A stretch of DNA of 64,000 bases from Urbifossiella limnaea (lineage in GTDB: Bacteria; Planctomycetota; Planctomycetia; Gemmatales; Gemmataceae): NCBI RefSeq assembly GCF_007747215.1, contig NZ_CP036273.1:7114322-7178321 (forward strand), given 5' to 3'. Shown here one piece after another: positions 1 through 64,000 of this stretch (the first letter of the stretch is position 1; each line of letters opens with the position of its first letter). The position numbers were made by a program, and so were the translations under genes. The notes under the pieces were generated by a model that was not told the origin of the DNA, did not search any database, and saw nothing but the letters and a program-made list of their open reading frames with translations.

Positions 1-3000
1 CTCGGTCTTCGACGGCCTGCCCGCGAGGCCCGTGATCGGCGTCGGCGGGCGCGACTACTCGGCCGTCGTGAACCCCAACGAGCCGTTCGCGCTCGCGGTC
101 CGCGTGGACGACGGGCGGGCGCAGGTGATCGTGCCCGGCCCGATCACCCTGGGGTTCGAGGACTGGCACGCCGGCCCGCTGACCCTCGGCGCGACCGTCA
201 CCCTCGGCGAGTACGTCAACGGCGAGTTCGTCTCTTCGGTCGGCGCCACGGTGCGGGTCGAGTCTTCCTCCGGCCCGGTGACGGCGGCGCAACTGGACTT
301 TACCGGTGCCCTGGAGCCGAACAGCCGGGGCGGCGTCGATCTCGACCTGCGGTTCGTCGGCACCGTGTCAGCGACGCTTCCCGGCGACGTGCTGAGCGTC
401 GAGAACCTGACCCTCACCGCCGACCTGAACCTGAGTTTCGACGGCGACATGATGCTGCTCGCGCCGCCGGCGCTCACGCTCCGGAACGGCTCGGTGGACC
501 GGCTCACGGTGACGCTCGGCGAGTTCATGACGTTCGAGGCGACGGCGGGTATCGACTTCCAGGCGGAGGGGGCGGAGGCGTTCTTCACGCTGGAGCGGGG
601 GTCGATCGCGTTCCCCTCGCTGGAGGTGCTCCCCGGCGGCGCGGTGGAGAACGTCGCGATCACCGCCGACGGCGACCTGAAGTTGCTCCCGGGCGCCACG
701 TTCGAGCTGACCATCCCGGACGAGTTGACGGAGTTGGTCGGCCTCGGCAAGCTGCCGTTCACGGTGGACGCACTCGGGGTTCAGTTCAACGACGTGGTGG
801 ACGGCGTCGTCCGGGACCTCGCCGACTTCTCGGTGCTGTTCAGCGGAATGATCGGCGACAGCGAGGCCGAGGACGGCAAGTGGCCGTTCACCCTGAGCGT
901 GGAGAACCTGGAGATCGACCTCGGGGCGCTGAGGGACGGCGAGTACCCGATCAAGCCCGAGAGCCTGACCGGGGTCAGCATCACTGTCCCGAAGTTCAAG
1001 CTCGGCGACCAGCTCGAAATCGGCGGGACGCTGTCGTTCGACGTGGCCGAGGCGGCGGACGGCCGGAAGGCGGTGTACGTCGTGATCGGCGGGGAGTTCA
1101 CGGTCGGCGGCATCGGGGCCGGACTGACGCTGGCGATCGGCGAGCGCGGCCCGGTGGCGGCTACCGTCTCCGCCCCGCTCGCGGTCCCGCTCGGGCCGAG
1201 CGGCCTGATCCTCACCGGCGTGGACGGCGGTCTCTTCTTCGGCCAGACCATCGGCATCGACACGTCGCTCCCGGCGAACGATTTGCTGGAGACGGCCGCG
1301 GTGCCGGACTTCTTCGAGTCGGTCGTGGACCTGGACGCGGCGGTGCTCGCGGCGCTGGACGGCGAGGGGTTCACCTGGACGCTCCCGCTCACGGTCGTGC
1401 TGCGGGGTACGCTCACCATCGCCATCGCCCCGGGAATCGTGAGCGGGTCGGTGGCGCTCGGCGCGACGATCGATCCCGCAACGCCGATCGACAGTTTGAG
1501 GCTGTTCGGCACCGTGGACGCGACGCTCTTCGGGATGGCCGACATCGCGGCCGGGCTGGCGGTGCTGGACTTCACCTCGCTCTCGGAGCCGGTGTTGTTC
1601 GCGAAGTTGGAGCTCCCGCCGCCGGGCAGTTTGCTCCAGTACGTCCTGCCACTGTCGTCGTCGGTCGTGCTGAAGATCGACACGAAGGGGCTCGCTCCGG
1701 CGCTGGCCGAGGGGCTGAAGGTGTTCGTGAACCGGGCCGTGGGCGGAACCCTCGACCTGTTCTTCCGCGACGCGCTGGAGCAGGTCCGGGCCGACGTCGC
1801 GTCGAGCCCGAACGGCGTGCTCGGCACACTGCTCGAGGTCGGGCCGGTCCCGCCGGCCACGGTGGGCGCGCTCGCCGATCTCATCCTGGACGCGCTCGAC
1901 GACGCGGACCGGGTCGGCGCGGTCGCGCAACAACTCCTCGCCGACCTGTTCGGCGCGATGGATCGACTCCTCCGCGAGCCGGGCGCGCCGCCGGTGCCGG
2001 GTGACCTCGGCGACTTCGCCGAGGGCGTGATCGAGTTCTTCGACACCGACGCCCGGCGCACCGTCCTGGCGCTGGTGGATGTGCTGAAGGACGCCTTCGC
2101 CGACGCCGCCGGCACGGCCGCCGCGATCGCCGACCCGTCGCTCACGTTCACGGCCACCGTGAAGCCGACCCTGTTCGGCGTGAGCCTCGGCCCGGACATC
2201 CGTGCGGCGGACTTCAGCCTCAGCAAGCGGGGCATCCTGGTCGGCATCGACCTCGACCCGCTGAGCCTGTGGTCCTTGCAGCATCTCGGGCCCCTCGCCC
2301 TGTTACTCCAGAACCCGGACGCGGCCCTGATCCGCCAGACGCTGGACGCACAGTTCCCGTTCAAGGACGCGTTCCTCGACCTGGCCCGCGGGCGGCTCCC
2401 CGAAATCGACCCGGGGGCGAACTGGCTCCTGCGGTTCACCCAGACGTTCAATCTCGGCACGGTGGCCTACGCGGCCTCGGGTGTGTTCTTCCCGGGCGGA
2501 GATGAGCGGCTGCTGCGACGCGTGTTCCACGTCCCCGGCTCCGCGGAGAATGAGTCGGGCCTGGAACTCGCGGTGCCGGTGATCGTCCCGAGCGAGGACC
2601 ACTTCGACAGGCTCGTGGCGGGCGGCGGCGTGCTGCTCGACGGGAGCATCTATCTCCACCGACTCGTCTCCGACCCGGGGGCGCTGTTCGAGGACATCGC
2701 CGGGTCACTCCCCGACCCGCTCGCGGATCCGGTCGGGTTCGCCGAGGCGTTCCTCGGCCGGGCGAGCGAGGTGGACCTGTACGACCACGCCGGGCAGGCA
2801 CAACTGTTCATACCGAACGTCGGGGCGGACGACGGGTACTTCGTCGGTCGGTTCACCGGGAAGGTTCTCGGCCTGGAGTTGGTGGGCGTGGAGTTCCTCG
2901 CCACCGTCGAGAACGGCGCCCCGCAGTACCGGATCACCGGCGCGGCCGACCTGCTCGGGCTGGTGGCTGTGGACGTGGACGTGGATGTCGGCCGCAGCCC

Positions 3001-6000
3001 CCAGGGCAAGCCGCGGGCCGGGTTCGAGGCGTCGATCGACTCGACGCAGTTCGCGGAGGTCATGGACGAGAACGGGTTCGGGTTCGTGAACGACCACTTT
3101 ACCCTGCCCACGAACTTCACCGCCCGCGTCCGCGGGTACACGCCGGGCTTCGACACCGCGTCCACGGACCCGCTCCAGGTGGTCGGCGGGATCGAACTGA
3201 GCGGCGAACTCGACCTGAACTGGGCCGTCGAGTGGGGCGGGAACCGCTTCACCCTCGTCGGCAGCGCCGAGGTGACGTTTGGCATCGGGCTGGACGGCGT
3301 GCCGAAGCTCACGTTCGACATCCGTGGCACCGCCACGTTCGTCGGGAACCTGTTCGGGTTCCCCGTCAACCAGGTTCTGGGCTCGTTCACGGCCAAGCTG
3401 ACCGACTGCGGAATACTGACGATCACGTCCGACCTGGACGTGCTGGGCCTGAAGCTGCCACTCGATTTGTTCATCGACCTGACCCGGCCCCTGATCGGGC
3501 AGAACATCTTCGACCCGGCCAACCTGCCCGCGACCGCGTGCGACCTCCCCGCCGTTGCCCGCGTGTTCGCCACCGTCCCAGAGCGTGTCGCCCGGGAGAC
3601 GATCACGGAGAACGGGAAGCAGGTGCTGGAAGTCACGGTGCACGAAGGGAACCCGGCGACCGGGAACGTAACGATCCCGATCACGTTCCACGCGTCCGGG
3701 CACATCCCCGAGGGCGAATCGATCACCCTGAAGGTCGTGCCGAACACGGCGACGGCGACCGCGTCCGCCACCGAGTTCAGCGTCCCGACGGGGAAACTCC
3801 AGCTGACGCACGACGCCACGAGCCGCAGGGCCACCGTCACGATCGTTGCCGACTCGGTGTACGAGCTGCCGGAGCAGTTCGACATCCAGCTCTCGGTCGG
3901 GTCGTCGTCGGGGATGGAGTCCGTCACCCTGATGACGAACACGGTGCGGGTGCGGGTCAAGAACGACGACCCGGAGAAGCCCGCGAACACGCTCCTGTGG
4001 TACGACTTCGACCGCCGGACCGCGAACGGGTACGCCTTCGACGCGGCCGGCGAGGCCGCCACGGTGACGTACGGCGGCAAGACCTACCCGACCGCGCGGC
4101 CGCTCACCGGCGTGACCGCCGCGCCGGTCGTCCCGACCCTCGTCCCCGGCCCGCTGCTGCCGAACCCGACAAACACCCTGGCGGCCGGCGCGGTCGCCAC
4201 CGCCGGGGTGCCGAAGTGGCTCCCGGCCGAGGCCGACGTCAGCCCCGGCATGGTGGCGACGCCGTCGTCCACGCCGTTCGAGTTCACCCTGACACTCGTC
4301 GCCCCCGGGATCAGCGGGCCGGTGCTGGTCGAACTCCCGCCGCTCGCCATCGACTTCTGGACCCGACGGACCGGTGCCGCGCCGACCACCTGGGAGCTCC
4401 GCTGGAGCTACGACAACTTCGGGGCCGTGATCGCGAACGGAGCCACCGGCGGGGCGCGGTACACCCGCGTGTTCGACGGGCTGGACATTCCACGGACCCT
4501 TGCGCTCGGAACACGGACGATCACGTTCCGCCTCACGGGGCTCGGCGGGAGCGGCGGCGAGTGGGCCATCGACAACCTGGCGCTCGTCGTGCCGGTGCCC
4601 GCCCCCATCCAGGTCGGCAGCGATCTCGTGATCCCGCCGGAGCCGCCCGCAGCCGGGACCAGTCCGCCCGTGGTGAACACGCCGCCGACGGCCGCTCCCA
4701 TCGCCGTCCAGGTGCCGAACGGAATCGCGCTCGTGACGATCGGATACACCGCCGTGGTGAGCGACGCACAGACGCCCGACGCCGCGTTGGCCGTGACGGT
4801 CACGCAGCCGCCCGCCGGTCGCGGCACGGTCGATATACTCCCCGGCAGCCTCAGGCTGACGCTCCAGGGCGCTCTCCGGTCGTCGTTCTCGTTCACCTAC
4901 ACGGTCGCCGACCCGGGCGGGCTGCGGGCGACGGCGACGGTGTCCGTGACGTTCGCCCAGGGCGGCACCGGGACAGTCCTCGTGGGGGTCCGGAGCAGCC
5001 GCGTCGCCGACGCCACCGTGTTCGTGGACGCGGACGGGGACGGCCTCCCGTCCGAGGGCGAGCCGGTGGGCGTTACCGACGGCTTCGGAAACACGGTCCT
5101 CTCGCTGCCGCCCGACGTCGACCTCAACGGTAACGGGTTGCTCGACGAGGACGAGGGAACGCTCGTCAGCCTCGGCGGGGTGCGCGGCACGGGCGGCGCC
5201 GTACTCACCCCGATGGCGGCGCCGGGCGGGTCGGCGTACATCTCCCCCCTCTCCACGCTGACGCTCGCGGTGATGGCCCAGGGCGACCTCGGCACGGCCG
5301 ACGCGGCGGCCCTGATCCGCACCCGGCTCGGACTGCCGGCGCTCGACTTCCTCGCCCACGACGTGTACGCCCTCGCCCTCGCGGGCAACCCCGGCGCGGG
5401 CATGGTGTACGACCACTGGACCGTCTGGAAGGACACCAGCCTCCACCTGGCAACCCTGCTCGCGGGCACCGCCGAGGTGTCCCTGGCCGACGCGAGCCGG
5501 GCCACTCACTCGGCGTACGCCGGGATGCTCCTCGACCCGTCCGTCCCGGTGGCGCTCACGGACCCTGCCGAGATTCGCGAGCTGGCATCGAGGCTGCTCG
5601 GCGGCACGGGTGTCGGGATCACCGCCTACCAGTCCGACACGGTCGGGGCACTCGTCGCCGCCGAGAACCGGGTCACACTCGGGTTGGAACCGCCCGCCCC
5701 ACCGCCGCCGCCCGTACCACCTCCGGGCCTGGGCACGCCGATCGGGACGAGGGCAATCGCCGTCGGGGCCGACGCCGGGTCCGGCGCCGTCCGGGTTCTT
5801 GGCCCGGACGGCGCGGAACGGCTCGCGGTCGAGCCGTTCCCGGGGTTCGCGGGCGGCGTGCGGGTCGCCGTGGCCGACTTCAACCGGGACGGGGTCGAAG
5901 ACCTGGTCGTCGGGACCGGGCCGGGTCGGTCCACCCGGGTGGTGGTCATCGACGGCGCGACGCAGCGAGAATTGTTCTCGATCGACCCGTTCGAGGCGGC

Positions 6001-6700
6001 GTTCCAGGGCGGGGTGTACGTCGCCGCCGGCGACCTGACCGGCGACGGGATCGCCGACTTGGTCGTCACACCCGACGAGGGGGGCGGCCCACGGGTCCAG
6101 GTGTACTCCGGGTCCGGGTTCGGGAAGGTCGCCGACTTCTTCGGCATCGACGACCCGAACTTCCGCGGCGGCGCCCGCGCGGCCCTGGGCGACATCACCG
6201 GCGACGGTCGGGCCGATCTGGTGCTCAGCGCCGGGTTCGGCGGCGGGCCGCGCGTGTCGGTGTACGACGGCGCGGCACTGGCCGCGGGGGAAAAGGTACA
6301 CCCGGTGGCGGACTTCTTCCTGTTCGAGCCCGCGCTCCGGAACGGTGCATTCGTGGCGGTCGGCGACGTGGACGGCGACGGGTTCGGCGACATCGTCGGC
6401 GGCGGCGGGCCGGGCGGCGGCCCGCGCGTGTACGCCCTGAGCGGGCAAGCGCTGCTGGCGGGCCGCGACGAGGTGGTGGCGAACTTCTTCGCCGGGGACG
6501 CGACCAACCGCGGCGGCGTGCGGGTGGCAGTGAAAGACCTGGACGGGGACGCGAAGGCGGACGTGGTGGTGGGCGACGGGGCGGGCGCGGGGAGCCGGGT
6601 GACCGGCTACCTCGGCAAGGACTTCGGCGGTGGTGGTGCCCCCGAGTCGTTTGGGTTCGACGCCTTCCCGGGAGTGTCGACCGGGGTGTTCGTCGGGTAG
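1..6700 (+). CDS. Giant FG-GAP/Calx-beta surface protein (5' end outside window)
   Basis: The frame is open to the left edge without a stop, so the true start lies outside the window; about 2,230 codons are visible. Counting from the GTG at base 32, the first ~1,170 residues are beta-rich and belong to no family I recognise. Residues ~1,175-1,315 resemble a Calx-beta domain, and ~1,555-1,650 an Ig/cadherin-like domain. Two Asp-rich EF-hand-like loops (DADGDG, DLNGNGLLDEDEG) lie at ~1,665-1,710. From ~1,905 to the end there are integrin-like FG-GAP blades with the D-x-N/D-x-D-G-x-x-D pattern. The protein ends in GVFVG, as do the paralogues at 8157-15256. It is expected to be secreted or surface-bound and calcium-binding, perhaps in adhesion. 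Function is inferred from domain type only. Confidence 0.85.
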   Translation, partial: SVFDGLPARPVIGVGGRDYSAVVNPNEPFALAVRVDDGRAQVIVPGPITLGFEDWHAGPLTLGATVTLGEYVNGEFVSSVGATVRVESSSGPVTAAQLDFTGALEPNSRGGVDLDLRFVGTVSATLPGDVLSVENLTLTADLNLSFDGDMMLLAPPALTLRNGSVDRLTVTLGEFMTFEATAGIDFQAEGAEAFFTLERGSIAFPSLEVLPGGAVENVAITADGDLKLLPGATFELTIPDELTELVGLGKLPFTVDALGVQFNDVVDGVVRDLADFSVLFSGMIGDSEAEDGKWPFTLSVENLEIDLGALRDGEYPIKPESLTGVSITVPKFKLGDQLEIGGTLSFDVAEAADGRKAVYVVIGGEFTVGGIGAGLTLAIGERGPVAATVSAPLAVPLGPSGLILTGVDGGLFFGQTIGIDTSLPANDLLETAAVPDFFESVVDLDAAVLAALDGEGFTWTLPLTVVLRGTLTIAIAPGIVSGSVALGATIDPATPIDSLRLFGTVDATLFGMADIAAGLAVLDFTSLSEPVLFAKLELPPPGSLLQYVLPLSSSVVLKIDTKGLAPALAEGLKVFVNRAVGGTLDLFFRDALEQVRADVASSPNGVLGTLLEVGPVPPATVGALADLILDALDDADRVGAVAQQLLADLFGAMDRLLREPGAPPVPGDLGDFAEGVIEFFDTDARRTVLALVDVLKDAFADAAGTAAAIADPSLTFTATVKPTLFGVSLGPDIRAADFSLSKRGILVGIDLDPLSLWSLQHLGPLALLLQNPDAALIRQTLDAQFPFKDAFLDLARGRLPEIDPGANWLLRFTQTFNLGTVAYAASGVFFPGGDERLLRRVFHVPGSAENESGLELAVPVIVPSEDHFDRLVAGGGVLLDGSIYLHRLVSDPGALFEDIAGSLPDPLADPVGFAEAFLGRASEVDLYDHAGQAQLFIPNVGADDGYFVGRFTGKVLGLELVGVEFLATVENGAPQYRITGAADLLGLVAVDVDVDVGRSPQGKPRAGFEASIDSTQFAEVMDENGFGFVNDHFTLPTNFTARVRGYTPGFDTASTDPLQVVGGIELSGELDLNWAVEWGGNRFTLVGSAEVTFGIGLDGVPKLTFDIRGTATFVGNLFGFPVNQVLGSFTAKLTDCGILTITSDLDVLGLKLPLDLFIDLTRPLIGQNIFDPANLPATACDLPAVARVFATVPERVARETITENGKQVLEVTVHEGNPATGNVTIPITFHASGHIPEGESITLKVVPNTATATASATEFSVPTGKLQLTHDATSRRATVTIVADSVYELPEQFDIQLSVGSSSGMESVTLMTNTVRVRVKNDDPEKPANTLLWYDFDRRTANGYAFDAAGEAATVTYGGKTYPTARPLTGVTAAPVVPTLVPGPLLPNPTNTLAAGAVATAGVPKWLPAEADVSPGMVATPSSTPFEFTLTLVAPGISGPVLVELPPLAIDFWTRRTGAAPTTWELRWSYDNFGAVIANGATGGARYTRVFDGLDIPRTLALGTRTITFRLTGLGGSGGEWAIDNLALVVPVPAPIQVGSDLVIPPEPPAAGTSPPVVNTPPTAAPIAVQVPNGIALVTIGYTAVVSDAQTPDAALAVTVTQPPAGRGTVDILPGSLRLTLQGALRSSFSFTYTVADPGGLRATATVSVTFAQGGTGTVLVGVRSSRVADATVFVDADGDGLPSEGEPVGVTDGFGNTVLSLPPDVDLNGNGLLDEDEGTLVSLGGVRGTGGAVLTPMAAPGGSAYISPLSTLTLAVMAQGDLGTADAAALIRTRLGLPALDFLAHDVYALALAGNPGAGMVYDHWTVWKDTSLHLATLLAGTAEVSLADASRATHSAYAGMLLDPSVPVALTDPAEIRELASRLLGGTGVGITAYQSDTVGALVAAENRVTLGLEPPAPPPPPVPPPGLGTPIGTRAIAVGADAGSGAVRVLGPDGAERLAVEPFPGFAGGVRVAVADFNRDGVEDLVVGTGPGRSTRVVVIDGATQRELFSIDPFEAAFQGGVYVAAGDLTGDGIADLVVTPDEGGGPRVQVYSGSGFGKVADFFGIDDPNFRGGARAALGDITGDGRADLVLSAGFGGGPRVSVYDGAALAAGEKVHPVADFFLFEPALRNGAFVAVGDVDGDGFGDIVGGGGPGGGPRVYALSGQALLAGRDEVVANFFAGDATNRGGVRVAVKDLDGDAKADVVVGDGAGAGSRVTGYLGKDFGGGGAPESFGFDAFPGVSTGVFVG

Positions 6701-6822
6701 CCCGCGGTACTCCGAGCCGCGTGGGTGCACAGGGAGTTCGCACCCTGTCCGCCCGACTACCCGCCACCACCGCCACGAACTCACATTGAGTTAGCGGGAA
6801 CCCTCAGCCCACCTGGTTGCGT

Positions 6823-6837
6823 CCGCCCGCCGGGCGG
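6823..6837. terminator. GC-rich inverted repeat after the giant gene
   Basis: CCGCCCG and CGGGCGG arms, separated by a single C, form a perfect 15-bp imperfect-centre palindrome 122 bp after the stop codon at 6700. There is no T-tract, so it is at best a weak intrinsic terminator or a transcript-stabilising hairpin. Confidence 0.25.
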
Positions 6838-6839
6838 GT

Positions 6840-7007
6840 ATGCTTGGCCGCATGGCCGACGTGACGCACCTCCTCGCCGTGGCCGGGGCCGGTGACCCGA
6901 TCGCCGCGGCCGGCGGCGTGGCGGTGACCGTCGGGCTGGTGTTCGGTTACGACCCGGCCCGGACGGCGGCCCGGCTCGACCCGATCGACGCCCTCCGCCG
7001 CCGGTAG
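6840..7007 (+). pseudogene. Remnant of MacB/FtsX-type ABC permease C-terminus
   Basis: A 55-codon stretch (ATG at 6840 or 6852, stop TAG at 7005-7007) ends in GYDPARTAARLDPIDALRRR. This matches the classic C-terminal tail of MacB/FtsX lipoprotein-exporting ABC permeases (G-x-Y-P-A-R-x-A-A-x-L-D-P-I-x-A-L). The hydrophobic segment before it (AAAGGVAVTVGLVFG) corresponds to the last membrane helix. The other helices, the periplasmic domain and a partner ATPase are absent. It is therefore read as the leftover 3' end of a deleted permease gene, converging on the PAS gene stop 7 bp further on. It could conceivably still be expressed as a tiny membrane peptide. Confidence 0.65.
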
Positions 7008-7014
7008 ACGCGGG

Positions 7015-7752
7015 TCACCCGGCGCCGGCCGGCAGCACCGTGACCGCGACTGCTCGCACGTCCGGGTCGCGGAGGAGGTTGGTCGCCTGCAGGCGAACCC
7101 GCCGGTAACTCCCGTCGGCGTGCCGGAGCCGCGCGGGGGCCTCGACCCGCTCCCCCGCCCGCGTCAGTAACTCGTCCGCTTCCATCCGCAGCCGGGGCCG
7201 GTCGTCCCGGTGGACCCAGTCCCGCGCGTCGGTGCCGACGAGGGCGTCCACGGCCCGGCCGAGCAGCGCGGCCAGGCCCGCGCTGGCGTACCGGACCACC
7301 CGGTCGGCCCCGACCAGCGCGTGCCCGTCGCGGCTCCGGTCCAGGAACGCCCGCACCAGCCGCCGCTCGTCGCGGGCGCCGGCCACGGACCGGCGGGCGT
7401 AGTCGAAGTCGGTACACGTCCCGACCCACCGGACCACCCGCCCGTCGGCGTCGCGGACCGGCTCCCCCCGCGCGAGGAACCACCGGTACTCGCCGTCGGA
7501 GCGGCGGAGGCGGAACTCGTCCCGGTGCGGGAGCCCGTCGCGGACCGAGGCCGCCCAGCGGGTGAGCACGGCCGGCAGGTCGTCCGGGTGAACGACCCAC
7601 CCCCAGTCCCACCCGAGCAGGTCGTCGGCGGGGAGCCCGGCGTACTCGGTGCAGCGGCGGTTGAGGTACTCGACGGCCCCGTCGGACCCGGCCGCCCACA
7701 CGAGTTGTGGGAGGTGGTCGAGGACACGCGGCGGCACGGGGCTGGGGTCCAT
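7015..7752 (-). CDS. PAS-PAS sensory protein without output domain
   Basis: 245 residues. Residues ~7-120 form one PAS/PAC domain: the opening LPQLVWAAGSDGAVEYLNRR is typical of PAS, with W-V-H-P-D-D and R-x-D-G-x-Y-R-W-F signatures of PAS_3-type folds. Residues ~128-240 form a second PAS (HRDDRPRL, RHADGSYRRV). No kinase, GGDEF or HTH follows, so it is a stand-alone sensory module that must act through a partner or be a truncated sensor kinase. The ATG at 7752 is preceded by GGAG at about 10 nt. A minus-strand TATAAT sits ~90 nt upstream. The gene is monocistronic and convergent with the permease remnant. No cofactor-binding residue could be assigned. Confidence 0.8.
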   Translation of the reverse strand: MDPSPVPPRVLDHLPQLVWAAGSDGAVEYLNRRCTEYAGLPADDLLGWDWGWVVHPDDLPAVLTRWAASVRDGLPHRDEFRLRRSDGEYRWFLARGEPVRDADGRVVRWVGTCTDFDYARRSVAGARDERRLVRAFLDRSRDGHALVGADRVVRYASAGLAALLGRAVDALVGTDARDWVHRDDRPRLRMEADELLTRAGERVEAPARLRHADGSYRRVRLQATNLLRDPDVRAVAVTVLPAGAG

Positions 7753-8156
7753 CGGCCGAACTCCGGGCGGGAGCTGCCCGGCTCGCGCGGTGAGTGGGGT
7801 GATAGTGGTGAGCAGGCGGGAATGACCTGGACGGTTGATTGAATTATAGCCGGCGGCGGCGCCCGGTATTTACCTCGCGTGCCATTTTGCCAGGGCAGCG
7901 AGGTCGCAACCACGACGGCCGGCCCGTCCGACGCCGCTCCCGCGGCCGGGGAGGTCCGTCGGAAGCGCGGGCGAGGAGGCGGCCTCGTTTGCGGTCCGGC
8001 CACGGCGGACTCGCGCGGGCAACGCGCCCGAGCCCGCCGCGGCGCCGCCCGATGATCCTGAGGGATCGCATGGATCCGACACCGGAGCGGAGTGCCGAGC
8101 GGCGCTCAGACTCTGTTCCCAGCATAACATCCCCTCGTGAGAGCGATCGTGTCGTC
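7753..8156. other. Intergenic region, no gene seen
   Basis: This 404-base gap lies between the start of the PAS gene and the end of the FG-GAP gene, both on the minus strand. Open frames exist on both strands but have no recognisable protein features. The only notable element is the AT-rich patch at 7835-7850. Confidence 0.5.
7843..7848 (-). promoter_or_regulatory. Candidate -10 box for the PAS gene
   Basis: On the minus strand the sequence reads TATAAT, a perfect -10 hexamer in an otherwise GC-rich gap, about 90 nt upstream of the ATG at 7752. No convincing -35 hexamer is found at 16-18 bp, so the assignment rests on the -10 alone. Confidence 0.3.
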
Positions 8157-10433
8157 TCAGCCGACGTAGACGCCGCCGGGCAGGATGGCCCCGAACGGGT
8201 CGAGGTCCTGGAACGCGGCCGGCTCGGCGGGGCCGGTGATGTTCCGCCCCAGGTACACCCGGACCCGGCTCGGCGACCCCTCCCCGCTCCCTGCCACCAC
8301 GTCCGCCCGGCGGTCGTTGTCCAGGTCCGTGGCCGCCACCCGGACCCCGCCCCGGGCGGACGAGTCGCCGGCCACGAAGAAGTCCATCAGCGGCGACATC
8401 TCAGCCGATTCCAGGTTCGCGTTGAGCAGGACCTGGCCGGACAGGGCGCGGACCCGCGGGGCTCCGCCCGGCCCGCCGCCGAAGACCAGGTCCGCGGCCC
8501 CGTCCCCGTCGATGTCCCCGGCCGCCAGGTACACCCCGTTCCGCAGGGTCGCGGCGTCCGCCCCGGGGAAGGCGAAGAAGTCGTTCCGCAGCCGGGTCGG
8601 TGTGTCGAACACCGTCCTCCCGTCGAACAGGGCCACCCGCGGGCCGCCGCCGAACCCGGCGGCCACCACCAGGTCCGGCGTCCCGTCGGGGAACACGTCC
8701 CCGACGGCCGGCCGGGCTCCGCCCCGGAAGTTCGAGTCGTCGATCCCGAAGAAACTGGCCCGCAGGACCGGGGCGGCCCCGGCCGGCAGGGAGAAGATCA
8801 CCACCCGCGGGCCGCCCCCCTGGTCCGGGGTGAACACCAGGTCCGCCCGCCCGTCCCGGTCCAGGTCGCCCGCGGCCGCGAACAGCCCGCCGGTGAAGTT
8901 CGGGTCCCCGAACGGGTCGGTCGGGCCGACCAGGACGGTCGTGTGGTCCGTCCCGCTGACGACCGCGAACCGGACCGGGGTGCCCGGGCCGGTCGCCAGC
9001 ACGGTGTCGTCCACCCCGTCCCCGTTCACGTCCCCGGTGGCGACCCGGACCGCCCCGGCGAACCCGGGGAAGACGATCGGGGTGGCGGCCGGGCCGCCCG
9101 GGATCGCCCCGGTGGTCGGGTCGGCGGTGTAGACGGCCGCCCGGCCGTCCGCCGTCCCGCTCGCGGCCAGGTCCTCGGCGGTCGCCGCCCCGAGCAACCG
9201 GACCGCCTTCCCGGTCCCGGCGTTGGTGGTCCCGGCGGCCACGATCGTTCCACCCGGGGCGACGACCACCCGCGCCGGACCGACGATCGGCGAAAGCGAC
9301 GCGATGTTCGGCCGGCTCCCGCCCGGGTCGAACGTCGGGTCGAGGTCACCGGCCGCGGTCAGGCGGAACACCTCCCCGGCCGAGTCGACCCCGATGACGA
9401 CCACCTTCCCGTCCGGTTGCACCGCCACCCCGGTGCCCACGAAGTGGTTCGCCGTGATCCCCGGGAGGTTTCCCGAGAACGACCCGCCGTGGAAGGTTGG
9501 GTCCGGGGCCCCGGTCGCGGTGCGCTTGCTCACAACGAGGACGGTGGAGAGCAGGAACTTGGCCCCGGTCGCGTACACGTTCCCGGCCGGGTCGGTGTCC
9601 ACCGCGTTCGCCCAGTCCATCCCGCTCAGCCGGGCCGTCCCGTCCCCGGCGAACGTCGCGTCGAGGGCCCCGGCCGGGGAGAGCCGGGCGACCGAGGCCT
9701 CCAGGTCGGCGAAAGCCACGATGTTCCACGACTGCCCGGCGAGGACGATCCGGCCGGCGGGGTCCAGGGCCAGGTCGAACGCCTTCTCGTTGTCCGCACC
9801 GCGGATGGTGAACGACGTCACCCCGCCGCCTCCGAACCCGGCGTCCAGGATGCCGGCCGACGTGAGCCGGGCGGCGGCGAACCGGCTGATCGTGCCGGTC
9901 GTGGTGTACCCGCCGACCACCACCCCGCCGTCGGCCGGGTCCACGGCCACCCCGGTGGCGGTGTCGGTCGCCCCCGCCGCGACGTGGAATGCGACCGTCC
10001 CGCCCGTCCCGAACGTCGGGTCCGGGGCACCGGCCGCGGTCAGCCGGGCGACCGCGAACCGGCCGAGGTCGCCGGTGGTGGAGACGCCGGCCACCACCAC
10101 CCGGCCGGCCGCGTCGAGGGCGACGGCGGCCGCCACGTCGTCCCCGCCGGCGATGTCGACGGCCGCGGTGCCGCCGGTCCCAAACGTCGTGTCCGGGGTG
10201 CCGTCCGGGTTCAGCCGGGTGACCAGGAAGTCGTGCCCCCCGGCCCCGTCCGCGGTCCCGGCGAGGACCACCCGGCCGAGCGGGTCCACGACGACCGCGG
10301 CCGCCCCGCCCAGGTCCGGGCTGACCCCGGCGACCCCGAAGCTCGGGTCGAAGGTTCCGGCCGCGGCCGGAACCTCTCGCGCCTCCAGCCGCTCCAGCCC
10401 GATCCGGTCCGCCGGGTGTGGTCGCCGTTTCAT
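8157..10433 (-). CDS. Delta-60 repeat/FG-GAP exported protein, paralogue 1
   Basis: 758 residues. The N-terminus has the planctomycete extracellular signature (LERLEAREVPAA, residues ~13-24). About six delta-60 repeats follow (L-D-P-x-F-G-x-G-G ... V-A-V-x-P-D-G-K-V-V-V-x-G ... V-A-R-L-x-x-x-G), residues ~28-410. FG-GAP blades run from ~450 to the end (DVNGDGVDD, DLDRDGRADLVF, DIDGDGAADLVF). It ends GGVYVG. The ATG at 10433 has AGGGG about 8 nt upstream. It starts 27 bp after the stop of the next paralogue and is probably the last gene of a three-gene transcript. The two fold types suggest a tandem pair of beta-propellers displayed outside the cell; ligand unknown. It shares the architecture of its neighbours but not the identical DNA block. 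Confidence 0.85.
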   Translation of the reverse strand: MKRRPHPADRIGLERLEAREVPAAAGTFDPSFGVAGVSPDLGGAAAVVVDPLGRVVLAGTADGAGGHDFLVTRLNPDGTPDTTFGTGGTAAVDIAGGDDVAAAVALDAAGRVVVAGVSTTGDLGRFAVARLTAAGAPDPTFGTGGTVAFHVAAGATDTATGVAVDPADGGVVVGGYTTTGTISRFAAARLTSAGILDAGFGGGGVTSFTIRGADNEKAFDLALDPAGRIVLAGQSWNIVAFADLEASVARLSPAGALDATFAGDGTARLSGMDWANAVDTDPAGNVYATGAKFLLSTVLVVSKRTATGAPDPTFHGGSFSGNLPGITANHFVGTGVAVQPDGKVVVIGVDSAGEVFRLTAAGDLDPTFDPGGSRPNIASLSPIVGPARVVVAPGGTIVAAGTTNAGTGKAVRLLGAATAEDLAASGTADGRAAVYTADPTTGAIPGGPAATPIVFPGFAGAVRVATGDVNGDGVDDTVLATGPGTPVRFAVVSGTDHTTVLVGPTDPFGDPNFTGGLFAAAGDLDRDGRADLVFTPDQGGGPRVVIFSLPAGAAPVLRASFFGIDDSNFRGGARPAVGDVFPDGTPDLVVAAGFGGGPRVALFDGRTVFDTPTRLRNDFFAFPGADAATLRNGVYLAAGDIDGDGAADLVFGGGPGGAPRVRALSGQVLLNANLESAEMSPLMDFFVAGDSSARGGVRVAATDLDNDRRADVVAGSGEGSPSRVRVYLGRNITGPAEPAAFQDLDPFGAILPGGVYVG

Positions 10434-10460
10434 GACATGCCCCTGTACCGGTGGGCCCTG

Positions 10461-12836
10461 CTACCCGACGAAGACGCCGCCGGGCAGGACCGTCCCGCCG
10501 AACAGAGTCAGATCCTGAAACGTCGCCGGCTCGCCCGTCCCGGACAGGTTCTTCCCGAGGTACGCCCGGAGCCCGGCCGCCACCCCCTCGCCGCTCCCGG
10601 CCACCACCTCGGCCCGGGTGTCCCCGTCCAGGTCGGCGACCGCCACCCGCACCCCGCCCCGGTCGGCCGCGTTCCCGCCCACGAAGAAGTTCGACACCGG
10701 TGCCGCCTGGGCCCCGTCCACGTCGCCGGCCGCGACCAGCGCCCCGCTCAGGAGGAACACCCGCGGCGCCCCGCCGGGGCCGCCGCCGAACGCCAGGTCG
10801 GCGAACCCGTCCCCGGTCACGTCGCCGGCGGCCACGAACGCCCCGTTCCGCAGGTTCACCGCGTCAGTCCCGGGGAAGGCGAAGAAGTCGCCCACCAGCC
10901 GGGTCGGCGAACTCAGGACGGACGCCCCGCGGAACACGGCCACCCGCGGGCCGCCGCCGAACCCGGCCGCGACCAGGAGGTCCGGGGTGCCGTCCCCGTC
11001 CACGTCGCCGACGGCGGTCCGGGCGCCGCCGCGGAAGTCCGGGTCGTCGATCCCGAAGAAGTTCGCCCGGACCGGGGTCGAGCCGTCGGGGCGGCGGCTG
11101 AACACGGTCACCCGCGGGCCGCCGCTGACGTCCGGCGAGACCACGAACTCGGCCCGCCCGTCGTGGTCGAAGTCCCCGGCCGACACGAACCCGCCGCCGG
11201 CGAAGTCGCCGCCGAACGGGTCGAACGGGGCCACCAGGAGCGTGGCGTTGTCCACGCCACTGATGACCGCCACCCGGAGCGGAGTGCCCGGGCCGGTGAC
11301 GAGGACGTCGTCGGTCACCCCGTCGCCGTTCACGTCCGCCATCGCAGCCCGCACGTTCACCGTCGCCGGTCCGAATGGCGCCAGGGTGGCCGCCGGGGGG
11401 GTCACCAGGGTACCGGCGGCGTTCGGGGCGAAGCGCTCTGCCGTCCCGTCCAACGTCCCGCCGGCTATCAGCGCGTCCCCCTTCTCGACCGTCCCGATCA
11501 GTCGGGCCACCCCGAAGTCGGAATCCCCGCCGGCCGTGCCGACCTGACCCGCGACGACAATCCGGCCGGCCGGTCCGACTGCCGCGGCATAGGCGGCGTC
11601 GAAGTTGGTGAATCCGAGGTCGAAGCCAACGGTGCGTTGACCTCCCGGCCCGAAGGTGCCGTCCGGGGTTCCGTCCGCGTTGAGCCGGGCCACCCCGAAG
11701 TCCGTACCACCGGGCGTATCAACGTACCCGGCGAGCACGACCCGGCCGTCCGGTCGCAGGGCCAGGGCGGTGGCGAGGTCGCGGTTCATCCCACCGAGGT
11801 CGAAGGCGAGGGTGCGCTTTCCGCCCGGCCCGAAGGTGCCGTCCGGGGTTCCGTCCGCGTTGAGCCGGGCCACCCCAAAGTCCGTGTTGATGCCGACGGC
11901 CGTGACATACCCGGCGACGACGGCCCGGCCGTCCGGATACACCGCGAGGGCGTTAGCGACGTCCCCGTTGCCACCGCCGAGGTTGAAGGCGATGGTGCGT
12001 TTGCCGCCCGGCCCGAACGACCCGTCCGGGGTTCCGTCCACGTTCAGCCGGGCCACCCCGAAGTCGACATTCCCGGCCGCATCGACCTGCCCGGCGAGCA
12101 CGACCCGGCCGTCCGATCGGACGGCTACGGCCCGTGCGGAGTCGAAGTTGGTGGCACCGAGGTCGAACGCGACGATGCGCTTGCCGCCCGGCCCGAACGA
12201 CCCGTCCGGGGTCCCGTCCGCGTTCAGCCGGGCGACGCCGAAATCGAAGTCGCCGCCGCCCCGATCGACCTGACCGGCGACGACGATGCGGCCGTCCGGT
12301 GCGATCGCCACGGCCCGCGCGAAGTCGATGTTTGACCCGCCGAGGTTGAAGGCGATGGTGCGCTTGCCGCCCGACCCGAACGTCCCATCCAGGGTTCCGT
12401 CCGGGTTGAGCCGGGCCACCCCGAAGTCGGCACCACCAGCCGTGGTCACGTCCCCGACGACGACGATCCGGCCGTCCGCCTGGACCGCCACCGCGTTGGC
12501 ATAGTCGCCGTTGGTGCCGCCGAAGTTGAAGGCGACGGTGCGTTTGCCGCCCGGCCCGAACGTCTCGTCCGGAGTTCCGTCCGGGTTCAGCCGGGCCACC
12601 CCGAAGTCCAAGGACCCGCCCGCCGTATCGACCGGCCCGGCAAGGACCGTCCGGCCGTCCGGCTGGACTGCCACGGCGTTGACGTAGTCGGAGTTGGAAC
12701 TACCGAGGTTAAAAGCGATCGTTTGGCGACCAGCGGTGCCGAACGACGGGTCGAGGGCGCCGACGGCGGCGGGTACTTCGCGGGCCTCCAAGGATTCCAG
12801 CCGGGGGCAGGATCGGCGGGTGCGAGCGGGGGTCAT
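10461..12836 (-). CDS. Delta-60 repeat/FG-GAP exported protein, paralogue 2
   Basis: 791 residues from the ATG at 12836, chosen over an upstream in-frame ATG at 12932. GGAG sits ~8 nt before it, and the protein then begins directly with a basic stretch and LESLEAREVPAA. Seven delta-60 repeats of about 60 residues follow (~30-460), strongly alike (KRTIAFNLGG, DFGVARLNADGTPDG). FG-GAP blades occupy ~500-791, ending GGVFVG. The last ~245 residues are encoded by DNA identical to that of paralogue 3. Paralogue 3 ends 92 bp upstream and paralogue 1 begins 27 bp downstream. Probable secreted repeat protein; binding partner unknown. Confidence 0.85.
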   Translation of the reverse strand: MTPARTRRSCPRLESLEAREVPAAVGALDPSFGTAGRQTIAFNLGSSNSDYVNAVAVQPDGRTVLAGPVDTAGGSLDFGVARLNPDGTPDETFGPGGKRTVAFNFGGTNGDYANAVAVQADGRIVVVGDVTTAGGADFGVARLNPDGTLDGTFGSGGKRTIAFNLGGSNIDFARAVAIAPDGRIVVAGQVDRGGGDFDFGVARLNADGTPDGSFGPGGKRIVAFDLGATNFDSARAVAVRSDGRVVLAGQVDAAGNVDFGVARLNVDGTPDGSFGPGGKRTIAFNLGGGNGDVANALAVYPDGRAVVAGYVTAVGINTDFGVARLNADGTPDGTFGPGGKRTLAFDLGGMNRDLATALALRPDGRVVLAGYVDTPGGTDFGVARLNADGTPDGTFGPGGQRTVGFDLGFTNFDAAYAAAVGPAGRIVVAGQVGTAGGDSDFGVARLIGTVEKGDALIAGGTLDGTAERFAPNAAGTLVTPPAATLAPFGPATVNVRAAMADVNGDGVTDDVLVTGPGTPLRVAVISGVDNATLLVAPFDPFGGDFAGGGFVSAGDFDHDGRAEFVVSPDVSGGPRVTVFSRRPDGSTPVRANFFGIDDPDFRGGARTAVGDVDGDGTPDLLVAAGFGGGPRVAVFRGASVLSSPTRLVGDFFAFPGTDAVNLRNGAFVAAGDVTGDGFADLAFGGGPGGAPRVFLLSGALVAAGDVDGAQAAPVSNFFVGGNAADRGGVRVAVADLDGDTRAEVVAGSGEGVAAGLRAYLGKNLSGTGEPATFQDLTLFGGTVLPGGVFVG
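10495..11236. repeat. 742-bp identical direct repeat, copy A
   Basis: Identical line by line to 12963-13704 at an offset of 2,468 bp. The first mismatches are at 10494/12962 and 11237/13705. It encodes the FG-GAP C-terminal half of paralogue 2. Flanking sequence on the 3' coding side diverges at once, indicating gene conversion or a very recent partial duplication. Confidence 0.95.
11470..12770 (-). repeat. Delta-60 tandem repeat array in DNA
   Basis: Seven units of about 180 bp (60 codons) within paralogue 2. The segment starting near 11648 recurs almost unchanged near 11828 (180 bp offset), then in more diverged form upstream. This is internal gene growth by unit duplication and a likely hotspot for copy-number change. 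Confidence 0.8.
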
Positions 12837-12928
12837 GGTTACTCCGGGTGAACGCCGCCGAGGGCGGCTGTATGCAGGCGGTGGAATCGCGGGGACCGGC
12901 CGCGCCCACGCCGGCCGGTCCCCGCCGG

Positions 12929-15256
12929 TCACCCGACGAACACACCGCCGGGTAGGGTCGTGCCGCCGAACAGAGTCAGATCCTGAAACGTCGCCGGCTC
13001 GCCCGTCCCGGACAGGTTCTTCCCGAGGTACGCCCGGAGCCCGGCCGCCACCCCCTCGCCGCTCCCGGCCACCACCTCGGCCCGGGTGTCCCCGTCCAGG
13101 TCGGCGACCGCCACCCGCACCCCGCCCCGGTCGGCCGCGTTCCCGCCCACGAAGAAGTTCGACACCGGTGCCGCCTGGGCCCCGTCCACGTCGCCGGCCG
13201 CGACCAGCGCCCCGCTCAGGAGGAACACCCGCGGCGCCCCGCCGGGGCCGCCGCCGAACGCCAGGTCGGCGAACCCGTCCCCGGTCACGTCGCCGGCGGC
13301 CACGAACGCCCCGTTCCGCAGGTTCACCGCGTCAGTCCCGGGGAAGGCGAAGAAGTCGCCCACCAGCCGGGTCGGCGAACTCAGGACGGACGCCCCGCGG
13401 AACACGGCCACCCGCGGGCCGCCGCCGAACCCGGCCGCGACCAGGAGGTCCGGGGTGCCGTCCCCGTCCACGTCGCCGACGGCGGTCCGGGCGCCGCCGC
13501 GGAAGTCCGGGTCGTCGATCCCGAAGAAGTTCGCCCGGACCGGGGTCGAGCCGTCGGGGCGGCGGCTGAACACGGTCACCCGCGGGCCGCCGCTGACGTC
13601 CGGCGAGACCACGAACTCGGCCCGCCCGTCGTGGTCGAAGTCCCCGGCCGACACGAACCCGCCGCCGGCGAAGTCGCCGCCGAACGGGTCGAACGGGGCC
13701 ACCAACAGCGTGACGTTGTCCGCCCCGCTCACCACCGCGACCCGGAGCGGGGTGCCGGGGCCGGTGATGAGGATGACGTCATCGATTTCATCCCCGTTCA
13801 CGTCTGCGACCGCCGTCCGGACGTTCACCGCCGGGCCCCCGAACGCCGTAAGAGTCGCCGTCGGCGTGCCCGGGAGGGCGCCGGCCGGGGTCGGGTCGAG
13901 GAGGGCCGCTGTCCCGTCCGCCACCCCCCCGGCGGCCACCGCCGTCCCCTTCTCCACGTCCCCGATCAGCCGGGCGAGTTCGACGCCGCCCGGCGCCGCC
14001 TCCCGCGTCCCCGCCACGACGAGCCGCCCGTCGGCCGACTGGACCAGGGCGTGGCCGATGTCCGTGCCGCCGAAGTCGATGACGGTGGCGCCGGGGGTCG
14101 GCCCGGCCGGGTTGAACGCGGGGTCGAGCGCGCCGGTGGGGGTGAGCCCGACGGCGGCGAAGTCGATCGCGGGCCCTCCGGTGATTCCGCCGAGCACGAT
14201 CCGGCCGCCGGGCTGGATCACGACGGAACTCGCCTGATTGAACCCCCCCCCGGCGCCGGTCCGGACGACCCCGCCGGTCCCGAACGTCCCGTCCGGTGCC
14301 CCGTTCCCGTTCAGCCGGGCGACTCCCATGAGGAGTCCGCCCGGGCCGCTACTCGTGCCCGCGATCACCAGCCGACCGGCGGCGTCCACCGCCACCGCGG
14401 ACGCGCTGTCGCTCGTCCCGGCGGCGAGGTTGAACCACGCCTTTCCGCCGATCCCGAACGTGCCGTCGAGCACGCCGCCCGGGGTGAGTCGGGCGACCGC
14501 AAATCGGTAAACGGCGCCCACCTGCGTCTCGCCGACGAGGACGATGTTCCCGGCCGCGTCGCGGGTGGCCTCGTACAGCCTGTCGCCCAGGAACCCGAAG
14601 CTGAACGTCGTGTTCCCGGCGGTCCCGAAAGTGGGGTCGATGGCCCCGGTGCTGGTCAGCCGGCCGATCGTGAACCGGCCGACGCCGCCGGCGGTGAGCG
14701 TCCCGGCCACGACCACCCCGCCGTTCGCCTCGGGCAGCAGACTTCTCGCCTCAATGTCCTGACCGATGACGGGGGCGGGGAGGATGACCCGGCCGGCGAG
14801 CCCGAAGGTCGCGTCGATCATCCCGTTCGGGGTCAACCGGGCCACCGCGACCCGGTCGTTGCCCAGACCGGGCGTCGACTTCCCGCCGACGAGGATGTTC
14901 CCGGCCGGGTCGAGGGCGACCGCCCGGGCCGCGTCGCTCCCGCCGCCGAAGTCGATGGTCGCCCGCCCGCCGGTTCCGAACGTCGGGTCGAGCGACCCGT
15001 CGGGGTTCACCCGCTCGACGAGGAAGTCGACCCCGCCCACTCCTGGGGTGAAGCCGGCGACCACCACCCGCCCGTCGCCGAGGGCGACGGCGGCATACGC
15101 GCCATCGCCCCCGCCGACGTTGAGACTCGCCAGGCCGCCCGCCCCGAAGGACGGGTCGAGGGCACCGACCTCGGCCGGCACCTCGCGGGCCTCGAGGGCC
15201 TCCAGGCGGGGCGCGGGGCGCGAACGGGTCCGGTCGGCCGTGCGTGGCGGGGGCAT
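12929..15256 (-). CDS. Delta-60 repeat/FG-GAP exported protein, paralogue 3
   Basis: 775 residues from the ATG at 15256, which has GAGGA ~8 nt upstream. The longer in-frame extension upstream has no signal-like sequence and is rejected. N-terminal signature LEALEAREVPAEVG at ~18-31. Delta-60 repeats run to ~490 (DFLVERVNPDGSLDPTFG, VAVDAAGRLVIAG and others), more diverged from each other than in paralogue 2. FG-GAP blades run to GGVFVG at the end. It is the first gene of the three-gene tandem. Its last ~245 residues are identical to those of paralogue 2 at DNA level, while the repeat halves are clearly different. This points to transfer of the C-terminal module between neighbours. Confidence 0.85.
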   Translation of the reverse strand: MPPPRTADRTRSRPAPRLEALEAREVPAEVGALDPSFGAGGLASLNVGGGDGAYAAVALGDGRVVVAGFTPGVGGVDFLVERVNPDGSLDPTFGTGGRATIDFGGGSDAARAVALDPAGNILVGGKSTPGLGNDRVAVARLTPNGMIDATFGLAGRVILPAPVIGQDIEARSLLPEANGGVVVAGTLTAGGVGRFTIGRLTSTGAIDPTFGTAGNTTFSFGFLGDRLYEATRDAAGNIVLVGETQVGAVYRFAVARLTPGGVLDGTFGIGGKAWFNLAAGTSDSASAVAVDAAGRLVIAGTSSGPGGLLMGVARLNGNGAPDGTFGTGGVVRTGAGGGFNQASSVVIQPGGRIVLGGITGGPAIDFAAVGLTPTGALDPAFNPAGPTPGATVIDFGGTDIGHALVQSADGRLVVAGTREAAPGGVELARLIGDVEKGTAVAAGGVADGTAALLDPTPAGALPGTPTATLTAFGGPAVNVRTAVADVNGDEIDDVILITGPGTPLRVAVVSGADNVTLLVAPFDPFGGDFAGGGFVSAGDFDHDGRAEFVVSPDVSGGPRVTVFSRRPDGSTPVRANFFGIDDPDFRGGARTAVGDVDGDGTPDLLVAAGFGGGPRVAVFRGASVLSSPTRLVGDFFAFPGTDAVNLRNGAFVAAGDVTGDGFADLAFGGGPGGAPRVFLLSGALVAAGDVDGAQAAPVSNFFVGGNAADRGGVRVAVADLDGDTRAEVVAGSGEGVAAGLRAYLGKNLSGTGEPATFQDLTLFGGTTLPGGVFVG
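12963..13704. repeat. 742-bp identical direct repeat, copy B
   Basis: Second copy of 10495-11236, encoding the C-terminal FG-GAP half of paralogue 3. The identity includes synonymous positions, so selection on the protein alone does not explain it. Confidence 0.95.
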
Positions 15257-15782
15257 GTGGGAGTTCCTCGTGGGTGATGAGGTCAACAGCCTGACGCCCG
15301 CGTCTTCCGGCGCCGGGGGGCGTGAAGTTGGACAACGGCTTGTGTCGGCTTCCAAAGGCAAAGCCGTAGCCGGTGCCGTCAGGATTGTGGGAAAACCGGA
15401 ATACGACGGAGTGGCTTGTGGTTTGGACCGCCGGGGGGTGCGGACGGCTGGGGCCGGCTGTGCCGTTCGTCGCCACCTCTCCCGTTCGTGTGCCGGCCCC
15501 GCACACGGCGGCGGTCGGCCGGGCCGCGCTCCCGATTCGGAGCACCAGCGACCCCGGCGGCAAGCCGCTATGCCCGTGCGGGGCGGTCTGGGGGAGATCA
15601 CGCGCTCGGCCGCGCCGGGCGGTTGGCGGTCGTCGACGACGAGCCGGAGTTGGTGGCCGCCCTGTGCGAGTCCTTCCGCACGGCGGGACCCGAAGTGACC
15701 GGGTTCAGTACCGCCGAACTGTCGCACACGACGCTCGCGTCGGGAGGCGGGACCTTCGGAACTGGCATCCGCCGAGGCGCGA
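15257..15782. other. Intergenic region containing a receiver-domain remnant
   Basis: This 526-base gap lies between the start of paralogue 3 and the stop of the thioredoxin-CcdA gene, both on the minus strand. It should hold the promoter of the FG-GAP tandem, but I see no convincing hexamers. The part at 15617-15725 is a coding remnant (see its own entry); the rest shows nothing recognisable. Confidence 0.5.
15617..15725 (+). pseudogene. Response-regulator receiver domain fragment
   Basis: The + frame reads GRLAVVDDEPELVAALCESF and then an E-V-T-G-F-S-T-A-E-L stretch. This is the first ~35 residues of a CheY-like receiver: the beta-1 strand and the DDE acidic pair, then alpha-1 and beta-2. 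It stops short of the phospho-acceptor strand and runs into unrelated sequence, with no plausible start codon immediately before it. It is read as the remnant of a deleted two-component gene, internally truncated on both sides. Confidence 0.65.
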
Positions 15783-17237
15783 TCAACCCGCTGGGGTTGT
15801 TCGCGACGGCGGGTGCGGCGCGGCGGCCCGGTTCGCCCGGGCCACCACCCGGTGCCCCAGGACGATCGCGGCCGTCCCCCCGATCGCGGCCGCGAGCGTC
15901 GCGGCGGCTCCGAGGAGGTTGCCCAGAAGTCCCGGGTCGGAAAGGAGAACCACCCCGAGCGCCAGCATCATCATCCCGGACAGCAGCTTGAGCACCCGCC
16001 CCTGGTACTCCGTCAGCTTGTGCGACGACAGGGTGACGGAGAACCCGACCACGATCAGAAACAGAGGGGTGACGTAAACCAGGTTGTAAAGCGCGAGGTA
16101 GCCGTAGTACCCGGCCGGCGGCAGGTCCCGCAGGGTCAGCACCCGGGTGTAGACGAGCGGGAAGCCGGCCGTGCAGAGCAGCTCGTAGGCGTTCGCGGCG
16201 AAGGCCAGCGCCGCGGTGCCGGCCACAAGCGCCGGCAGGCCGTCCGCGCCGCCGACCGCCTGCATCCGGTGGACCAGCCGCGACCGGGCCGAGTCGGACA
16301 GGGACAGCGACACTCCCTGCTTGAACCAGAAGTAGTCCTTGATGTTCACCACAGCGACCGCGGTCGCCACGGCGCCGGCGGCCAGGGTGATGGCCCGCAT
16401 GTGCCCGACCAGGAAGAACAGGTTCAGCCACGCGGCCATGAACAGGAAGTAGACCAGCCCGGAGACGGCCACGAACACCCCGCCGACGAGGAGCATCCGC
16501 GGCCGGCTGCCGGTGCGAAACATCAGCCCGAGCAGGATCAGCAGGACGAAGAAGGCGCACGGGTTGAACGAGTCGAGCCCGCCGAGGACCACCGTCAGCG
16601 CCGGGAGCGACACCTCCTCCGGCCGGACCGCGCCCCACCACGGCACGTCCACCGTCGCCGCCTCCGGCGGCGGGGGTAAGTCGAGGTCGAGCGGCAGGTC
16701 GAGGTCCGGGTCCTGGGCCGCCGGGACGCCGTCGGGCGCGGCGAGGAGCAGCAGCATCAGGGGCACCGCGGCCGGCGGGGGCGGGGCGGGCGGCGGTGGC
16801 GGCGGGCGGCGGTCGTCCACCTGCTTCTGGAGGGCGGTCCGGTAGTAGACGAGGGCGGCCTCCAGCCGCTTCCCGGTCGTGGCGTCGCCGAGGTAGCCGA
16901 TCTCCATCTGCTTGCAGTAGAAGAACGCCGGCACCTGCCCGGCCTGCTTGCCGACGCCCACCGCCATGCGCCGGTAGTGGTCCATATTCGCCGGGCTGCC
17001 GGACGTCTCGTAGGCGGTCACGGCCAGCCAGTCGTGGCGCTTCTGGAGCCCGTCGAGGAAGGTCCGGGCGGCCGTGCAGTGCGGGCACGTCCGCGAGTAG
17101 AAGAGGTACAGGTTCACCTTCACCTTGCCGTCCTTGACCTCGTACCACTTCACGGCCGGCGGGGCGTCGTCGGCCGCGGCGGGGGCCGCGACCACGGCGC
17201 CGAGGAGGAGCGCCAGGACGAGACGGGACAGGTTCAT
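15783..17237 (-). CDS. Thioredoxin-CcdA/DsbD-like membrane thiol-redox protein
   Basis: 484 residues from the ATG at 17237, preceded by GAGGAG at ~6 nt. Residues 1-22 form a signal peptide. Residues ~30-130 are a thioredoxin-like domain with a CPHC active site (Cys51, Cys54). A proline-rich linker (~140-157) leads to a polytopic membrane domain with NPCAFFVLL at ~222, the CcdA/DsbD-type NPC motif, and a second Cys in ELLCTAGFP. About seven hydrophobic helices follow. Expected to pass electrons across the inner membrane to or from an exported thioredoxin domain, as in cytochrome c maturation or envelope disulfide reduction. The domain order is thioredoxin first, then CcdA. The gene is divergent from csrA across a palindrome array. 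Confidence 0.85.
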   Translation of the reverse strand: MNLSRLVLALLLGAVVAAPAAADDAPPAVKWYEVKDGKVKVNLYLFYSRTCPHCTAARTFLDGLQKRHDWLAVTAYETSGSPANMDHYRRMAVGVGKQAGQVPAFFYCKQMEIGYLGDATTGKRLEAALVYYRTALQKQVDDRRPPPPPPAPPPPAAVPLMLLLLAAPDGVPAAQDPDLDLPLDLDLPPPPEAATVDVPWWGAVRPEEVSLPALTVVLGGLDSFNPCAFFVLLILLGLMFRTGSRPRMLLVGGVFVAVSGLVYFLFMAAWLNLFFLVGHMRAITLAAGAVATAVAVVNIKDYFWFKQGVSLSLSDSARSRLVHRMQAVGGADGLPALVAGTAALAFAANAYELLCTAGFPLVYTRVLTLRDLPPAGYYGYLALYNLVYVTPLFLIVVGFSVTLSSHKLTEYQGRVLKLLSGMMMLALGVVLLSDPGLLGNLLGAAATLAAAIGGTAAIVLGHRVVARANRAAAPHPPSRTTPAG

Positions 17238-17401
17238 CGGGGCTCCTCGGACGGGGCGCGCGTGGATACCCGCAGGGTGTCGCACGGGCGGTAGCGGGAC
17301 GGAATGGGACTGTCCCAACGCAAGTCCGGAGCCAATCGCCCGCGTCCGAACCGGGGCCGCGCCGCCGGGCGCCACCGCTCCGACCCCACCCTCGCCGGCG
17401 G

Positions 17402-17527
17402 CCCGGGTGTGCAGGGCGGGCACACCCGGGTGGCGCCGTGTGCGGCCCGGCACACCAACCGGCGCCGAGTGCGGCGAAACCAGACCGGCACTCGGGTGTG
17501 CGGTAGTGCCAGACCGGCACACCGCAC
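17402..17527. repeat. Array of four imperfect palindromes, ~32-bp period
   Basis: Four inverted repeats follow one another in the 486-bp gap between the divergent thioredoxin-CcdA gene and csrA. Unit 1 (17402-17430) has perfect 11-bp arms, CCCGGGTGTGC and GCACACCCGGG, with a 7-nt loop. Unit 2 (17438-17455) has GTGTGC/GCACAC arms, flanked by a GGCGCC pair at 17432 and 17461. Unit 3 (17466-17494) has CGAGTGC/GCACTCG arms. Unit 4 (17498-17527) has GTGCGGT/ACCGCAC outer and GTGCC/GGCAC inner arms with a 5-nt loop. Centres are 30-34 bp apart. CCAGACCGGCAC occurs in units 3 and 4. Either an operator array for a regulator or a structured leader RNA. Nothing else was seen in this gap. Confidence 0.75.
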
Positions 17528-17723
17528 GACCGCCGTGGTCGCAGCCGTGGCGCCGCCTGCGGAGTTGCTGCCGGCCCGTTCTTGCCCAAACCCCTGTGGC
17601 GGTATCAGTTTGCCAAGTCGAGGCGACCGCGTCGGCCCGGCGTCTTGAGGACTTGAGCCGTTTCGGCCTCGGGGTTGCTTTCCACGGGTCGGAGCCAACA
17701 CCAACCTCTGGACGGAACCAGCC

Positions 17724-17900
17724 ATGCTCGTACTCACCCGGAAGGGCGGCCAGGAAATCGTGATCGACGGCCGCGTCCGTGTCACCATCCTCGCCGTGGG
17801 CGGTGACCGGGTGCGCGTCGGGATCACGGCCCCGCCCGAGATCCGGGTGGACCGAGCCGAAGTCCACGAGCGGCTGGTCGAATCCGCCGAGTCGCGGTGA
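17724..17900 (+). CDS. csrA: Carbon storage regulator CsrA
   Basis: 58 residues, opening MLVLTRKGGQEIVIDGRVRV, which matches the CsrA family from the first residue. The RNA-binding residues Leu4, Arg6 and Arg44 are present; the helix after V-D-R-A-E-V is typical. It is a homodimeric post-transcriptional regulator that binds GGA motifs in mRNA leaders and blocks or stabilises translation. Two GGA triplets (17710-17712 and 17714-17716) lie in its own ribosome-binding region, as expected for autoregulation. That regulatory reading is inference. It lies ~194 bp downstream of the palindrome array and 86 bp before a BON-like gene. Confidence 0.93.
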   Translation: MLVLTRKGGQEIVIDGRVRVTILAVGGDRVRVGITAPPEIRVDRAEVHERLVESAESR

Positions 17901-17986
17901 GCCGACAGCCGAGGGTCGGCATCCCCGCCAGACCGCGGTGGTGGCACAACGGTGTCCCGCGCCGAAGCGACCACATGTGAGCGCCC

Positions 17987-18244
17987 ATGCTTCACACACC
18001 CACCGGGCCGGTTCACGTGCTGCCCGCCCACGCCGCGGAACCTGAGTCCACCGCCCTCCTGCTCGCGGCCGACATCCGACTCCGTCACCGAGGGCTGCTC
18101 CGGGAGTTGTGCATCGAGGTCCGTGACGGCGGCGCGGTCCTCCACGGCCATGCGGTCTCGTACTACGGCAAGCAGATGGCCCTCCACGAGGCGCGGCGGA
18201 TCGGGATCGCCGTCGTCGCGAACCGGATTGTGGTTGACCACTGA
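17987..18244 (+). CDS. BON-like small domain protein
   Basis: 85 residues. After a short leader, residues ~30-85 follow the BON pattern: short helix, then L-C-I-E-V-R-D-G-G-A-V-L-H-G-H-A, a basic Y-Y-G-K-Q helix and a terminal VVANRIVVDH strand, matching the usual G-V-x-x-V-x-N-x-I-x-V ending. There is no signal peptide, so it is probably cytoplasmic, unlike classical OsmY. BON domains bind phospholipid or serve as interaction modules. The start codon choice is weak (only GAG ~6 nt before). It may be co-transcribed with csrA. An alternative is an unrelated small alpha/beta protein. Confidence 0.65.
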   Translation: MLHTPTGPVHVLPAHAAEPESTALLLAADIRLRHRGLLRELCIEVRDGGAVLHGHAVSYYGKQMALHEARRIGIAVVANRIVVDH

Positions 18245-18599
18245 CGGCGTGGGATGCGACCCGCGCCGCCGCACCTCGCTCCCGGTCTTCCCGGCCCTTG
18301 CAGCCTTCCCGGTTCGGCCGCCTCCTCACAGCCCGCCGTCAAGTGCGAGATCCCGCCTGCTCACCGGCGCTGGCTCCGTTGGTGCGGTCATCGAGGGCGG
18401 TGGCCGGAATGATGCGGGTCCGAGGTGGTGGTCGGGCAGGGCAGAGCCCGACGACCCGGGCCGACCCGGCCGTGACGGCGATACACTGGGCTTGAAGCCG
18501 ACGGCCGACGTCGTTCGGTCCGTTGCCGACGCCGGCCCGGCCGGGTGAGCTGAGCCGGCGGGACGCCGCCCCCGACCGACCTCCCTCATCGGCCCTGCC
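18245..18599. other. Intergenic leader of the phosphorelay operon
   Basis: 355 bases between the BON-like gene and the globin-coupled kinase. No convincing coding sequence was found. A TACACT hexamer near 18483 could be a -10 element for the kinase operon, but no matching -35 is clear. Confidence 0.35.
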
Positions 18600-19778
18600 A
18601 TGACCCCCGCCGACGCCCAGTTCAGCCGATACCAGGACCTCCAGCGGTACGTCGGCTGGACGGACGACGACGCCCGGAACGTCCGGTCCGTCGCCGCCCT
18701 CCTCGACCCGCACCTGGCCGGGTTGGTGGACGACTTTTACGCCGAGATCGAGCAGCACCCGGCCGCCCGAAAGGTGATCACCGGCGGCGCCGAGCAGATC
18801 GCGCGGCTCAAGGGGACACTGCTCGACTGGCTCCGGCAGCTGCTGGGCGGCCCGTACGACCGCGAGTACGTCGCCCGGCGGTGGCGGGTCGGGTGGCGGC
18901 ACGTCGAGATCGGCCTCGACCAGGTGTACACCAACGTCGCCCTGTCCCGCCTCCGCCGCGGCCTGCTCCGGGTCGTCACCGAGGCCTGGCCGGGCGACCT
19001 CCGCGACCTCCTCCCCGTCCGCCAGTCGCTCAACACCCTCCTCGACCTGGACCTGGCGATCATCGAGGACGCCTACCAGGCCGAGTACCACGCCCGCCAT
19101 CAGCGGACGGAGCGGATGGCCGCCATCGGGCAGGTCGGCGGCGGCATCGCCCACGAGCTGCGGAACCCGCTCAACGTCATCAAGACTTCCGTATACTACC
19201 TCCTCAACGCCAAACACCCGACCCCGGCAAAAACGGCCGAGCACCTCGGCCGGATCGAGCGCCAGGTCGTGCTCGCCGACGGGGTCATCACCGCCCTGTC
19301 GAACTTCGCCCGCATGCCGACCCCGGACCTCAAGCCGATCCCGATCCGTCGGGTGGTCGAGGAGGCGGTCGAGTCGAACCCGCCGCCGGCCGGGGTCGTT
19401 GTGACCCACGACTGGCCGGCCGACCTGCCGGACGTGCTCGCCGACGCCGACCAGCTGCGGATCGTCTTCGCCAACCTGGTCCGCAACGCACGGGAGGCGA
19501 TGGGCGGCACCGGCACCCTCACCCTGGCCGGGCGGGCCGCCGGGGGTGGGGCGGTGGTGACCACGGTCACCGACACGGGGGGCGGAATCGCGCCGGAAAA
19601 CCTGGGCCGGGTGATGGAGCCGCTGTTCACCACCAAGGCCCGGGGCATCGGCCTGGGGCTCGCGCTGTCCCGGGCCATCCTCGAGAAGAACAAGGGGAGC
19701 CTGCGGGTGGCCAGCACGCCCGGGCAGGGCACGACGTTTACCGTCCGGCTGACGACCGCGGAGGGGGACCGGGTATGA
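18600..19778 (+). CDS. Globin-coupled sensor histidine kinase
   Basis: 392 residues, cytoplasmic. Residues ~5-160 are a protoglobin/globin-coupled-sensor domain: FSRYQDLQRYVGW at the start and the proximal-haem region YVARRWRVGWRHVEIGL with His101 as the candidate haem ligand. Residues ~170-235 are HisKA with phospho-acceptor His185 (IAHELRNPLN). Residues ~275-390 are HATPase_c with N-box NLVRNAREAM, DTGGGIAP and GIGLGLALS. It should sense O2, NO or CO through haem and autophosphorylate. Its stop overlaps the ATG of the tandem-receiver gene (19775), which implies translational coupling and makes that protein the likely phosphate acceptor. The ribosome-binding site at 18600 is poor. Confidence 0.88.
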   Translation: MTPADAQFSRYQDLQRYVGWTDDDARNVRSVAALLDPHLAGLVDDFYAEIEQHPAARKVITGGAEQIARLKGTLLDWLRQLLGGPYDREYVARRWRVGWRHVEIGLDQVYTNVALSRLRRGLLRVVTEAWPGDLRDLLPVRQSLNTLLDLDLAIIEDAYQAEYHARHQRTERMAAIGQVGGGIAHELRNPLNVIKTSVYYLLNAKHPTPAKTAEHLGRIERQVVLADGVITALSNFARMPTPDLKPIPIRRVVEEAVESNPPPAGVVVTHDWPADLPDVLADADQLRIVFANLVRNAREAMGGTGTLTLAGRAAGGGAVVTTVTDTGGGIAPENLGRVMEPLFTTKARGIGLGLALSRAILEKNKGSLRVASTPGQGTTFTVRLTTAEGDRV

Positions 19779-20533
19779 CGACCGCCGCACCGGCGATTCT
19801 CGTGGTGGACGACGAGCCGGACGCCTGCCGGAACCTCGCCGACATCTTCACCGACCTGGGGTACCGGGTGGACACGGCCCCCGACGGGCCGGCCGCCCTG
19901 GACCTCGTCCGGAAGTTCCCGTACGCCGTCGCCCTGCTCGACTTCAAGATGCCGGGGATGGACGGGCTGGAGCTGTACCGGGAGATCAAGCGGCTCCGGG
20001 CCGGCACGGTCGCCATCATCGTGTCGGCGTACACCAGCCTGGCCACCCGGGACGCGGCCCTCGGGGCGGGGGCGTGGCGGGTGCTGTCCAAGCCGGTCGA
20101 TCTGCCGCGGCTCCTCGGGCTGGTGGACGAGGCCGTCGGGCAGCCGCTGGTCTTGGTGGTGGACGACGACCCGGACCTGTGCGCCACGCTCTGGGACCTG
20201 TTCCGCGAGCGCGGCTTCCGGGTCTGCATCGCCCACGACGCCGCGGACGCGGCCGAGCGGATGGGCACCGGGCCGTTCAAGGTGGTGCTGATCGACATGC
20301 GGCTCCCGGCCGGGGACGGGTCGGCCGTCTTCCGGATGGTCCGGGAGTCCTGCCCGGACGCGCACACGGTGCTCATCACCGGACACCGGGAGGAGCTCGG
20401 CGACCTGGTCCACGAGGTGCTCCGCGCGGGGGCCGACGCCGTCTGCTACAAGCCGTTCGACGTGCCCGGGCTGCTCGACACGGTCGGGCGGCTGAGCCGG
20501 GACGAGCCGGCCGGTGGGGATTCGCATGCTTGA
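19775..20533 (+). CDS. Tandem receiver (REC-REC) response regulator
   Basis: 252 residues. REC1 (~7-118) has the acidic pair Asp12-Asp13, phospho-acceptor Asp56 (LLDFKMPG) and Lys in LSKPVD. REC2 (~125-245) has VVDDDP, Asp174 (LIDMRLPA) and Lys in CYKPFD. Both look competent. There is no output domain, so it probably carries phosphate between the globin-coupled kinase before it and the hybrid kinase after it, or binds a partner. The start overlaps the previous stop by 4 bases (ATGA), and the next gene's ATG (20526) lies 8 bases inside this gene's end. The three genes are therefore translationally coupled. Confidence 0.88.
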   Translation: MTTAAPAILVVDDEPDACRNLADIFTDLGYRVDTAPDGPAALDLVRKFPYAVALLDFKMPGMDGLELYREIKRLRAGTVAIIVSAYTSLATRDAALGAGAWRVLSKPVDLPRLLGLVDEAVGQPLVLVVDDDPDLCATLWDLFRERGFRVCIAHDAADAAERMGTGPFKVVLIDMRLPAGDGSAVFRMVRESCPDAHTVLITGHREELGDLVHEVLRAGADAVCYKPFDVPGLLDTVGRLSRDEPAGGDSHA

Positions 20534-22079
20534 GCCCGCCCCGTTCACCGTCCTGGTGGTGGACGACGACCCGGACACCCGGGCCAACCTCCGCGACATC
20601 CTCGACCTCGACCGGTACCCGGTGGTCGAAGCCGCGTCGGTCGCCGACGCCCTGGCCCGCGACGACTGGAGCCGGTACGGGGCGGTGGTCCTCGACCGGC
20701 AACTCCCCGACGGGACCGCCGAGGACCTGCTCCCCCACCTCCGGCGGCTCGCCCCGGACGCGGCGGTCGTGATCGTCACCGGGTTCGACGACCTCCACGG
20801 GGCGGTGGCGGCGTTCCGCCTGGGGGCGGCCGACTACGTCCTCAAGCCGGTGAACGCGGACGAACTCCGCACCCGGTTCGGGCGGCTGGTCGAGGCCCGG
20901 CGGTACCGGGACGCGTTGCGGGAGAGCCAGGAGTTTGCCCGGGCCGTCCTCGACTCCCTCTCCGCACACATCGCCGTCCTCGACCGAGCCGGGGCGGTGG
21001 TGGCGGTGAACGCCGCCTGGGACGCGTTTGCCCGGGAGCGGCAGGGGGACCCGGACCGGTGCGGGGTCGGGGCCAACTACCTGGAGGTCTGCCGGCGGGC
21101 GTCCGGGCCGTTCGCGGAGGAGGCACCGGTCGTCGCGGCGGGCATCCGCGACGTCCTCGCCGGGGTCCTGCCCCGGTTCGTCCTCGAATACCCGTGCGAC
21201 TTCGTGGACCAGAAGATGTGGTTCGCGATGATCGTCACCCCACTCGGCCCCGACCGCCGGGGGGTCGTGGTGTCCCACCTGGACATCAGCGACCGGAAGC
21301 GGGCCGAGGAGGACCTGCGCGCGAAATCCGAGGAGCTCCGGGCCACGACCCAGCAGTTGTGGCAGGCGGCCCGGCTGGCCGGGGTCGGCGAACTCGCCGC
21401 CAGCCTGGCCCACGAGTTGAACAACCCGCTCGCCACCGTCCACCTTCGGGTCGAGGGGCTGCTGGCGAAAACGCCGCCGGGCGACCCCCGCCGGCGGCCG
21501 CTCGAGGTCGTGGACCAGGAGGTCACCCGGATGGCGGGTCTGGTGGGCAACCTGCTCGGGTTCAGCCGGGCCGGGCGGGACCAGGTTTCCACCGTGGACG
21601 TGTGCGAGGAGGTCACCCGGACGGCCGAGTTGGCCGCCCAACACCTGCGGAAGCGGCAGATCCGGTTCCAGCCCGAGTTCACCCCGGCGGGGCAGGTCAT
21701 TTACGCCGACCGGCAGCAACTCCGGCAGGTGTTCCTGAACCTGTTCACCAACGCCGCCGACGCCATGCCCTCCGGCGGCCGGCTGACCGTACGGGTCGCC
21801 CCCGGGACGCTGCCGGGCGGGCGGGCGGCCGTGGTTGTGGACGTGGCCGACACCGGGTCGGGCATCCCGCCGGAGCACCTAACCCGGGTGCTCGACCCGT
21901 TCTTCACGACGAAGGAGGAGGGGAAGGGGACCGGGCTGGGTCTGGCCATCTGCCGGCGGATCGTCGAGCAGCACAACGGCGCCCTGGAGATCGACAGCCG
22001 GGTCGGCGCGGGGACCACCGTCCGGGTCACCCTGCCGGTCCGCCCGGACACGAACGTGGCACCCCTCCGGCCCGCCTGA
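20526..22079 (+). CDS. Hybrid sensor kinase REC-PAS-HisKA-HATPase
   Basis: 517 residues from the ATG at 20526, with GGGGA ~6 nt upstream; an in-frame GTG at 20514 is less likely. REC (~6-120) has phospho-acceptor Asp57 (VVLDRQLPDG) and LKPVN. Residues ~135-258 are a PAS domain (LDSLSAHIAVLDRAGAVVAV to HLDISDRKRAEE). A short coiled coil leads to HisKA with His296 (LAHELNNPLA). HATPase runs ~385-505, with NLFTNAADAM, DTGSGIPP and GTGLGLAI. The N-terminal receiver should make kinase activity depend on phosphorylation from the upstream pair. Last gene of the overlapping phosphorelay; an IS3-type end begins 22 bp after it. Confidence 0.88.
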   Translation: MLEPAPFTVLVVDDDPDTRANLRDILDLDRYPVVEAASVADALARDDWSRYGAVVLDRQLPDGTAEDLLPHLRRLAPDAAVVIVTGFDDLHGAVAAFRLGAADYVLKPVNADELRTRFGRLVEARRYRDALRESQEFARAVLDSLSAHIAVLDRAGAVVAVNAAWDAFARERQGDPDRCGVGANYLEVCRRASGPFAEEAPVVAAGIRDVLAGVLPRFVLEYPCDFVDQKMWFAMIVTPLGPDRRGVVVSHLDISDRKRAEEDLRAKSEELRATTQQLWQAARLAGVGELAASLAHELNNPLATVHLRVEGLLAKTPPGDPRRRPLEVVDQEVTRMAGLVGNLLGFSRAGRDQVSTVDVCEEVTRTAELAAQHLRKRQIRFQPEFTPAGQVIYADRQQLRQVFLNLFTNAADAMPSGGRLTVRVAPGTLPGGRAAVVVDVADTGSGIPPEHLTRVLDPFFTTKEEGKGTGLGLAICRRIVEQHNGALEIDSRVGAGTTVRVTLPVRPDTNVAPLRPA

Positions 22080-22100
22080 CCGCGCTCGACGGTGACACCC

Positions 22101-22229
22101 TGATCTTCCCCAAGAAAAGTGGAGTCGAAGTTAACGGTGGGTCTGGTGGTACGTGCGCTCGAACTCCTCCGGGGAGACGAACCCCAGGGAGGAGTGGCGG
22201 CGGACGCGGTTGTAGAACACTTCCCCCAA
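22101..22229 (-). mobile_element. Truncated IS3-family element (transposase 3' end plus terminal repeat)
   Basis: On the minus strand codons from about 22229 to the TAA at 22131-22133 read EVFYNRVRRHSSLGFVSPEE and then F-E-R-T-Y-H-Q. This is the hallmark C-terminus of the IS3-family OrfB integrase (E-x-F-Y-N-x-x-R-x-H-S-x-L-G-x-x-S-P). Just beyond it, TGATCTTCCCCAAGAAAAGT at 22101-22120 resembles an IS3-type terminal repeat beginning TGA. The catalytic D-D-E core and the other end are absent, so this is an immobile scar. Its insertion lies immediately after the hybrid kinase gene. Confidence 0.8.
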
Positions 22230-22744
22230 CCCGTGTCCGACCCGAAGCCGGACCGGTCACGCGGCCCCCAGCACTGCGCGCCGCCCCACCGCCCGCTGCC
22301 GTCGTGACGTGCGGCGGGGGTCGGTAAGAATTGCGGTCGGTCTCGTCCGACGCCCGCCAGGCGCTTCACCCATCCGACTCGTTTGTCCTGGGTTCTCCTG
22401 CGGCCCGCCGGGGGCGGCGTGGGGGCGGGGCGCTGACCGCCGCCGCACCGGCCGAGGCCTGGGAGCCGCGATCGACGGGAGCGGCTGCCGGACCGCCGGA
22501 GCCGCCGCCCGATACTCCTGACCCGAACCCGGAGCAGTCACCACGGCGGAGTTCACGTGCCGAACCCGCAATCCAGGATCACAACCAGGGGGCGTGCCAC
22601 ACCCGCCGCCCACGGGGGCTCGTGACGGAGATCACCTTGCTGGTGCGCGACGGCGACGCCGCCGCGCTCGCGGTGGAGGCCGACGTCGAAGGGTGACGAC
22701 CGCCGCCCTTACTCGTTCGGGTGCGGCCAGGCGATCGTCTCGAC
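22230..22744. other. Gap with one weak open frame
   Basis: 515 bases between the IS3 scar and the end of the giant FG-GAP/NHL gene. A + frame from 22331 to 22696 (121 codons) is open, but it is Pro/Ala/Arg-rich with no recognisable motif until its end (VTEITLLVRDGDAAALAVEA). It may be chance or a broken gene. No second IS end was found here. Confidence 0.4.
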
Positions 22745-25700
22745 CTAGCCACGTGGCCTGACTGAGGGCTTCGCGGCCTTGAAGTCCGGGTTGTGGAGCA
22801 GAGCCGCCGCCTCGAGCAGTAGCCACGCCGTGATCGCCACGACCCGCCAGTCCACCGGGCCGTGAACGGACTCGCCGGCCGCCTGGTCGTCGGGCTCGGC
22901 TGGCACTTCGCCCGGTCCGTCCGGCTCGCCCGGCGGCGGGGCGGGGGGGGAACTCGGTGGTGACGGATCCCCGGCGGGGGTGGTCGGCGGTGGCACGTCC
23001 GCGGGGAGCTTCTGGAGCGCGTCCAGCAACCGCTCCAGCAAGGTCGGGCCGTCGGGCGCCGCCTCACCGTCGGCGGCCGGCGGCCGGCCGGACCGCGCCG
23101 CCTCGACGAGCCGTTCCAGCACGTCGGCCGTCGCGTCCAGGAGTTCGTCCCGGGTCGGCGCGGCCGGCCGCGGGCCGTGAGACGGGTCGGGGTCGGGCTC
23201 GCCCGACAGGGTGGAGGCCACGGCGGCGATGAACGACTCGCCCTCGGACGCCAGCACCTCGTCGTCGGTCATCTCCCCGAGGCGTGAGAGGAACCCGGCG
23301 GGCAGGCCGGTGGCGGCCGCCGCGTCCAGCAGGCCGAACCCGGTCGCGGACGCGGCGCCCCGCCCGCCCCCGGCCGTCGAGATCGTCGTCACCAGGGTGG
23401 GGACGAGGGGCGAGGACGTGTCGACGGCGGTGAGGTCGCTGGTAATCTCGAACGTGATCGGGTCTCCGCCCGAGCCCGTCCGCACGGCGTACTCGAAGAT
23501 CGCGTCGTCCCCCGCGCTGGTGACCAGCACCTCCAGCACGGCGGACGCGAAGTCCACCACCGCGAGTCCGCTGGGAACCCCCGCGACCGCCCCGCGGGGG
23601 ACCAGGTCGGTGGATCCGCCGCCGGCCGTCGCGAGGACGACGCCGCCCCCGCTCCGGACCTCGATCACCCGGGAGAAGTCCACGGCCTGCACGAGCAGCA
23701 CGGGCTGGCCCGTCGAGACGACGGCCTGCGTCCCGGCCGTCGCGTTGAAGCGGATCACGTCCCCGCCGGCGGTGACCACGTACCCGGCCGGGAGGCCGGG
23801 GATGTAGCTCGGCGCCTGGGGGGCGAGCGCGGCGCCGAGGTCGAGCACGCGCGGGCTGCGGTCGTCGAAGAACCCCTGGCCGCGGCCGGGGAGGACGGTC
23901 ACCTTGCCGTCCCGGGTGGTGATCGCCAGGTCGCTCCCGCCGGGACTCGCGGGGTTTGCGACCAGGTCGGCGGAGAGCGGCCCGGCCCCGGCCGCCCGCA
24001 GCCGCGGCCCCGCCGTGCCGACCCACCGCCCGCCCGCCCCGTAGCTGCCGAACAGCACCGACACGTCGTTCGACCCGGCGTTGGCGACGAGCATGTCGGG
24101 GACGGCGTCGCCGTTGACGTCGGCGACGGTGACGTGAACCGGGTTGGTGCCGGTCGGGTAGCTCGCGGGGGCGGCGAAGGTGGGGGTGCCGTCCGCGGCC
24201 GGCGCGGTGGCGCGGTAGACGAGCACGCTGTTACTGCCGCTGGCGAGGACGACGGCGTCGGCCCGGGTGTCGCCCCGCGAGAGCGGGTACCACGTCACGT
24301 CGCCCGGCGCGAGCTGGGCGCCGGCGTCCTCCGCGGTCAGGGTGCCGACCGGGGTAAAGGTGCCGGCCCCCCGGGCCTGCACGGTGACCCGGTTCGTTTG
24401 CTGGTTGGCGACCAGGGCGACCGGCCCGCCGCCGCCCGTCTGGACGGCGATCGGGGCGCGGGTGCCGGTGACGGGCGGGGGCGGGGTGAACGTCCCGTCG
24501 CCGTTGCCGACGAGCCGGAGCACGTCCCCGGCCCCGTTGCCGACGAGCAGGTCGGGCGGTCCGCCGTCGGCGGCCGGCGCGAGGGACAGCCCGGTGGCCC
24601 CCGCCCCGACGGCGATCACCTGACCCCGCCGGAAGGTGCCGTCGCCGTTGTTGGCGAAGACCCACACCTCGCCGGCGTCGCGCATGAGCACCGCCACGTC
24701 GTCCACCGTCCCGCCGCGCGTGAACCGCCCCGCGACCGCGGCGCCGGCCTCGTCGTTGACGGCCCGGCCCAGGCTGGTTGAGGTGGTCAGCGCGGCGGTG
24801 GGGGCCGCGAACCCGCCGCGGCCGCTGCCGGCGAGGACGGAGAACGAGTGCTCGCCGCGGTTGACGACGAGCAGGTCCGGTCGGCCGTCGCCGGTGAACT
24901 CGCCCGAGGCGACCGCGACCGGCCGGGCGGCCGACGCGAACGTCGTCACCGGGGCGGTCACCTTCAGCACCGTGTTGACCAGGCGACCGGAGCCGTCGGG
25001 GAAGCGCACGGGCGCCGGCCCCTTGACCAGGATGTTCCCGTAGGCATCGACCGCCAGCCCCTTGATGCCGCCGAAGGTGTCGAACCGGCCGCCGAGGTCG
25101 AACACGGTGGTGATGACGCCGCCAACCGTGTCCACGACCCGGAGCAGGCTTTCCGAGTCCACGATGTAAAGGTCGGTACCGGACGCGGACAGCGCCAGGC
25201 CGCGGACGTAGCCGAGCTGGGCGTCGGTGGCCTGCCCGCCGTCGCCGAGGGTGCCGTACTGCCCGGTGCCGGCGACGGTGGTGTCCGCGCCGGTTACCAG
25301 GTTCACCCGGCGGACGGTCGGGCCGTCCGCGAAGTACAGGAACCCCTGGCGCGCGTCGACCACCACGGGAGTGGGGTAGCCGTCAAAGTCGCTGAGGTGT
25401 CCCCGGAGCCCGCGGAGGAAGCGGTTCTCGGCGATAGTGACGGCCGGGCCGTCGCCCTGGACTTTCCGGACCGTCCGGCCGTCGGCGACGTACACGGCGC
25501 CAGCCGAATCGACCGCGATGTAGTCCGCGTTCAGCCCGAAGTCCTGGGGGAGGCGGGCGACCGTGGTGATGGCCCCCGAGTCCACCCGGCGGATCACAGC
25601 GTCGGTGCGGTCGGAGATGTACAAAGGCGCTGGCTGGTAGGCGAAGAAACTATAACCGAGGGCGATGGCATCGACGGAGTTCAGCCGGGCGTCGGTCGCC

Positions 25701-28700
25701 GGTCCGCCGTCCCCGCTGTACCCGGGCGCCCCGGTGCCGGCGACGACGCTGATCACGCCGGTCCGCCCGTCCACCCGGTAAACCCGGTTCGGCTCCGCGA
25801 AGTAGACATCCGTTTGGTAGGTGCCGCCGGCGCCGAGCCCAAGCTGGTCAACCGCCCGGGGCGCCAGGGCGCCCGCGATCGTGGTCTGCACACCGCCGTC
25901 CGTCCGGACGATCAGGTTCTGGTCCGCGGTGTACGTCCGTCCGGCATCGTCCGTGGTCCGCGACCAGGGGCGGTCGGGGTCAGCCTCGGCGGGCGTGATG
26001 ATCCCGGTCGCGAGGTCCACCCGGCGGGTCGCGTCTTCCCGGGGCGCGTAGCCGAGCTGTTCGTTGATGAACAAGTACCCCCCGGCCACGGCCAGGCTGT
26101 TGACCGGGTACAGGGGGGCGGACGTGGCCGGGCCGCCGGCCGCCGACTTGTACAAGTCCCGGGAGGTGCCCAGCATCGGGTCCAGTCGGGCCCAGTTCCC
26201 GGCGACCGTGGTGACGAGCCCGGTCGCCGCGTCGACCCGGCGAACGACGCCAAGGAGGTTGTCGGCGAAGTACACGTTCCCCTGGCCGTCCACCGTCAGG
26301 GCGGAGACGTCATTCAGCGGGTTCTCGGTCGCCGGCCGGCCGTCGCCGACCCGCCTGACGCCCCCCACGACCGTCGAGACCGAAGACGACGTTCCGAAGT
26401 TGAGGGGGCTGAGCCCCCCGCGGACGCGGGTGCTCCAGGCGAACGAGTGGTCGGCGTCGTTGAAGAAGACGGTTACGTCGCCGCTCGCCTGGTCCGTGAC
26501 GGCGATGTCCGGCCGGCCGTCCCCGTTGAAGTCGGCGAACGCCACGTCCGACGGGGCTCCGCCGGATTTCCGGAAGATGCGGTTTCCTCCGTTGTACCTC
26601 CCCTCGCTACTCGGGAAGACGATCTCGATTCCGCTTCCGAGCGTATCGACGAGGATCAGCACGTCGGCCCGGCCGCTCCCGCTCAGGTCGGCTGCGAACA
26701 TCCGGGTCGCGACAACCCTGGTTAAGAAATACTCGGCGAGATGGAGTTGGCCGCCGGCGAGCGTGTACAGCGAGACTTCGTACGACTTAGTGAAATCGAC
26801 GAGAAATCTCGCCGCTCGACTGGCGGCGGCGACCACCCACCCGGTCGGGGTCTGCACCGCGACGGCGTCGCGGGCCGGGAGGCCGGGGTTCATGACGACC
26901 GGTGGGCCGAAGTCCGTCGAGCCGGGCCGCCCGGGGCGGTAGAGGAGGTTCCCGGCGGCGTCCACCACCACACTGTCGAGCACCGGCCGGCCCGCGGCGT
27001 CGGTCGCGCCGGATAAGTTGACCAGGAAGGGCGTGTTCGACCGCCCGCCGCCGCTCTGGTTGCTCGCCGCGGCGAACGTCCCGTCGCCCCGGCCGAGGAG
27101 GGTGGAGAGCGTCCCCTCCACCCCGTTGACGATTACCAGGTCCGGGTTCCAGTCGGCGTTCATGTCCCGGACGAGCACGGCCCGGGGGGAGAGCCCGACC
27201 GGCAGCGCCTGTGGGTCCTGGAACGACCCGCGGCCGTCAGCCAGCAGGACGGACACGGCGGCGGCCCGCCCGCCCGCCGCCACCAGGTCGGGCTTGCCGT
27301 CGCCGTTCAGGTCGGCCACCGCGACCGCGGCCGGGTCGTCCACGATCACCGACCGCTCGACCACGTCGAAGCTGCCGTTGCCCCCGTACCGGAGGATGCC
27401 GACCGAGTTGCCGGTGTTGTGCCGCACGACGACGTCCGGGGAGCCGTCGCCGTCGGCGTCGGCGATCGTCACCCCGTGTGGGACGAACCGAAGGCGGGTG
27501 ACGACCTCGGTGGCGAACGACCCGTCGCCGTAGCCGAACCGCACCCCGACCGTCCGCTCACGGCTGTTGACGGTCACCAGGTCCGGCCACCGGTCGCCGT
27601 TCAGATCGACGGCCGCCACGTCCACGAGGCCGGTTAGTGTGAGGTCCTCGGGCGCCAGCCCGGGCGCGGCCCCCGGGAGCCGCGCGGCCGGCCCGGCCCG
27701 CGTGTCGCGGAGGGTGCCGTCGGCGGCCCCCAGAAGCGTGACCACCGTGCCGTCCTCGTTGTTCACCACCACCGCGTCCGGGTTGCCGTCGCCGTTCACG
27801 TCGGTCAGCAGGAGGGCACACGGCCCGCGGCCGACCGGATAGGTCACCTGCGGGCGGAAGCTGCCGTCGCCGTTGCCGAACAGCACCCCGACGGTGTCGT
27901 CCCCGCGGTTCGCCACCACGAGGTCGGCCCGGCCGTCGCGGTTGAGGTCGGCGGTCGCCACCGCCAGCGGCCGCGCCCCGACCGGGAACGACGCCTGCGG
28001 GGAATACGTGCCGTCCCCGTTGCCGAGCCGCACGGCCACCGCCGGCTCGCGGGCCAAAGTGGTCACGACGTCGAGGAGGCCGTCGCCGTTGAAGTCCCCG
28101 ACCGCCAGTGCGACCGGCCCCCCGGCGACGGGCTCGGCGGTCGCGGGCCGGGTCCGGAACGTGCCGTCGCCGTTGCCCCGGAGCACGTCCAGGCCGGCGG
28201 CCGGGCCGTCGGTCACGCCGAGCATCTCGACGATCAGGTCCGGGATACCGTCCTGGTCCGCGTCGGCCACGGCCAGCCCGGCGTCCGACAGCCGCGGGAT
28301 CAGAATCGACTGCTGAGCTTGGAACCCGCCGCGGCCGTCGCCGAGGAGTGGGGTGACGGTGAACTCGCCGGCGGCGGCGAGGTCGGGCCGGCCGTCGCGG
28401 TTGAAGTCGGCGACCACCAGCCGGATCGGCCGGGCGGAAAGCGGCACCTCGGTCATCGGCCCGAACCGCCCGCCGCCGGTAGCCAGGAACACCCCGACCG
28501 ACTTGGCCGCGACGTTGCCGACCACCACGTCCGCCAGGCCGTCGCCGTTCACGTCGGCCACCGTCACCGCTCCCGGCCCACGGGCGTCGGCCAGGTCGGC
28601 GGCCCGCTGGAACGTCCCGTCGCCGCGGCCGAGCAGCACCGCGACCCCGCCGGGACCGGCGGTAATGTCCTGGATCCGGTTCGAGAAGGGAGCGCCGACG

Positions 28701-30835
28701 GCGGTCGTCGCCAGGATGTCCGGGATCCCGTCGCCGTTCAGGTCGGCCACCGCCACCGACCGCAGTTGTGGCAGGGGCTGGCTGTCCGCTAGATCGAACG
28801 GTGAGCCGATGGCGATCGACTCGCCCGGGCGGAAGCCCCCGTGCCCGTCGGCGAGGAGCACCCGGACGGCGTTGTAGGCCCCTTCGGCCACGACCACGTC
28901 GGCGGCGCCGTCGCCGTTCAGGTCGGCGATCGACACCGCGATCGGGGACGCGTACGGGTCGAGTTCGCCCGTCCACGCGTCGGGGCGGAGGGTGCCGTCG
29001 CCCTTGCCCGGGTAGACGAGGACGCCGGACTCGTTGGCGAGCACCAGGTCGGCCGCCCCGTCGCCGTCCAGGTCGCCGACCGCCAGCGCGGTCCAGCGGG
29101 TCTGAGTCGTTTCCTGCGAGAAGCTCGTGGTATGGGTGCCGTCCCCGTGCCCGAGGAGGATGCTGAATTTACCGGAGAGGGGGCCTTCGGGGCCGTGGAG
29201 AACGGCCAGGTCGGGGTAGCCGTCGTTGTTGAAGTCGCCCGACGCCACCGGCCCGAGGACGCCGTCCAACGGGGCGGTGTCGGTCGGCGGGCTCGTCGGT
29301 GTGAACGTGGTGGTGAGCCGGACGTCGTCCGGCCGGTCGACCCCGAGGGCGAGGAAGTAGACCCCGGGCCGGAGGTACTGCGAGAACGCCGCCGTGGCGC
29401 TGCCGGGCGGGCCTTCAGTCTGGTAGACGAGGGTGTCGCCCGTGGTGCCGGTGAAGAGGGACAGGACGGGGTGCGCGCCGGCCTTGGCGACGGCGGTTGC
29501 CGTGTACGTCCCGGCCTGCGTAACGGTGACCGGGATCTTCGGGAACACGTCGTCGAGGGGGGTGTCGGACCGCGAGTTGAGGGTGCCGGCGGAGAACGCC
29601 GCGTCGAGGTGGGACTCGTACAGCCGGCCGTGGTTCTCCGGGTCTTCCGGGGTCAAGGCGTCGACGTGGTGGACGGACAGAATGTAGGTGCCCGGGGGGA
29701 GGTACTGGCTGAGCGTCGCGGTCGGGTTGGCGGGCGTCCCGGTGACCACGACGCGGAGTTCCTGCCGGACGTCTACACCACTGAGTATTAGCTGGGGGAG
29801 CTCACCGGCCGGACCCAGTCGGGCGGTCGCCGTCAACAGCCCGGCCCCGACGGCCGGACTGATTGTAAACGAATAGCCCGCGCCCCCGCTCCGCTGGAAC
29901 TCTCCGTCCGCCGTGGCGCGGACCGAGGCGCCGGTCGGGCTCACGATCGTGAGCGACTCCCAGCTCGCCCCGCGGTGCCCGAAGTGGTCGCCCGGCGCGG
30001 CGGGAGTGATTCGAAGTCCGAGGTAGATCGGTCCGTTCGCCAGTCGGCCGAGGTCTGGGAAGAGGTCCGGGTATCCGTCGGCCGGGGCCGACGCGAACGC
30101 CGGGAGTGTGGCCGGAAGGGTGATCGCGAGGTCGGCCAGGGACCACTCGCCCCCGGCGGCGAGTCCGGGTACGGCGATCGGGGCCGGTAGCAGCGGTGTC
30201 GTGGTCGCGGGGTCGAACCCGGGGCTGGTCGAAGCGACCACCTGCACGGTGAACGCCCCGGCCGCCACCCCGCCGCGGTTGTTGACGCTGAAGGAGGCGT
30301 GGACCGTCTCGCCCCACACGGCCGCCGCCTCCGCCAGCCGGAACGACGACCCGACGACGTCCGCCGCGAGCGGTTGTCCCTTCCGCACCGCGAGGGCGAG
30401 GGTGTACGTACCGGTCGTGGCGCCGGGGGTGCCGCTCCGGCTGGCGGTCGGGTTGTAGTCCGCGTTCCCGGCGGACGACACCCCGACGATGTAGCTGCCG
30501 CCCGCCGCGGCCTGCACCGTCAGCGCCGGGTCGCCCCCCTCCTGGTTGTTCAGCGCCACCTCGTTGCCGGCGGCGTCGAACACGCGCAACAGGGGCCGGA
30601 GGCCGCTCCCGGCGAGTTGGGCGCTGACGGCCGCGCGGAGGGTGTCGCCCCGGCCGAGTTCGACCCGGTACAGGTCGTGCTGGTCCGGCGCCGCCAGGTA
30701 GCCGCCCACGTTCGCGGTGTCGAGCGGCCCGAGCGCCAGCACCTCGGCCGACGCGAGGGTGTGGGCGGCCGGCGGCAGCCGCCCTTCGAGCAGCTCCACG
30801 AGGAGTACGGTCCGGCGGTCGGCGTGGCGGGTCAT
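22745..30835 (-). CDS. Giant FG-GAP/NHL propeller surface protein with C-terminal hydrophobic tail
   Basis: 2,696 residues from the ATG at 30835, where the signature VELLEGRLPPAAHTL follows a basic start. Residues ~30-150 resemble a bacterial pre-peptidase C-terminal beta domain and ~160-290 a CARDB-like domain. FG-GAP/VCBS blades fill ~520-1,480 (D-x-N-G-D-G-x-x-D repeated). NHL-type propeller repeats follow at ~1,490-1,930 (VDGQGNVYFADN, VRRVD, TTVAGTG), then more FG-GAP blades to ~2,400. The end has an acidic/Pro-rich stalk, a hydrophobic helix (WRVVAITAWLLLEAAALL) and a basic tail, like a membrane or sorting anchor. It lacks the GV[FY]VG ending of other exported proteins here. It starts 29 bp after the CHAT-STAND gene, so it probably shares that transcript. 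Probably surface-displayed; ligand unknown. Confidence 0.85.
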   Translation of the reverse strand: MTRHADRRTVLLVELLEGRLPPAAHTLASAEVLALGPLDTANVGGYLAAPDQHDLYRVELGRGDTLRAAVSAQLAGSGLRPLLRVFDAAGNEVALNNQEGGDPALTVQAAAGGSYIVGVSSAGNADYNPTASRSGTPGATTGTYTLALAVRKGQPLAADVVGSSFRLAEAAAVWGETVHASFSVNNRGGVAAGAFTVQVVASTSPGFDPATTTPLLPAPIAVPGLAAGGEWSLADLAITLPATLPAFASAPADGYPDLFPDLGRLANGPIYLGLRITPAAPGDHFGHRGASWESLTIVSPTGASVRATADGEFQRSGGAGYSFTISPAVGAGLLTATARLGPAGELPQLILSGVDVRQELRVVVTGTPANPTATLSQYLPPGTYILSVHHVDALTPEDPENHGRLYESHLDAAFSAGTLNSRSDTPLDDVFPKIPVTVTQAGTYTATAVAKAGAHPVLSLFTGTTGDTLVYQTEGPPGSATAAFSQYLRPGVYFLALGVDRPDDVRLTTTFTPTSPPTDTAPLDGVLGPVASGDFNNDGYPDLAVLHGPEGPLSGKFSILLGHGDGTHTTSFSQETTQTRWTALAVGDLDGDGAADLVLANESGVLVYPGKGDGTLRPDAWTGELDPYASPIAVSIADLNGDGAADVVVAEGAYNAVRVLLADGHGGFRPGESIAIGSPFDLADSQPLPQLRSVAVADLNGDGIPDILATTAVGAPFSNRIQDITAGPGGVAVLLGRGDGTFQRAADLADARGPGAVTVADVNGDGLADVVVGNVAAKSVGVFLATGGGRFGPMTEVPLSARPIRLVVADFNRDGRPDLAAAGEFTVTPLLGDGRGGFQAQQSILIPRLSDAGLAVADADQDGIPDLIVEMLGVTDGPAAGLDVLRGNGDGTFRTRPATAEPVAGGPVALAVGDFNGDGLLDVVTTLAREPAVAVRLGNGDGTYSPQASFPVGARPLAVATADLNRDGRADLVVANRGDDTVGVLFGNGDGSFRPQVTYPVGRGPCALLLTDVNGDGNPDAVVVNNEDGTVVTLLGAADGTLRDTRAGPAARLPGAAPGLAPEDLTLTGLVDVAAVDLNGDRWPDLVTVNSRERTVGVRFGYGDGSFATEVVTRLRFVPHGVTIADADGDGSPDVVVRHNTGNSVGILRYGGNGSFDVVERSVIVDDPAAVAVADLNGDGKPDLVAAGGRAAAVSVLLADGRGSFQDPQALPVGLSPRAVLVRDMNADWNPDLVIVNGVEGTLSTLLGRGDGTFAAASNQSGGGRSNTPFLVNLSGATDAAGRPVLDSVVVDAAGNLLYRPGRPGSTDFGPPVVMNPGLPARDAVAVQTPTGWVVAAASRAARFLVDFTKSYEVSLYTLAGGQLHLAEYFLTRVVATRMFAADLSGSGRADVLILVDTLGSGIEIVFPSSEGRYNGGNRIFRKSGGAPSDVAFADFNGDGRPDIAVTDQASGDVTVFFNDADHSFAWSTRVRGGLSPLNFGTSSSVSTVVGGVRRVGDGRPATENPLNDVSALTVDGQGNVYFADNLLGVVRRVDAATGLVTTVAGNWARLDPMLGTSRDLYKSAAGGPATSAPLYPVNSLAVAGGYLFINEQLGYAPREDATRRVDLATGIITPAEADPDRPWSRTTDDAGRTYTADQNLIVRTDGGVQTTIAGALAPRAVDQLGLGAGGTYQTDVYFAEPNRVYRVDGRTGVISVVAGTGAPGYSGDGGPATDARLNSVDAIALGYSFFAYQPAPLYISDRTDAVIRRVDSGAITTVARLPQDFGLNADYIAVDSAGAVYVADGRTVRKVQGDGPAVTIAENRFLRGLRGHLSDFDGYPTPVVVDARQGFLYFADGPTVRRVNLVTGADTTVAGTGQYGTLGDGGQATDAQLGYVRGLALSASGTDLYIVDSESLLRVVDTVGGVITTVFDLGGRFDTFGGIKGLAVDAYGNILVKGPAPVRFPDGSGRLVNTVLKVTAPVTTFASAARPVAVASGEFTGDGRPDLLVVNRGEHSFSVLAGSGRGGFAAPTAALTTSTSLGRAVNDEAGAAVAGRFTRGGTVDDVAVLMRDAGEVWVFANNGDGTFRRGQVIAVGAGATGLSLAPAADGGPPDLLVGNGAGDVLRLVGNGDGTFTPPPPVTGTRAPIAVQTGGGGPVALVANQQTNRVTVQARGAGTFTPVGTLTAEDAGAQLAPGDVTWYPLSRGDTRADAVVLASGSNSVLVYRATAPAADGTPTFAAPASYPTGTNPVHVTVADVNGDAVPDMLVANAGSNDVSVLFGSYGAGGRWVGTAGPRLRAAGAGPLSADLVANPASPGGSDLAITTRDGKVTVLPGRGQGFFDDRSPRVLDLGAALAPQAPSYIPGLPAGYVVTAGGDVIRFNATAGTQAVVSTGQPVLLVQAVDFSRVIEVRSGGGVVLATAGGGSTDLVPRGAVAGVPSGLAVVDFASAVLEVLVTSAGDDAIFEYAVRTGSGGDPITFEITSDLTAVDTSSPLVPTLVTTISTAGGGRGAASATGFGLLDAAAATGLPAGFLSRLGEMTDDEVLASEGESFIAAVASTLSGEPDPDPSHGPRPAAPTRDELLDATADVLERLVEAARSGRPPAADGEAAPDGPTLLERLLDALQKLPADVPPPTTPAGDPSPPSSPPAPPPGEPDGPGEVPAEPDDQAAGESVHGPVDWRVVAITAWLLLEAAALLHNPDFKAAKPSVRPRG

Positions 30836-30864
30836 GGTGCGTCTGCGGTCGGTTCCCACGCGGG

Positions 30865-33800
30865 CTAGGGGCTCCTCGCCCCGATTTCGGTTGCCAGCTC
30901 GGCCAGCGGGTCGCTGGCGCTGAGGCGGACCAGGGCCGTGTCGGCCAGCACGAAGTCCTGCCAGAACTTCGCCCGCCCGGCCGGCTCCACGTCCGCGAGC
31001 GCCGCGCGGAGCAGGGCGGCGACACGGGCGACGCGGCGGGGGGCGTCGTCCGTGTTCGGGTCGCCGAGGACGACCAGGGCGACGACCCGGGCCGCGGTGT
31101 ACCGCTGGCGCTTTCGCTCCGGCTGGTCGGTGGACGCCGCCGCCTGCCGTGCGGCGGCCTCGGCGTCGGCCAGCGCCTCCGGGAACTGCCCGGTGCGCAC
31201 CCGGGCCTCGGCCCGCCCGAGCAGCGCGTCGGGGTAGGTCCGGCCGTCCTTGAGGGCCTCGTCGAAGTCGGCGACGGCGAGCCCCGTGGCCCCGGTAGCG
31301 AGGTACGCGCCGCCGCGGAGGGTCAGCACCTCCGGGTCGGCAGGGGCGTACACGAGCGCCCGGGTGAAGCTCTCGATCGCCCCCCGGTGGTCCTTCTTCG
31401 TGGCCAGGATCACGCCGCGGGTGGTGAGGGCGGAGGCGAGCCGGTCGGCCTGAGTCCGGGAGAGGGCGGTCCCCTCCGGGGCCGGCGTCAGCGACAGGTA
31501 CAGGTCGATGGCCACGACCGCCCCGTCGTACTGCCGGCCGGCGAGGAGCGCGTCGGCCGAGTGGCGTGCCGCCAGCGCCCGCTTCTCGCGGGTGAGCGCC
31601 GTGTCGGGGAGCCGGAGCACGATGCCGTACACGTCCGACGCGTGCTTGAACTGGCGCGCCTGGTGCTTCAACCGGGCGAACGCCATCAGGTCGTCGGCCA
31701 GGGTCGAGGCCCGCCCCAGGTTCGGCGCGAGCTGGACCGCGAGGAGCAAGTCCTTCCCGGCGGCGGCGGCGCCGCCGCGGAGGAGGTGGACGTGGACCCG
31801 CTCGTGGTAGAGCCGCGCCACCCGGGGTTGCAGGTCGATCGCCTTGTCGAGGACGTCCGCGGCGGCGTCCAGCGCGGCGTGGCGGTGCCCGGCGGCGGCC
31901 GCCGCGAACCCGACCGTCCCGCCCGGGGCCAGCTCCCACGCGACCGCCGGCAGGGGCAACTCCTCCGCCCGGTGGCTGTGCGTCAGGGCGAGGTTGATGC
32001 GGGCCGGCAGGGCGTCCGGGCGGAGGGCGACTGCCGCCGTCAGGTCGGCGACCGCGGCGTCCCAGTTGCGCTGCTTGTACGCCAGCACGCCGCGGTTGGT
32101 GCGGGCGGCGTAGAGCACCGCGTCGTCCCCCGCGCCCCTTTCGATCGCCTCCTTCAGGGTGGCCTCGGCCTTCGTGTACTCGCCCAGCTCCACCTCGGCC
32201 GACGCCCGGTAGACGAGCGGCCAGAGGAAGTCGGAGCGCAGCCCGAGGCACCGGTCCAGCGCCAGCTTCGCGTCCTGGGGGCGCTTGTCCTGCAGGAAGC
32301 AGACGGCGAGCAAGAACTGCGCCCCGTAGTGTTCGGGCTCGGCCCGCAGCGCCTCGCCCAGCGCCGGGATCGCCCGGGTGTACTCCTCCGTGCGGTGGTG
32401 TTCGAGCCCGATCAGGTAGTAGTCGGCGGCGAGGACCGGGGGCGTCGCGTCGGCGGCCGTCCGCGCCGCCTCCGCCGCCGCCTTCTCGCCCAGCCCGGTG
32501 TGGTACTCGGCGCGCCGCGTGAGGCCGACCCGCGTCCGCGTGCCGGGGGGGAGGAGCAGGTCGGCCCGGTCGAGCATCCGGAGGGCGTTCCGAACTTTCT
32601 CCTTCCGCTCCCCGGTCGTCTCACCGGGGGTCGGTGCGGCCAGGGCCACCGCGTGGGCGTCGATGAGGAGGAGCTCGTAGCAGCGGTACGCCGCCAGCCG
32701 CTCCTCGTCGGACGTGAAGTACCCGGGGGCGAGCCCCGGCGGGCCGCTGCCGGCGAGCTCGACGCCGACCTCCTTCAGCCCGGCGGCCGCCGCGGCGCGG
32801 ACGAGGCCGTGGGTCTCCGCCTCCGCGAGGCCGGCGGCGCGGGTGTTGAAGAAGACGGCGTCGCGGTGGTGCTTCCCGAGGCGGGTGAGCTTCATCCGCT
32901 CCGCCTCCCGCCGGTCCTTGTCGGCGCGGGCGGCGTCGGCCCGGGCGAGGAGCTGGTCGGCGGACGGCTTCAGCGGCCAGTCGGCGAACGCCGCCGGGTC
33001 GGCCTTCGCCAGCGCGTCGGCGGCGCGGAGGTCGGCGGCGACGGCGTCCCACGGGACCGCGGCGGCGGGGGTGGCGGTCACGGTCTGCTCGGCCTTCGCG
33101 AACAGGGCGGCGAACTGCGCCCGCGCCTTCTCGTGGCGCTCGGCCTCGGCGAGCCTGGTCCGTGCGAGTTCCGTCTCCTTCCGAGCGGCCTGCGCCTGAA
33201 GCGCGAACACGGTGGCGGCCACGACGACGACGGCCGCCGCCACGGCGGCAACCTTCCGCACCTGCGCCCAGCGCCGCTGCTCCTCCTGCCACCGGGCCGC
33301 CACCTTCGCCAGCGCGTCGTGCCCGAGGCTCACGTACCGCTGCTCTTCCTCGTCCCCGCCGATCCGCAGGCTGTTCACCCGCACGAGCCGGCGGTCGCCG
33401 TCGCCGGCCGTCCGCAGCACCTCCTCGAACGGCATCCGCCCGCGCCAGTGCTGGGCCAGGAAGGCCGCCGGCAGCAGTGCCGTGGTGAGCGTGCCGTCGG
33501 CCTGCCGGATGAACAGCTGGGTGCGCGGGTCGGCGAGGAGCCGCTTGAACGCCCGCTGGTCGGCGCGGTGGGGGAAGAGGTGCCCGACCAGCGCCTCGGC
33601 GTGCGCCCGCATCCCGCCCTCGACGCCGCCGATCGCATTCAGGTCGGCGGCGGTGACGGCCTTGTCGGCGCGGGCGCACACCCGGTCGTAGAGCTGCGTG
33701 CACACCACCTGTACCAGCGGCAGCACGCTGTCGGTGCGGTTGATCGAGTACGCCCGGGTCCGCCGCGCGATGTCCTCGGCCACGCCGTCGGCGAAGCGGA

Positions 33801-35793
33801 AGCCGTACTTCTCGGCCGGGATTTCCGCCGCGTGCTCGACCGGCGTCGGCGACGTGGGCCGCCGGATCACCTCGGTCAGCGCCTCGTGCCCGAAGTCGGT
33901 GAGCAGGTAGTCGCGGACGCCGGCCGCGGGGTGCGTCCCCTTCCGCAGCCTGTCGGTGAGCCGGCCGTGGTACTCGGTCCGCAGCGACACCACCACCTTG
34001 AACCCGCCCGGCGCCCCGGCCGCGCGGCGGAGCATCTCCAGCGCTTGCGTGCGGTTCGCCTCGTCGGCCGGCGTGCGCGCGAGGGTGAACACCTCCTCCG
34101 CCTGGTCGATCACCAGCACCGGCGTGAACGGCAGGACGCGGCCCAGGTCGGCGAGAATCCGGCCGAGCAACCCGGGGTCGGCGCGGAGCGCGTCGCGGAG
34201 GGCGTCGCGCCCCGTCCGCTCACCCACGGCCGCGCGGAGGACCCCGGGTAGGTCGGCGGCCGCCGCCGCGCCGGCCGGCGTGCGGTGGGCGAGCGGGGCG
34301 GCGCAGAACGTGGTCAGCGCCGCGGCGATCTGCGCCACCGGGTCGTTCGTCGCCCGCACCAGCAGCACCGTGTCGCCGTCGCCGTGCGAGCGGTCCCGCG
34401 CGAACCGGTAGCCGACGCACTCGCGCTCCAGGAACGGCACCACCCCGGCGCGCAGGAACGAGGTCTTCCCGACGCCGCTCTCGCCGTGGAGGATCACCAG
34501 CCGCGTGCCGGGCTCGTCGAGCAGCTGCGCGAACCGGAGGGTGTCGTCGTCGCGGCCGGCGAACAGGGCGCGGTCGGCCGGGCCGTAGGATTGCAGCGAC
34601 CGGTACGGCTGCGGCGGCAGCGGGTGCGTATCGGCGTGGGCGCGCGTGGGGTCGCGCCGGAGCTTCGTGCCCACGGCGGCCTGCGTGAGTACGATCGGCG
34701 CGGCGTCGGCCGGCGCACGAGGCTCGCGCCGGACGTGGACCGCGGACGGGCAGTACGACCCGTACAGGAGGCCGAGCGGCACCTGGCCGCGGAGCTGGCG
34801 CATCACCTTCCCGAGCGGCTCGCCGCGGACCGCGAACGCCGTCAGGAACTCGCGCCCGAGCGGCGCCGCGAACGTGTCCACCGTCACCTGCTCGGTGGCG
34901 ACGTACCCGGTAAGCCCGAGCGGGTGGAGGGCGTCGAGGAACGAGCCCGACTTCTCCGCGACCGCCGTCCCGCAGGCGTTCAGGAACGCCACCCCGCCGA
35001 ACACGCTGCCGGCGTCGGCGAACGGGTCGCCCTCCAGCATCGTCTTCAGGTCGTCGGGCGTGACGGCGTCGTCGCCGAGGACGAGGCCGAACGGGTCGGC
35101 CTGGGTGTGCCCGAGCCAGTAGAGGAGGTCGGGGCGGCCGGCCTGGAGGGCGTCGGCGAGCTCCTGTCGGGTGCGGGCCTGCACCCAGCCGTGCTCCTGG
35201 CACAGCGCCGCCAACTCGCGCGATTCCGTCGGGAGTCGGTCGAGCACGAGCGGGTCGGTGACGACGACGACGCGCGGGTTGTGGAGCACCGGCAGCCGCC
35301 GCAGCGGGCTGACGCGGCGGCCGCCGGACAGGTCGTAGCGGAGCCCCCAGAACGGCCGCCACCGGGCCGGGTCGTCGCCGCCGGCCTTGAACGCGGCGGG
35401 GTCGGGGCGGCGGTCGTAGACGAGGTTCCACGGCACCGCGGGGCCGCCCTCGGCGACGACTTCCAGCCCCTCGACGGCCCCCTCGGCCTGGAGCGTGTCG
35501 AGCCACTTGCGGACCTCGGACGCGAGCGCCATCTGCTCGGCCGGCGGCTTGAACAGCGCCTGGTACAGGCCGTAGCCCGCCGCCGCGAGCGCGGCCGCCG
35601 CCGCGGGGCCGTCGCCGCCGTCGTCGGTGAACGAGCCCTCGACGACCGCCCCGAGCGCCGCGCGCGCCGCGTCCGCGGCCGCGGCGAGGGGCCGCGCCGG
35701 GAGCTCGTACGGGGCGAACGCGGCGGGCCCGTCGGACCACGTCACGCTCACCCCGGCCGGGGTCGGCTGCACGACACACGCGAGGCGGGCCAT
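30865..35793 (-). CDS. CHAT protease-nSTAND ATPase-TPR protein
   Basis: 1,642 residues from the ATG at 35793 (GGAGG 6 nt upstream). Residues ~60-355 hold a CHAT caspase-like domain with His229 (YWLGHT) and Cys274 (FLNACGTA). Residues ~408-840 are a novel-STAND NTPase: FAGRDDDTLRF entry, Walker A GESGVGKT (437-444), Walker B VLVIDQAEE (559-567) and the late SLGHDALAKVAARW motif. A hydrophobic segment (~847-866) is a likely membrane anchor. A helical stretch and many TPR units follow to the C-terminus (for example ~1,130-1,200 and ~1,440-1,550). By family logic the TPRs sense a ligand or partner, the STAND module oligomerises on ATP and the CHAT protease is switched on. Third gene of a four-gene operon. 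Confidence 0.9.
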   Translation of the reverse strand: MARLACVVQPTPAGVSVTWSDGPAAFAPYELPARPLAAAADAARAALGAVVEGSFTDDGGDGPAAAAALAAAGYGLYQALFKPPAEQMALASEVRKWLDTLQAEGAVEGLEVVAEGGPAVPWNLVYDRRPDPAAFKAGGDDPARWRPFWGLRYDLSGGRRVSPLRRLPVLHNPRVVVVTDPLVLDRLPTESRELAALCQEHGWVQARTRQELADALQAGRPDLLYWLGHTQADPFGLVLGDDAVTPDDLKTMLEGDPFADAGSVFGGVAFLNACGTAVAEKSGSFLDALHPLGLTGYVATEQVTVDTFAAPLGREFLTAFAVRGEPLGKVMRQLRGQVPLGLLYGSYCPSAVHVRREPRAPADAAPIVLTQAAVGTKLRRDPTRAHADTHPLPPQPYRSLQSYGPADRALFAGRDDDTLRFAQLLDEPGTRLVILHGESGVGKTSFLRAGVVPFLERECVGYRFARDRSHGDGDTVLLVRATNDPVAQIAAALTTFCAAPLAHRTPAGAAAAADLPGVLRAAVGERTGRDALRDALRADPGLLGRILADLGRVLPFTPVLVIDQAEEVFTLARTPADEANRTQALEMLRRAAGAPGGFKVVVSLRTEYHGRLTDRLRKGTHPAAGVRDYLLTDFGHEALTEVIRRPTSPTPVEHAAEIPAEKYGFRFADGVAEDIARRTRAYSINRTDSVLPLVQVVCTQLYDRVCARADKAVTAADLNAIGGVEGGMRAHAEALVGHLFPHRADQRAFKRLLADPRTQLFIRQADGTLTTALLPAAFLAQHWRGRMPFEEVLRTAGDGDRRLVRVNSLRIGGDEEEQRYVSLGHDALAKVAARWQEEQRRWAQVRKVAAVAAAVVVVAATVFALQAQAARKETELARTRLAEAERHEKARAQFAALFAKAEQTVTATPAAAVPWDAVAADLRAADALAKADPAAFADWPLKPSADQLLARADAARADKDRREAERMKLTRLGKHHRDAVFFNTRAAGLAEAETHGLVRAAAAAGLKEVGVELAGSGPPGLAPGYFTSDEERLAAYRCYELLLIDAHAVALAAPTPGETTGERKEKVRNALRMLDRADLLLPPGTRTRVGLTRRAEYHTGLGEKAAAEAARTAADATPPVLAADYYLIGLEHHRTEEYTRAIPALGEALRAEPEHYGAQFLLAVCFLQDKRPQDAKLALDRCLGLRSDFLWPLVYRASAEVELGEYTKAEATLKEAIERGAGDDAVLYAARTNRGVLAYKQRNWDAAVADLTAAVALRPDALPARINLALTHSHRAEELPLPAVAWELAPGGTVGFAAAAAGHRHAALDAAADVLDKAIDLQPRVARLYHERVHVHLLRGGAAAAGKDLLLAVQLAPNLGRASTLADDLMAFARLKHQARQFKHASDVYGIVLRLPDTALTREKRALAARHSADALLAGRQYDGAVVAIDLYLSLTPAPEGTALSRTQADRLASALTTRGVILATKKDHRGAIESFTRALVYAPADPEVLTLRGGAYLATGATGLAVADFDEALKDGRTYPDALLGRAEARVRTGQFPEALADAEAAARQAAASTDQPERKRQRYTAARVVALVVLGDPNTDDAPRRVARVAALLRAALADVEPAGRAKFWQDFVLADTALVRLSASDPLAELATEIGARSP

Positions 35794-35804
35794 CACACCT
35801 CCGA

Positions 35805-37214
35805 TCAAGCTCCGTCCTTGCGGACCCGAACGGCCGGGTCGCCGAGGACGACGTAGGACTGCGCGTCGTTCCGCTCGACCCACGCCTGGGCGAGCTTCGG
35901 GTCGGCCGCCGACCGGGCGCCGGGCGCGGTCGGGTCGAGGCGGTTCAGCAACTCCGCCGAGTAGGTGGCGAAGCGCTGGCTGAAGTCGATCGTCCCCTGG
36001 CCCACGGGGTCGCCGCGGAGGACGCGGGCGAGCATGTTGCGGAACGGCTGGATCTGCGCCCCCGCCCCCTTCGCCTCCAGCGAGTACCCCCACGCGCGGT
36101 CGATGTGCCCCACCACGGCGAGCGCCCCCGCGGCCAGGAGCCGCTGCCCGAGCGCCGACACGAACGGCGCCTCGGCCACCTCGACGGGGCCGCCGGCGGG
36201 GGCCGTCAGGAACGGGTCGTAGCGCGGCGTGCCGGCGCCGTAGCACGCGAACACGACGGCGATCGTGCCGTCGAGCCGCGTGTCCGGGCCGAGGTCGGCG
36301 GCGGCGAGGTAGTGGTCCGCGGAAACGGCGCCGTACCCCGGCCAGTCCTGGCACAGCAGTGCCCCGCTGGCCGGCCGCTGGCGCGGGTCGCCCTTCGGCC
36401 AGCCGCCCATCCCGTGCGACGCGGTGAACAGCAGCGCCGGCCGGGCGTCGAGCGCGGCCCGCAGGTTCGCCTTCGTGGCGTCGGCCGCGCGGAACGAGCG
36501 GGTGCGGAACCCGTACTTCTCCGCGACGGTCGGGTCGGTCGTGCCCGCCCCGGCGAGCGGGGCGATGAGCTTGTCGGCGCTCAGTTGCGTGGCGCGGTCC
36601 ATCGGGTGCCGGGTGCCCCAGTACACGACCTCGCGGGCGGGCGGGGCGGCCTCGGCGGTCTCGCTGGCCACCACCGCCGCGGCGTAGCGCCCGTAGTCGG
36701 CGGGGTCGTCGAACGACACGCGGCCGACGGCGTAGTCGATGTCGAGGAGGTACTGGAACTCGAACGGGATCTGCTCGGGCGTGCCGACGAGCAGGAGGTA
36801 GTACGGCACGGCCGCGGGGTTCACGTCCGAGCCGTGGACCTTGTGCCGCGCCAGCCACGCCTCGCGGGTTTCGCCGGGCAGCAGTTCCAGGGCGCGGAAC
36901 AGCGGCCCGGCCTGCCCCGCGCGGCGGTCGAGGAGCGGCTTCAGCGCGGCCCGAACGTCCTCCGGCGTCTCCTTGGCGAAGACGACGCCCCAGCCGGCCT
37001 GCGCCAGGTCGGTCGGGTCCACGTCCGCCGGGAGGCCGAAGAACTTGCCGGTGAGCTTCTTCGCCAGCCGCCGCAGCCAGCCGGCGCGCTCGGCCGTGGG
37101 CGCGGCCCCGCCGGCGGCGCGGCGGCCGGCTTCTTCCACGGTCAGCGGCGCGACCAGGTACTCGCCGGTCAGGGCGTTGATGCCGTTCAGGCAGATGGTG
37201 TCGTCGTCGGGCAC
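35805..37214 (-). CDS. Caspase/C25-like cysteine peptidase
   Basis: 469 residues from a GTG at 37214, three bases after the previous stop, with GGAG ~9 nt upstream. There is no signal peptide. The core has a His-Gly motif, LLFTASHGMGGW (His267), and a later strand ending VVFACYGAG (Cys324). This is the His...Cys dyad order of clan CD peptidases (caspase, gingipain/C25, CHAT), with a VVGHIDRAWGYS segment after it. Residues ~130-160 (VPYYLLLVGTPEQIPFEFQY) resemble the region preceding the catalytic core in C25-like enzymes. Substrate unknown. It may be the zymogen cut by, or an activator of, the CHAT-STAND protein 11 bp downstream. Clan assignment is from motif order. Confidence 0.75.
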   Translation of the reverse strand: MPDDDTICLNGINALTGEYLVAPLTVEEAGRRAAGGAAPTAERAGWLRRLAKKLTGKFFGLPADVDPTDLAQAGWGVVFAKETPEDVRAALKPLLDRRAGQAGPLFRALELLPGETREAWLARHKVHGSDVNPAAVPYYLLLVGTPEQIPFEFQYLLDIDYAVGRVSFDDPADYGRYAAAVVASETAEAAPPAREVVYWGTRHPMDRATQLSADKLIAPLAGAGTTDPTVAEKYGFRTRSFRAADATKANLRAALDARPALLFTASHGMGGWPKGDPRQRPASGALLCQDWPGYGAVSADHYLAAADLGPDTRLDGTIAVVFACYGAGTPRYDPFLTAPAGGPVEVAEAPFVSALGQRLLAAGALAVVGHIDRAWGYSLEAKGAGAQIQPFRNMLARVLRGDPVGQGTIDFSQRFATYSAELLNRLDPTAPGARSAADPKLAQAWVERNDAQSYVVLGDPAVRVRKDGA

Positions 37215-37217
37215 GGG

Positions 37218-38429
37218 TCACTCCATCGGCCAGACGCCGCGGGCGCGGAGGTCGGCGACGCGGTGGAGGCGGACGTCGTCGGGGGCGAACTCGCGCGCCT
37301 CCTCGTACTGGCGCTGGCCCGACCGGCAGGCGGCGTCGAAGTCGGCGGCCCCGACCATCGTGGTTTCGAGGAACTGCCAGTCCCCGGCGCCGTCGTCCGA
37401 CTCCCACCCGACGAGGGCGTGGCCCGGGATCAGCAGCAGCGCCGGGCTCAGCGACGCGCCCTCGATCAGGCTCGCGAACAGGACCGCGCCGTCGAGGCAG
37501 TTGGCGCTCTTCCGCGCCAGCGACTCACGCGGCAGCCGCGCCCGCTGCGTCACGCTGTCGGCCGGCGCCCCGTAGTCGGTGACGGCGTTGATGTAAGCGA
37601 GCCCCGCCTCTTGTAGCGACCGGTACAGCGCCGCCACCTGCTCGCGCACGCGGTCCGGCCCGCCGTGGATGTAGCCGGCGAGCATCCCCGCCGGGTGGAG
37701 CGCGGCGGCCCGGCGGACGCGCTCCTGCACCGCGTCGTCGTGCGGCGTCACCCACGCCCCGTAGTAGCGGGTCAGGTCCTTCGCCTCGCCCGTCGCCGCG
37801 TCGCGGACCGCGTTGAACCCGCACGTCCGCGCCAGCAGTACGAGCGGGAACGTGTCGTGGCACTCGGGCCGGCCGTCGAGGTCGTCCACGCGCAGGTGCA
37901 GCGTCGCCCGCTGGGCCGTCGTGACCCGGCTCACCCGTTCCGGGAAGAGGAGCGGCAGCAACTTGAGGACGGTCGGCTCCTTCACCCCGCGCCTGAGCTC
38001 GATCGTGCGCACGGCCTCCGCGGACAGCCCCTCGACCCACGCCCGGACGCACACCCGCTTGCTCTTGGCGTCGAGCGAGACGTTGGTGACGGCGACCGTC
38101 AGGAGCGGGTCGGTGTCCGGGTCGAGGAGGGGGTAGATCGCGGTCGGGACGGGGTTCAGGTTCAGCGTCGGCTCGACCTTCAGGCCGGTGGTCTCGGGGC
38201 CGAGGAGCCGGCCGACCGGCGGGCGGGGCGGGGGCGGGGCCACGGGCAGGGGTGCGAGTGGCACGTCCGCCGCCGCCCCGCGGAGGGCGGATTGCACGCG
38301 GGCGAGTTCGGCGCGGAGACCGGCGTCGGCGCTGGGGTCGGTCTGGGTGTAGACGGCGGCCTGCAACCGGTGGAGTTGGCGTGCGAGAGTGACCCGGGTG
38401 GGGGGGCCGTCGGGCGTCGGGTCGGGCAT
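37218..38429 (-). CDS. Transglutaminase-like cysteine-protease-fold protein
   Basis: 403 residues, no signal peptide. The N-terminal ~80 residues are helical with a proline-rich linker; ~85-200 look beta-rich. The C-terminal half carries a transglutaminase-like core: Cys311 at the start of a helix (SANCLDGAVLFASLIE), His337 (IPGHALVGWE) and a possible third residue Glu355 (WQFLETT). Members act as proteases, amidases or cross-linkers on protein substrates. First gene of a four-gene transcript: its stop is three bases before the GTG of the caspase-like gene. A TTGACA-containing candidate promoter lies ~100-130 bp upstream. A role as activator, maturase or substrate-modifier for the neighbouring proteases is inference. 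Confidence 0.75.
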   Translation of the reverse strand: MPDPTPDGPPTRVTLARQLHRLQAAVYTQTDPSADAGLRAELARVQSALRGAAADVPLAPLPVAPPPPRPPVGRLLGPETTGLKVEPTLNLNPVPTAIYPLLDPDTDPLLTVAVTNVSLDAKSKRVCVRAWVEGLSAEAVRTIELRRGVKEPTVLKLLPLLFPERVSRVTTAQRATLHLRVDDLDGRPECHDTFPLVLLARTCGFNAVRDAATGEAKDLTRYYGAWVTPHDDAVQERVRRAAALHPAGMLAGYIHGGPDRVREQVAALYRSLQEAGLAYINAVTDYGAPADSVTQRARLPRESLARKSANCLDGAVLFASLIEGASLSPALLLIPGHALVGWESDDGAGDWQFLETTMVGAADFDAACRSGQRQYEEAREFAPDDVRLHRVADLRARGVWPME

Positions 38430-38793
38430 CGGTCACCCCGGCCCGATAGACGGGCGCGCGCCCGGCCGGACCGCGGGGAGCAGTCAGGGGTTGGCGCAGT
38501 GCCAGACAGCGTAACTGATTCTGACACGCTTCATATGCCGAGATTTCCTTTGCCGTGTCAACGGCTTACGGTCGGATTTCGCCATTTCCCGCCGAGCCAG
38601 ACGTCGAGCATGTCACACTGGTCGTCGGGCGGTGTCAGGCGCTTTCCTCCGGATTCCGAGTGTGTGATACCGAATCCGGCTGATGCGTAACCCTCTCTCT
38701 CCGGCGGGGGAAGGGTTCACCAAGACGCGGCCGAGCAGTCCCGGCGGCAAGTCCTGTGGCTGGTGACGCGGCCGGGACAGCCGTGGAATGCGG
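38430..38793. other. Intergenic region upstream of the protease operon
   Basis: 364 bases between two minus-strand genes. It is notably less GC-rich at 38505-38700 than the genes around it. It holds the candidate promoter at 38532-38561; no coding sequence was recognised. Confidence 0.5.
38532..38561 (-). promoter_or_regulatory. Candidate sigma-70 promoter of the protease operon
   Basis: On the minus strand a perfect TTGACA (38556-38561) is followed after 18 bp by CATATG (38532-38537; the overlapping TATGAA is an alternative at 20 bp). Transcription would start near 38525, leaving a ~95-nt leader before the transglutaminase-like gene. The -10 match is only moderate. Confidence 0.4.
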
Positions 38794-39360
38794 TCACGGT
38801 CGAGCGGGGCCGGCGCCGGTGAGGGGGACGGTGTAGAGGTACAGCGACCGGCCGACGCCGTCGTCGGCCGAGGCGACCCGGACCACCCGGTCCGGCCGCA
38901 CCCCGGGGATCGGGAAGGAGTGCGACACCACCCGCGCCCCCGCCTTCATCCCGTGCAGCCGCGGGACCAGTTTGGCGTTGAGGGTCGCCCCGACGTACAG
39001 GGTCACCACCGTCACCCCGGTCAGGTCGGCCGTCAGCAGGTCGGCCTCCACGACCCGGACCAGCTTCCCCACGCCGGCCGCCTCGACCGCCGCGCGGGCC
39101 TTCTTCACGTACTCCGGGTCGAGCTCGTACCCGACCGCCTTGCAGCCGTAACGATTCGCCGCGGCGACCAGGATCCGGCCGTCGCCGCACCCGAGGTCGG
39201 CGACCACGTCGTCCCTCGTCACCGCCGCCAGTTCCAACATCTTCGTCACCACGTCGCGCGGGGTCGGGGCGAACACCACCGCCGGCCGCGGGCGCGGCGG
39301 CGGATCGGGGTCGGCGGCGGCGAGGGGCAGCAGGGCGATCAGGGCGACCAGGCGTGGCAC
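38794..39360 (-). CDS. SAM-dependent methyltransferase with signal peptide
   Basis: 188 residues from a GTG at 39360, chosen because GAGG lies ~8 nt upstream and the product then begins with a signal-like hydrophobic stretch (LVALIALLPLAAADP). A class I SAM fold follows, with motif I VADLGCGDGR (53-62), acidic motif II GYELDPEYV, and EADLLTAD, then a strand VVTLYVGATLN. Methyltransferases are normally cytosolic where SAM is available, so an apparent export signal is odd. It may be a membrane anchor rather than a cleaved peptide. It starts 8 bases after the PQQ-propeller gene stop and is probably co-translated with it. Substrate unknown. Confidence 0.75.
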   Translation of the reverse strand: MPRLVALIALLPLAAADPDPPPRPRPAVVFAPTPRDVVTKMLELAAVTRDDVVADLGCGDGRILVAAANRYGCKAVGYELDPEYVKKARAAVEAAGVGKLVRVVEADLLTADLTGVTVVTLYVGATLNAKLVPRLHGMKAGARVVSHSFPIPGVRPDRVVRVASADDGVGRSLYLYTVPLTGAGPARP

Positions 39361-39368
39361 GGGCCGCC

Positions 39369-40937
39369 TCACTTCCCGCCACGGATGGCGTACAGGGTGG
39401 ATTCGGTCGGGACGTACAGGGTGCCGTTTGCGAAGACGAGCCCGGCCCGGATCCCGTAGGGAGACTCGATCGTCGCCAGACGCCGCCGCTCCCGGCCGTG
39501 GGCGTACACCACCACCTCCGCGTTGTCGTTCCCGAAATACACCTTCCCGTCGGCCCACAGCGGCTGACCCCAGACCGACACCTTCAGGTCGTCAACCCAG
39601 TGGCACCGGCCGGTGGCCGCGTCGAAGCAGAACACGAACCCGGAGAAGTCGGCCGCGTACACCAGCCCGTCGTGCGCGACCACGCCGGCGATCGTCCGGC
39701 CGAAGTAGAAGTCGCGCGACTCCCGGAGCAGGTCGAGCTTCTTCTTCTTGCCGACCTCGATGCGCGGGGCGCTGTCTGGAACGGCCTTCGGGGTGTACCA
39801 GACGACCGCCGAGTTCGGGTTCGGCCGCCCCTTCTTCGGCCCGTCGGCCAGCTCACGGCTCACGTCCCCGGTCTTCGTCGGGTCCACGCAGTACAACCCG
39901 CCGTCCCCGGACCCCGCCTCCGGGTCCTGGCCGGTGGCGATGTACACCCGGCCGGCGTACACGACCGGCGTCGCCACGACGTAGTTCTTGCTGTCGAGGC
40001 CGCCGAAGTTGAACTCCGCGCCCTTCAAATTCAAGTCGCACGCCCACAGCACCCGGCCGGTGTTGGGGTCGAAGCCGCGGAGCCAGCCGTCGCCCTGGCC
40101 GACGACCACCTGGGACCGGCCGCCGACCGTGACGACGGCCGGGCTGGACAGCTGGCAGCGCATGATGTTCTTGCCCGGCGACTTGTCGGTCCACACCACC
40201 CGGCCGGTGGCCTTCTCCAGGCACACCAGGCTCGGGGCGTCCGGGGCGGGGATGTTGAAGACCCCCTCGTCCACCCCGTTGTGGGTGACGACGTACAGCC
40301 GGTCGCCGAGCCCGGCGACGGCCGCCCCGCCCCCGCCCTGCATCACCGGGATGTGCGGGTACACGCCCAGCTTCGCCCGCATGTCGAGCGTCCACACGTC
40401 CCGCGGTTCGCCCTTGCCGGCCCGGAGTGGGGCGACGTCCAGGCACACGACCTCGCACCGGTTGGTGACGTACCACAGCCGGTCTCCCTCGACGAGTGGG
40501 GCCGACCCGAGCGCCCCGCCCCACAGGTCCTGCGGGTAGCCGGCCGTCAGTCGTGGGCTGCGGCGGCTCCATACGAATGCCCCGTCCTTCTCCCGGAAGC
40601 ACCGGAGCACGCCGGCGTCCCAGGCGCTCGACGGGATCGACTCGTCGGCCGGCGGGCGGGTGTTGGTGCCGATCCACACCAGCCCGTTGGCGACGGCCGG
40701 GGTACCGATCGTGCGGCTGCCGAGTTCGGCCGCCCACGCCACCCCGTGCCCGACCGTCGCCGGCCGGCCGTCGGCGGCCGGGACGGGGAACCGGAAGTCG
40801 TGCGGCGCCCCGGCCTCGGGGCTGACCGCGTTCCGAGTGGCGTCCCGCCCCCAGGTCGGCCAGTCGGCGGACGCGGCGGGGAGGACCAGCGCCGGCAGCA
40901 GGCCGGCGGCGGAGACGAGGCGGCAGGCGGGTGACAC
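39369..40937 (-). CDS. PQQ-like beta-propeller protein, exported
   Basis: 522 residues from a GTG at 40937 with GAGG ~9 nt upstream. Signal peptide ~1-24 (LVSAAGLLPALVLPAASADW). The rest consists of PQQ-enzyme-type propeller blades: DWPTWGRDATRNAVSP, ATGRVVWTDKSPGK, PNTGRVLWACDLN, AATGRCHWVDDL, with W-docking motifs at blade ends. It lacks obvious catalytic residues of quinoprotein dehydrogenases, so it is better called a PQQ-like repeat protein of the type common in planctomycetes, with a periplasmic binding or scaffold role. It lies 37 bp after the peroxiredoxin gene and 8 bp before the exported methyltransferase gene. Confidence 0.85.
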   Translation of the reverse strand: MSPACRLVSAAGLLPALVLPAASADWPTWGRDATRNAVSPEAGAPHDFRFPVPAADGRPATVGHGVAWAAELGSRTIGTPAVANGLVWIGTNTRPPADESIPSSAWDAGVLRCFREKDGAFVWSRRSPRLTAGYPQDLWGGALGSAPLVEGDRLWYVTNRCEVVCLDVAPLRAGKGEPRDVWTLDMRAKLGVYPHIPVMQGGGGAAVAGLGDRLYVVTHNGVDEGVFNIPAPDAPSLVCLEKATGRVVWTDKSPGKNIMRCQLSSPAVVTVGGRSQVVVGQGDGWLRGFDPNTGRVLWACDLNLKGAEFNFGGLDSKNYVVATPVVYAGRVYIATGQDPEAGSGDGGLYCVDPTKTGDVSRELADGPKKGRPNPNSAVVWYTPKAVPDSAPRIEVGKKKKLDLLRESRDFYFGRTIAGVVAHDGLVYAADFSGFVFCFDAATGRCHWVDDLKVSVWGQPLWADGKVYFGNDNAEVVVYAHGRERRRLATIESPYGIRAGLVFANGTLYVPTESTLYAIRGGK

Positions 40938-40974
40938 GGCTCGGCCCTCGGTGGGGTGCGCTGCGGCGCGGAGG

Positions 40975-41580
40975 CTACTTCCCCTCGGCCTTGTCGATGA
41001 ACTCGGTAATCGCCTTCGCGTCGAGGGCCGGGGTCACCTTGGTGTTCTTGTACGCGATCGTGCCGTCCTTCCCGACCACGAACGTCCAGCGGGCGGCGGT
41101 GCCGGCGCGGGTGAACTCGAACGGCGTCTTGTCCGCGTCGCGCGCCTTCACCACCGCCCCCTTCGTGAACGGCACCCCGTACTTCCTGGCGACCGCGCCG
41201 TCCTCGTCGGCCAGCAGCGTGAAGTTGAGCTTCTGGGCGGCCCGGAACTTGGCGTGGACGTCGGCCGAGTCGCCACTGATCCCGACGACCTCGACGCCCT
41301 TCTCGGCGAGCTTGTGCATGGCGTCGCGGAAGGCGTTGGCCTGGGCGGTGCAGCCGGGCGTGAAGTCGCCGGGGTAGAAGTAGACGACGACCCACTTCTT
41401 GCCGAACCGGTCCTTCGACAGCCACGTCGGGCCGGCGTCGGACGGCGCCTCGAACGCGGGCGCCGTGTCGCCGACCTTCAGCTCCACCGGCTTCGCGTCG
41501 TCGGCGGCCGCGGGGCCGACCGACGCGACGCACCCGAGGGCCGCGGCGAACGCGCCGACACGCAGGGTGAACGCGGACAT
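40975..41580 (-). CDS. Exported PrxQ/BCP-type peroxiredoxin
   Basis: 201 residues from the ATG at 41580, with GGAGG ~7 nt upstream. An upstream in-frame extension has no signal features. Signal peptide ~1-26 (AFAAALGCVASVGPAAA). The AhpC/TSA fold carries peroxidatic Cys77 in YFYPGDFTPGCT. The resolving Cys usual five residues later in BCP/PrxQ (CxxxxC) is replaced (TAQANAF), so it is a one-Cys form needing an external thiol, perhaps an exported thioredoxin domain. It reduces peroxides in the periplasm. It follows the kinase-WD40 gene by 40 bp and precedes the PQQ-propeller gene by 37 bp. Confidence 0.9.
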   Translation of the reverse strand: MSAFTLRVGAFAAALGCVASVGPAAADDAKPVELKVGDTAPAFEAPSDAGPTWLSKDRFGKKWVVVYFYPGDFTPGCTAQANAFRDAMHKLAEKGVEVVGISGDSADVHAKFRAAQKLNFTLLADEDGAVARKYGVPFTKGAVVKARDADKTPFEFTRAGTAARWTFVVGKDGTIAYKNTKVTPALDAKAITEFIDKAEGK

Positions 41581-41620
41581 GACGAACCTCCGAACGGGGA
41601 AGGGGGATCGGAACCACATG

Positions 41621-44600
41621 TCAACGACTGACCGGCCGTGGCGGCGGCGCGAGCGGAGGCGACCACGGTTTGAGGTCCCAGACGCGGACCTTGCCGTCGG
41701 CGTACCCCGCCCCGAACCACCGCCCACACGGGCTGAACGCGGCGTCGAAGGCCGTGGCCCGGTTCTCCGGGAGGGATACCAACTCCAGCCCGGTCTCCAT
41801 GTCCCAGACCTTCACCTCGCCGTTCGCCTGGGGGGCTCTGCCGGCGCGGCTCCCGGAACTGGTTGCGAGCCGGCGGCCGTCCGGGGAGAACGTCACCCCC
41901 CAGACGCACTCGGTGTGACCCCGGAGGTGGTACACCAACTCCCCGGTCGGCACGTCCCAGACCTTCGCCGTACCGCGGCTGATCCAGTGGACGCCGCTGG
42001 CGACCGCCAGCCGTTGGCCGTCCGGGCTCCAGGCGAGCCGCCAGACGCCGCAGTGGTCCGGCGGGAACGTCCGCACGTGCCGCCCGGTCCGCGCCTCCCA
42101 CACCGACGCGATGCCGGGCCCGTCGAGGGAGTCGCTCATCGACACGAACGTCCCGACCGCGAGGTACTCACCCGTCGGCGAGAACGCGACGGAGCAGGCT
42201 CCGAAGCGACGCTGCTTGTCGAACGGGTCGATCTGGTGGAGTTTTTGGCCCGTCCGGGCGTCCCAGACCACGGCGCCGGTCGCCCCGGCCGCGGCGGCCA
42301 ACGACCCGTCCGGGGACACCGCGACCTCCAGGACCGACTTGAGGCCGCCGGCGAGGGGTGTTCGGAGGTCCCCGGTCCGCCCGTCGCGGACCTGGGGTGG
42401 GTCGCCCACGGCCCCGATCACGTCCCCGCGACCGCTGTACCCGACGCGACCGGCCCCGCCGGACCCGGACGTGCTGTTCCGCCCGGCGAGCCCGATCAGG
42501 CTGGTACCGCCGGGCAGGTCGCACGACCAGACCCCGGTGTCGGTGGCCGCGAGCACGGCCCCCCCGTCGGGACGGAACCGGACGCACCCCGCCTTCCCCT
42601 GCACCGGGACGACGACCCGGGCCGCGGGGTCGATCCGGACGGTCGTCAAGCGGACCACCCGATCGACGCCGGGAGTCAGGAACGTGACCCACGGCCCCCG
42701 GACGTCCACGCCGAGCACCCGGCCCGACTCCGGGGCGCACGTCAGCAGCCACTCGCCGCGGCGGTTCCACACCCGGGCCGCCGCCTTGCCGTGGGTCACG
42801 ACGACTTCCCCGTCGGCGGACCTCGTTGTGGTTTCGGCCCCGGTGTCCTTGGCGAAGTCCGGGACCAGGGTCGTCGATTTGCCCGGCGGGTGGCCGCCCG
42901 GGACGCGGGCCTCCGGGGGCACGGGGAGACTCGTGCTGTTGATCCCGACCGCTGCGCCGGTCGGGTCGAGGGTCGCCGTCTTCGCGTCGAGGAGCCCCCG
43001 GACGCCCTTCTCGACCGGCGACGGGCCGATGTCGGTGATGCGGACGGGGACGATCCCGGCCAGCGCGTACTCGGGGCCGGTCCCAGCGGCGAAGTACCCC
43101 GGCACCGGCTCGCCGAGGAGTTCGATCGCGCGCTCCAGCCGCCCCTCGCGCCACAGCCGGGCGGCGTTCTGGAACCGCACGCTGGTCAGGATGCGCGCCA
43201 CCTGCTTCTCGCTCCGCTCCGCCTCCACACGGAGGCGCTCGGCCACCGCCTTCTCCATATTCACCTGGGCAAGCGCCATCCGGAGCTTCCCGTTCACGTC
43301 CTCCAGGCCGAGCTTGGCCTTGGTCAGCTCGTCGTTCGCACCTTCGAGCCCGATCTTCGCCGTGGTCAGTTCGCCGTTGGTAACCTCCAGGAGGTGCCGG
43401 CGGCGCTCCAGTTCGGCGTTGTACGACAGGGCCACCACGCCCCAGATCACCGCCGCGGCGGCCACCGCGCCGGCTCCCACCAGCCCGGCGCCGGCGGGGT
43501 TGCGGCGCGCCCACTTCACCGCCCGCTCCACCGACCCCGCCCGGCGGGCCAGGATCGGCTCGCCGTGCCGCCACCGGTCCAGGTCGTCGGCCAGCGCGGC
43601 GGCGCTGGAGTAGCGCCGGGCCGGGGTCTTGTCGAGGCACTTCAGGCACACCGTTTCCAGGTCGCGGTCCACGTGCGGGCTGTACGCCCGGACCGCCGCC
43701 GGCTCGCGCTCGCGGACCTGGTACAGCGTGTCGAGCACGTCCTCGCCGAGGAACGGCGGGCGGCCGGCCAGCAGCTCGTACAGCACCGCCCCGAGGCCGT
43801 ACACGTCGGCCTCGGTGGTCACGTCGTCGCGGCCGCGGGCCTGCTCCGGGGCCATGTACGCCGGCGTGCCGAGGATCGCCCCCGTGCGCGTCAGCGTGCT
43901 GTCGCGGCCGATCCGCCGGGCCAGCCCGAAGTCGGTGACGTGCGGGGCGCCGGCCGCGTCGATGAGGATGTTCCCGGGCTTCAGGTCGCGGTGGAGGATG
44001 CCGCGCTGGTGGGCGTGGTGGACGGCCCGCGCCACCCCGGCCGCCAGCACGGCCGCGGCCGCCTGCCGCTCCTTCGCCGCGGCGCGGGTGGCGGCCTTCG
44101 GCACGGCCCATTCGGCCATCCGGGCGGCGAGGCTGCCGCCCTCCACCAGCCGCATCGCGTAGAACTGCACCCCGCGCTGCTCGCCCACGTCGTAGACGGA
44201 GACGATGTTCGGGTGGTCGAGCGTCGCGGCCGCCTCGGCCTCGGCGCGGAACCGGCGGACCTCGGCCGGGTCGGCGAACTCGCCGGACCGGATGACCTTC
44301 AGCGCCACCACCCGGTCGAGGCTCGCCTGCCGGGCGCGGAAGACGATCCCCATCGCCCCGCGGGCCACCTCGCCGAGCAGCTCGTAGTCGCCCAGCCGCT
44401 CCCCGCCCGCGGCGACGAGCGTGGCCGCGGCCGCCGGCACGCCGGTACTCGCGCCCGCGCCGGTCGGGTCGGTGTCGGCGACCGCGCCGGCGAGCCAGTC
44501 CGGGTCGAGCTCGGGGAAGCGGGCGGCGTAGTCGGCGGTGCGCGGCACCTCCCCGGCGCGGCGGCGGTAGAAGGCGTCGAGCGCCACCAGCTCGCGGACG

Positions 44601-44827
44601 GCGGCGGGGCGGACGGCGTCGCCCAGCCCGGCGGTCGCGGCGGCGACGTCGGGGCGCTCGCCGCCGCGCCACGCCGCTTCGAAGGCGTCGCAAACACCGT
44701 CGAGTACCAGGGCCGCATCGACCGGCAGGCTCGCCCGCGGGTCGGCGGGGCCGGCGACGAACGAGGCCGTGGCCGTGTGCGGGCTGCGGCCGTCGTGCGT
44801 CACGGTCGGGCGGTCGGGCTCGGCCAT
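41621..44827 (-). CDS. Ser/Thr protein kinase with WD40 repeats (kinase 1)
   Basis: 1,068 residues from the ATG at 44827 (GAGG ~8 nt upstream). Residues ~40-115 are the N-terminal domain common to planctomycete kinases ([15 protein letters not shown] ... [13 protein letters not shown]). The PknB-type kinase at ~148-425 is complete: Lys177 (VALKVI), HRDLKPGN (Asp281), DFG (299-301) and YMAPEQA. The glycine loop is GEVARGAMG, lacking the first G-x-G. A membrane helix (~446-468) and a coiled coil (~470-550) lead to an extracytoplasmic or peripheral WD40 propeller (~640-1,060; for example [34 protein letters not shown]). Likely a sensor kinase whose propeller binds ligand. 167 bp separate it from kinase 2. 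Confidence 0.9.
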
Positions 44828-44994
44828 CGAACTGCCTCACGATCCACGTTCCGGTGAGCGGCGGCTCCCGCCGACCTGGTTGCGAGTCGCCCGGTCGAAC
44901 GGGCGGGTCGGGCGAACGCGGCGTGTACCCAGGGATGCCCGTTCCGCCCCGGTCGGGGCCACCGGCCCGGGGGTTCTCCACCCGACCGGTCCCG

Positions 44995-47900
44995 TCAGCC
45001 CGGTCCGGGGTCGGAGGCCGGCGGGAACGACAACACCTCGCACTGCCCCCGGGTGATCGCGCGGGCGCCGACCAGCAGCCGGGTCGGGGACGCGAAGCGG
45101 ACCCAGAACACACTCCCCTGAGGGTTGCGGTGGAGGACGAACATTTCCTGCCGGGTGGCCATGTTCCAGAGTCGGACCGTCCCGTCCGCGCCGCCTGTCG
45201 CCAGGGTCCGCCCGTCCGGGGAAAAGGCGGCGGACCGGACCGGGCCGACGTGCTCGGCCAGGACGCCGAACCGCCGCCGGCCGGCCACGTCCCAGAGCGT
45301 CAGCCCGTACTCCCCGCCGCCGACCGCGAGTAACCCGCCGTCCGAGCTCAGGGCGACGGCCGAGACGTTCTGGTCGGTGGCGAGGTCGGCCACGCGGTCC
45401 CAGTCGCCGACCCGCCAGAGGGTCACGAACCGGCCGGTGGCGGAAGCCAGGACCGAGCCGTCGGCCGAGAAGGCCATGTCGCCCGAAAGCGCCTGGACCC
45501 CCGGGAGGATGCGGGCCGGCCCGCCGGCCACCGGGGCAGCGTGGACCTCACCGGTCGGGGTCTTTCCGACCACCCAGGTGCCGTCGGGCGAGATGGCCGC
45601 GTCCGCCACCCGGACCGGGCCGCCGAGCGGCACCCCAAGCCGGGTCGCGGTCGCCGCGTTCCAGGCCGACATTGTGCCGGCTCGGTCCACGGTCACGAAC
45701 CGGTACCCCGCCGCGGCAAACGCCGGAAACCCGGCCGCCTGGACGTGGTCGGGGAGGCGCCGGGGCCGCTCCGCCCCGGCCGGCCCACGGAGCTTCACCG
45801 CGCCGTCGGGCATGACGACGGCCAGCCAGTCACCGCCGGGGCTGGCCGCCGGCCGGTCGCCGGGGTAGCCGCACCGGTCGTACCCGCTGACGGCGGAGGT
45901 CGGCCGCACCCGCACCTCGGCCGGCTCCTCGGACGCGACCACGAGGTACCGCCCCTGGTGGGTGACCGCCACCGCCCGAACCCGGCGCGCGAGGGCGACC
46001 GTCCGGCACGGGAACACGGTGCCCACCGCTTCCACCGTGTCCCACATCAACACTCGCCCGGACTGGCCGGCGAACAGGTACCGGCCGCCCGGTTCGTAGG
46101 CGACCGACCAGACCGGACCGCCGGCGTACAGAAGCCGGTGAGGCATCCGATTGGTGGCGGTGTGGAACAGGTCGATCGTCGGACCTTCCCCGGCGGACGC
46201 GAACCAGCGGTCGGCCGGGCTGTGGGCCAGGACGCGCAGCGGGTCGTCGCGGGCCGGAAGTTCGAAGGCCAGGGCCCCGGTGTCCGGGTCCCACTGGCGG
46301 GCTACTTTGTCCTCGCACCCGGTCAACAGGACCGACTTGGGCCACCACGCCAGGCAGGTCACACGGTCCGGGTGGGGGAGTTCCTGGCGCACGTCGCCGG
46401 TGACCGCGTCCCACACCTTCGCCGCCCGCCCCGCCCCGCCGGACGCCACCCGGCCCCCGTCCTTCGACCACGCCAACCCGAGGGCCGGGCCCGGGTGCGC
46501 CTGCCGGGACCATACCACCGACCCGTCGGCGGCGTTCCGGAGGGAGACGGACCCGTCGTTCCCGCCGACCGCGAGGGTCCGGTTGTTCGGGGAGAAGCGG
46601 ACGACGGTCACCTCGCGGGCCGGGCACCGGAAGACGGTCACCTCCCGGCCGGTGGCCAGTTCGGTCACCTTCACCAACCCGGCCGCGTCGCCGCTCGCGA
46701 CGAGCGTTCCGTCGGGCGACACGTCGGCGGTCAGCAACCTGGCGTCGTGGCCGGCGACCACTCGGTCCGCCTGACGGAGGCAAGCGTCGAGGTAGTACCA
46801 CTCGAACCCCCGCAGGTCTGCCTCCCCCGGGCCGGGGACGCAGCGGTCGAGCGCCTCCCGGGCGGCGGTGGAGTCGCCGTTCTCCCACGCCTGTCGGGCC
46901 TCCCGGACGGCTCCCGGGTACGCCGCCGTCCGGACCTTCGCCACGACCTCCAGCAGGGCCGCGTTCGCCCGCCCCGCCTGGACGGCGTACCCCACGGCCA
47001 CGGCCGACCCACCGAGGAGGGCGACGGCGACGGCGGCCGCGGCCTTGTGCCGTCGCACCCACATGACGGCCCGCCCGGCCGCCCCCGGCGGGCGGGCCGC
47101 GATCGGCTCGCCGCGGAAGAACCGGCCCAGGTCGTCGGCCAGCGCCTGGGCCGTGGGGTAGCGCCGGGTCGGCTCCTTGCTCAGGCACTTCAGGCAAATG
47201 GTTTCCAGATCCCGGGGCACACCCGGGACGAGCGACCGGGGCCGGGCCGGCTCCTCGGCGACCACCTTTCGGAGGGTTGCGTGGTACGAGCCCCCGTCGA
47301 ACGGCGGCCGGCCGGTGAGGAGGTGGTACAGCACCGCCCCGACCCCGTACACGTCGGCCGCGGTGCCGACCTCGGCCGCCCGCCCGGCCGCCTGCTCGGT
47401 AGCCATGTACGCCGCGGTGCCGAGTACCTGCCCGGTCACGGTCAGGTCGGACCGGGCCACCTTCGCGAGCCCAAAGTCGGTCAGCCGCGGCTCCCCGTCG
47501 GCCCCGAACAGGACGTTCCGCGGGGTGATGTCGCGGTGGATGATGCCCCGGCTGTGGGCGTGGGAGACGGCCCGGGCGAGCTTGGCCGTGACAGCCGCCG
47601 CCTCCCGGGCCGGGAGCCCACCGGCCGCCCGCACCCGGTCGGTCAGGGTGCCCCCGGGGAGGTACTCCATCGCCAGGTACGGGCGGCCGTCGTGCTCCCC
47701 GAACGCGAACAGCCGGACCACGTGCGGGTGCTCCAGCGCCGCCACCACCTCGGCTTCGACGAGGAACCGGGTGCGAAACTCCGCCCAGGCGGTCGGCCCG
47801 GCGACGATCATCTTGACCGCCACCTCGCGGTTCAGGCCGACCTGCCGGGCCCGGTAGACGACGGCCATGCCGCCCCGGCCGACCTCCCCCAACAGCTCGA

Positions 47901-48288
47901 AGTCGCCGACCCGCCCGCCGGCCGGTAGCCCGCCGCGGTCGCCGCCGCCCGGCCACCCGCACTCGCGGCCGCTCCCGCTCGGGCCGGCCACGGCGGCGGC
48001 CAGCCACCCGGGGTCGAGCTCCGGGAAGCGGTCGGCGTAGTCCGCCGCCTGCGGCGCCTCCCCGATCCGGCGGCGGTAGTAGAGGTCGAGTTGGAGGAGT
48101 TCCCGGAGACCCGCCGGCCGGACGCCCGGGTCGAGTTCGAGCACGGCGGCCCGCAGGTCCGGCCGGCCGCGGGCGCGCCACTTCCGCTCGAACTCGTCAC
48201 AGGCCCGGTCGAGGGCCCGCGCGTCCGCGACGGGCAACCCGGCCCCGGCCGCGGGGTACGTCACGGTCGGGTGGTCAGGCCGTGCCAT
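44995..48288 (-). CDS. Ser/Thr protein kinase with WD40 repeats (kinase 2, unusual catalytic loop)
   Basis: 1,097 residues. The same architecture as kinase 1: N-terminal planctomycete kinase domain (~25-100; RACDEFERKWRARGRPD, YADRFPELDPGWL), kinase ~128-395, membrane helix ~418-436 and WD40 propeller ~520-1,080. Lys159, Asp253 and DFG (271-273) are kept. However, the catalytic loop reads HRDITPRN instead of HRDLKPxN, and the APE motif is ATE, so activity may be reduced or specialised. The ATG at 48288 overlaps the end of the ECF sigma factor gene by 14 bases. Such sigma-kinase pairs are typical of planctomycete ECF groups where a kinase replaces the anti-sigma factor. It probably controls that sigma factor by phosphorylation. 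Confidence 0.9.
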   Translation of the reverse strand: MARPDHPTVTYPAAGAGLPVADARALDRACDEFERKWRARGRPDLRAAVLELDPGVRPAGLRELLQLDLYYRRRIGEAPQAADYADRFPELDPGWLAAAVAGPSGSGRECGWPGGGDRGGLPAGGRVGDFELLGEVGRGGMAVVYRARQVGLNREVAVKMIVAGPTAWAEFRTRFLVEAEVVAALEHPHVVRLFAFGEHDGRPYLAMEYLPGGTLTDRVRAAGGLPAREAAAVTAKLARAVSHAHSRGIIHRDITPRNVLFGADGEPRLTDFGLAKVARSDLTVTGQVLGTAAYMATEQAAGRAAEVGTAADVYGVGAVLYHLLTGRPPFDGGSYHATLRKVVAEEPARPRSLVPGVPRDLETICLKCLSKEPTRRYPTAQALADDLGRFFRGEPIAARPPGAAGRAVMWVRRHKAAAAVAVALLGGSAVAVGYAVQAGRANAALLEVVAKVRTAAYPGAVREARQAWENGDSTAAREALDRCVPGPGEADLRGFEWYYLDACLRQADRVVAGHDARLLTADVSPDGTLVASGDAAGLVKVTELATGREVTVFRCPAREVTVVRFSPNNRTLAVGGNDGSVSLRNAADGSVVWSRQAHPGPALGLAWSKDGGRVASGGAGRAAKVWDAVTGDVRQELPHPDRVTCLAWWPKSVLLTGCEDKVARQWDPDTGALAFELPARDDPLRVLAHSPADRWFASAGEGPTIDLFHTATNRMPHRLLYAGGPVWSVAYEPGGRYLFAGQSGRVLMWDTVEAVGTVFPCRTVALARRVRAVAVTHQGRYLVVASEEPAEVRVRPTSAVSGYDRCGYPGDRPAASPGGDWLAVVMPDGAVKLRGPAGAERPRRLPDHVQAAGFPAFAAAGYRFVTVDRAGTMSAWNAATATRLGVPLGGPVRVADAAISPDGTWVVGKTPTGEVHAAPVAGGPARILPGVQALSGDMAFSADGSVLASATGRFVTLWRVGDWDRVADLATDQNVSAVALSSDGGLLAVGGGEYGLTLWDVAGRRRFGVLAEHVGPVRSAAFSPDGRTLATGGADGTVRLWNMATRQEMFVLHRNPQGSVFWVRFASPTRLLVGARAITRGQCEVLSFPPASDPGPG

Positions 48289-48853
48289 CGCCCGCCTCCC
48301 ACTCCCAGATGCCGCGGATGAGTTGCAGCTTCCGCTTCACCGACCGCGGGGCGCAGCCCACCCGCTCGGCCACCTCGTCCACCGAGTACCCGTCCATCCG
48401 CAGGACGGCGACCCGGCGCAGGTCTTGGTCGCCGAGCGCGGCCAGGAGGCGCTCGCACTCCTCGGTCATCTCGGCGGCCAGCGCCGGGTCGGGCTCGCGG
48501 CCGAGCACGGCCTCGATGTCGCCGCCGGCGTCCGCGCCGCCGCCGCGCTTCTTCCGGCCGGCGTCGCGGACGTGGTGGGCGGCCTTGCGGAAGGTGAACG
48601 CGGCGAGGAGCCGCCACAGGCTGTCGCGGTCGGCCAGGTCGGGGAAGCGGCCGGCCTCGGCGTTGCGGCAGAAGCTGTCGAACGCGCTGAGGGCCACGTC
48701 CTCCTCGTCGGCCGCGCGCCGCGGCGCCGCCCCGAGCCGCTGCCGGGCCAGCCCGACGAGCCGGTGGAAGTACGTCTGCCACAGCGCGCCCGCGGCCGAC
48801 GACTCCCCCGCCTGGAGGCGGCCGAGCCAGACGGTGATGGGGTCGGTCGGCAT
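48275..48853 (-). CDS. ECF-type RNA polymerase sigma factor
   Basis: 192 residues from the ATG at 48853. Region 2 spans ~20-100 (LWQTYFHRLVGLARQRLG, EEDVALSAFDSF, FTFRKAAHHVRD) and region 4 spans ~140-185 (DLRRVAVLRMDGYSVDEVAE then CAPRSVKRKLQLIRGIW), the helix-turn-helix that reads the -35 element. The form matches ECF groups of Planctomycetes. There is no anti-sigma gene. Instead the stop overlaps the start of kinase 2, so phosphorylation is the expected control. The upstream 210-bp gap to the divergent small gene at 49064 contains a GGGGCCA/TGGCCCC inverted repeat (48967-49001) and may hold both promoters. Confidence 0.9.
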   Translation of the reverse strand: MPTDPITVWLGRLQAGESSAAGALWQTYFHRLVGLARQRLGAAPRRAADEEDVALSAFDSFCRNAEAGRFPDLADRDSLWRLLAAFTFRKAAHHVRDAGRKKRGGGADAGGDIEAVLGREPDPALAAEMTEECERLLAALGDQDLRRVAVLRMDGYSVDEVAERVGCAPRSVKRKLQLIRGIWEWEAGDGTA

Positions 48854-49063
48854 GGGGAATGCCGCGCGCGGGGGGGAGGTAGCCGGATCATACCCCCCCG
48901 GGGCGGGGGCTACAACCGGCGGCGTGCGAGTCCTCATCCGAGGGGGATGCCCGTCCCCCGCGCCGCGGGGCCAACTTCGGGGCGGAATGATTTTTGGCCC
49001 CGGCGGCGCGGCGGCGGGCATGTCCCGGGTGAAGCCACGAACACATGTCGCGGGGGGCGTACG

Positions 49064-49312
49064 ATGAGCGCCAAGGAACACGACCGGGTGGTCGGGCTGC
49101 TGGCGGGGCACCTGCTGGCGAGCCCGTGGTTCCACTGCCCCGGCGTGGACGGGGCGAGTGCCGAGGACGTGGTGACGGCCGCGTACCCGGCGGCCAGCGC
49201 GGCCGGCTTGGTGCCGCGGCTCGCCGAGCTGGCCGCGCGCTACCCGGAGTTGGCCGCCGCGATCGGGTCGTTCTTCCGGAACGAACCGGCGCCGGCCGGA
49301 ATGGCTGGGTAG
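49064..49312 (+). CDS. Small protein of unknown function
   Basis: 82 residues, opening MSAKEHDRVVGLLAGHLLAS. GGGGG lies ~8 nt before the ATG. Mostly helical, with one Cys in PWFHCPGVDGASAEDV and a C-terminal FFRNEP. There is no signal peptide or membrane helix. I do not recognise a family. It is divergent from the ECF sigma factor gene and convergent with the large metallopeptidase-motif gene. A reading in which it belongs to the sigma regulon is only positional. Confidence 0.6.
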   Translation: MSAKEHDRVVGLLAGHLLASPWFHCPGVDGASAEDVVTAAYPAASAAGLVPRLAELAARYPELAAAIGSFFRNEPAPAGMAG

Positions 49313-49411
49313 CAGGTCCGGGCGACGTGAGCGCGCCGGGATGTGTTCCCGGTGAGACTTACGGACGGACCGTGGCAACCACCCCGGTCCGTCCGTCGCC
49401 GCACCCGGCGG

Positions 49412-52400
49412 TCACCCGACGTACACGCCGTCGAGGTCGAACAGACTGTCGGCGTCGGGCCAGGCCGGCGTCGCGGCCAGGGACGGGGCCAGGGGCGTCG
49501 CCGCCGCCGGGTCGAGCAGCACCGGTTCGACCGGAGCCACGGTCGCCCGCACCCGGTCGTCGGTCGCCACCACCGGCAGCCCGGGTGCGAACACCGGATC
49601 GGCCACGGCCAACCACAGCGCCGGGGTCGGCCGGAGCACCGTCCCCGCGGACGGCTTCTCAGTCGTCGTCGGTCGCGCCGGCGGCACGTCCACCGGCGCC
49701 GGCCGCTCCGCCGACGCGAGCCCGGCCGGGAGCCGCCGCACGCCCACGTCCAGCGCCTCGGCCATCAGGTCGGCCGGGTTCGCCGTCGGGTCCAGGTCGG
49801 CGAGCCCCAGCTCGTGGCTCAGCTCGTGCATCACCACCGTCAGCAGGTCCACCCCCCGCGCGGCCGCGCCGTCGGTCGCGCCCAGCCCGAACGCCACCGA
49901 CGACCCGAACTCGGCGTCGTCGGCCGGCGTCGGGTCCACGAACCACCCCGCCCCGCCCGCGTCGTCGTCGATGTGGACGGAGCCCGGCACGTGCTCGCCG
50001 AGCCGGCCCGCGGCGTTCAGGTCGAGGATCGACACGGTGACGGCCGCCAGCCGCCCGGGGTCGGCCCCGGCCGCGACCAGCCGCCGCGTCGCCTCGACGA
50101 CGATCGGCGCCAGCTCCGCCGCCGTCAGCGTCGGGGCGGTGCCGCTCGTCACCGCGAACCCGGCCAGCTGCGGGCTCGCCGCCAGCAGGCTCGGCGGCAG
50201 CGCCGCCGCCGTCGTCCCCTTGGCCACGTCGACGGCGTTCAGCACCCACGTCGCCGTCCCGTACACCTTCACGTCCAGGTACCCGTCGCCGTCGGCGTCC
50301 TTCCCGAACATGACGTACGACCAGTACTGGTTGACGTTCGTCGCCAGCTGCCCGCTCGCCGTCCCGCCCTCGACCTGCAGCCGGATCCACGGCCACTTCT
50401 TGTACGAGTCGCCCACGTAGTACCGGACCGCGTAGTCGGCCCCCGCGTCCACCTTCACCCGGAACGTCCCGGCCGGCCCGCCCAGCGTCGCCCCGTCCCG
50501 GAACAGCGCCTTCTGCGCCGCCGTCATCGACGCCGGCAGCGACGTCGTCGCCCGCTCGAACTCGTTCACGGCCGTCAGCCACCCGTAGTCGGCCCCGGCC
50601 GTCCACAGCTGGTTGCCGCGGACGCCCACCATGTTCGGGTTCGTGTCGTCCGACGCGCCGTTGAAGTCGAACCGCCGCACCGCCGGCACGGTCGGCACGG
50701 TCGTGGCCGCGTAGCTCTCGGCCAGCGTCCCGCGCTCCCCGCCCGACACCGACTCGACCTCGATCACCGACGTCACAACTGTCGTCGAGTACGGCGCCTT
50801 GACGGAGAACGTCGGCCCGGACGCCGGCACCACGACCTGGAAGCCGTCGTACGTGGTGTTCGCGTCCGCCCCGGCCGGCGACCCGAGGGCCGTGCGGACC
50901 GTCAGCACCGTGCCGGGCGCCGCCCCGGTGACCGTGTACGCGGTCACGGTGGACCCGTCGGCCGTCAGCGCCCCGCCCGCGCGGGTGATCGTCAGCGCCG
51001 CCTGCGCCGGCCGCACCTCCAGGGCTGCCAGCGTCCAGTTCGGGTTGCCGGTCACGTTCCCGAACCGCACCCGGATCTGCCCGCCGGCCGTCGTCGCCAG
51101 GAACGACCGGACCAGCGACTGGCCGGCGTCCGGGGCCACCCCGGGCGGCGACGTCAGGCCGTTCAGGTCGGTGTCGTAGGCGTTCGTGGCCGGGTTGAAC
51201 CCCCGGGCGACCACCCAGGCGGAGCCGTTCCACACCTCGACGAACATGTCGTCCCGCCGGGCGCCCTGGTCGCCGAGCGTCGCCGTCACCACGTAGTCGC
51301 CGGCCGGCATGTCGAGCACGAACTCGCTCGGGGCGTACCCGCCGAACACCGCGTCCCGCTGGACCGCGGTGCCGGTGCCGCCGAAGGCGAACGGCACCGG
51401 CAGGTTCGCCCCGGTCCACCCCAGGGCGTTGGTCGCCGCGTCCGTGTACGTCGCGGCGGCGAACGGGACGTACCCCGCGCCGACCGTGCCGCCGTTCCCG
51501 TAGTCGCTCGTGGACGCCGCCGGCAGCGGCCCGAAGTCGAGCCGCCGGGCGTTCGGGAGCACGAACGGCTGGGTGTACGCCCCGGCCCGGAACCCGGTGG
51601 CGTCGGCCGCGGTCACCGTCGCGGGGGCGGTGCCGGTCGGCCGGCGGACGCCGAACGTGAACTCGCCGGCGGCGTCGGCCTGCACCTGGAACTGCTGGAG
51701 GTAGCCGGCCGCGTCCGGGTTCAGGAGCCGCGTCGCCAGGGCCATGTCACCCGCCGTGAAGGCGGCGTCCACCGGCGTGCCGTTCGACACGGTAATGGTG
51801 ACGAGCGAGCCGGGGATGGCGTCCTTGCCGCGGAAGTAGTCGACGGTCAGCCCGTCGGCGGCGACGGCGGCGAACGCGTGCTGGTCGGCGTACGTGGCCT
51901 CGGGGACGCTCGGCGTCACGCCGTTCGTGGAGAACTCGCGCCGCAGCGGCAGCGGCGCGACCAGCCCGGCCGGGATGAGCTGGCCGAGCGGCGGGGTCGG
52001 GTTCGTCGGCCGCACGTCGAGCGCCGAGATCGACCAGTTCGGCTCGCCGACGACGTCGCGGAACCGGACGAACAGGCTGAGGTTGTTGCCGACGTCCGCC
52101 GCGGTCAGCGCCGCCGACACGGTGGTCATCTCGCCGCCGGTGGTGAACAGCCCGCCGGCCGGGGTGATGGCGGTCCACGTCGTCGGCAGGCCGGTGGGGC
52201 TGTTGGCGACGCCCCACTCGACCACCAGCCCGTCGCGGCCGCCGACCGGGACGCCGACCAGGGCCGTCAGCTGCACCGGCTTGTTCGGGGCCACGTCGAC
52301 GCGGAACACGCCGTTGCTCGGGTCGCCCTGGAAGCCGTAGGCGAAGTCCTGGAGCAGCGCCGCGACGGGGGAGGCGGCGACGGCCGGCGGGAGGTTCGGC

Positions 52401-55078
52401 TCCTGGTACGCCTGGTTGCCGTACAGCGGGGTGGTGGCCCACCCGAACCACCCGGTGCCGGCGGTCGCGGCGGCCGGGTAGGTGCTCGTGGGCAGCACCT
52501 GGGTGAACCCGAACTGCACCGGGCTGGTGGCGGTCCCGAAGTCGAACGACCCGCCCAGCCCCCGCGGCACCGGGAAGTTCTCGATCCCGGTCCACGTCAG
52601 CGTCCCGTACCCGGTGAGCGTCAGGTTGCCGTCCGGCAGCGCGGGGTCGCTGATCGTCGGGTTGAGGCCGACGAGGCCGACCAGGTCCACGGCGAGGGTG
52701 TCGCCGGGGTAGATGATCGGGTCGCCCGCCGTGACCGTGATCGCGGTGGCGGCGACGGGGCGGACGGTGAACGTGTCGCCGGTCACGGGGGACGGCGTGT
52801 TCGGCTCGCTCTTGCCGTCGATGGTGAGGGTTTCGAGGCCGGCGAACGTGACCGTCTCGGACGTCGGGCCGACGTAGAACACGGTGTTGGCGGCGGCGGA
52901 GTTGACGTTGAACGACTCGGGCGCGGTGGTGCCGAACAGGTTCGCCACGTCGGGGCTGCCGCCGGCGTCGGCGACGGCGATGGAGGTGATGACCGGGGTG
53001 CCGAGCTGGATGTTGTACGTGTCCCCGCCGGCGGCGCCGTCGAGCGACAGCCCCGGGGTGGCGGTGATGTACATCGTCGGGAACGTCGGGCTGACCGTCG
53101 GGTTGGTCCCGAAGGTGATGGCGGTCGACGGCCCGGCGCCGCCGAGGCCGGAGTTCGTGATCGCTCCGAGGCCGAGGGCGACGACGCGGTCGTCGCCGAA
53201 CGGGGCCGGGTAGCCGAAGCCGGCCGGGAGGCCGTCGGCGACGTTGTTGGGACCGGTGTCGAGGACGAACGGGAGGAGGTTGTTGAACCCGACCGGGCCG
53301 GTGAACACGTTGTGGTACGGGACGCCGTTGCTCAACTCGAGATCCGTGATGGTCACCCCTGCGGAGAGGGCCGCGGGCGTCTTCCGCAGGGCGTTACTGA
53401 TCCCGCCCCCGCCGAACGACTGGATGGTGAACGGGTTCGGGATCTGGAGCCAGCCGTAGGGGTTGGTCGAGTTCGCCTCGGTGAGGGCGAAGATGCCGCC
53501 GCCGCTGTTGATGAAGTCGCGGATGTCGGTGGTGCGGAGGTTGAGTGCGGTCAGGTCGGGCTGGGTGATGCCGCCGCCCGTGTTGAGGGAGTTGCTCGGG
53601 ACGTACAGGACGCGGTAGTCGTTGAAGTTGACGGTGCCGATTGCTGCCCCCGTGACCGTCTGGACGGACATGCCCAGGACGGAGGCAACGCTGTTGATGG
53701 CGTTCAGGGCGGTGCTGCCCGTCACGCCGATCGCCAGGATCGTGTTCGCAAGCGGCGGGGGCACGCCGGGCGACACCTCGTTGAAGGCGCTGTCGCGGAC
53801 GAACCGGACGCCCTGCTCGATGAACTTCCACCCGTTACGGTTGCCGGCCGGGTTGGTGGTAGCGAACTCGTTCGGCTCCACCTCGGGGGCCGAGTCGGCG
53901 AGCGGCGGGGCGGTGACCGGGTGGTTGTCGATCGAGACGTGCAGGGTGTACGACGCGCCGGGGTTCACGCCGCCGTTACTCGTCAGGATCCCGTTGTCGA
54001 CGGCCGCCCCGACCCCACCACTGGACCGGGTCACGACGACGAAGTACTCGTCCGCCTCGGGGAAGGTGTACGTCAGGAACGACTCGGTCCCGAGGCTGTT
54101 CCCGGCGTCGGCGGCGGCGTTGTCGTTGGTCGCCAGCAGCGTGCCGTGGTGGTCGTAGATGGCGATGAACGTGTTCACCCCCGCGGCGCCGTCGATGTCG
54201 AACGTCCCGACCGAGCCGGGCACGGTCACGTCGAAGCCGTAGAAGTCCGCGTTCCCGACGGTGTTCGTCGCCGCGGTGGACGTGACCGTGGTGTGCGGGA
54301 CGGTCGTCGAGTCGGTGATGTTCGCGTTCGCCGCCAGGCTCCACCCGCCATCTTCGAGGTGCTGGTGGGTGGTGTACGCCCAGATGTTCTGGGCGGGGCC
54401 GAACGACCCGTGGTCGTCGCGGTCGCCGCCGTCGATGAGCACCGGGCCCTGCTGCACGACGCCGATGTCCCCGAGGTTCGGCCCCGTCTCGACGTTGATC
54501 GTGTCGTTCGCCCCCGGCGTCGTGACCGCCATCGTGGTGCCGGACATCGAGTTCCGGATCGTCGGCAGGCCGGTGAAGGTGATGTTCTGGGTGAGCGTGC
54601 CCGGCGCGTTGGTGAAGCTCAGCGACCCGGTTTGGGTGCCGGTCGGGGCGTAGGTGCCGGTCCAGGTGGCCGCCCCGCCGATCATGTCGAGGCGGTCGGC
54701 GGCGTCGCCGCCGGCGTTGTAGACGATGCCGTTGACCGGGGCGAAGTGGGTGCCCGCCGGGCTCTGGAGGATCAACACGTCGGCGCCGGCGTTGCCGTTG
54801 AACACCAACTGGGTCACGCCGGTGAGCGAGGCCAGCCCGATGCCGCCCGAGTTGTACAGGATGTTCGCCGGGTCCGCGGTCGCCTGGACCTGGAGGGTGT
54901 CGCTGGCCCCGTCGCTGGTGAACGTGGCGACGCCGGCGGTGAAGTTCAGAGTGATCGCCGGATTGGTCCGGTCTTCGAGAAGCTCGAGGGTGCGGCCGAC
55001 GGCGCCCGCGGGTCGCGGGGCGGGGCGGCGGGTGAGGGGGCGCGTCCAGAACCGGCGAGCGGGCGAGGTCGAAGACAT
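49412..55078 (-). CDS. Large exported protein with HExxHxxGxxD zinc-peptidase motif
   Basis: 1,888 residues from the ATG at 55078; the longer in-frame upstream extension has no signature and is rejected. N-terminal signature TLELLEDRTNPAI at ~30-42. Repetitive beta domains follow, including a DVUA0089/pre-peptidase-like domain at ~250-340 (NADFYGFDVTVPG, FIAIYDHHGTLLATND). Near the C-terminus, VVMHELSHELGLADLD carries the HExxHxxGxxD zinc-binding pattern of metzincin-like (matrixin) peptidases, preceded by VTVSILDLNAAGRLGEHVPG. A short tail then ends SLFDLDGVYVG. That ending matches the FG-GAP paralogues although this protein has no FG-GAP blades, so it is probably a separate C-terminal signal. 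Possibly a secreted, self-processing or matrix-degrading protease. Confidence 0.8.
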   Translation of the reverse strand: MSSTSPARRFWTRPLTRRPAPRPAGAVGRTLELLEDRTNPAITLNFTAGVATFTSDGASDTLQVQATADPANILYNSGGIGLASLTGVTQLVFNGNAGADVLILQSPAGTHFAPVNGIVYNAGGDAADRLDMIGGAATWTGTYAPTGTQTGSLSFTNAPGTLTQNITFTGLPTIRNSMSGTTMAVTTPGANDTINVETGPNLGDIGVVQQGPVLIDGGDRDDHGSFGPAQNIWAYTTHQHLEDGGWSLAANANITDSTTVPHTTVTSTAATNTVGNADFYGFDVTVPGSVGTFDIDGAAGVNTFIAIYDHHGTLLATNDNAAADAGNSLGTESFLTYTFPEADEYFVVVTRSSGGVGAAVDNGILTSNGGVNPGASYTLHVSIDNHPVTAPPLADSAPEVEPNEFATTNPAGNRNGWKFIEQGVRFVRDSAFNEVSPGVPPPLANTILAIGVTGSTALNAINSVASVLGMSVQTVTGAAIGTVNFNDYRVLYVPSNSLNTGGGITQPDLTALNLRTTDIRDFINSGGGIFALTEANSTNPYGWLQIPNPFTIQSFGGGGISNALRKTPAALSAGVTITDLELSNGVPYHNVFTGPVGFNNLLPFVLDTGPNNVADGLPAGFGYPAPFGDDRVVALGLGAITNSGLGGAGPSTAITFGTNPTVSPTFPTMYITATPGLSLDGAAGGDTYNIQLGTPVITSIAVADAGGSPDVANLFGTTAPESFNVNSAAANTVFYVGPTSETVTFAGLETLTIDGKSEPNTPSPVTGDTFTVRPVAATAITVTAGDPIIYPGDTLAVDLVGLVGLNPTISDPALPDGNLTLTGYGTLTWTGIENFPVPRGLGGSFDFGTATSPVQFGFTQVLPTSTYPAAATAGTGWFGWATTPLYGNQAYQEPNLPPAVAASPVAALLQDFAYGFQGDPSNGVFRVDVAPNKPVQLTALVGVPVGGRDGLVVEWGVANSPTGLPTTWTAITPAGGLFTTGGEMTTVSAALTAADVGNNLSLFVRFRDVVGEPNWSISALDVRPTNPTPPLGQLIPAGLVAPLPLRREFSTNGVTPSVPEATYADQHAFAAVAADGLTVDYFRGKDAIPGSLVTITVSNGTPVDAAFTAGDMALATRLLNPDAAGYLQQFQVQADAAGEFTFGVRRPTGTAPATVTAADATGFRAGAYTQPFVLPNARRLDFGPLPAASTSDYGNGGTVGAGYVPFAAATYTDAATNALGWTGANLPVPFAFGGTGTAVQRDAVFGGYAPSEFVLDMPAGDYVVTATLGDQGARRDDMFVEVWNGSAWVVARGFNPATNAYDTDLNGLTSPPGVAPDAGQSLVRSFLATTAGGQIRVRFGNVTGNPNWTLAALEVRPAQAALTITRAGGALTADGSTVTAYTVTGAAPGTVLTVRTALGSPAGADANTTYDGFQVVVPASGPTFSVKAPYSTTVVTSVIEVESVSGGERGTLAESYAATTVPTVPAVRRFDFNGASDDTNPNMVGVRGNQLWTAGADYGWLTAVNEFERATTSLPASMTAAQKALFRDGATLGGPAGTFRVKVDAGADYAVRYYVGDSYKKWPWIRLQVEGGTASGQLATNVNQYWSYVMFGKDADGDGYLDVKVYGTATWVLNAVDVAKGTTAAALPPSLLAASPQLAGFAVTSGTAPTLTAAELAPIVVEATRRLVAAGADPGRLAAVTVSILDLNAAGRLGEHVPGSVHIDDDAGGAGWFVDPTPADDAEFGSSVAFGLGATDGAAARGVDLLTVVMHELSHELGLADLDPTANPADLMAEALDVGVRRLPAGLASAERPAPVDVPPARPTTTEKPSAGTVLRPTPALWLAVADPVFAPGLPVVATDDRVRATVAPVEPVLLDPAAATPLAPSLAATPAWPDADSLFDLDGVYVG

Positions 55079-55360
55079 GTTCCGGCACCTTCTGAGAGAA
55101 GAGGACGGGTGAGAATCCCCGACCCCGCCGGTACGGTGCCCCCACCGGCGGCCAGACCTGAGCCGGGGCACGAGCATCGGACCGTGGTGGGACGGGGGAA
55201 ACCGCCTGGGAAACCGGCCGGCGACGGGTGAGTAGCGAGTCCGCGACGGCTCAGGTCTGTACAAGCGACACTACGACCGGGGAACGCGGGTACGCGGCGG
55301 GGCCCGCGGCGAAATAGGCCGCAGACCCGGCGTGAGCCGACCAAACCCCCCAACCAGCAG

Positions 55361-55379
55361 TGTAGACACTACCTCTACA
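55361..55379. promoter_or_regulatory. Short inverted repeat, candidate operator
   Basis: TGTAGA and TCTACA arms flank CACTACC. The site is AT-rich against the local background, ~280 bp upstream of the metallopeptidase-motif gene and ~400 bp upstream of the TIR gene. It has the size of a dimeric repressor site; there is no other support. Confidence 0.25.
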
Positions 55380-55677
55380 AGACTTCCAAAGATCAAACAA
55401 GGCACTCCGATCGGGAAGGTCGGAGAAATTGCGCACGCCACGACGATTGTTCAGGGGGTGCCGATTGCAACGGTTGTCGGGTTCGGATCGCCACACCGCT
55501 CGAGTCCGGCCCGGTAGCGCAGGCAGGATTCGCGGGTCCGCGGTCGGGTGGCATCGACCCGGGAGCGCGGCCGGTCCGCTGCCGGGGATTCACCCGGAGC
55601 GGTCGCCGTGTCGCCGCTCGGGATCCCGGCCACCGCGTCACGGCTGCTCCCCGCCGGCAGCACTCGTCACTTTTCGT

Positions 55678-55706
55678 TTGCAGCGGATGAAGGGGGCTGT
55701 TAGTTT
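55678..55706 (+). promoter_or_regulatory. Weak candidate promoter of the TIR-CHAT gene
   Basis: TTGCAG (55678-55683), a 17-bp spacer and TAGTTT (55701-55706), each matching 3 of 6 consensus bases, ~74 nt before the ATG at 55780. Support is mainly the correct spacing and the AT-rich setting. Confidence 0.25.
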
Positions 55707-55779
55707 AAACCGCAGACGCTGAACATTACGTCTGGATGGAGTTGAGTAGGAGCAATTCTATTAATACGGATTTGCTTTT

Positions 55780-58700
55780 ATGGAAAACGATCGGGCGGAT
55801 TATCAATTCGACGTCTTCCTGAGCCACAACAGCAAGAACAAGGCTGAGGTCCGCGAGCTCGCCGACCGGCTCGAGTCGCGGGGCTTGAAGGTCTGGCTCG
55901 ACGAGCGGGAGTTGATACCCGGGAAGCCGATCCTGGACGCCCTGGAGGCGATCATCCGGTCGACGCGGACGGCGGTCGCGGTCATCGGGGCCGACGGACT
56001 GGGCCCGTGGCAGGTGCCGGAACTGCGGTTGTGTCTCCAGCAATTCATCAACCACCAGCTCACCGTCATCCCGCTCCTGCTGCCGGGGTGCGCCAAGCAG
56101 CCGGCCCTCCCGCTGTTTCTCGGCACCGTCTTGTGGGTCGACCTGCGGGGCGGCCTCACCGAGGAGGGGCTCGACCAACTGGAGTGGGGGATCACCGGCA
56201 AGAAGCAAACCCCCGCCCCGCCGCCGCCGCCGGCCGGGCGGTCGTACCTCGACTTCGTCCTCCAGGTCCGACCGGCCGACGACGGCCGGGACTACACCGT
56301 CCGCGCGCTCACCCCGGGGGGCGACGGCACCGGCCGGATGCGGCTCCCGTTCAGCGACGGGGCCCTCGACCGCCACCTGCTCGAGTTGCAGAACGCCGTC
56401 CTCCGGTCCGACGGGGCGCGGCGGGGCGCGGTCGCCCGGGTCGAAACGCCGGCGAAGGAACTCGGGGCCGGGTTGTACGAGGCCCTGCTCGGGGGGGCGG
56501 TCGGCGAGCGGTACGAACAGGTCCGGCGCGACGCCGTCCGGCAGGGGGCCGGGGTCCGGCTCCGGCTCGACCTCGAGTCCGCGGAGCTCAGCCGCCTCCC
56601 GTGGGAGTTCCTGTACAACCGCGCGACCGACCAGTTCCTCTGCACCCGGAACACGACACTGGTCCGGTACCTCGACACCGGCCAGCCGGTGACCCCCGCC
56701 GCGGTCGCGTGCCCGCTCCGGATCCTGGCCGTCGTGGCGTGCCCGCGCGACCTGCCCCCGATCGACGTCGCGGCCGAGAAGGCGTGTATGGAGGTGGCGC
56801 TGAAGCGCCTGACCGACCGGCGGGCGGTCGCGCTGACGTGGCTCGACGCCGCCACCTACGAGAGCCTGGAGGCGACCCTCCAGTCCGGCTCCTGGCACGT
56901 GCTCCACTTCATCGGGCACGGGCGGTACGACGCGGCCGCCGACGAGGGGCTGTTGTTCTTCGACGACGGGGCCGGGGGGATCGACGAGCGGTCCGCCCAG
57001 CAACTGGCCCTGCTGCTGGGCGACTCCCGGGCCCTGCGGCTGGTGACCCTCTGCTCGTGCGAGACGGCCGCGGGCGGCCCGACCGGCCGGCCCGGGGGCA
57101 CCGCGGCCACGCTCGTCCGCGAGGGCGTCGCCGCGGTGGTGGCGATGCAGTACGAGATCAGCGACAAGGCGGCGGTCAAGTTCTCGGAGCGGTTCTACCA
57201 GGCGCTGGCCGACGGGCTCCCCGTGGACGCGGCCGTCCTCCAGGGGCGGCGGGCCGTGGCCATGTCCGTCCGGAACTCGGTCGAGTGGGGGACGCCGGTC
57301 CTGTACACCCAGTGCGCGGACGGCGTCCTGTTCGGCATCACCCCGCAGGCCGCGGTCGCGCCGCTGCCCGTCGCACCCCCGCCGCGCCTCGTCGTGGCCT
57401 CCCCGCCCGCCCCGCCCGCCGCCGCGCCGGTGCCACAACCCGAGCGGTCCCAGGCTCCGCCGCTGATCGATGTCGCACCCCCGCCTCGCCCCGTCGAACC
57501 GGCGCCGCAACCGCTGCCCCCGCCGGTCGCGGCGCCCGTGTCGTCCCCGCCGGTCGAGCCGGGGTACTGGAAGACTCCGGAACTCCGCGTGCTGGTCATG
57601 CTGGCGTGCGCCGACGAGTCGCTCGGGCGGGAGCTCGCGCAGTACGCCCGCCGGTACGACCCGGCGCTGCCGGTGTTCCACAAGCACGAGGACGAGCCGG
57701 ACTACCACCTGTTCGCCACGAACCAGTCGTTCCTGGTCGAGTGGCGGTCTGTCCCGGCCGCCGCCCTCCCGGCCGAGGTGGACCGCTTCTTCCTCCAGGG
57801 CGACACCCGCCTGCTCGTCGTCGTGTCGGACACCCTCGCCGCGCCGGCCGGCGCGGGTCGGTACGAGCCGACCGCGGCGGCGGCCGACCTCCGGGCGCGG
57901 CTCCTGCCCCGGACCAACTACTACGGCGGGCTGATCGCCCTCGTCCCGGGCACGGCGTCGCGCACCCCGGACCTGGACCGGACGCTCGACGCGCGGGCCG
58001 TGGACCGCGACGTGCTGCGGGACGCGGTGGCGACGGTCGCCGACGGCCTCCGGCTCAAGGCGCCCCCCGGCCCGCCGCGCGAGTTCCTGGCGGGGGACTC
58101 GGTCGTCGTGAAGGCCGCCTCGACGCGCGCCGAACTGCGGGCGTGCCTGCGACTCCGCCACCTGATCTACGACCGCATGGGGTACCTGAACGACCACGTC
58201 TCCGGGTGCCCCGCGCGGCTCGAGCTCGACCGGTTCGACGGCTTCGACACCGCCGGCCGGCGGGGCACGCTCCACCTGGTCGCTCAGCTCCGGCACGGCG
58301 GGGTCGACCAGGAGGTGGTCGGGGCCGCCCGCCTGGCCTTCGCCCGGCACATCCCGGAGGAGGACCGGCCGACCCTACTCGGGCCGGACCCGACCGCGGC
58401 GCTCGTCCGCCAGTCCCGGCTGATCCGGGAGATCCTGGACGACCTGCGGGCGACGGGGGACGAGAAATCGGCGGACGTGCTCGCGGCTCAGATGGCGAAG
58501 AAGGGGTTCGGCACCCTCCCGATCCTCCAGTCGACGGACTTCGAGGCCAACAACCGGACGATCCTGCAGGACGCGGGGGACATGGCGGAGCTCAGCCGGG
58601 TGGTCGTCGCCCCCCAGTTCCGGGGGTGCGGGCTCTCCCGCCTGCTGGTCCGCGCGGCCGTCGCCGTGGCGATGGACCTCCGCAAGAAGATGCTCCTGCT

Positions 58701-59022
58701 GGAGTGCGTCCCGGGCCACGTGCCGATGTACCAGAAGTTCGGGTTCGAGGCGATCGAGGGGTGCCACACCCGCGCCCAGGACCTCGACCAGAAGGCGGTG
58801 GCGATGATGATCCGCCCGCAGAAGGGGCGGCTCGACGCGGTCGTCAAGCAAGACCTAAAGATGTTGGCCCTGGGCCCGGCCAGCGCCCTCGCGGCCCCGT
58901 ACCTGTGCCTGTGCGACAACCTGACGTGCTGGTCCACCGGCCGGTACGAGTCCCGCACCAAGCAGACCTGCCCGCTCTGCCCGCCGGCCGCGCCCGCACC
59001 GGCGCGGCCGGCCGCGGTCTAG
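55780..59022 (+). CDS. TIR-CHAT-unknown-GNAT/FeeM-like acyltransferase fusion with Cys cluster
   Basis: 1,080 residues, cytoplasmic. The ATG at 55780 is fixed by an in-frame TAA 16 bases upstream. TIR ~8-140: FDVFLSHNSKN, LKVWLDERELIPG and Glu81 in PWQVPELRL at the NADase catalytic position. CHAT ~155-520: His380 (HFIGHGRYD) and Cys427 (LCSCETA). A Pro/Ala linker (~525-595) is followed by an unrecognised alpha/beta region (~598-765). GNAT-type acyltransferase ~768-1,012: RLRHLIYDRMGYLND and LELDRFD recall FeeM/LuxI-like N-acyl synthases, and VVVAPQFRGCGLSRLL is the acyl-CoA loop. The end has a C-x-C...C...C-P-L-C cluster (~1,043-1,067), possibly zinc-binding. The downstream methyltransferase gene starts 25 bp later. 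The combination suggests a stress or defence effector that also makes or modifies an acylated small molecule; this is inference. Confidence 0.88.
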   Translation: MENDRADYQFDVFLSHNSKNKAEVRELADRLESRGLKVWLDERELIPGKPILDALEAIIRSTRTAVAVIGADGLGPWQVPELRLCLQQFINHQLTVIPLLLPGCAKQPALPLFLGTVLWVDLRGGLTEEGLDQLEWGITGKKQTPAPPPPPAGRSYLDFVLQVRPADDGRDYTVRALTPGGDGTGRMRLPFSDGALDRHLLELQNAVLRSDGARRGAVARVETPAKELGAGLYEALLGGAVGERYEQVRRDAVRQGAGVRLRLDLESAELSRLPWEFLYNRATDQFLCTRNTTLVRYLDTGQPVTPAAVACPLRILAVVACPRDLPPIDVAAEKACMEVALKRLTDRRAVALTWLDAATYESLEATLQSGSWHVLHFIGHGRYDAAADEGLLFFDDGAGGIDERSAQQLALLLGDSRALRLVTLCSCETAAGGPTGRPGGTAATLVREGVAAVVAMQYEISDKAAVKFSERFYQALADGLPVDAAVLQGRRAVAMSVRNSVEWGTPVLYTQCADGVLFGITPQAAVAPLPVAPPPRLVVASPPAPPAAAPVPQPERSQAPPLIDVAPPPRPVEPAPQPLPPPVAAPVSSPPVEPGYWKTPELRVLVMLACADESLGRELAQYARRYDPALPVFHKHEDEPDYHLFATNQSFLVEWRSVPAAALPAEVDRFFLQGDTRLLVVVSDTLAAPAGAGRYEPTAAAADLRARLLPRTNYYGGLIALVPGTASRTPDLDRTLDARAVDRDVLRDAVATVADGLRLKAPPGPPREFLAGDSVVVKAASTRAELRACLRLRHLIYDRMGYLNDHVSGCPARLELDRFDGFDTAGRRGTLHLVAQLRHGGVDQEVVGAARLAFARHIPEEDRPTLLGPDPTAALVRQSRLIREILDDLRATGDEKSADVLAAQMAKKGFGTLPILQSTDFEANNRTILQDAGDMAELSRVVVAPQFRGCGLSRLLVRAAVAVAMDLRKKMLLLECVPGHVPMYQKFGFEAIEGCHTRAQDLDQKAVAMMIRPQKGRLDAVVKQDLKMLALGPASALAAPYLCLCDNLTCWSTGRYESRTKQTCPLCPPAAPAPARPAAV

Positions 59023-59047
59023 GCGGCGCGCCGGCCGAGGAGGAGCG

Positions 59048-60307
59048 ATGGGGAAGAAGGCTGTCAGGCCCCGACCACGGCCGCCCGAGCCGGCGCCGCC
59101 GCCGGACCCGCCCGCCCCGCCGCTCGAGCCCCAGAACCTCGGCCTCCCGGGCTCGGCCGCGCGGCCGACCGGGCCGGACGAGTCGTGGCGGCGGATCGCC
59201 GCCGCCCGGGCGCCGGCCTTCGACCAGTCCGTCCCGGCCTACCTGCTCGACGCCAACTACTGGTTCCTCGACTGGAACCCGGCGTTCGACGAGCTGGTGG
59301 CCCGCCCGCTCGGGCTCAAGCGGCTCCGCAACCACGCCGAGGACTTCGTCGCCAAGCTCGAGAACGTGGACAGCGTCTACAAGCGGTCCAAGCACGTGTT
59401 CGACCCCGAGAACCCGCCGGCCATCGACACCGAGCCGCTCGCCCTCCGCACGGACCGGTACGGGCGGGTCTCGTTCCTGAAGGTGGCCGCCCAGATCATC
59501 GACGAGCGGGCCCAGCTGGTGGCCTGGTCGGTGTACCTCAACGTGACCGGGACCGAGCGGGGCGACCTGTGGGAGGACCTCCGGGTCCGGCTCGAGCGCG
59601 ACCTGAACTGGTCCCGGTACGCCATCTCCTACGACCTGCTCCTCCGCGACTTCGACGAGAACGCTGCCCTGCTCGGCCTGATGGTCGGCAAGCTGGCGGG
59701 GGCCCGGAAGGTGCTCGACCTCGGGGCCGGGACCGGGAACGGCACCCTCCGCCTGCTCCGCGCGCCGGGCGGGAAGGAGGTGTGGGCCGTCGAGTCGAAC
59801 CACGCGATGGTCCAGCAGCTGGTCGCCAAGGTCGAGCGGGCGGGGGCCGAGGCGGGGCAGGACTACTTCGGCCGGCTCCACGTCCTGAAGGAGGACATCC
59901 AGCGGCTGGACGACGTCCGCGACTTCCTCACGGCGGGCAGCTACGACGGCGCGTTGCTGGTCAACGTCCTGTACGCCCTGGACGACCCGCTGAAGTGCCT
60001 GAAGGACGTGTTCGCGCTCCTCCGGTCGGGCGGCCGGCTGGTGCTCTCGACCTCGCACCGCGACACGGACGTCGGGAAGCTGTTCGCCCGGATGCGGCAG
60101 GTGCTGGAGGCGAAGGGCCTGTTCGAGCAACTGAGGCCGAACTTCGACGACGCCCGCCGCCGGCACGACGCGATGGACGCCGCCATCCACCGCGACACGA
60201 AGTCGAGCGTGCGGTCGTACGTCGAGGGGGCGGGGTTCCGGATCGTCGACTGGCGCGAGAGCGAGTACGTGGACGCGGTCGTCGTCGTCGAGGCGGTCAA
60301 GCCGTGA
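59048..60307 (+). CDS. PAS-like domain SAM methyltransferase
   Basis: 419 residues with a strong GGAGGAG 5 bases before the ATG. The first ~40 residues are Pro-rich and disordered. Residues ~60-170 look PAS-like, with AYLLDANYWFLDWNPAFDEL at the start, as in MmyB-type ligand-binding PAS folds. Residues ~185-419 are a class I methyltransferase: motif I VLDLGAGTGNG (222-232), acidic AVESNHAM, LKEDIQRLDD, GALLVNVLYALDDP and GGRLVLSTSHRD. It is probably cytosolic and translationally linked to the TIR-CHAT-acyltransferase gene. A natural guess is that it methylates the product of that acyltransferase, with the PAS domain sensing product or redox state. No direct evidence for the substrate. Confidence 0.85.
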   Translation: MGKKAVRPRPRPPEPAPPPDPPAPPLEPQNLGLPGSAARPTGPDESWRRIAAARAPAFDQSVPAYLLDANYWFLDWNPAFDELVARPLGLKRLRNHAEDFVAKLENVDSVYKRSKHVFDPENPPAIDTEPLALRTDRYGRVSFLKVAAQIIDERAQLVAWSVYLNVTGTERGDLWEDLRVRLERDLNWSRYAISYDLLLRDFDENAALLGLMVGKLAGARKVLDLGAGTGNGTLRLLRAPGGKEVWAVESNHAMVQQLVAKVERAGAEAGQDYFGRLHVLKEDIQRLDDVRDFLTAGSYDGALLVNVLYALDDPLKCLKDVFALLRSGGRLVLSTSHRDTDVGKLFARMRQVLEAKGLFEQLRPNFDDARRRHDAMDAAIHRDTKSSVRSYVEGAGFRIVDWRESEYVDAVVVVEAVKP

Positions 60308-60403
60308 CCGCGCCCCAAGTGTCGAGGAGGCCGAACCTTACGTCAGAACCCTGCCGCGGAGTCGATCTAGTTGTAATTTGTGTATTTGACTCAATGCGTG
60401 CCT

Positions 60404-60421
60404 CGACCCCCCGGGGGGTCG
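60404..60421. terminator. Palindrome between convergent operons
   Basis: A perfect 18-bp palindrome (CGACCCCCC joined to GGGGGGTCG) sits between the convergent methyltransferase (ends 60307) and DUF1501 (ends 60466) genes. On the left it is flanked by an AT-rich stretch (60366-60396). It would form a strong hairpin in both transcripts and is the likely bidirectional terminator. Confidence 0.5.
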
Positions 60422-60465
60422 GCGGCACACAATGGCCGTGGCCCGAACGTCGCGTCGGTTCGCGG

Positions 60466-61836
60466 CTACGCGAGCACCTCGCGCACGACCTCGCCGTGGA
60501 CGTCGGTGAGGCGGAAGTCGCGGCCGGCGTGGCGGTACGTCAGGCGGGTGTGGTCGAGGCCGAGGAGGTGGAGCATCGTCGCGTGCAGGTCGTGGACGTG
60601 GACCTTGTTCTCGACCGCGAAGTAGCCGTAGTCGTCGGTCGCGCCGTGCGAGTGGCCGGCCTTCACCCCCCCGCCGGCGAGGAACATCGTGAACCCGTGC
60701 GGGTTGTGGTCGCGGCCGTCCTTCCCCTGCGCGACCGGCGTGCGGCCGAACTCGCCGCCCCAGATCACCAGCGTGTCGGCGAGCAGCCCGCGCCGCTTCA
60801 GGTCGGCGAGCAACCCGGCGACCGGCTTGTCCACCTCGCGGGCGTTCGTGGTGTGGTCGCGCTTCAGGTTCTCGTGCTGGTCCCACTTGTAGCTGTGCGT
60901 GCACTGCACGAACCGCACCCCGGCCTCGGCGAACCGGCGGGCCATCAGGCACTGCCGGCCGAAGTTCTCCGTCGCCGGCTCGTCGATGCCGTAGAGGCGG
61001 TGCGTCTCGGCGGTCTCCTTCGACAGGTCTTGCGCCAGCGGGGCGGCCGCCTGCATGCGGAACGCCGTCTCGAACGACTGGATGCGCCCCTCGGCCGCCG
61101 CGTCGGGGGCGGTCGTGCGCTGCCGCTCCAGGTCGGCGAGGAGGTCGATCTCGAGCCGCTGCTGCGCCGGCGGCGTGGTGCCGCGGACGAACGGCACCGC
61201 GGCACGGCCGGCGGGCGTGCCGGCGTTGCCGAGCGGCGTCGCCTGGTACGCCGCGGGAAGGAACGCCGACGAGTAGTTGTTCACGCCGCCGTGGGTGAGC
61301 GTCGGGCAGATGCTGACGAACCCGGGCAGGTCGCGGCCCTCGGTGCCGAGGCCGTAGGTCACCCAACTCCCCATGCTGGGGCGGACGAACGTGTCCGACC
61401 CGGTGTGGAGTTCGAGCAGCGCCCCGCCGTGACGCGAGTTCGAGCCGTGCATCGACTTGATGAAGCACAGGTCGTCGGCCCGCGCGGCGATGTGGGGGAA
61501 CAGCTCCGACGCCCACGCGCCGCTCTGGCCGTGCTGGCGGAACGCGAACGGCGACTTCAGCAGGCTCCCCGTGGCGCTCGACACGACGCGCGGCAGCGGG
61601 AACGGCAGCGGCTTGCCGTCGTCCGCGGCGAGGCGGGGCTTGTGGTCGAACGTGTCCACCTGCGACGGGCCGCCGTGCATGAACAGGAAGATGACGCGCT
61701 TCGCCTTCGGGGTGAAGTGCGGCGGCCGCGGCGCGAGCGGGTCGCGCGGCGGCGGGTCGGCGGCGGCGAGCAGGTCGGCGAGCGCGAGCCAGCCGAACCC
61801 CAGGGCGGACGAGCGGAGGGCGTCGCGGCGCGTCAT
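60466..61836 (-). CDS. DUF1501 family protein, Tat-type export
   Basis: 456 residues from the ATG at 61836, just 5 bases after the stop of the DUF1553 gene and with GGAG ~9 nt upstream. It starts MTRRDALRSSALGFGWLALA, a twin-arginine signal. The body has the DUF1501 (sulfatase/alkaline-phosphatase-like fold) landmarks: VIFLFMHGGPSQVDTFDHKP, SRHGGALLELHTG, PSMGSWVTYGLG, VIWGGEFGRTP, HNPHGFTMFLAGGG and a His-rich DLHATMLHLLGLDH. These proteins always pair with DUF1549/DUF1553 cytochromes in planctomycetes and are thought to act in the periplasm on complex substrates; the exact reaction is unknown. Confidence 0.92.
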   Translation of the reverse strand: MTRRDALRSSALGFGWLALADLLAAADPPPRDPLAPRPPHFTPKAKRVIFLFMHGGPSQVDTFDHKPRLAADDGKPLPFPLPRVVSSATGSLLKSPFAFRQHGQSGAWASELFPHIAARADDLCFIKSMHGSNSRHGGALLELHTGSDTFVRPSMGSWVTYGLGTEGRDLPGFVSICPTLTHGGVNNYSSAFLPAAYQATPLGNAGTPAGRAAVPFVRGTTPPAQQRLEIDLLADLERQRTTAPDAAAEGRIQSFETAFRMQAAAPLAQDLSKETAETHRLYGIDEPATENFGRQCLMARRFAEAGVRFVQCTHSYKWDQHENLKRDHTTNAREVDKPVAGLLADLKRRGLLADTLVIWGGEFGRTPVAQGKDGRDHNPHGFTMFLAGGGVKAGHSHGATDDYGYFAVENKVHVHDLHATMLHLLGLDHTRLTYRHAGRDFRLTDVHGEVVREVLA

Positions 61837-61841
61837 CGGCG

Positions 61842-64000
61842 TCACTCCACGAAGACGAACTCGTTCGAGGCCAGCAGCACCCGACACAGCCCGCGCCAGG
61901 CGCGGAGCCGTCGGTCGGCCGGCGCCAGCGCCGGGTCGGCCGCCGCCTCGGAGCGCGTCAGGTATGTCGCCACCCGGTCGAGCTCGGCCGTCGTCGGAGC
62001 GCGGCCGAAGGCCCGGCGGTACGCCTCGGTGACGCGGGCCGGGTCGTCGCCGGGCGCGGCCAGAAGCACGCGGGCGAACGCCTCCGCGGCGCGATCGACG
62101 AGCCCGCCGTTGAGCATGAACAGCGCCTGCGTCGGGACGACGGTGGTCGGCCGCTGGCCGGCCGGGACCGACGGGTCGGGGAAGTCGAGCGTCTGGAGCA
62201 CGTCGTACACGGCACTGCGGACCACCGGCAGGTACACGGTGCGGCGCGGGTGGTCGTAGTCCTCGTAGTTCCGACTGCCGGTCCCGGTGACGTACTGCCG
62301 CGGGGTCGCCTTCAGCAGCGATCCGCCGACGGTCCGGTCGAGCAGGCCGGACACGGCGAGCATCCCGTCGCGCACCTCCTCCGCGTCGAGCCGGCGGCGG
62401 GGGAAGCGCGACAGGAGGCGATTCTCGGGGTCACGTCGGAGCGCCGTCGCGTCCGCCTGCGAGACGGAGCGGTAGGCCGCGGACGTGACCATCAGCCGGT
62501 GCATGTACTTCAGCGACCACCCCTTCTCGACGAACTCGGCGGCGAGCCAGTCGAGCAGCTCGGGGTGGCTGGGCCGCTCGCCGAGGCGGCCGAAGTTGTC
62601 CGGCGTCCGCACCAGCCCGGTTCCGAAGTGCCCGGCCCAGAGGCGGTTCACCATCACGCGGGCGGTGAGCGGGTTCGCGGGCCGGGTGAGCCAGTCGGCC
62701 AGTTCGAGCCGGCCGCTGCGGTCGGGGCCGATCGGCGCCGCGGCGTCGCCGAACACCTGTGGGACGCGGCGCGGCACCTCGGCGCCGAGCGTGAGGTGGT
62801 TGCCGCGGAGGTGGACGCGCAGGTTCTCGCCCTTGGCGTCCTCGACCGCCATCGCCTCGTCTACCGGCGGCCGCGCCTTCTCGGCCGCGGCGAGCGCCTC
62901 GCGCCGCAACGTCGCCTCGCGCTTCGCTTCGGGCGCCGCTTCCGCCTCCACCGCCGGCGACGTGCGGAACGAATCGTTGCCCTTCGTCTTCGCGTCCTCA
63001 GCGAACTGGCGGAGGACCGAAGCGAGGAGTTTGCGATCCGCCGCGAGCTGCTCGACCGACAGCGGCGCCGCCGCGACCTGCTCCGGCGTCATCGGCAGGA
63101 GGGCGAACTTGTCGAGGTGCGGGAACGGGCCGGCGCGCTCGAACCGCACCACCGCCTTCCCGGCCGGCAGCGCGACGACGCCCTCGGCGTGCCACGTCTG
63201 CGTGTCGGGGTTCCACGAGCCGGTCTTCGCCCCGCACGCCGCCCCGGCGAGCAACCTGCCGCCGACCGTCACGCGCACCGGCCGCGGCTCGGCGGCGGCG
63301 TAGCGGACGGCGAGTTGGTACGTCCCCGCCGCGGGAACCTCCACGTCGTACTCGGCGACGTTCGGCAGCGGCCCGGCGTTGATGACGACGCCGATCCCGG
63401 CGCCGTAGCCGTCGGTGAGTTTCAACACGTTCCCGCGGGCGAACGCCTCGGCCTCCACGCGGACCGTACCGGCCGGCGCGTCCTTCGTCGGGTCGGCGAC
63501 GACCAGCTTCAGCGGCCCGGAGCGCCGCGCCACCTCGGCCGCGGCCGAGGTGTACTCGGCCGCGCGCTTCCGCTCCTCCGTCAGCCGCGCCGCCACCGCG
63601 GCCTTGAGCTTGGCGTCAGCCGCATTCACCTCCGCCTTCGCGGCGGCCACCGTCTTCTCGTGAGCCGCCAGCGCCGCGGCCGAAGCGGCGCTGCCGATCG
63701 GGCGCTCGTTCCACGCCGCCACGACCGTGTGGTTCTTCATCGTCTTCGTGGAGGAGAACATGCCGGCGAGCGCGTAGTAGTCTTCGGCGCGGATGGGGTC
63801 GAACTTGTGGTCGTGGCAGCGGGCGCAGCCGAGTGTCAGGCCCAGGAACGCCTGGCCGAGCGCGTCGAGTTGCTCGTCCACGATGTCCATCCGCATCTTC
63901 ATCGGGTCGTCCTCGGCGAGCATCTTGGGCCCGACCACGAGGAACCCGGTGGCGGTCAGCCGGTCGGCGCGCTCGGCGTCGGTGCCGCCGGGGAGGAGGT
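61842..64000 (-). CDS. DUF1549/DUF1553 planctomycete cytochrome (5' end outside window)
   Basis: About 719 codons are visible, open to the right edge; the missing N-terminal part would carry the signal peptide, any PSCyt1 haem domain and most of DUF1549. The visible part starts in the end of DUF1549 with GCARCHDHKFDPI, a CxxCH haem-binding motif. A coiled-coil Ala-rich segment and a carbohydrate-binding-like beta domain follow (YDVEVPAAGTYQLAVRYAAA). DUF1553 then runs to the end (RLELADWLTRPANPLTARVM, VNRLWAGHFGTGLVRTPDNF, HPELLDWLA, RRLDAEEVRD, LFMLNGG). The gene overlaps nothing but leads the DUF1501 gene by 5 bp, the usual operon order. Likely a periplasmic haem protein of polysaccharide or organic-matter use. 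Confidence 0.9.
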   Translation of the reverse strand, partial: LLPGGTDAERADRLTATGFLVVGPKMLAEDDPMKMRMDIVDEQLDALGQAFLGLTLGCARCHDHKFDPIRAEDYYALAGMFSSTKTMKNHTVVAAWNERPIGSAASAAALAAHEKTVAAAKAEVNAADAKLKAAVAARLTEERKRAAEYTSAAAEVARRSGPLKLVVADPTKDAPAGTVRVEAEAFARGNVLKLTDGYGAGIGVVINAGPLPNVAEYDVEVPAAGTYQLAVRYAAAEPRPVRVTVGGRLLAGAACGAKTGSWNPDTQTWHAEGVVALPAGKAVVRFERAGPFPHLDKFALLPMTPEQVAAAPLSVEQLAADRKLLASVLRQFAEDAKTKGNDSFRTSPAVEAEAAPEAKREATLRREALAAAEKARPPVDEAMAVEDAKGENLRVHLRGNHLTLGAEVPRRVPQVFGDAAAPIGPDRSGRLELADWLTRPANPLTARVMVNRLWAGHFGTGLVRTPDNFGRLGERPSHPELLDWLAAEFVEKGWSLKYMHRLMVTSAAYRSVSQADATALRRDPENRLLSRFPRRRLDAEEVRDGMLAVSGLLDRTVGGSLLKATPRQYVTGTGSRNYEDYDHPRRTVYLPVVRSAVYDVLQTLDFPDPSVPAGQRPTTVVPTQALFMLNGGLVDRAAEAFARVLLAAPGDDPARVTEAYRRAFGRAPTTAELDRVATYLTRSEAAADPALAPADRRLRAWRGLCRVLLASNEFVFVE

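Follow-up and report, generated by a model that had tools for sequence, protein, structure and literature searches.

Organization of the csrA locus

The window, meaning the whole stretch of 64,000 nucleotides analysed here, contains a csrA gene (17724–17900, plus strand) encoding a protein of 58 aa (PF02599, 66.9 bits with a cut-off of 27), the predicted target of the elements described below. It is followed on the same strand by the gene of an 85-aa protein with an SYYGKQ motif (17987–18244). This protein, which goes by a BON-like name, has no Pfam or NCBIfam match, and its gene is probably part of the csrA operon. The divergent gene (15783–17238, minus strand), also without Pfam or NCBIfam match, is called thioredoxin/CcdA-like by its CPHC motif and by the label given in an earlier sequence-only reading of this DNA. 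ARAGORN calls two tRNA-Arg genes on the minus strand, one of 92 nt within the csrA intergenic region (17290–17381) and one at 8590–8679. Both calls are without Rfam tRNA support and probably false. Elsewhere in the window, a 1080-aa TIR-CHAT-acetyltransferase fusion protein is encoded at 55780–59022 (plus strand).

The 485-bp intergenic region between csrA and the start of the divergent gene (17238) harbors four inverted repeats at 17402–17523. Unit 1 (17402–17430) is the strongest site. Its arms (17402–17412 and 17420–17430) are 11 bp long, 100% complementary and separated by a 7-nt spacer. The core GGTGTGC-N7-GCACACC (17406–17426) is the sole exact N7 match within the own genome. Unit 2 (17437–17456) is a CGTGTGC-N6-GCACACC variant with a spacer shortened by 1 bp, which misfits the N7 matrix described below. 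Unit 3 (17465–17495, CCGAGTGC-N15-GCACTCGG) is weak or degenerate, and all N7 matches here have scores of 2 or less. Unit 4 (17495–17523) reads GGTGTGC-N15-GCACACC and holds two overlapping N7 sites, 17495–17515 and 17503–17523, with matrix scores of 16.1 and 14.3. Exact 6-bp arms are found at 17407–17425 (GTGTGC, spacer 7), 17438–17455 (GTGTGC, spacer 6), 17467–17493 (GAGTGC, spacer 15) and 17496–17522 (GTGTGC, spacer 15). The left arms start at 17407, 17438, 17467 and 17496, corresponding to steps of 31, 29 and 29 bp. The array consists of several dyads in tandem with helical phasing, as a sigma-54 enhancer (UAS) requires. The four inverted repeats and the perfect 11-bp arms of the first had been recognized in the sequence-only reading and are confirmed. 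The centre it gave for the fourth (17513) exceeds the true one by about 4 bp, and spacer length varies between the units.

On both strands, the predicted fold of the array is more stable than that of each of 200 dinucleotide shuffles (z of -4.3 and -4.5). A scan for hairpin clusters covered 864,000 bp of the own genome in 41 pieces, window included. Four non-overlapping hairpins with similar arms within 135 bp are present at two places, the csrA array and a CCG-repeat tract, and the array is the sole cluster of this kind that is not of low complexity. The complete 141-bp stretch is absent from all 40 relatives searched; conservation between relatives is limited to the units and their spacing. 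Units 2–4 share diverged direct-repeat segments (D1–D5), a probable sign of growth by local duplication.

Hairpins of other types were observed as well. A closely similar element of ~200 bp with several inverted repeats (GCAGGC..GCCTGC, CCCAGGGC..GCCCTGGG) occurs at L066:18880–19100 and L077:19440–19680 and is a dispersed repeat of the own genome. Downstream of csrA, a hairpin AAGCCCACC-N5-GGTGGGCTT recurs at three loci (L005, L008 and L019). Among hairpin arms of the own-genome sample, AAGCCC shows the highest enrichment (11 vs 0), and this hairpin is perhaps a terminator-like element.

A sigma-54 promoter for csrA is predicted at 17664–17679 (plus strand, CGGCCTCGGGGTTGCT). It has the GG-N10-GC pattern, agrees with the consensus in 8 of 12 positions and lies within a few hundred bp downstream of the array, as a sigma-54 enhancer requires. 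Sigma-54-like sites are placed likewise in L056 (10/12) and L127 (9/12). The predicted promoter of the divergent gene (17319–17334, minus strand, TGGCTCCGGACTTGCG) scores 9/12. These two are the sole sites of at least 8/12 in 17239–17723 and both face outward, which supports the earlier proposal that csrA and the divergent gene are controlled together. The background has to be considered here: sites of at least 8/12 occur 1.2 times per kb per strand and the csrA promoter scores just 8/12, while GG-N8-TTGC occurs 0.26 times per kb per strand. The divergent gene is a possible second target, and the evidence for it is weaker than that for csrA. Near a full kinase-regulator cluster in L236, a homologue of the divergent gene is preceded by a 10/12 minus-strand site, ~107 bp from where the homologous region starts. 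At the locus of its orthologue in G014, neither csrA nor units were seen. The own genome contains rpoN (DBD 198 bits) and gives 25 matches to PF00158, several of them weak; by these matches it encodes both sigma-54 and bEBPs, as a sigma-54 enhancer requires. In the drafts G004 and G010, rpoN was not found.

Recurrence of the units in related genomes

Comparison between genomes yields the motif GGTGTGC-N7-GCACACC, often in tandem at 30–34 bp and upstream of GG-N8-TTGC sites. The nearest relative in gene order is represented by a Gemmataceae MAG record and genome G004 of the same genus (L056/L126), in which csrA is followed by the same 85-aa protein. Upstream of this csrA, GGTGTGC-GACGGCG-GCACGCC and GGTGGGC-CATAGAC-GCACACC are placed 32 bp apart. 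A second G004 locus (C398) shows GGTGTCT-N6-GCACACC and GCTGTGC-N7-GCACACC upstream of a csrA copy that appears decayed from reading its translation. In three of three loci a GG-N8-TTGC site is located between the units and csrA (CGGCCTCGGGGTTGCT in the window, CGGCCCGGCGCTTGCT and CGGCCGGCGGGTTGCT). G075, which belongs to another genus, has a csrA (L237; 49% identical over 47 residues) with a unit and TGGTACAGACTTTGCA upstream. A csrA of G021 has a perfect unit upstream, with no sigma-54-like site behind it.

Orthologous csrA upstream regions had been suggested in the sequence-only reading as a check of the array. Units are present at two loci within the genus that share the gene order of the window, and at one csrA of another genus, whereas most csrA homologues examined are without units. 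The latter include four paralogues that were fetched from the six csrA-like matches of the own genome, none of which has GGTGTGC units upstream. Three of these paralogues (L062, L063 and L064) have strong sigma-54-like promoters of 10–11/12 at -63, -63 and -178. Since sigma-54-like sites are present in three of the four and units in none, separate activators for separate csrA paralogues are suggested. This fits the enrichment of CsrA among predicted sigma-54 genes in the available part of PMC12316311.

In G004, GGTGTGC-N7-GCACACC with up to one mismatch gives 8 matches vs 0 for the reversed control. The N7 pattern has 31 matches vs 15 for the control in ten genomes, with most of the excess coming from G004. 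An exact palindrome search with spacers of N4–20 covered 41 genomes, in most of which the matches did not clearly outnumber those of the reversed control. In addition, 40 loci around regulator orthologues (616,862 bp) were scanned. With at most one mismatch, spacer 7 yields four units, compared to 0–1 for the other spacers between 3 and 15. With at most two mismatches there are 16 units, against a mean of 5.9 and a maximum of 24 for permuted arms, some of which exceed 16. Unit pairs at 28–34 bp number four vs a control mean of 0.06 (maximum 3), and pairs at any distance from 8 to 120 bp amount to five, spaced by 24, 30, 31, 32 and 34 bp. An outward GG-N8-TTGC is near 13 of the 16 units, compared to 21.7% of random positions.

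A matrix built from 22 units of other genomes was run on a 1.344-Mb sample of the own genome, with a small overlap. It gives 28 matches with scores of at least 12. The top seven are all located in the window or at 696–716 kb, beside outward sigma-54-like sites, and include the window sites 17406 and 17495; Unit 1 (18.3) ranks fourth in 1.34 Mb. Among matches of at least 12, an outward GG-N8-TTGC within 320 bp accompanies nine of nine in the window or L194 vs one of 19 elsewhere. The number of matches of at least 14 (13) is not above that of permuted arms (mean 9.1, s.d. 8.9, maximum 54). As the consensus was first taken from the csrA array, the matrix retains some dependence on it, and the sigma-54 linkage and the spacing are the more independent evidence.

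In G004, units precede csrA (C1096, 32 bp apart), the decayed csrA copy, PFOR (POR_N), the prismane/hybrid cluster protein (hcp), Usp and a hox-type operon with thioredoxin-like 2Fe-2S and Nuo51-type subunits (C1136, a pair 32 bp apart). At each of these targets a GG-N8-TTGC site is present between unit and gene. In the own genome, three further unit clusters (pairs of 30 and 31 bp and a single unit) are located at 696–708 kb beside a regulator orthologue. They serve an operon of Usp and the regulator, a DksA/TraR zinc-finger gene and a molybdopterin/Nuo51 operon, with outward sigma-54-like sites at each. From its reading, the last operon is probably formate-dehydrogenase-like. In other genera (L238, L240, L241 and L244) the units lie between divergent sigma-54 sites of CGGCAC- or TGGCA-type, and a homologue of the 85-aa protein is the neighbor of the units in L244. 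Near regulator orthologues outside this genus, the regulator gene itself, a DksA-like gene and a phosphoketolase are among the single targets. Units were predicted at PFOR and hcp of the own genome and none was found there. The region upstream of own-genome hcp (L195/L162, 7464 kb) is AT-rich and TTGACA-type and, unlike that of G004, has neither units nor a sigma-54 site. An apparent promoter replacement distinguishes the hcp genes of the two genomes.

Regulator and kinase genes

Downstream of the 85-aa protein, the window encodes a protoglobin histidine kinase (NmpU-like; 18600–19778, plus strand; PF11563, PF00512, PF02518), a double receiver protein (NmpT-like; 19772–20533, plus strand; two Response_reg stretches) and a receiver-histidine kinase hybrid (NmpS-like; 20514–22079, plus strand; PF00072, PF00512, PF02518). 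The three genes adjoin one another in the combination expected of an NmpRSTU system. The best PDB match of the protoglobin kinase is the globin-coupled kinase 5ohe (E 2.5e-33), which we take to be AfGcHK, the NmpU homologue. AfGcHK is named as such in the available part of PMC6211767.

The regulator of G004 is NtrC-type (REC-AAA-Fis) and is located on the same contig as csrA and hcp. Its orthologue in the own genome is 76% identical, is found at 693 kb together with another hybrid kinase and adjoins the units at 696 kb. Of 95 family genomes, 49 have an orthologue that passes E 1e-130. All four types, i.e. kinase, double receiver, hybrid and NtrC-like regulator, are contiguous in L126, L232, L236, L264 and L267. 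An intact regulator gene is absent from the window, 6.4 Mb away from the orthologue, and no sigma-54 activator domain is present in the window proteins scanned. The window has just a short receiver-like stretch at 15611–15709 (plus strand), which shares 58% identity with the receiver domain of the NtrC-type regulator across 33 aa and may be what is left of a regulator gene since lost. An isolated unit (CGTGTGC-N7-GCACACG, 15487–15507, scores 19.2 and 18.8) is located ~100 bp before it.

A probable sigma-54 enhancer at csrA

Most likely, the array is a sigma-54 enhancer that is bound by an NtrC-type, NmpR-like regulator and activates csrA. The same palindrome could be recognized by a different regulator, a repressor or an activator independent of sigma-54, and this would agree with the spacers of 6, 7 and 15 bp, unusual for one dimer, and with the window proteins, which gave no activator domain. 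However, the units adjoin an NtrC-type gene in several genera and are linked to sigma-54-like promoters in the 13 of 16 cases given above, which makes a different regulator unlikely. The idea of a cooperative, helically phased operator array, put forward in the sequence-only reading, agrees with the recurrence of units at 30–34 bp before csrA and co-regulated genes elsewhere.

That reading also considered four consecutive hairpins, and the strong folding predicted on both strands upstream of csrA would suit an RNA element in the csrA leader or a small RNA binding CsrA. Yet in 27 homologous units, whose selection by consensus similarity disfavors double changes, arm changes break a pair 29 times, lead to G-U 12 times and compensate once (1 of 42). 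Because pairing is broken far more often than it is compensated, the units are regarded as a DNA operator and not as RNA hairpins. Furthermore, there are 0 Rfam matches in the window, GGA is not in the unit loops, and the predicted start near 17690 leaves the array upstream of the csrA transcript and untranscribed. An RNA element is thus very improbable, and equally improbable is a dispersed hairpin element or decayed mobile repeat with no regulatory role. The direct-repeat segments of Units 2–4 suggest local duplication and another hairpin array is dispersed in the own genome, but GTGTGC hairpins are rare (5 in 864 kb), form no dispersed family and stand elsewhere at promoters of functionally coherent genes. 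The idea of a genome-wide repeat was dropped on this ground.

For the sigma-54 enhancer we infer the following course. Dimers of the NtrC-type response regulator would bind the tandem GGTGTGC-N7-GCACACC sites on about one helix face and, upon phosphorylation, form an active AAA+ oligomer on the array. DNA looping would then activate sigma-54 RNA polymerase at 17664–17679, which would drive csrA. The transcript probably takes in the genes of the 85-aa protein and the protoglobin kinase behind it. A second output would probably be activation at 17319–17334 and expression of the divergent thiol-redox gene. The most likely activator is the NmpR-like regulator at 693 kb, which would be driven by the protoglobin-kinase phosphorelay, and since the signal would pass through this kinase, low oxygen would switch the array on.

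The NtrC enhancer of glnA has a spacing of 32 bp, i.e. three helical turns. Like the array, it has tandem dyads about three turns apart, with a sigma-54 promoter within a few hundred bp downstream; it differs in dyad sequence and in signal, which is not nitrogen here. The remark in the sequence-only reading that no known feature class explains the repeats is incorrect, as a class in which activators bind in tandem ahead of a sigma-54 promoter is described in the accessible section of PMC4740811. The motif and its wiring to csrA appear to be new.

The closest counterpart is NmpRSTU of Myxococcus xanthus. According to the part of PMC11841059 available, this system responds to oxygen, depends on sigma-54, regulates its own expression and has tandem sites. 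Common to both systems are the protoglobin kinase, the double receiver and the receiver-kinase hybrid (PMC11841059 and PMC6211767, in part); an NtrC-like regulator joins them in the clusters of the relatives named above, while its own-genome orthologue lies apart at 693 kb. Autoregulation and low-oxygen genes are predicted here as well, with tandem dyads upstream of sigma-54-like promoters; the Myxococcus sites are 14–15 bp apart in a repeat of ~29–30 bp. However, the NmpR site reported there is GCGCA-N5-TGCGC, a pattern that the planctomycete sites (GGTGTGC-N7-GCACACC) do not follow, with half-sites facing oppositely. Myxococcus has two sites in the account available, compared to up to four here, and predicted targets here include csrA, hydrogenase, formate dehydrogenase and PFOR. 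The available text of PMC6211767 mentions nmpSTU homologues in a Planctomyces, and neither account gives a motif for a planctomycete NmpR in the text available. Among predicted sigma-54 genes of Planctomycetia, the CsrA (COG1551) and Usp (COG0589) groups are enriched, and a sigma-54 promoter of csrA is noted for Pirellula sp. strain 1; the section of PMC12316311 at hand assigns no activator or enhancer motif to csrA in this predicted regulon. In the literature searched, as far as its text was available, all descriptions of NmpR come from Myxococcus, and an enhancer motif for csrA of planctomycetes was not found.

The Gemmataceae may possess an undescribed sigma-54 low-oxygen regulon, a proposal for which we see an even chance. 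It would combine GGTGTGC-N7-GCACACC enhancers with an NmpR-type phosphorelay and let oxygen control a dedicated csrA paralogue together with hydrogenase, formate dehydrogenase, PFOR, hybrid-cluster protein, phosphoketolase, Usp and DksA-like genes. Other paralogues of the cell have sigma-54-like promoters without the sites, and each of several signals would then act through a separate CsrA. An unexplained repeat becomes a testable operator and provides a search motif for a planctomycete low-oxygen regulon. An NmpR-type system, studied in Myxococcus, would operate here with a different recognition sequence, and oxygen sensing would feed post-transcriptional control via a dedicated CsrA, a global RNA-binding regulator.

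Follow-up and report, generated by a model that had tools for sequence, protein, structure and literature searches.

What do four tightly packed genes in the planctomycete Urbifossiella limnaea do together, and do they belong to a single conserved unit? The stretch of DNA analysed here (the window, 64,000 nucleotides) comes from a 7.8 Mb, single-contig genome that belongs by kinship to the Gemmataceae. The four genes all lie on the minus strand and are separated by 3, 11 and 29 nt, exactly as the earlier note on this DNA had placed them. They encode a transglutaminase-like protein (G1), a caspase-like (C25-like) protein (G2), a CHAT-nSTAND-TPR protein (G3) and a giant protein (G4), with the following features:

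37218..38429, minus strand: G1, transglutaminase-like thiol enzyme assigned by fold match, 403 aa; C311, H337 and candidate third residue E355
35805..37214, minus strand: G2, gingipain-fold (C25-like, clan CD) cysteine protease, 469 aa; GTG start, H267/C324
30865..35793, minus strand: G3, apparently chimeric CHAT-nSTAND1-TM-TPR protein, 1642 aa
34744..35526, minus strand: G3 CHAT-like domain, residues ~90-350; H229/C274
33256..34608, minus strand: G3 nSTAND1 NTPase, residues 396-846; Pfam PF20703, E 4.8e-41; Walker A at 437, Walker B at ~559
33196..33252, minus strand: G3 predicted transmembrane (TM) helix, residues 848-866; hydropathy 2.43; domain-swap breakpoint here or just after
30868..33153, minus strand: G3 TPR region, residues 881-1642; common to kinase-TM-TPR proteins
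22745..30835, minus strand: G4, giant FG-GAP/NHL protein, 2696 aa; Pfam FG-GAP_3, 2.8e-115; N-terminal LLEGRLPPA motif

Each of the catalytic residues that had been named for G1 (C311/H337), G2 (H267/C324) and G3 (H229/C274) is present, as are the Walker motifs of G3 (GESGVGKT at 437, VLVIDQAEE near 559). The DNA is ~75% GC, a composition at which a sigma-70 promoter scan was uninformative. In our analysis the four genes are two joined cassettes: cassette A, which comprises G1, G2 and G3 up to about residue 860, and cassette B, made of the TPR half of G3 and G4.

G1 consists of N-terminal helices, a beta-sandwich (~83-198) and a transglutaminase (TGase)-like core (~210-400) that matches PNGase, Rad4 and TGase2/3 at middling scores (Z 8.6-9.7). 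Cys311 begins helix 311-324, His337 begins strand 337-343, and both residues are kept in at least 90% of 16 sequences. By fold, G1 is transglutaminase-like, with the Cys and His of a TGase/PNGase core. A Pfam search of G1 gave no match, and a hydropathy scan revealed no signal peptide or N-terminal TM segment. Residues 166-345 match positions 69-238 of the NCBIfam model 'anti-phage protein ProA' (NF058533; E 6e-22, 77 bits, 180 residues). This model spans 1903 positions and has a cut-off of 1500 bits, whereas G1 has 403 aa and reaches 77 bits, which falls short of a full-length ProA; the common core is a lead rather than proof of an antiphage role. A search of the open-access literature found no paper on ProA.

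An AlphaFold2 model of G2, built on 53 relatives (pLDDT 91.5), matched the gingipains RgpB (Z 25.8) and Kgp (Z 23.8) over more than 300 residues in a fold search, with Csx29/TPR-CHAT and separase as the next-best matches (Z ~14-16). H267 and C324 are invariant across the 53 relatives, down to 38% identity, so that G2 has both the gingipain catalytic-domain fold and its conserved His/Cys dyad. Relatives of G2 score 27-38 bits against Pfam PF01364 (Peptidase_C25; cut-off 23), which the window G2 itself does not pass, giving only a weak CHAT match; a sequence profile search of the PDB with G2 found no match, though the fold search matched gingipains. Known gingipains are exported, and gingipain-like proteases are known as secreted virulence factors. 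In G2, the hydropathy scan found no signal peptide, hydrophobic N-terminus or TM segment, and it therefore looks like an intracellular gingipain-fold protease. The missing export signal counts against a secreted gingipain-like enzyme, not against the gingipain fold. G2 is like RgpB and Kgp (C25) in fold and dyad, but differs in sequence (~15% identity), in having no signal peptide and in its genomic partners, which are CHAT/STAND genes.

The nSTAND1 assignment of G3 follows from the profile match (E 4.8e-41) together with Walker A and B. Pfam makes no CHAT call in G3, whose CHAT-like domain is divergent; the tentative assignment therefore rests on an hhalign comparison with the profiles of genuine CHAT domains (P 2.6e-5, probability 75%, catalytic region aligned) and on the H..C dyad, which the closest relatives also have. 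The dyad is kept in G3 and at loci L192, L193, L194 (two copies) and L202, and these dyad-bearing relatives carry WD40 repeats where G3 has TPR. Ten other Gemmataceae genomes contain stand-alone CHAT-nSTAND-WD40 relatives of G3; the dyad is absent in 10/10, and no G1- or G2-type neighbour was found beside these genes. The tree splits the dyad-bearing from the dyad-less set, the latter clade with 97/99 support, which fits one loss of the CHAT dyad, confined to the stand-alone clade. These stand-alone proteins were considered as the nearest kin of G3 and rejected, as closer, dyad-bearing relatives occur in another family. L193 has no G1-type neighbour, but adjoins an ordinary transglutaminase-core gene; this could be chance, as such genes may be common. 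In 7/10 of the dyad-less loci (L116-L118, L120, L123-L125) the CHAT-nSTAND-WD40 gene is divergently paired with a gene of ~640 aa, which was DUF362/DUF6895 in the copy tested.

In L192, from a different planctomycete family, CHAT-nSTAND-WD40, G1-type and C25-like genes lie in a row on the same strand, with 47%, 58% and 53% identity, respectively, to the window proteins. All three enzymes also occur within ~12 kb in L202, from that other family as well, and pairs are found in L025 (G1-type with C25-like) and L194 (G1-type a few bases from CHAT-nSTAND-WD40). This co-occurrence points to a conserved three-enzyme module with permuted gene order, and bears out the proposal of the earlier note that the three enzymes work as a system. 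Full-length relatives of G1 are rare: L204 and L205 hold damaged copies, and L203 is cut by a contig end. The broader proposal of a conserved unit of all four genes is not supported, as no G4 relative was found at the other annotated loci with G1- or G2-type genes, including the three-gene core of L192 and L202. A single conserved four-gene operon was rejected because G4 homologues, searched for in genomes with the first 500 residues of G4, adjoin kinase-TPR genes.

Residues 1-846 of G3 align to CHAT-nSTAND relatives, and residues 837-1640 to a kinase-TM-TPR protein from the same genus, in its C-terminal half (L159; 47% identity over 821 aligned columns). The partner changes somewhere in residues ~840-880, where the TM helix 848-866 is predicted, and a hydrophobic helix is seen by hydropathy at the same place in 3/3 tested CHAT-nSTAND proteins and also in the kinases. 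Judged by its sequence, G3 is a chimera in which the kinase half of cassette B was replaced by CHAT-nSTAND, with the breakpoint at the TM helix; both the TM segment and the chimeric nature are additions to the first description of this locus. In the sister genome (L159), 34 nt separate the kinase-TPR gene from the G4 orthologue downstream. In the nine other annotated Gemmataceae loci with this TPR region (L159, L162, L175-L181), a kinase makes up the upstream part in 9/9, and the gene that follows encodes a large protein whose N-terminus is of LExR type, with FG-GAP in 6/9. Eight of the nine N-termini pass a simple pattern and the ninth (LENRLPPA) was judged by eye to fit, compared with 2/56 other genes in the same stretches. 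The domain swap at the TM helix and these nine loci together tie the TPR region to G4. We found no published description of this two-gene cassette of a kinase-TM-TPR protein and a giant surface protein. Since the class sample yielded no second genome with a fused G3, there is a small chance that this single chimera is an assembly error; against this, that genome is one contig.

The G2-type gene alone is far more widespread, with more than 100 relatives in at least four phyla; these usually adjoin CHAT/nSTAND genes, together with partners that can replace one another. When GTDB genomes were scanned with a degenerate pattern, 115 G2 relatives came up, of which 80 were kept; they belong to Chloroflexota, Cyanobacteria, Acidobacteria, Planctomycetota and others, and many of the bacteria that carry them, Nostoc for example, are multicellular or complex. 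Presence is patchy (5/95 family genomes), and three further relatives, annotated as C25 family peptidases near CHAT-domain genes, are on plasmids, one of them conjugative. Neighbouring genes were called with a per-locus codon model and then searched with profiles; many assemblies are fragmented, and loci L146, L148 and L150 were not reliably annotated by the codon model. At 1-2 genes from the C25-like gene, CHAT accounts for 15.4% of genes, nSTAND for 13.6% and alpha/beta-hydrolase for 9.7%, compared with 0.7%, 0.3% and 0.3%, respectively, at five or more genes. Lipoxygenase is likewise concentrated 1-2 genes from the protease and nearly absent at five genes or beyond. CHAT or nSTAND lies within four genes of the C25-like gene in 34/41 loci with full flanks.

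The alpha/beta-hydrolase partner has HGWxGD and GHSFG motifs (27 sequences), and the lipoxygenase keeps its histidine ligand motif and C-terminal isoleucine (valine in one) in 7/8 checked, that of L089 being without the iron-ligand pattern as written. Further partners are SIR2 and, at single loci, TIR, an animal-type haem peroxidase or a PLD domain. In the Gemmataceae relatives of G2, including a second copy in the same genome (L013), the order is lipoxygenase, C25-like, CHAT-nSTAND-WD40. The partner label changes 25 times on the G2 tree, against 44.5 in shuffles and a minimum of 8; the excess over this minimum indicates that partners have been exchanged among G2 relatives. Such exchangeable partners (lipoxygenase with iron ligands, TIR, SIR2, haem peroxidase, PLD) are typical of conflict systems. 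Two further features of these loci were observed. The alpha/beta-hydrolase and the C25-like protease form one polypeptide in L093 (8435-12607) and L100. In many Chloroflexota loci (L033-L102, e.g. L077 11926-13221), the C25-like gene is directly followed by two small families of ~270 and ~110 aa that have no Pfam match and resemble the C-terminal extension of the C25-like protease.

How might the four proteins act? We lean, with no more than moderate confidence, towards a membrane-anchored, STAND-gated protease alarm of the conflict or cell-suicide type with a rewired sensor. The domains, catalytic residues, three-gene module, chimera and two donor cassettes on which this model builds are read from sequence. 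It is further favoured by the enrichment of CHAT and nSTAND around C25-like genes, the exchangeable partners, the CHAT dyad kept in the clade of G3 but lost in stand-alone relatives, the ProA match of G1 and the plasmid carriage of C25-like loci; the lack of a PADLOC match, surroundings that are no clear defence island, the divergence of the CHAT domain and the occurrence of the chimera in a single genome count against it. According to the model, whose topology is predicted from the hydropathy scan, G3 would sit in the membrane with CHAT-nSTAND in the cytosol, one TM helix, and the TPR repeats outside the cytosol, where they could monitor the state of G4, or a phage or neighbour touching G4. 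A signal from outside would lead to ATP-dependent clustering of nSTAND, which would switch CHAT on; CHAT would then cleave, and thereby activate, cytosolic G2 and/or G1, and these would act on cell proteins so that the cell is stopped or killed. The order of this cascade is taken from general STAND/caspase logic. The conflict-system reading of the earlier note is consistent with such logic, while the direction it gave, from CHAT to the caspase-like protein, is one that we, too, can only infer. For the cut of the giant protein G4 by CHAT, which the note also proposed, the analysis yielded no support.

An alternative is that G1 and G2 work at the cell surface, where they would process or cross-link G4 and proteins related to it; G3 would regulate this, and there would be no role in defence or death. 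The position of G4 only 29 nt downstream of G3, the joint inheritance of G4 and the TPR region, and the export of known gingipains would fit such surface-protein maturation. We consider it distinctly unlikely, however, since G1 and G2 have no signal peptide or N-terminal TM segment, the L192 and L202 core does without a G4 relative, the partners of G2 relatives are lipoxygenase, hydrolase, TIR or SIR2, and the G4 family is usually found with a kinase rather than with the G1/G2 enzymes. Somewhat more plausible, but still unlikely, is a dedicated intracellular antiphage system, in which cytosolic repeats of G3 bind a phage product directly and neither G4 nor the hydrophobic segment plays a part. 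Phage sensing is known for STAND proteins, and the relatedness of G1 to ProA, the C25-like loci on plasmids and the WD40 repeats that replace TPR in dyad-bearing relatives all agree with this; the hydrophobic helix that recurs at the same place in all three tested CHAT-nSTAND proteins as well as the kinases, and the sharing of the window TPR region with kinases paired with a surface protein, speak against it.

Partner exchange, patchy presence, broken copies and plasmid carriage argue, in turn, against a receptor protease that triggers regulated proteolysis in development or stress, e.g. in cell differentiation, rather than in defence. Although the donor cassette is a kinase receptor and many carriers, such as Nostoc, are multicellular or complex, we regard this signalling role as very unlikely.

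Beyond the window, the membrane-anchored protease alarm may be one instance of a widely distributed, previously undescribed immune-type system, an idea that we offer tentatively, as possible rather than probable. Here, an intracellular gingipain-fold protease would be gated by a TM CHAT-nSTAND receptor, with alpha/beta-hydrolase, lipoxygenase, haem peroxidase, phospholipase, SIR2, TIR or transglutaminase-like outputs, and its input would be rewired by a receptor-half swap at the TM helix with kinases that watch giant surface proteins.

Among described systems, the NTP-dependent conflict systems of multicellular bacteria (Kaur et al. 2020, PMC7159879), which include caspase and alpha/beta-hydrolase pairs and a membrane-associated caspase two-gene system, are similar to the window locus and its relatives in having a caspase-superfamily peptidase, an alpha/beta-hydrolase neighbour, STAND NTPases, exchangeable effectors, rarely transglutaminase-like peptidases, and planctomycete and cyanobacterial hosts. 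They differ in that no MoxR or vWA gene lies near the window operon (none in the flanking genes at 18600-22079 and 38794-48853, which sets it apart from the MoxR-vWA (VMAP) ternary systems) and in that the constant part here is a gingipain-fold protease; nor are MoxR/vWA among the commonest families near C25-like genes. The main text of that paper does not mention CHAT, C25 or lipoxygenase. The TPR-CHAT protein of Craspase/Csx29 (PMC9729208, PMC10028731) resembles G3 in combining a CHAT protease with TPR, and the fold of G2 is close to that of Csx29 (Z ~14-16), but G3 adds an nSTAND NTPase and a predicted TM helix and has its TPR C-terminal to CHAT, and no CRISPR or gRAMP/Cas7-11 was found among the annotated flanking genes. 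Nuclease-protease pairs (PMC12799240) likewise involve a protease-activated partner enzyme exchanged between immune systems; there, however, a trypsin-like protease acts with a nuclease, and the text is without C25, CHAT or transglutaminase. PADLOC, including its Avs/AVAST models, gave no match for any of the four proteins, and the open-access literature on CHAT with C25, lipoxygenase or transglutaminase-like defence held no matching system, in agreement with the earlier remark that the operon matches no named system.

If this interpretation is true, gingipain-like proteases have a large intracellular branch that operates with CHAT and STAND in Chloroflexota, Cyanobacteria, Acidobacteria and Planctomycetota. 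Bacterial lipoxygenases, which are puzzling, would gain a role that can be tested, through the recurrent link of these proteases with lipoxygenase and lipid hydrolase. G3 would be a clear example from nature of a receptor in which a protease output has taken the place of a kinase output, with the donor cassettes of both halves known, and the swap of sensor halves hints at how bacteria rewire such alarms. CHAT-active and CHAT-dead relatives form a matched set that makes function directly testable.

The vicinity of the operon is no clear defence island. Some 17 kb away (55780-60307, plus strand), the window contains another conflict-type gene, for a TIR-CHAT-GNAT protein of 1080 aa (TIR_2 2.5e-22, CHAT 4.5e-28), followed by a methyltransferase gene. 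ARAGORN called a tRNA-Arg at 8590-8679 (minus strand) within a coding gene, probably a false positive. Five large proteins of the window (2-6700, 8157-10433, 10461-12791, 12929-15256 and 49412-55078) end in a C-terminal G-V-F/Y-V-G, a possible sorting signal of planctomycete surface proteins; G4 is without this end, and several of the five carry the N-terminal LExR-type motif.
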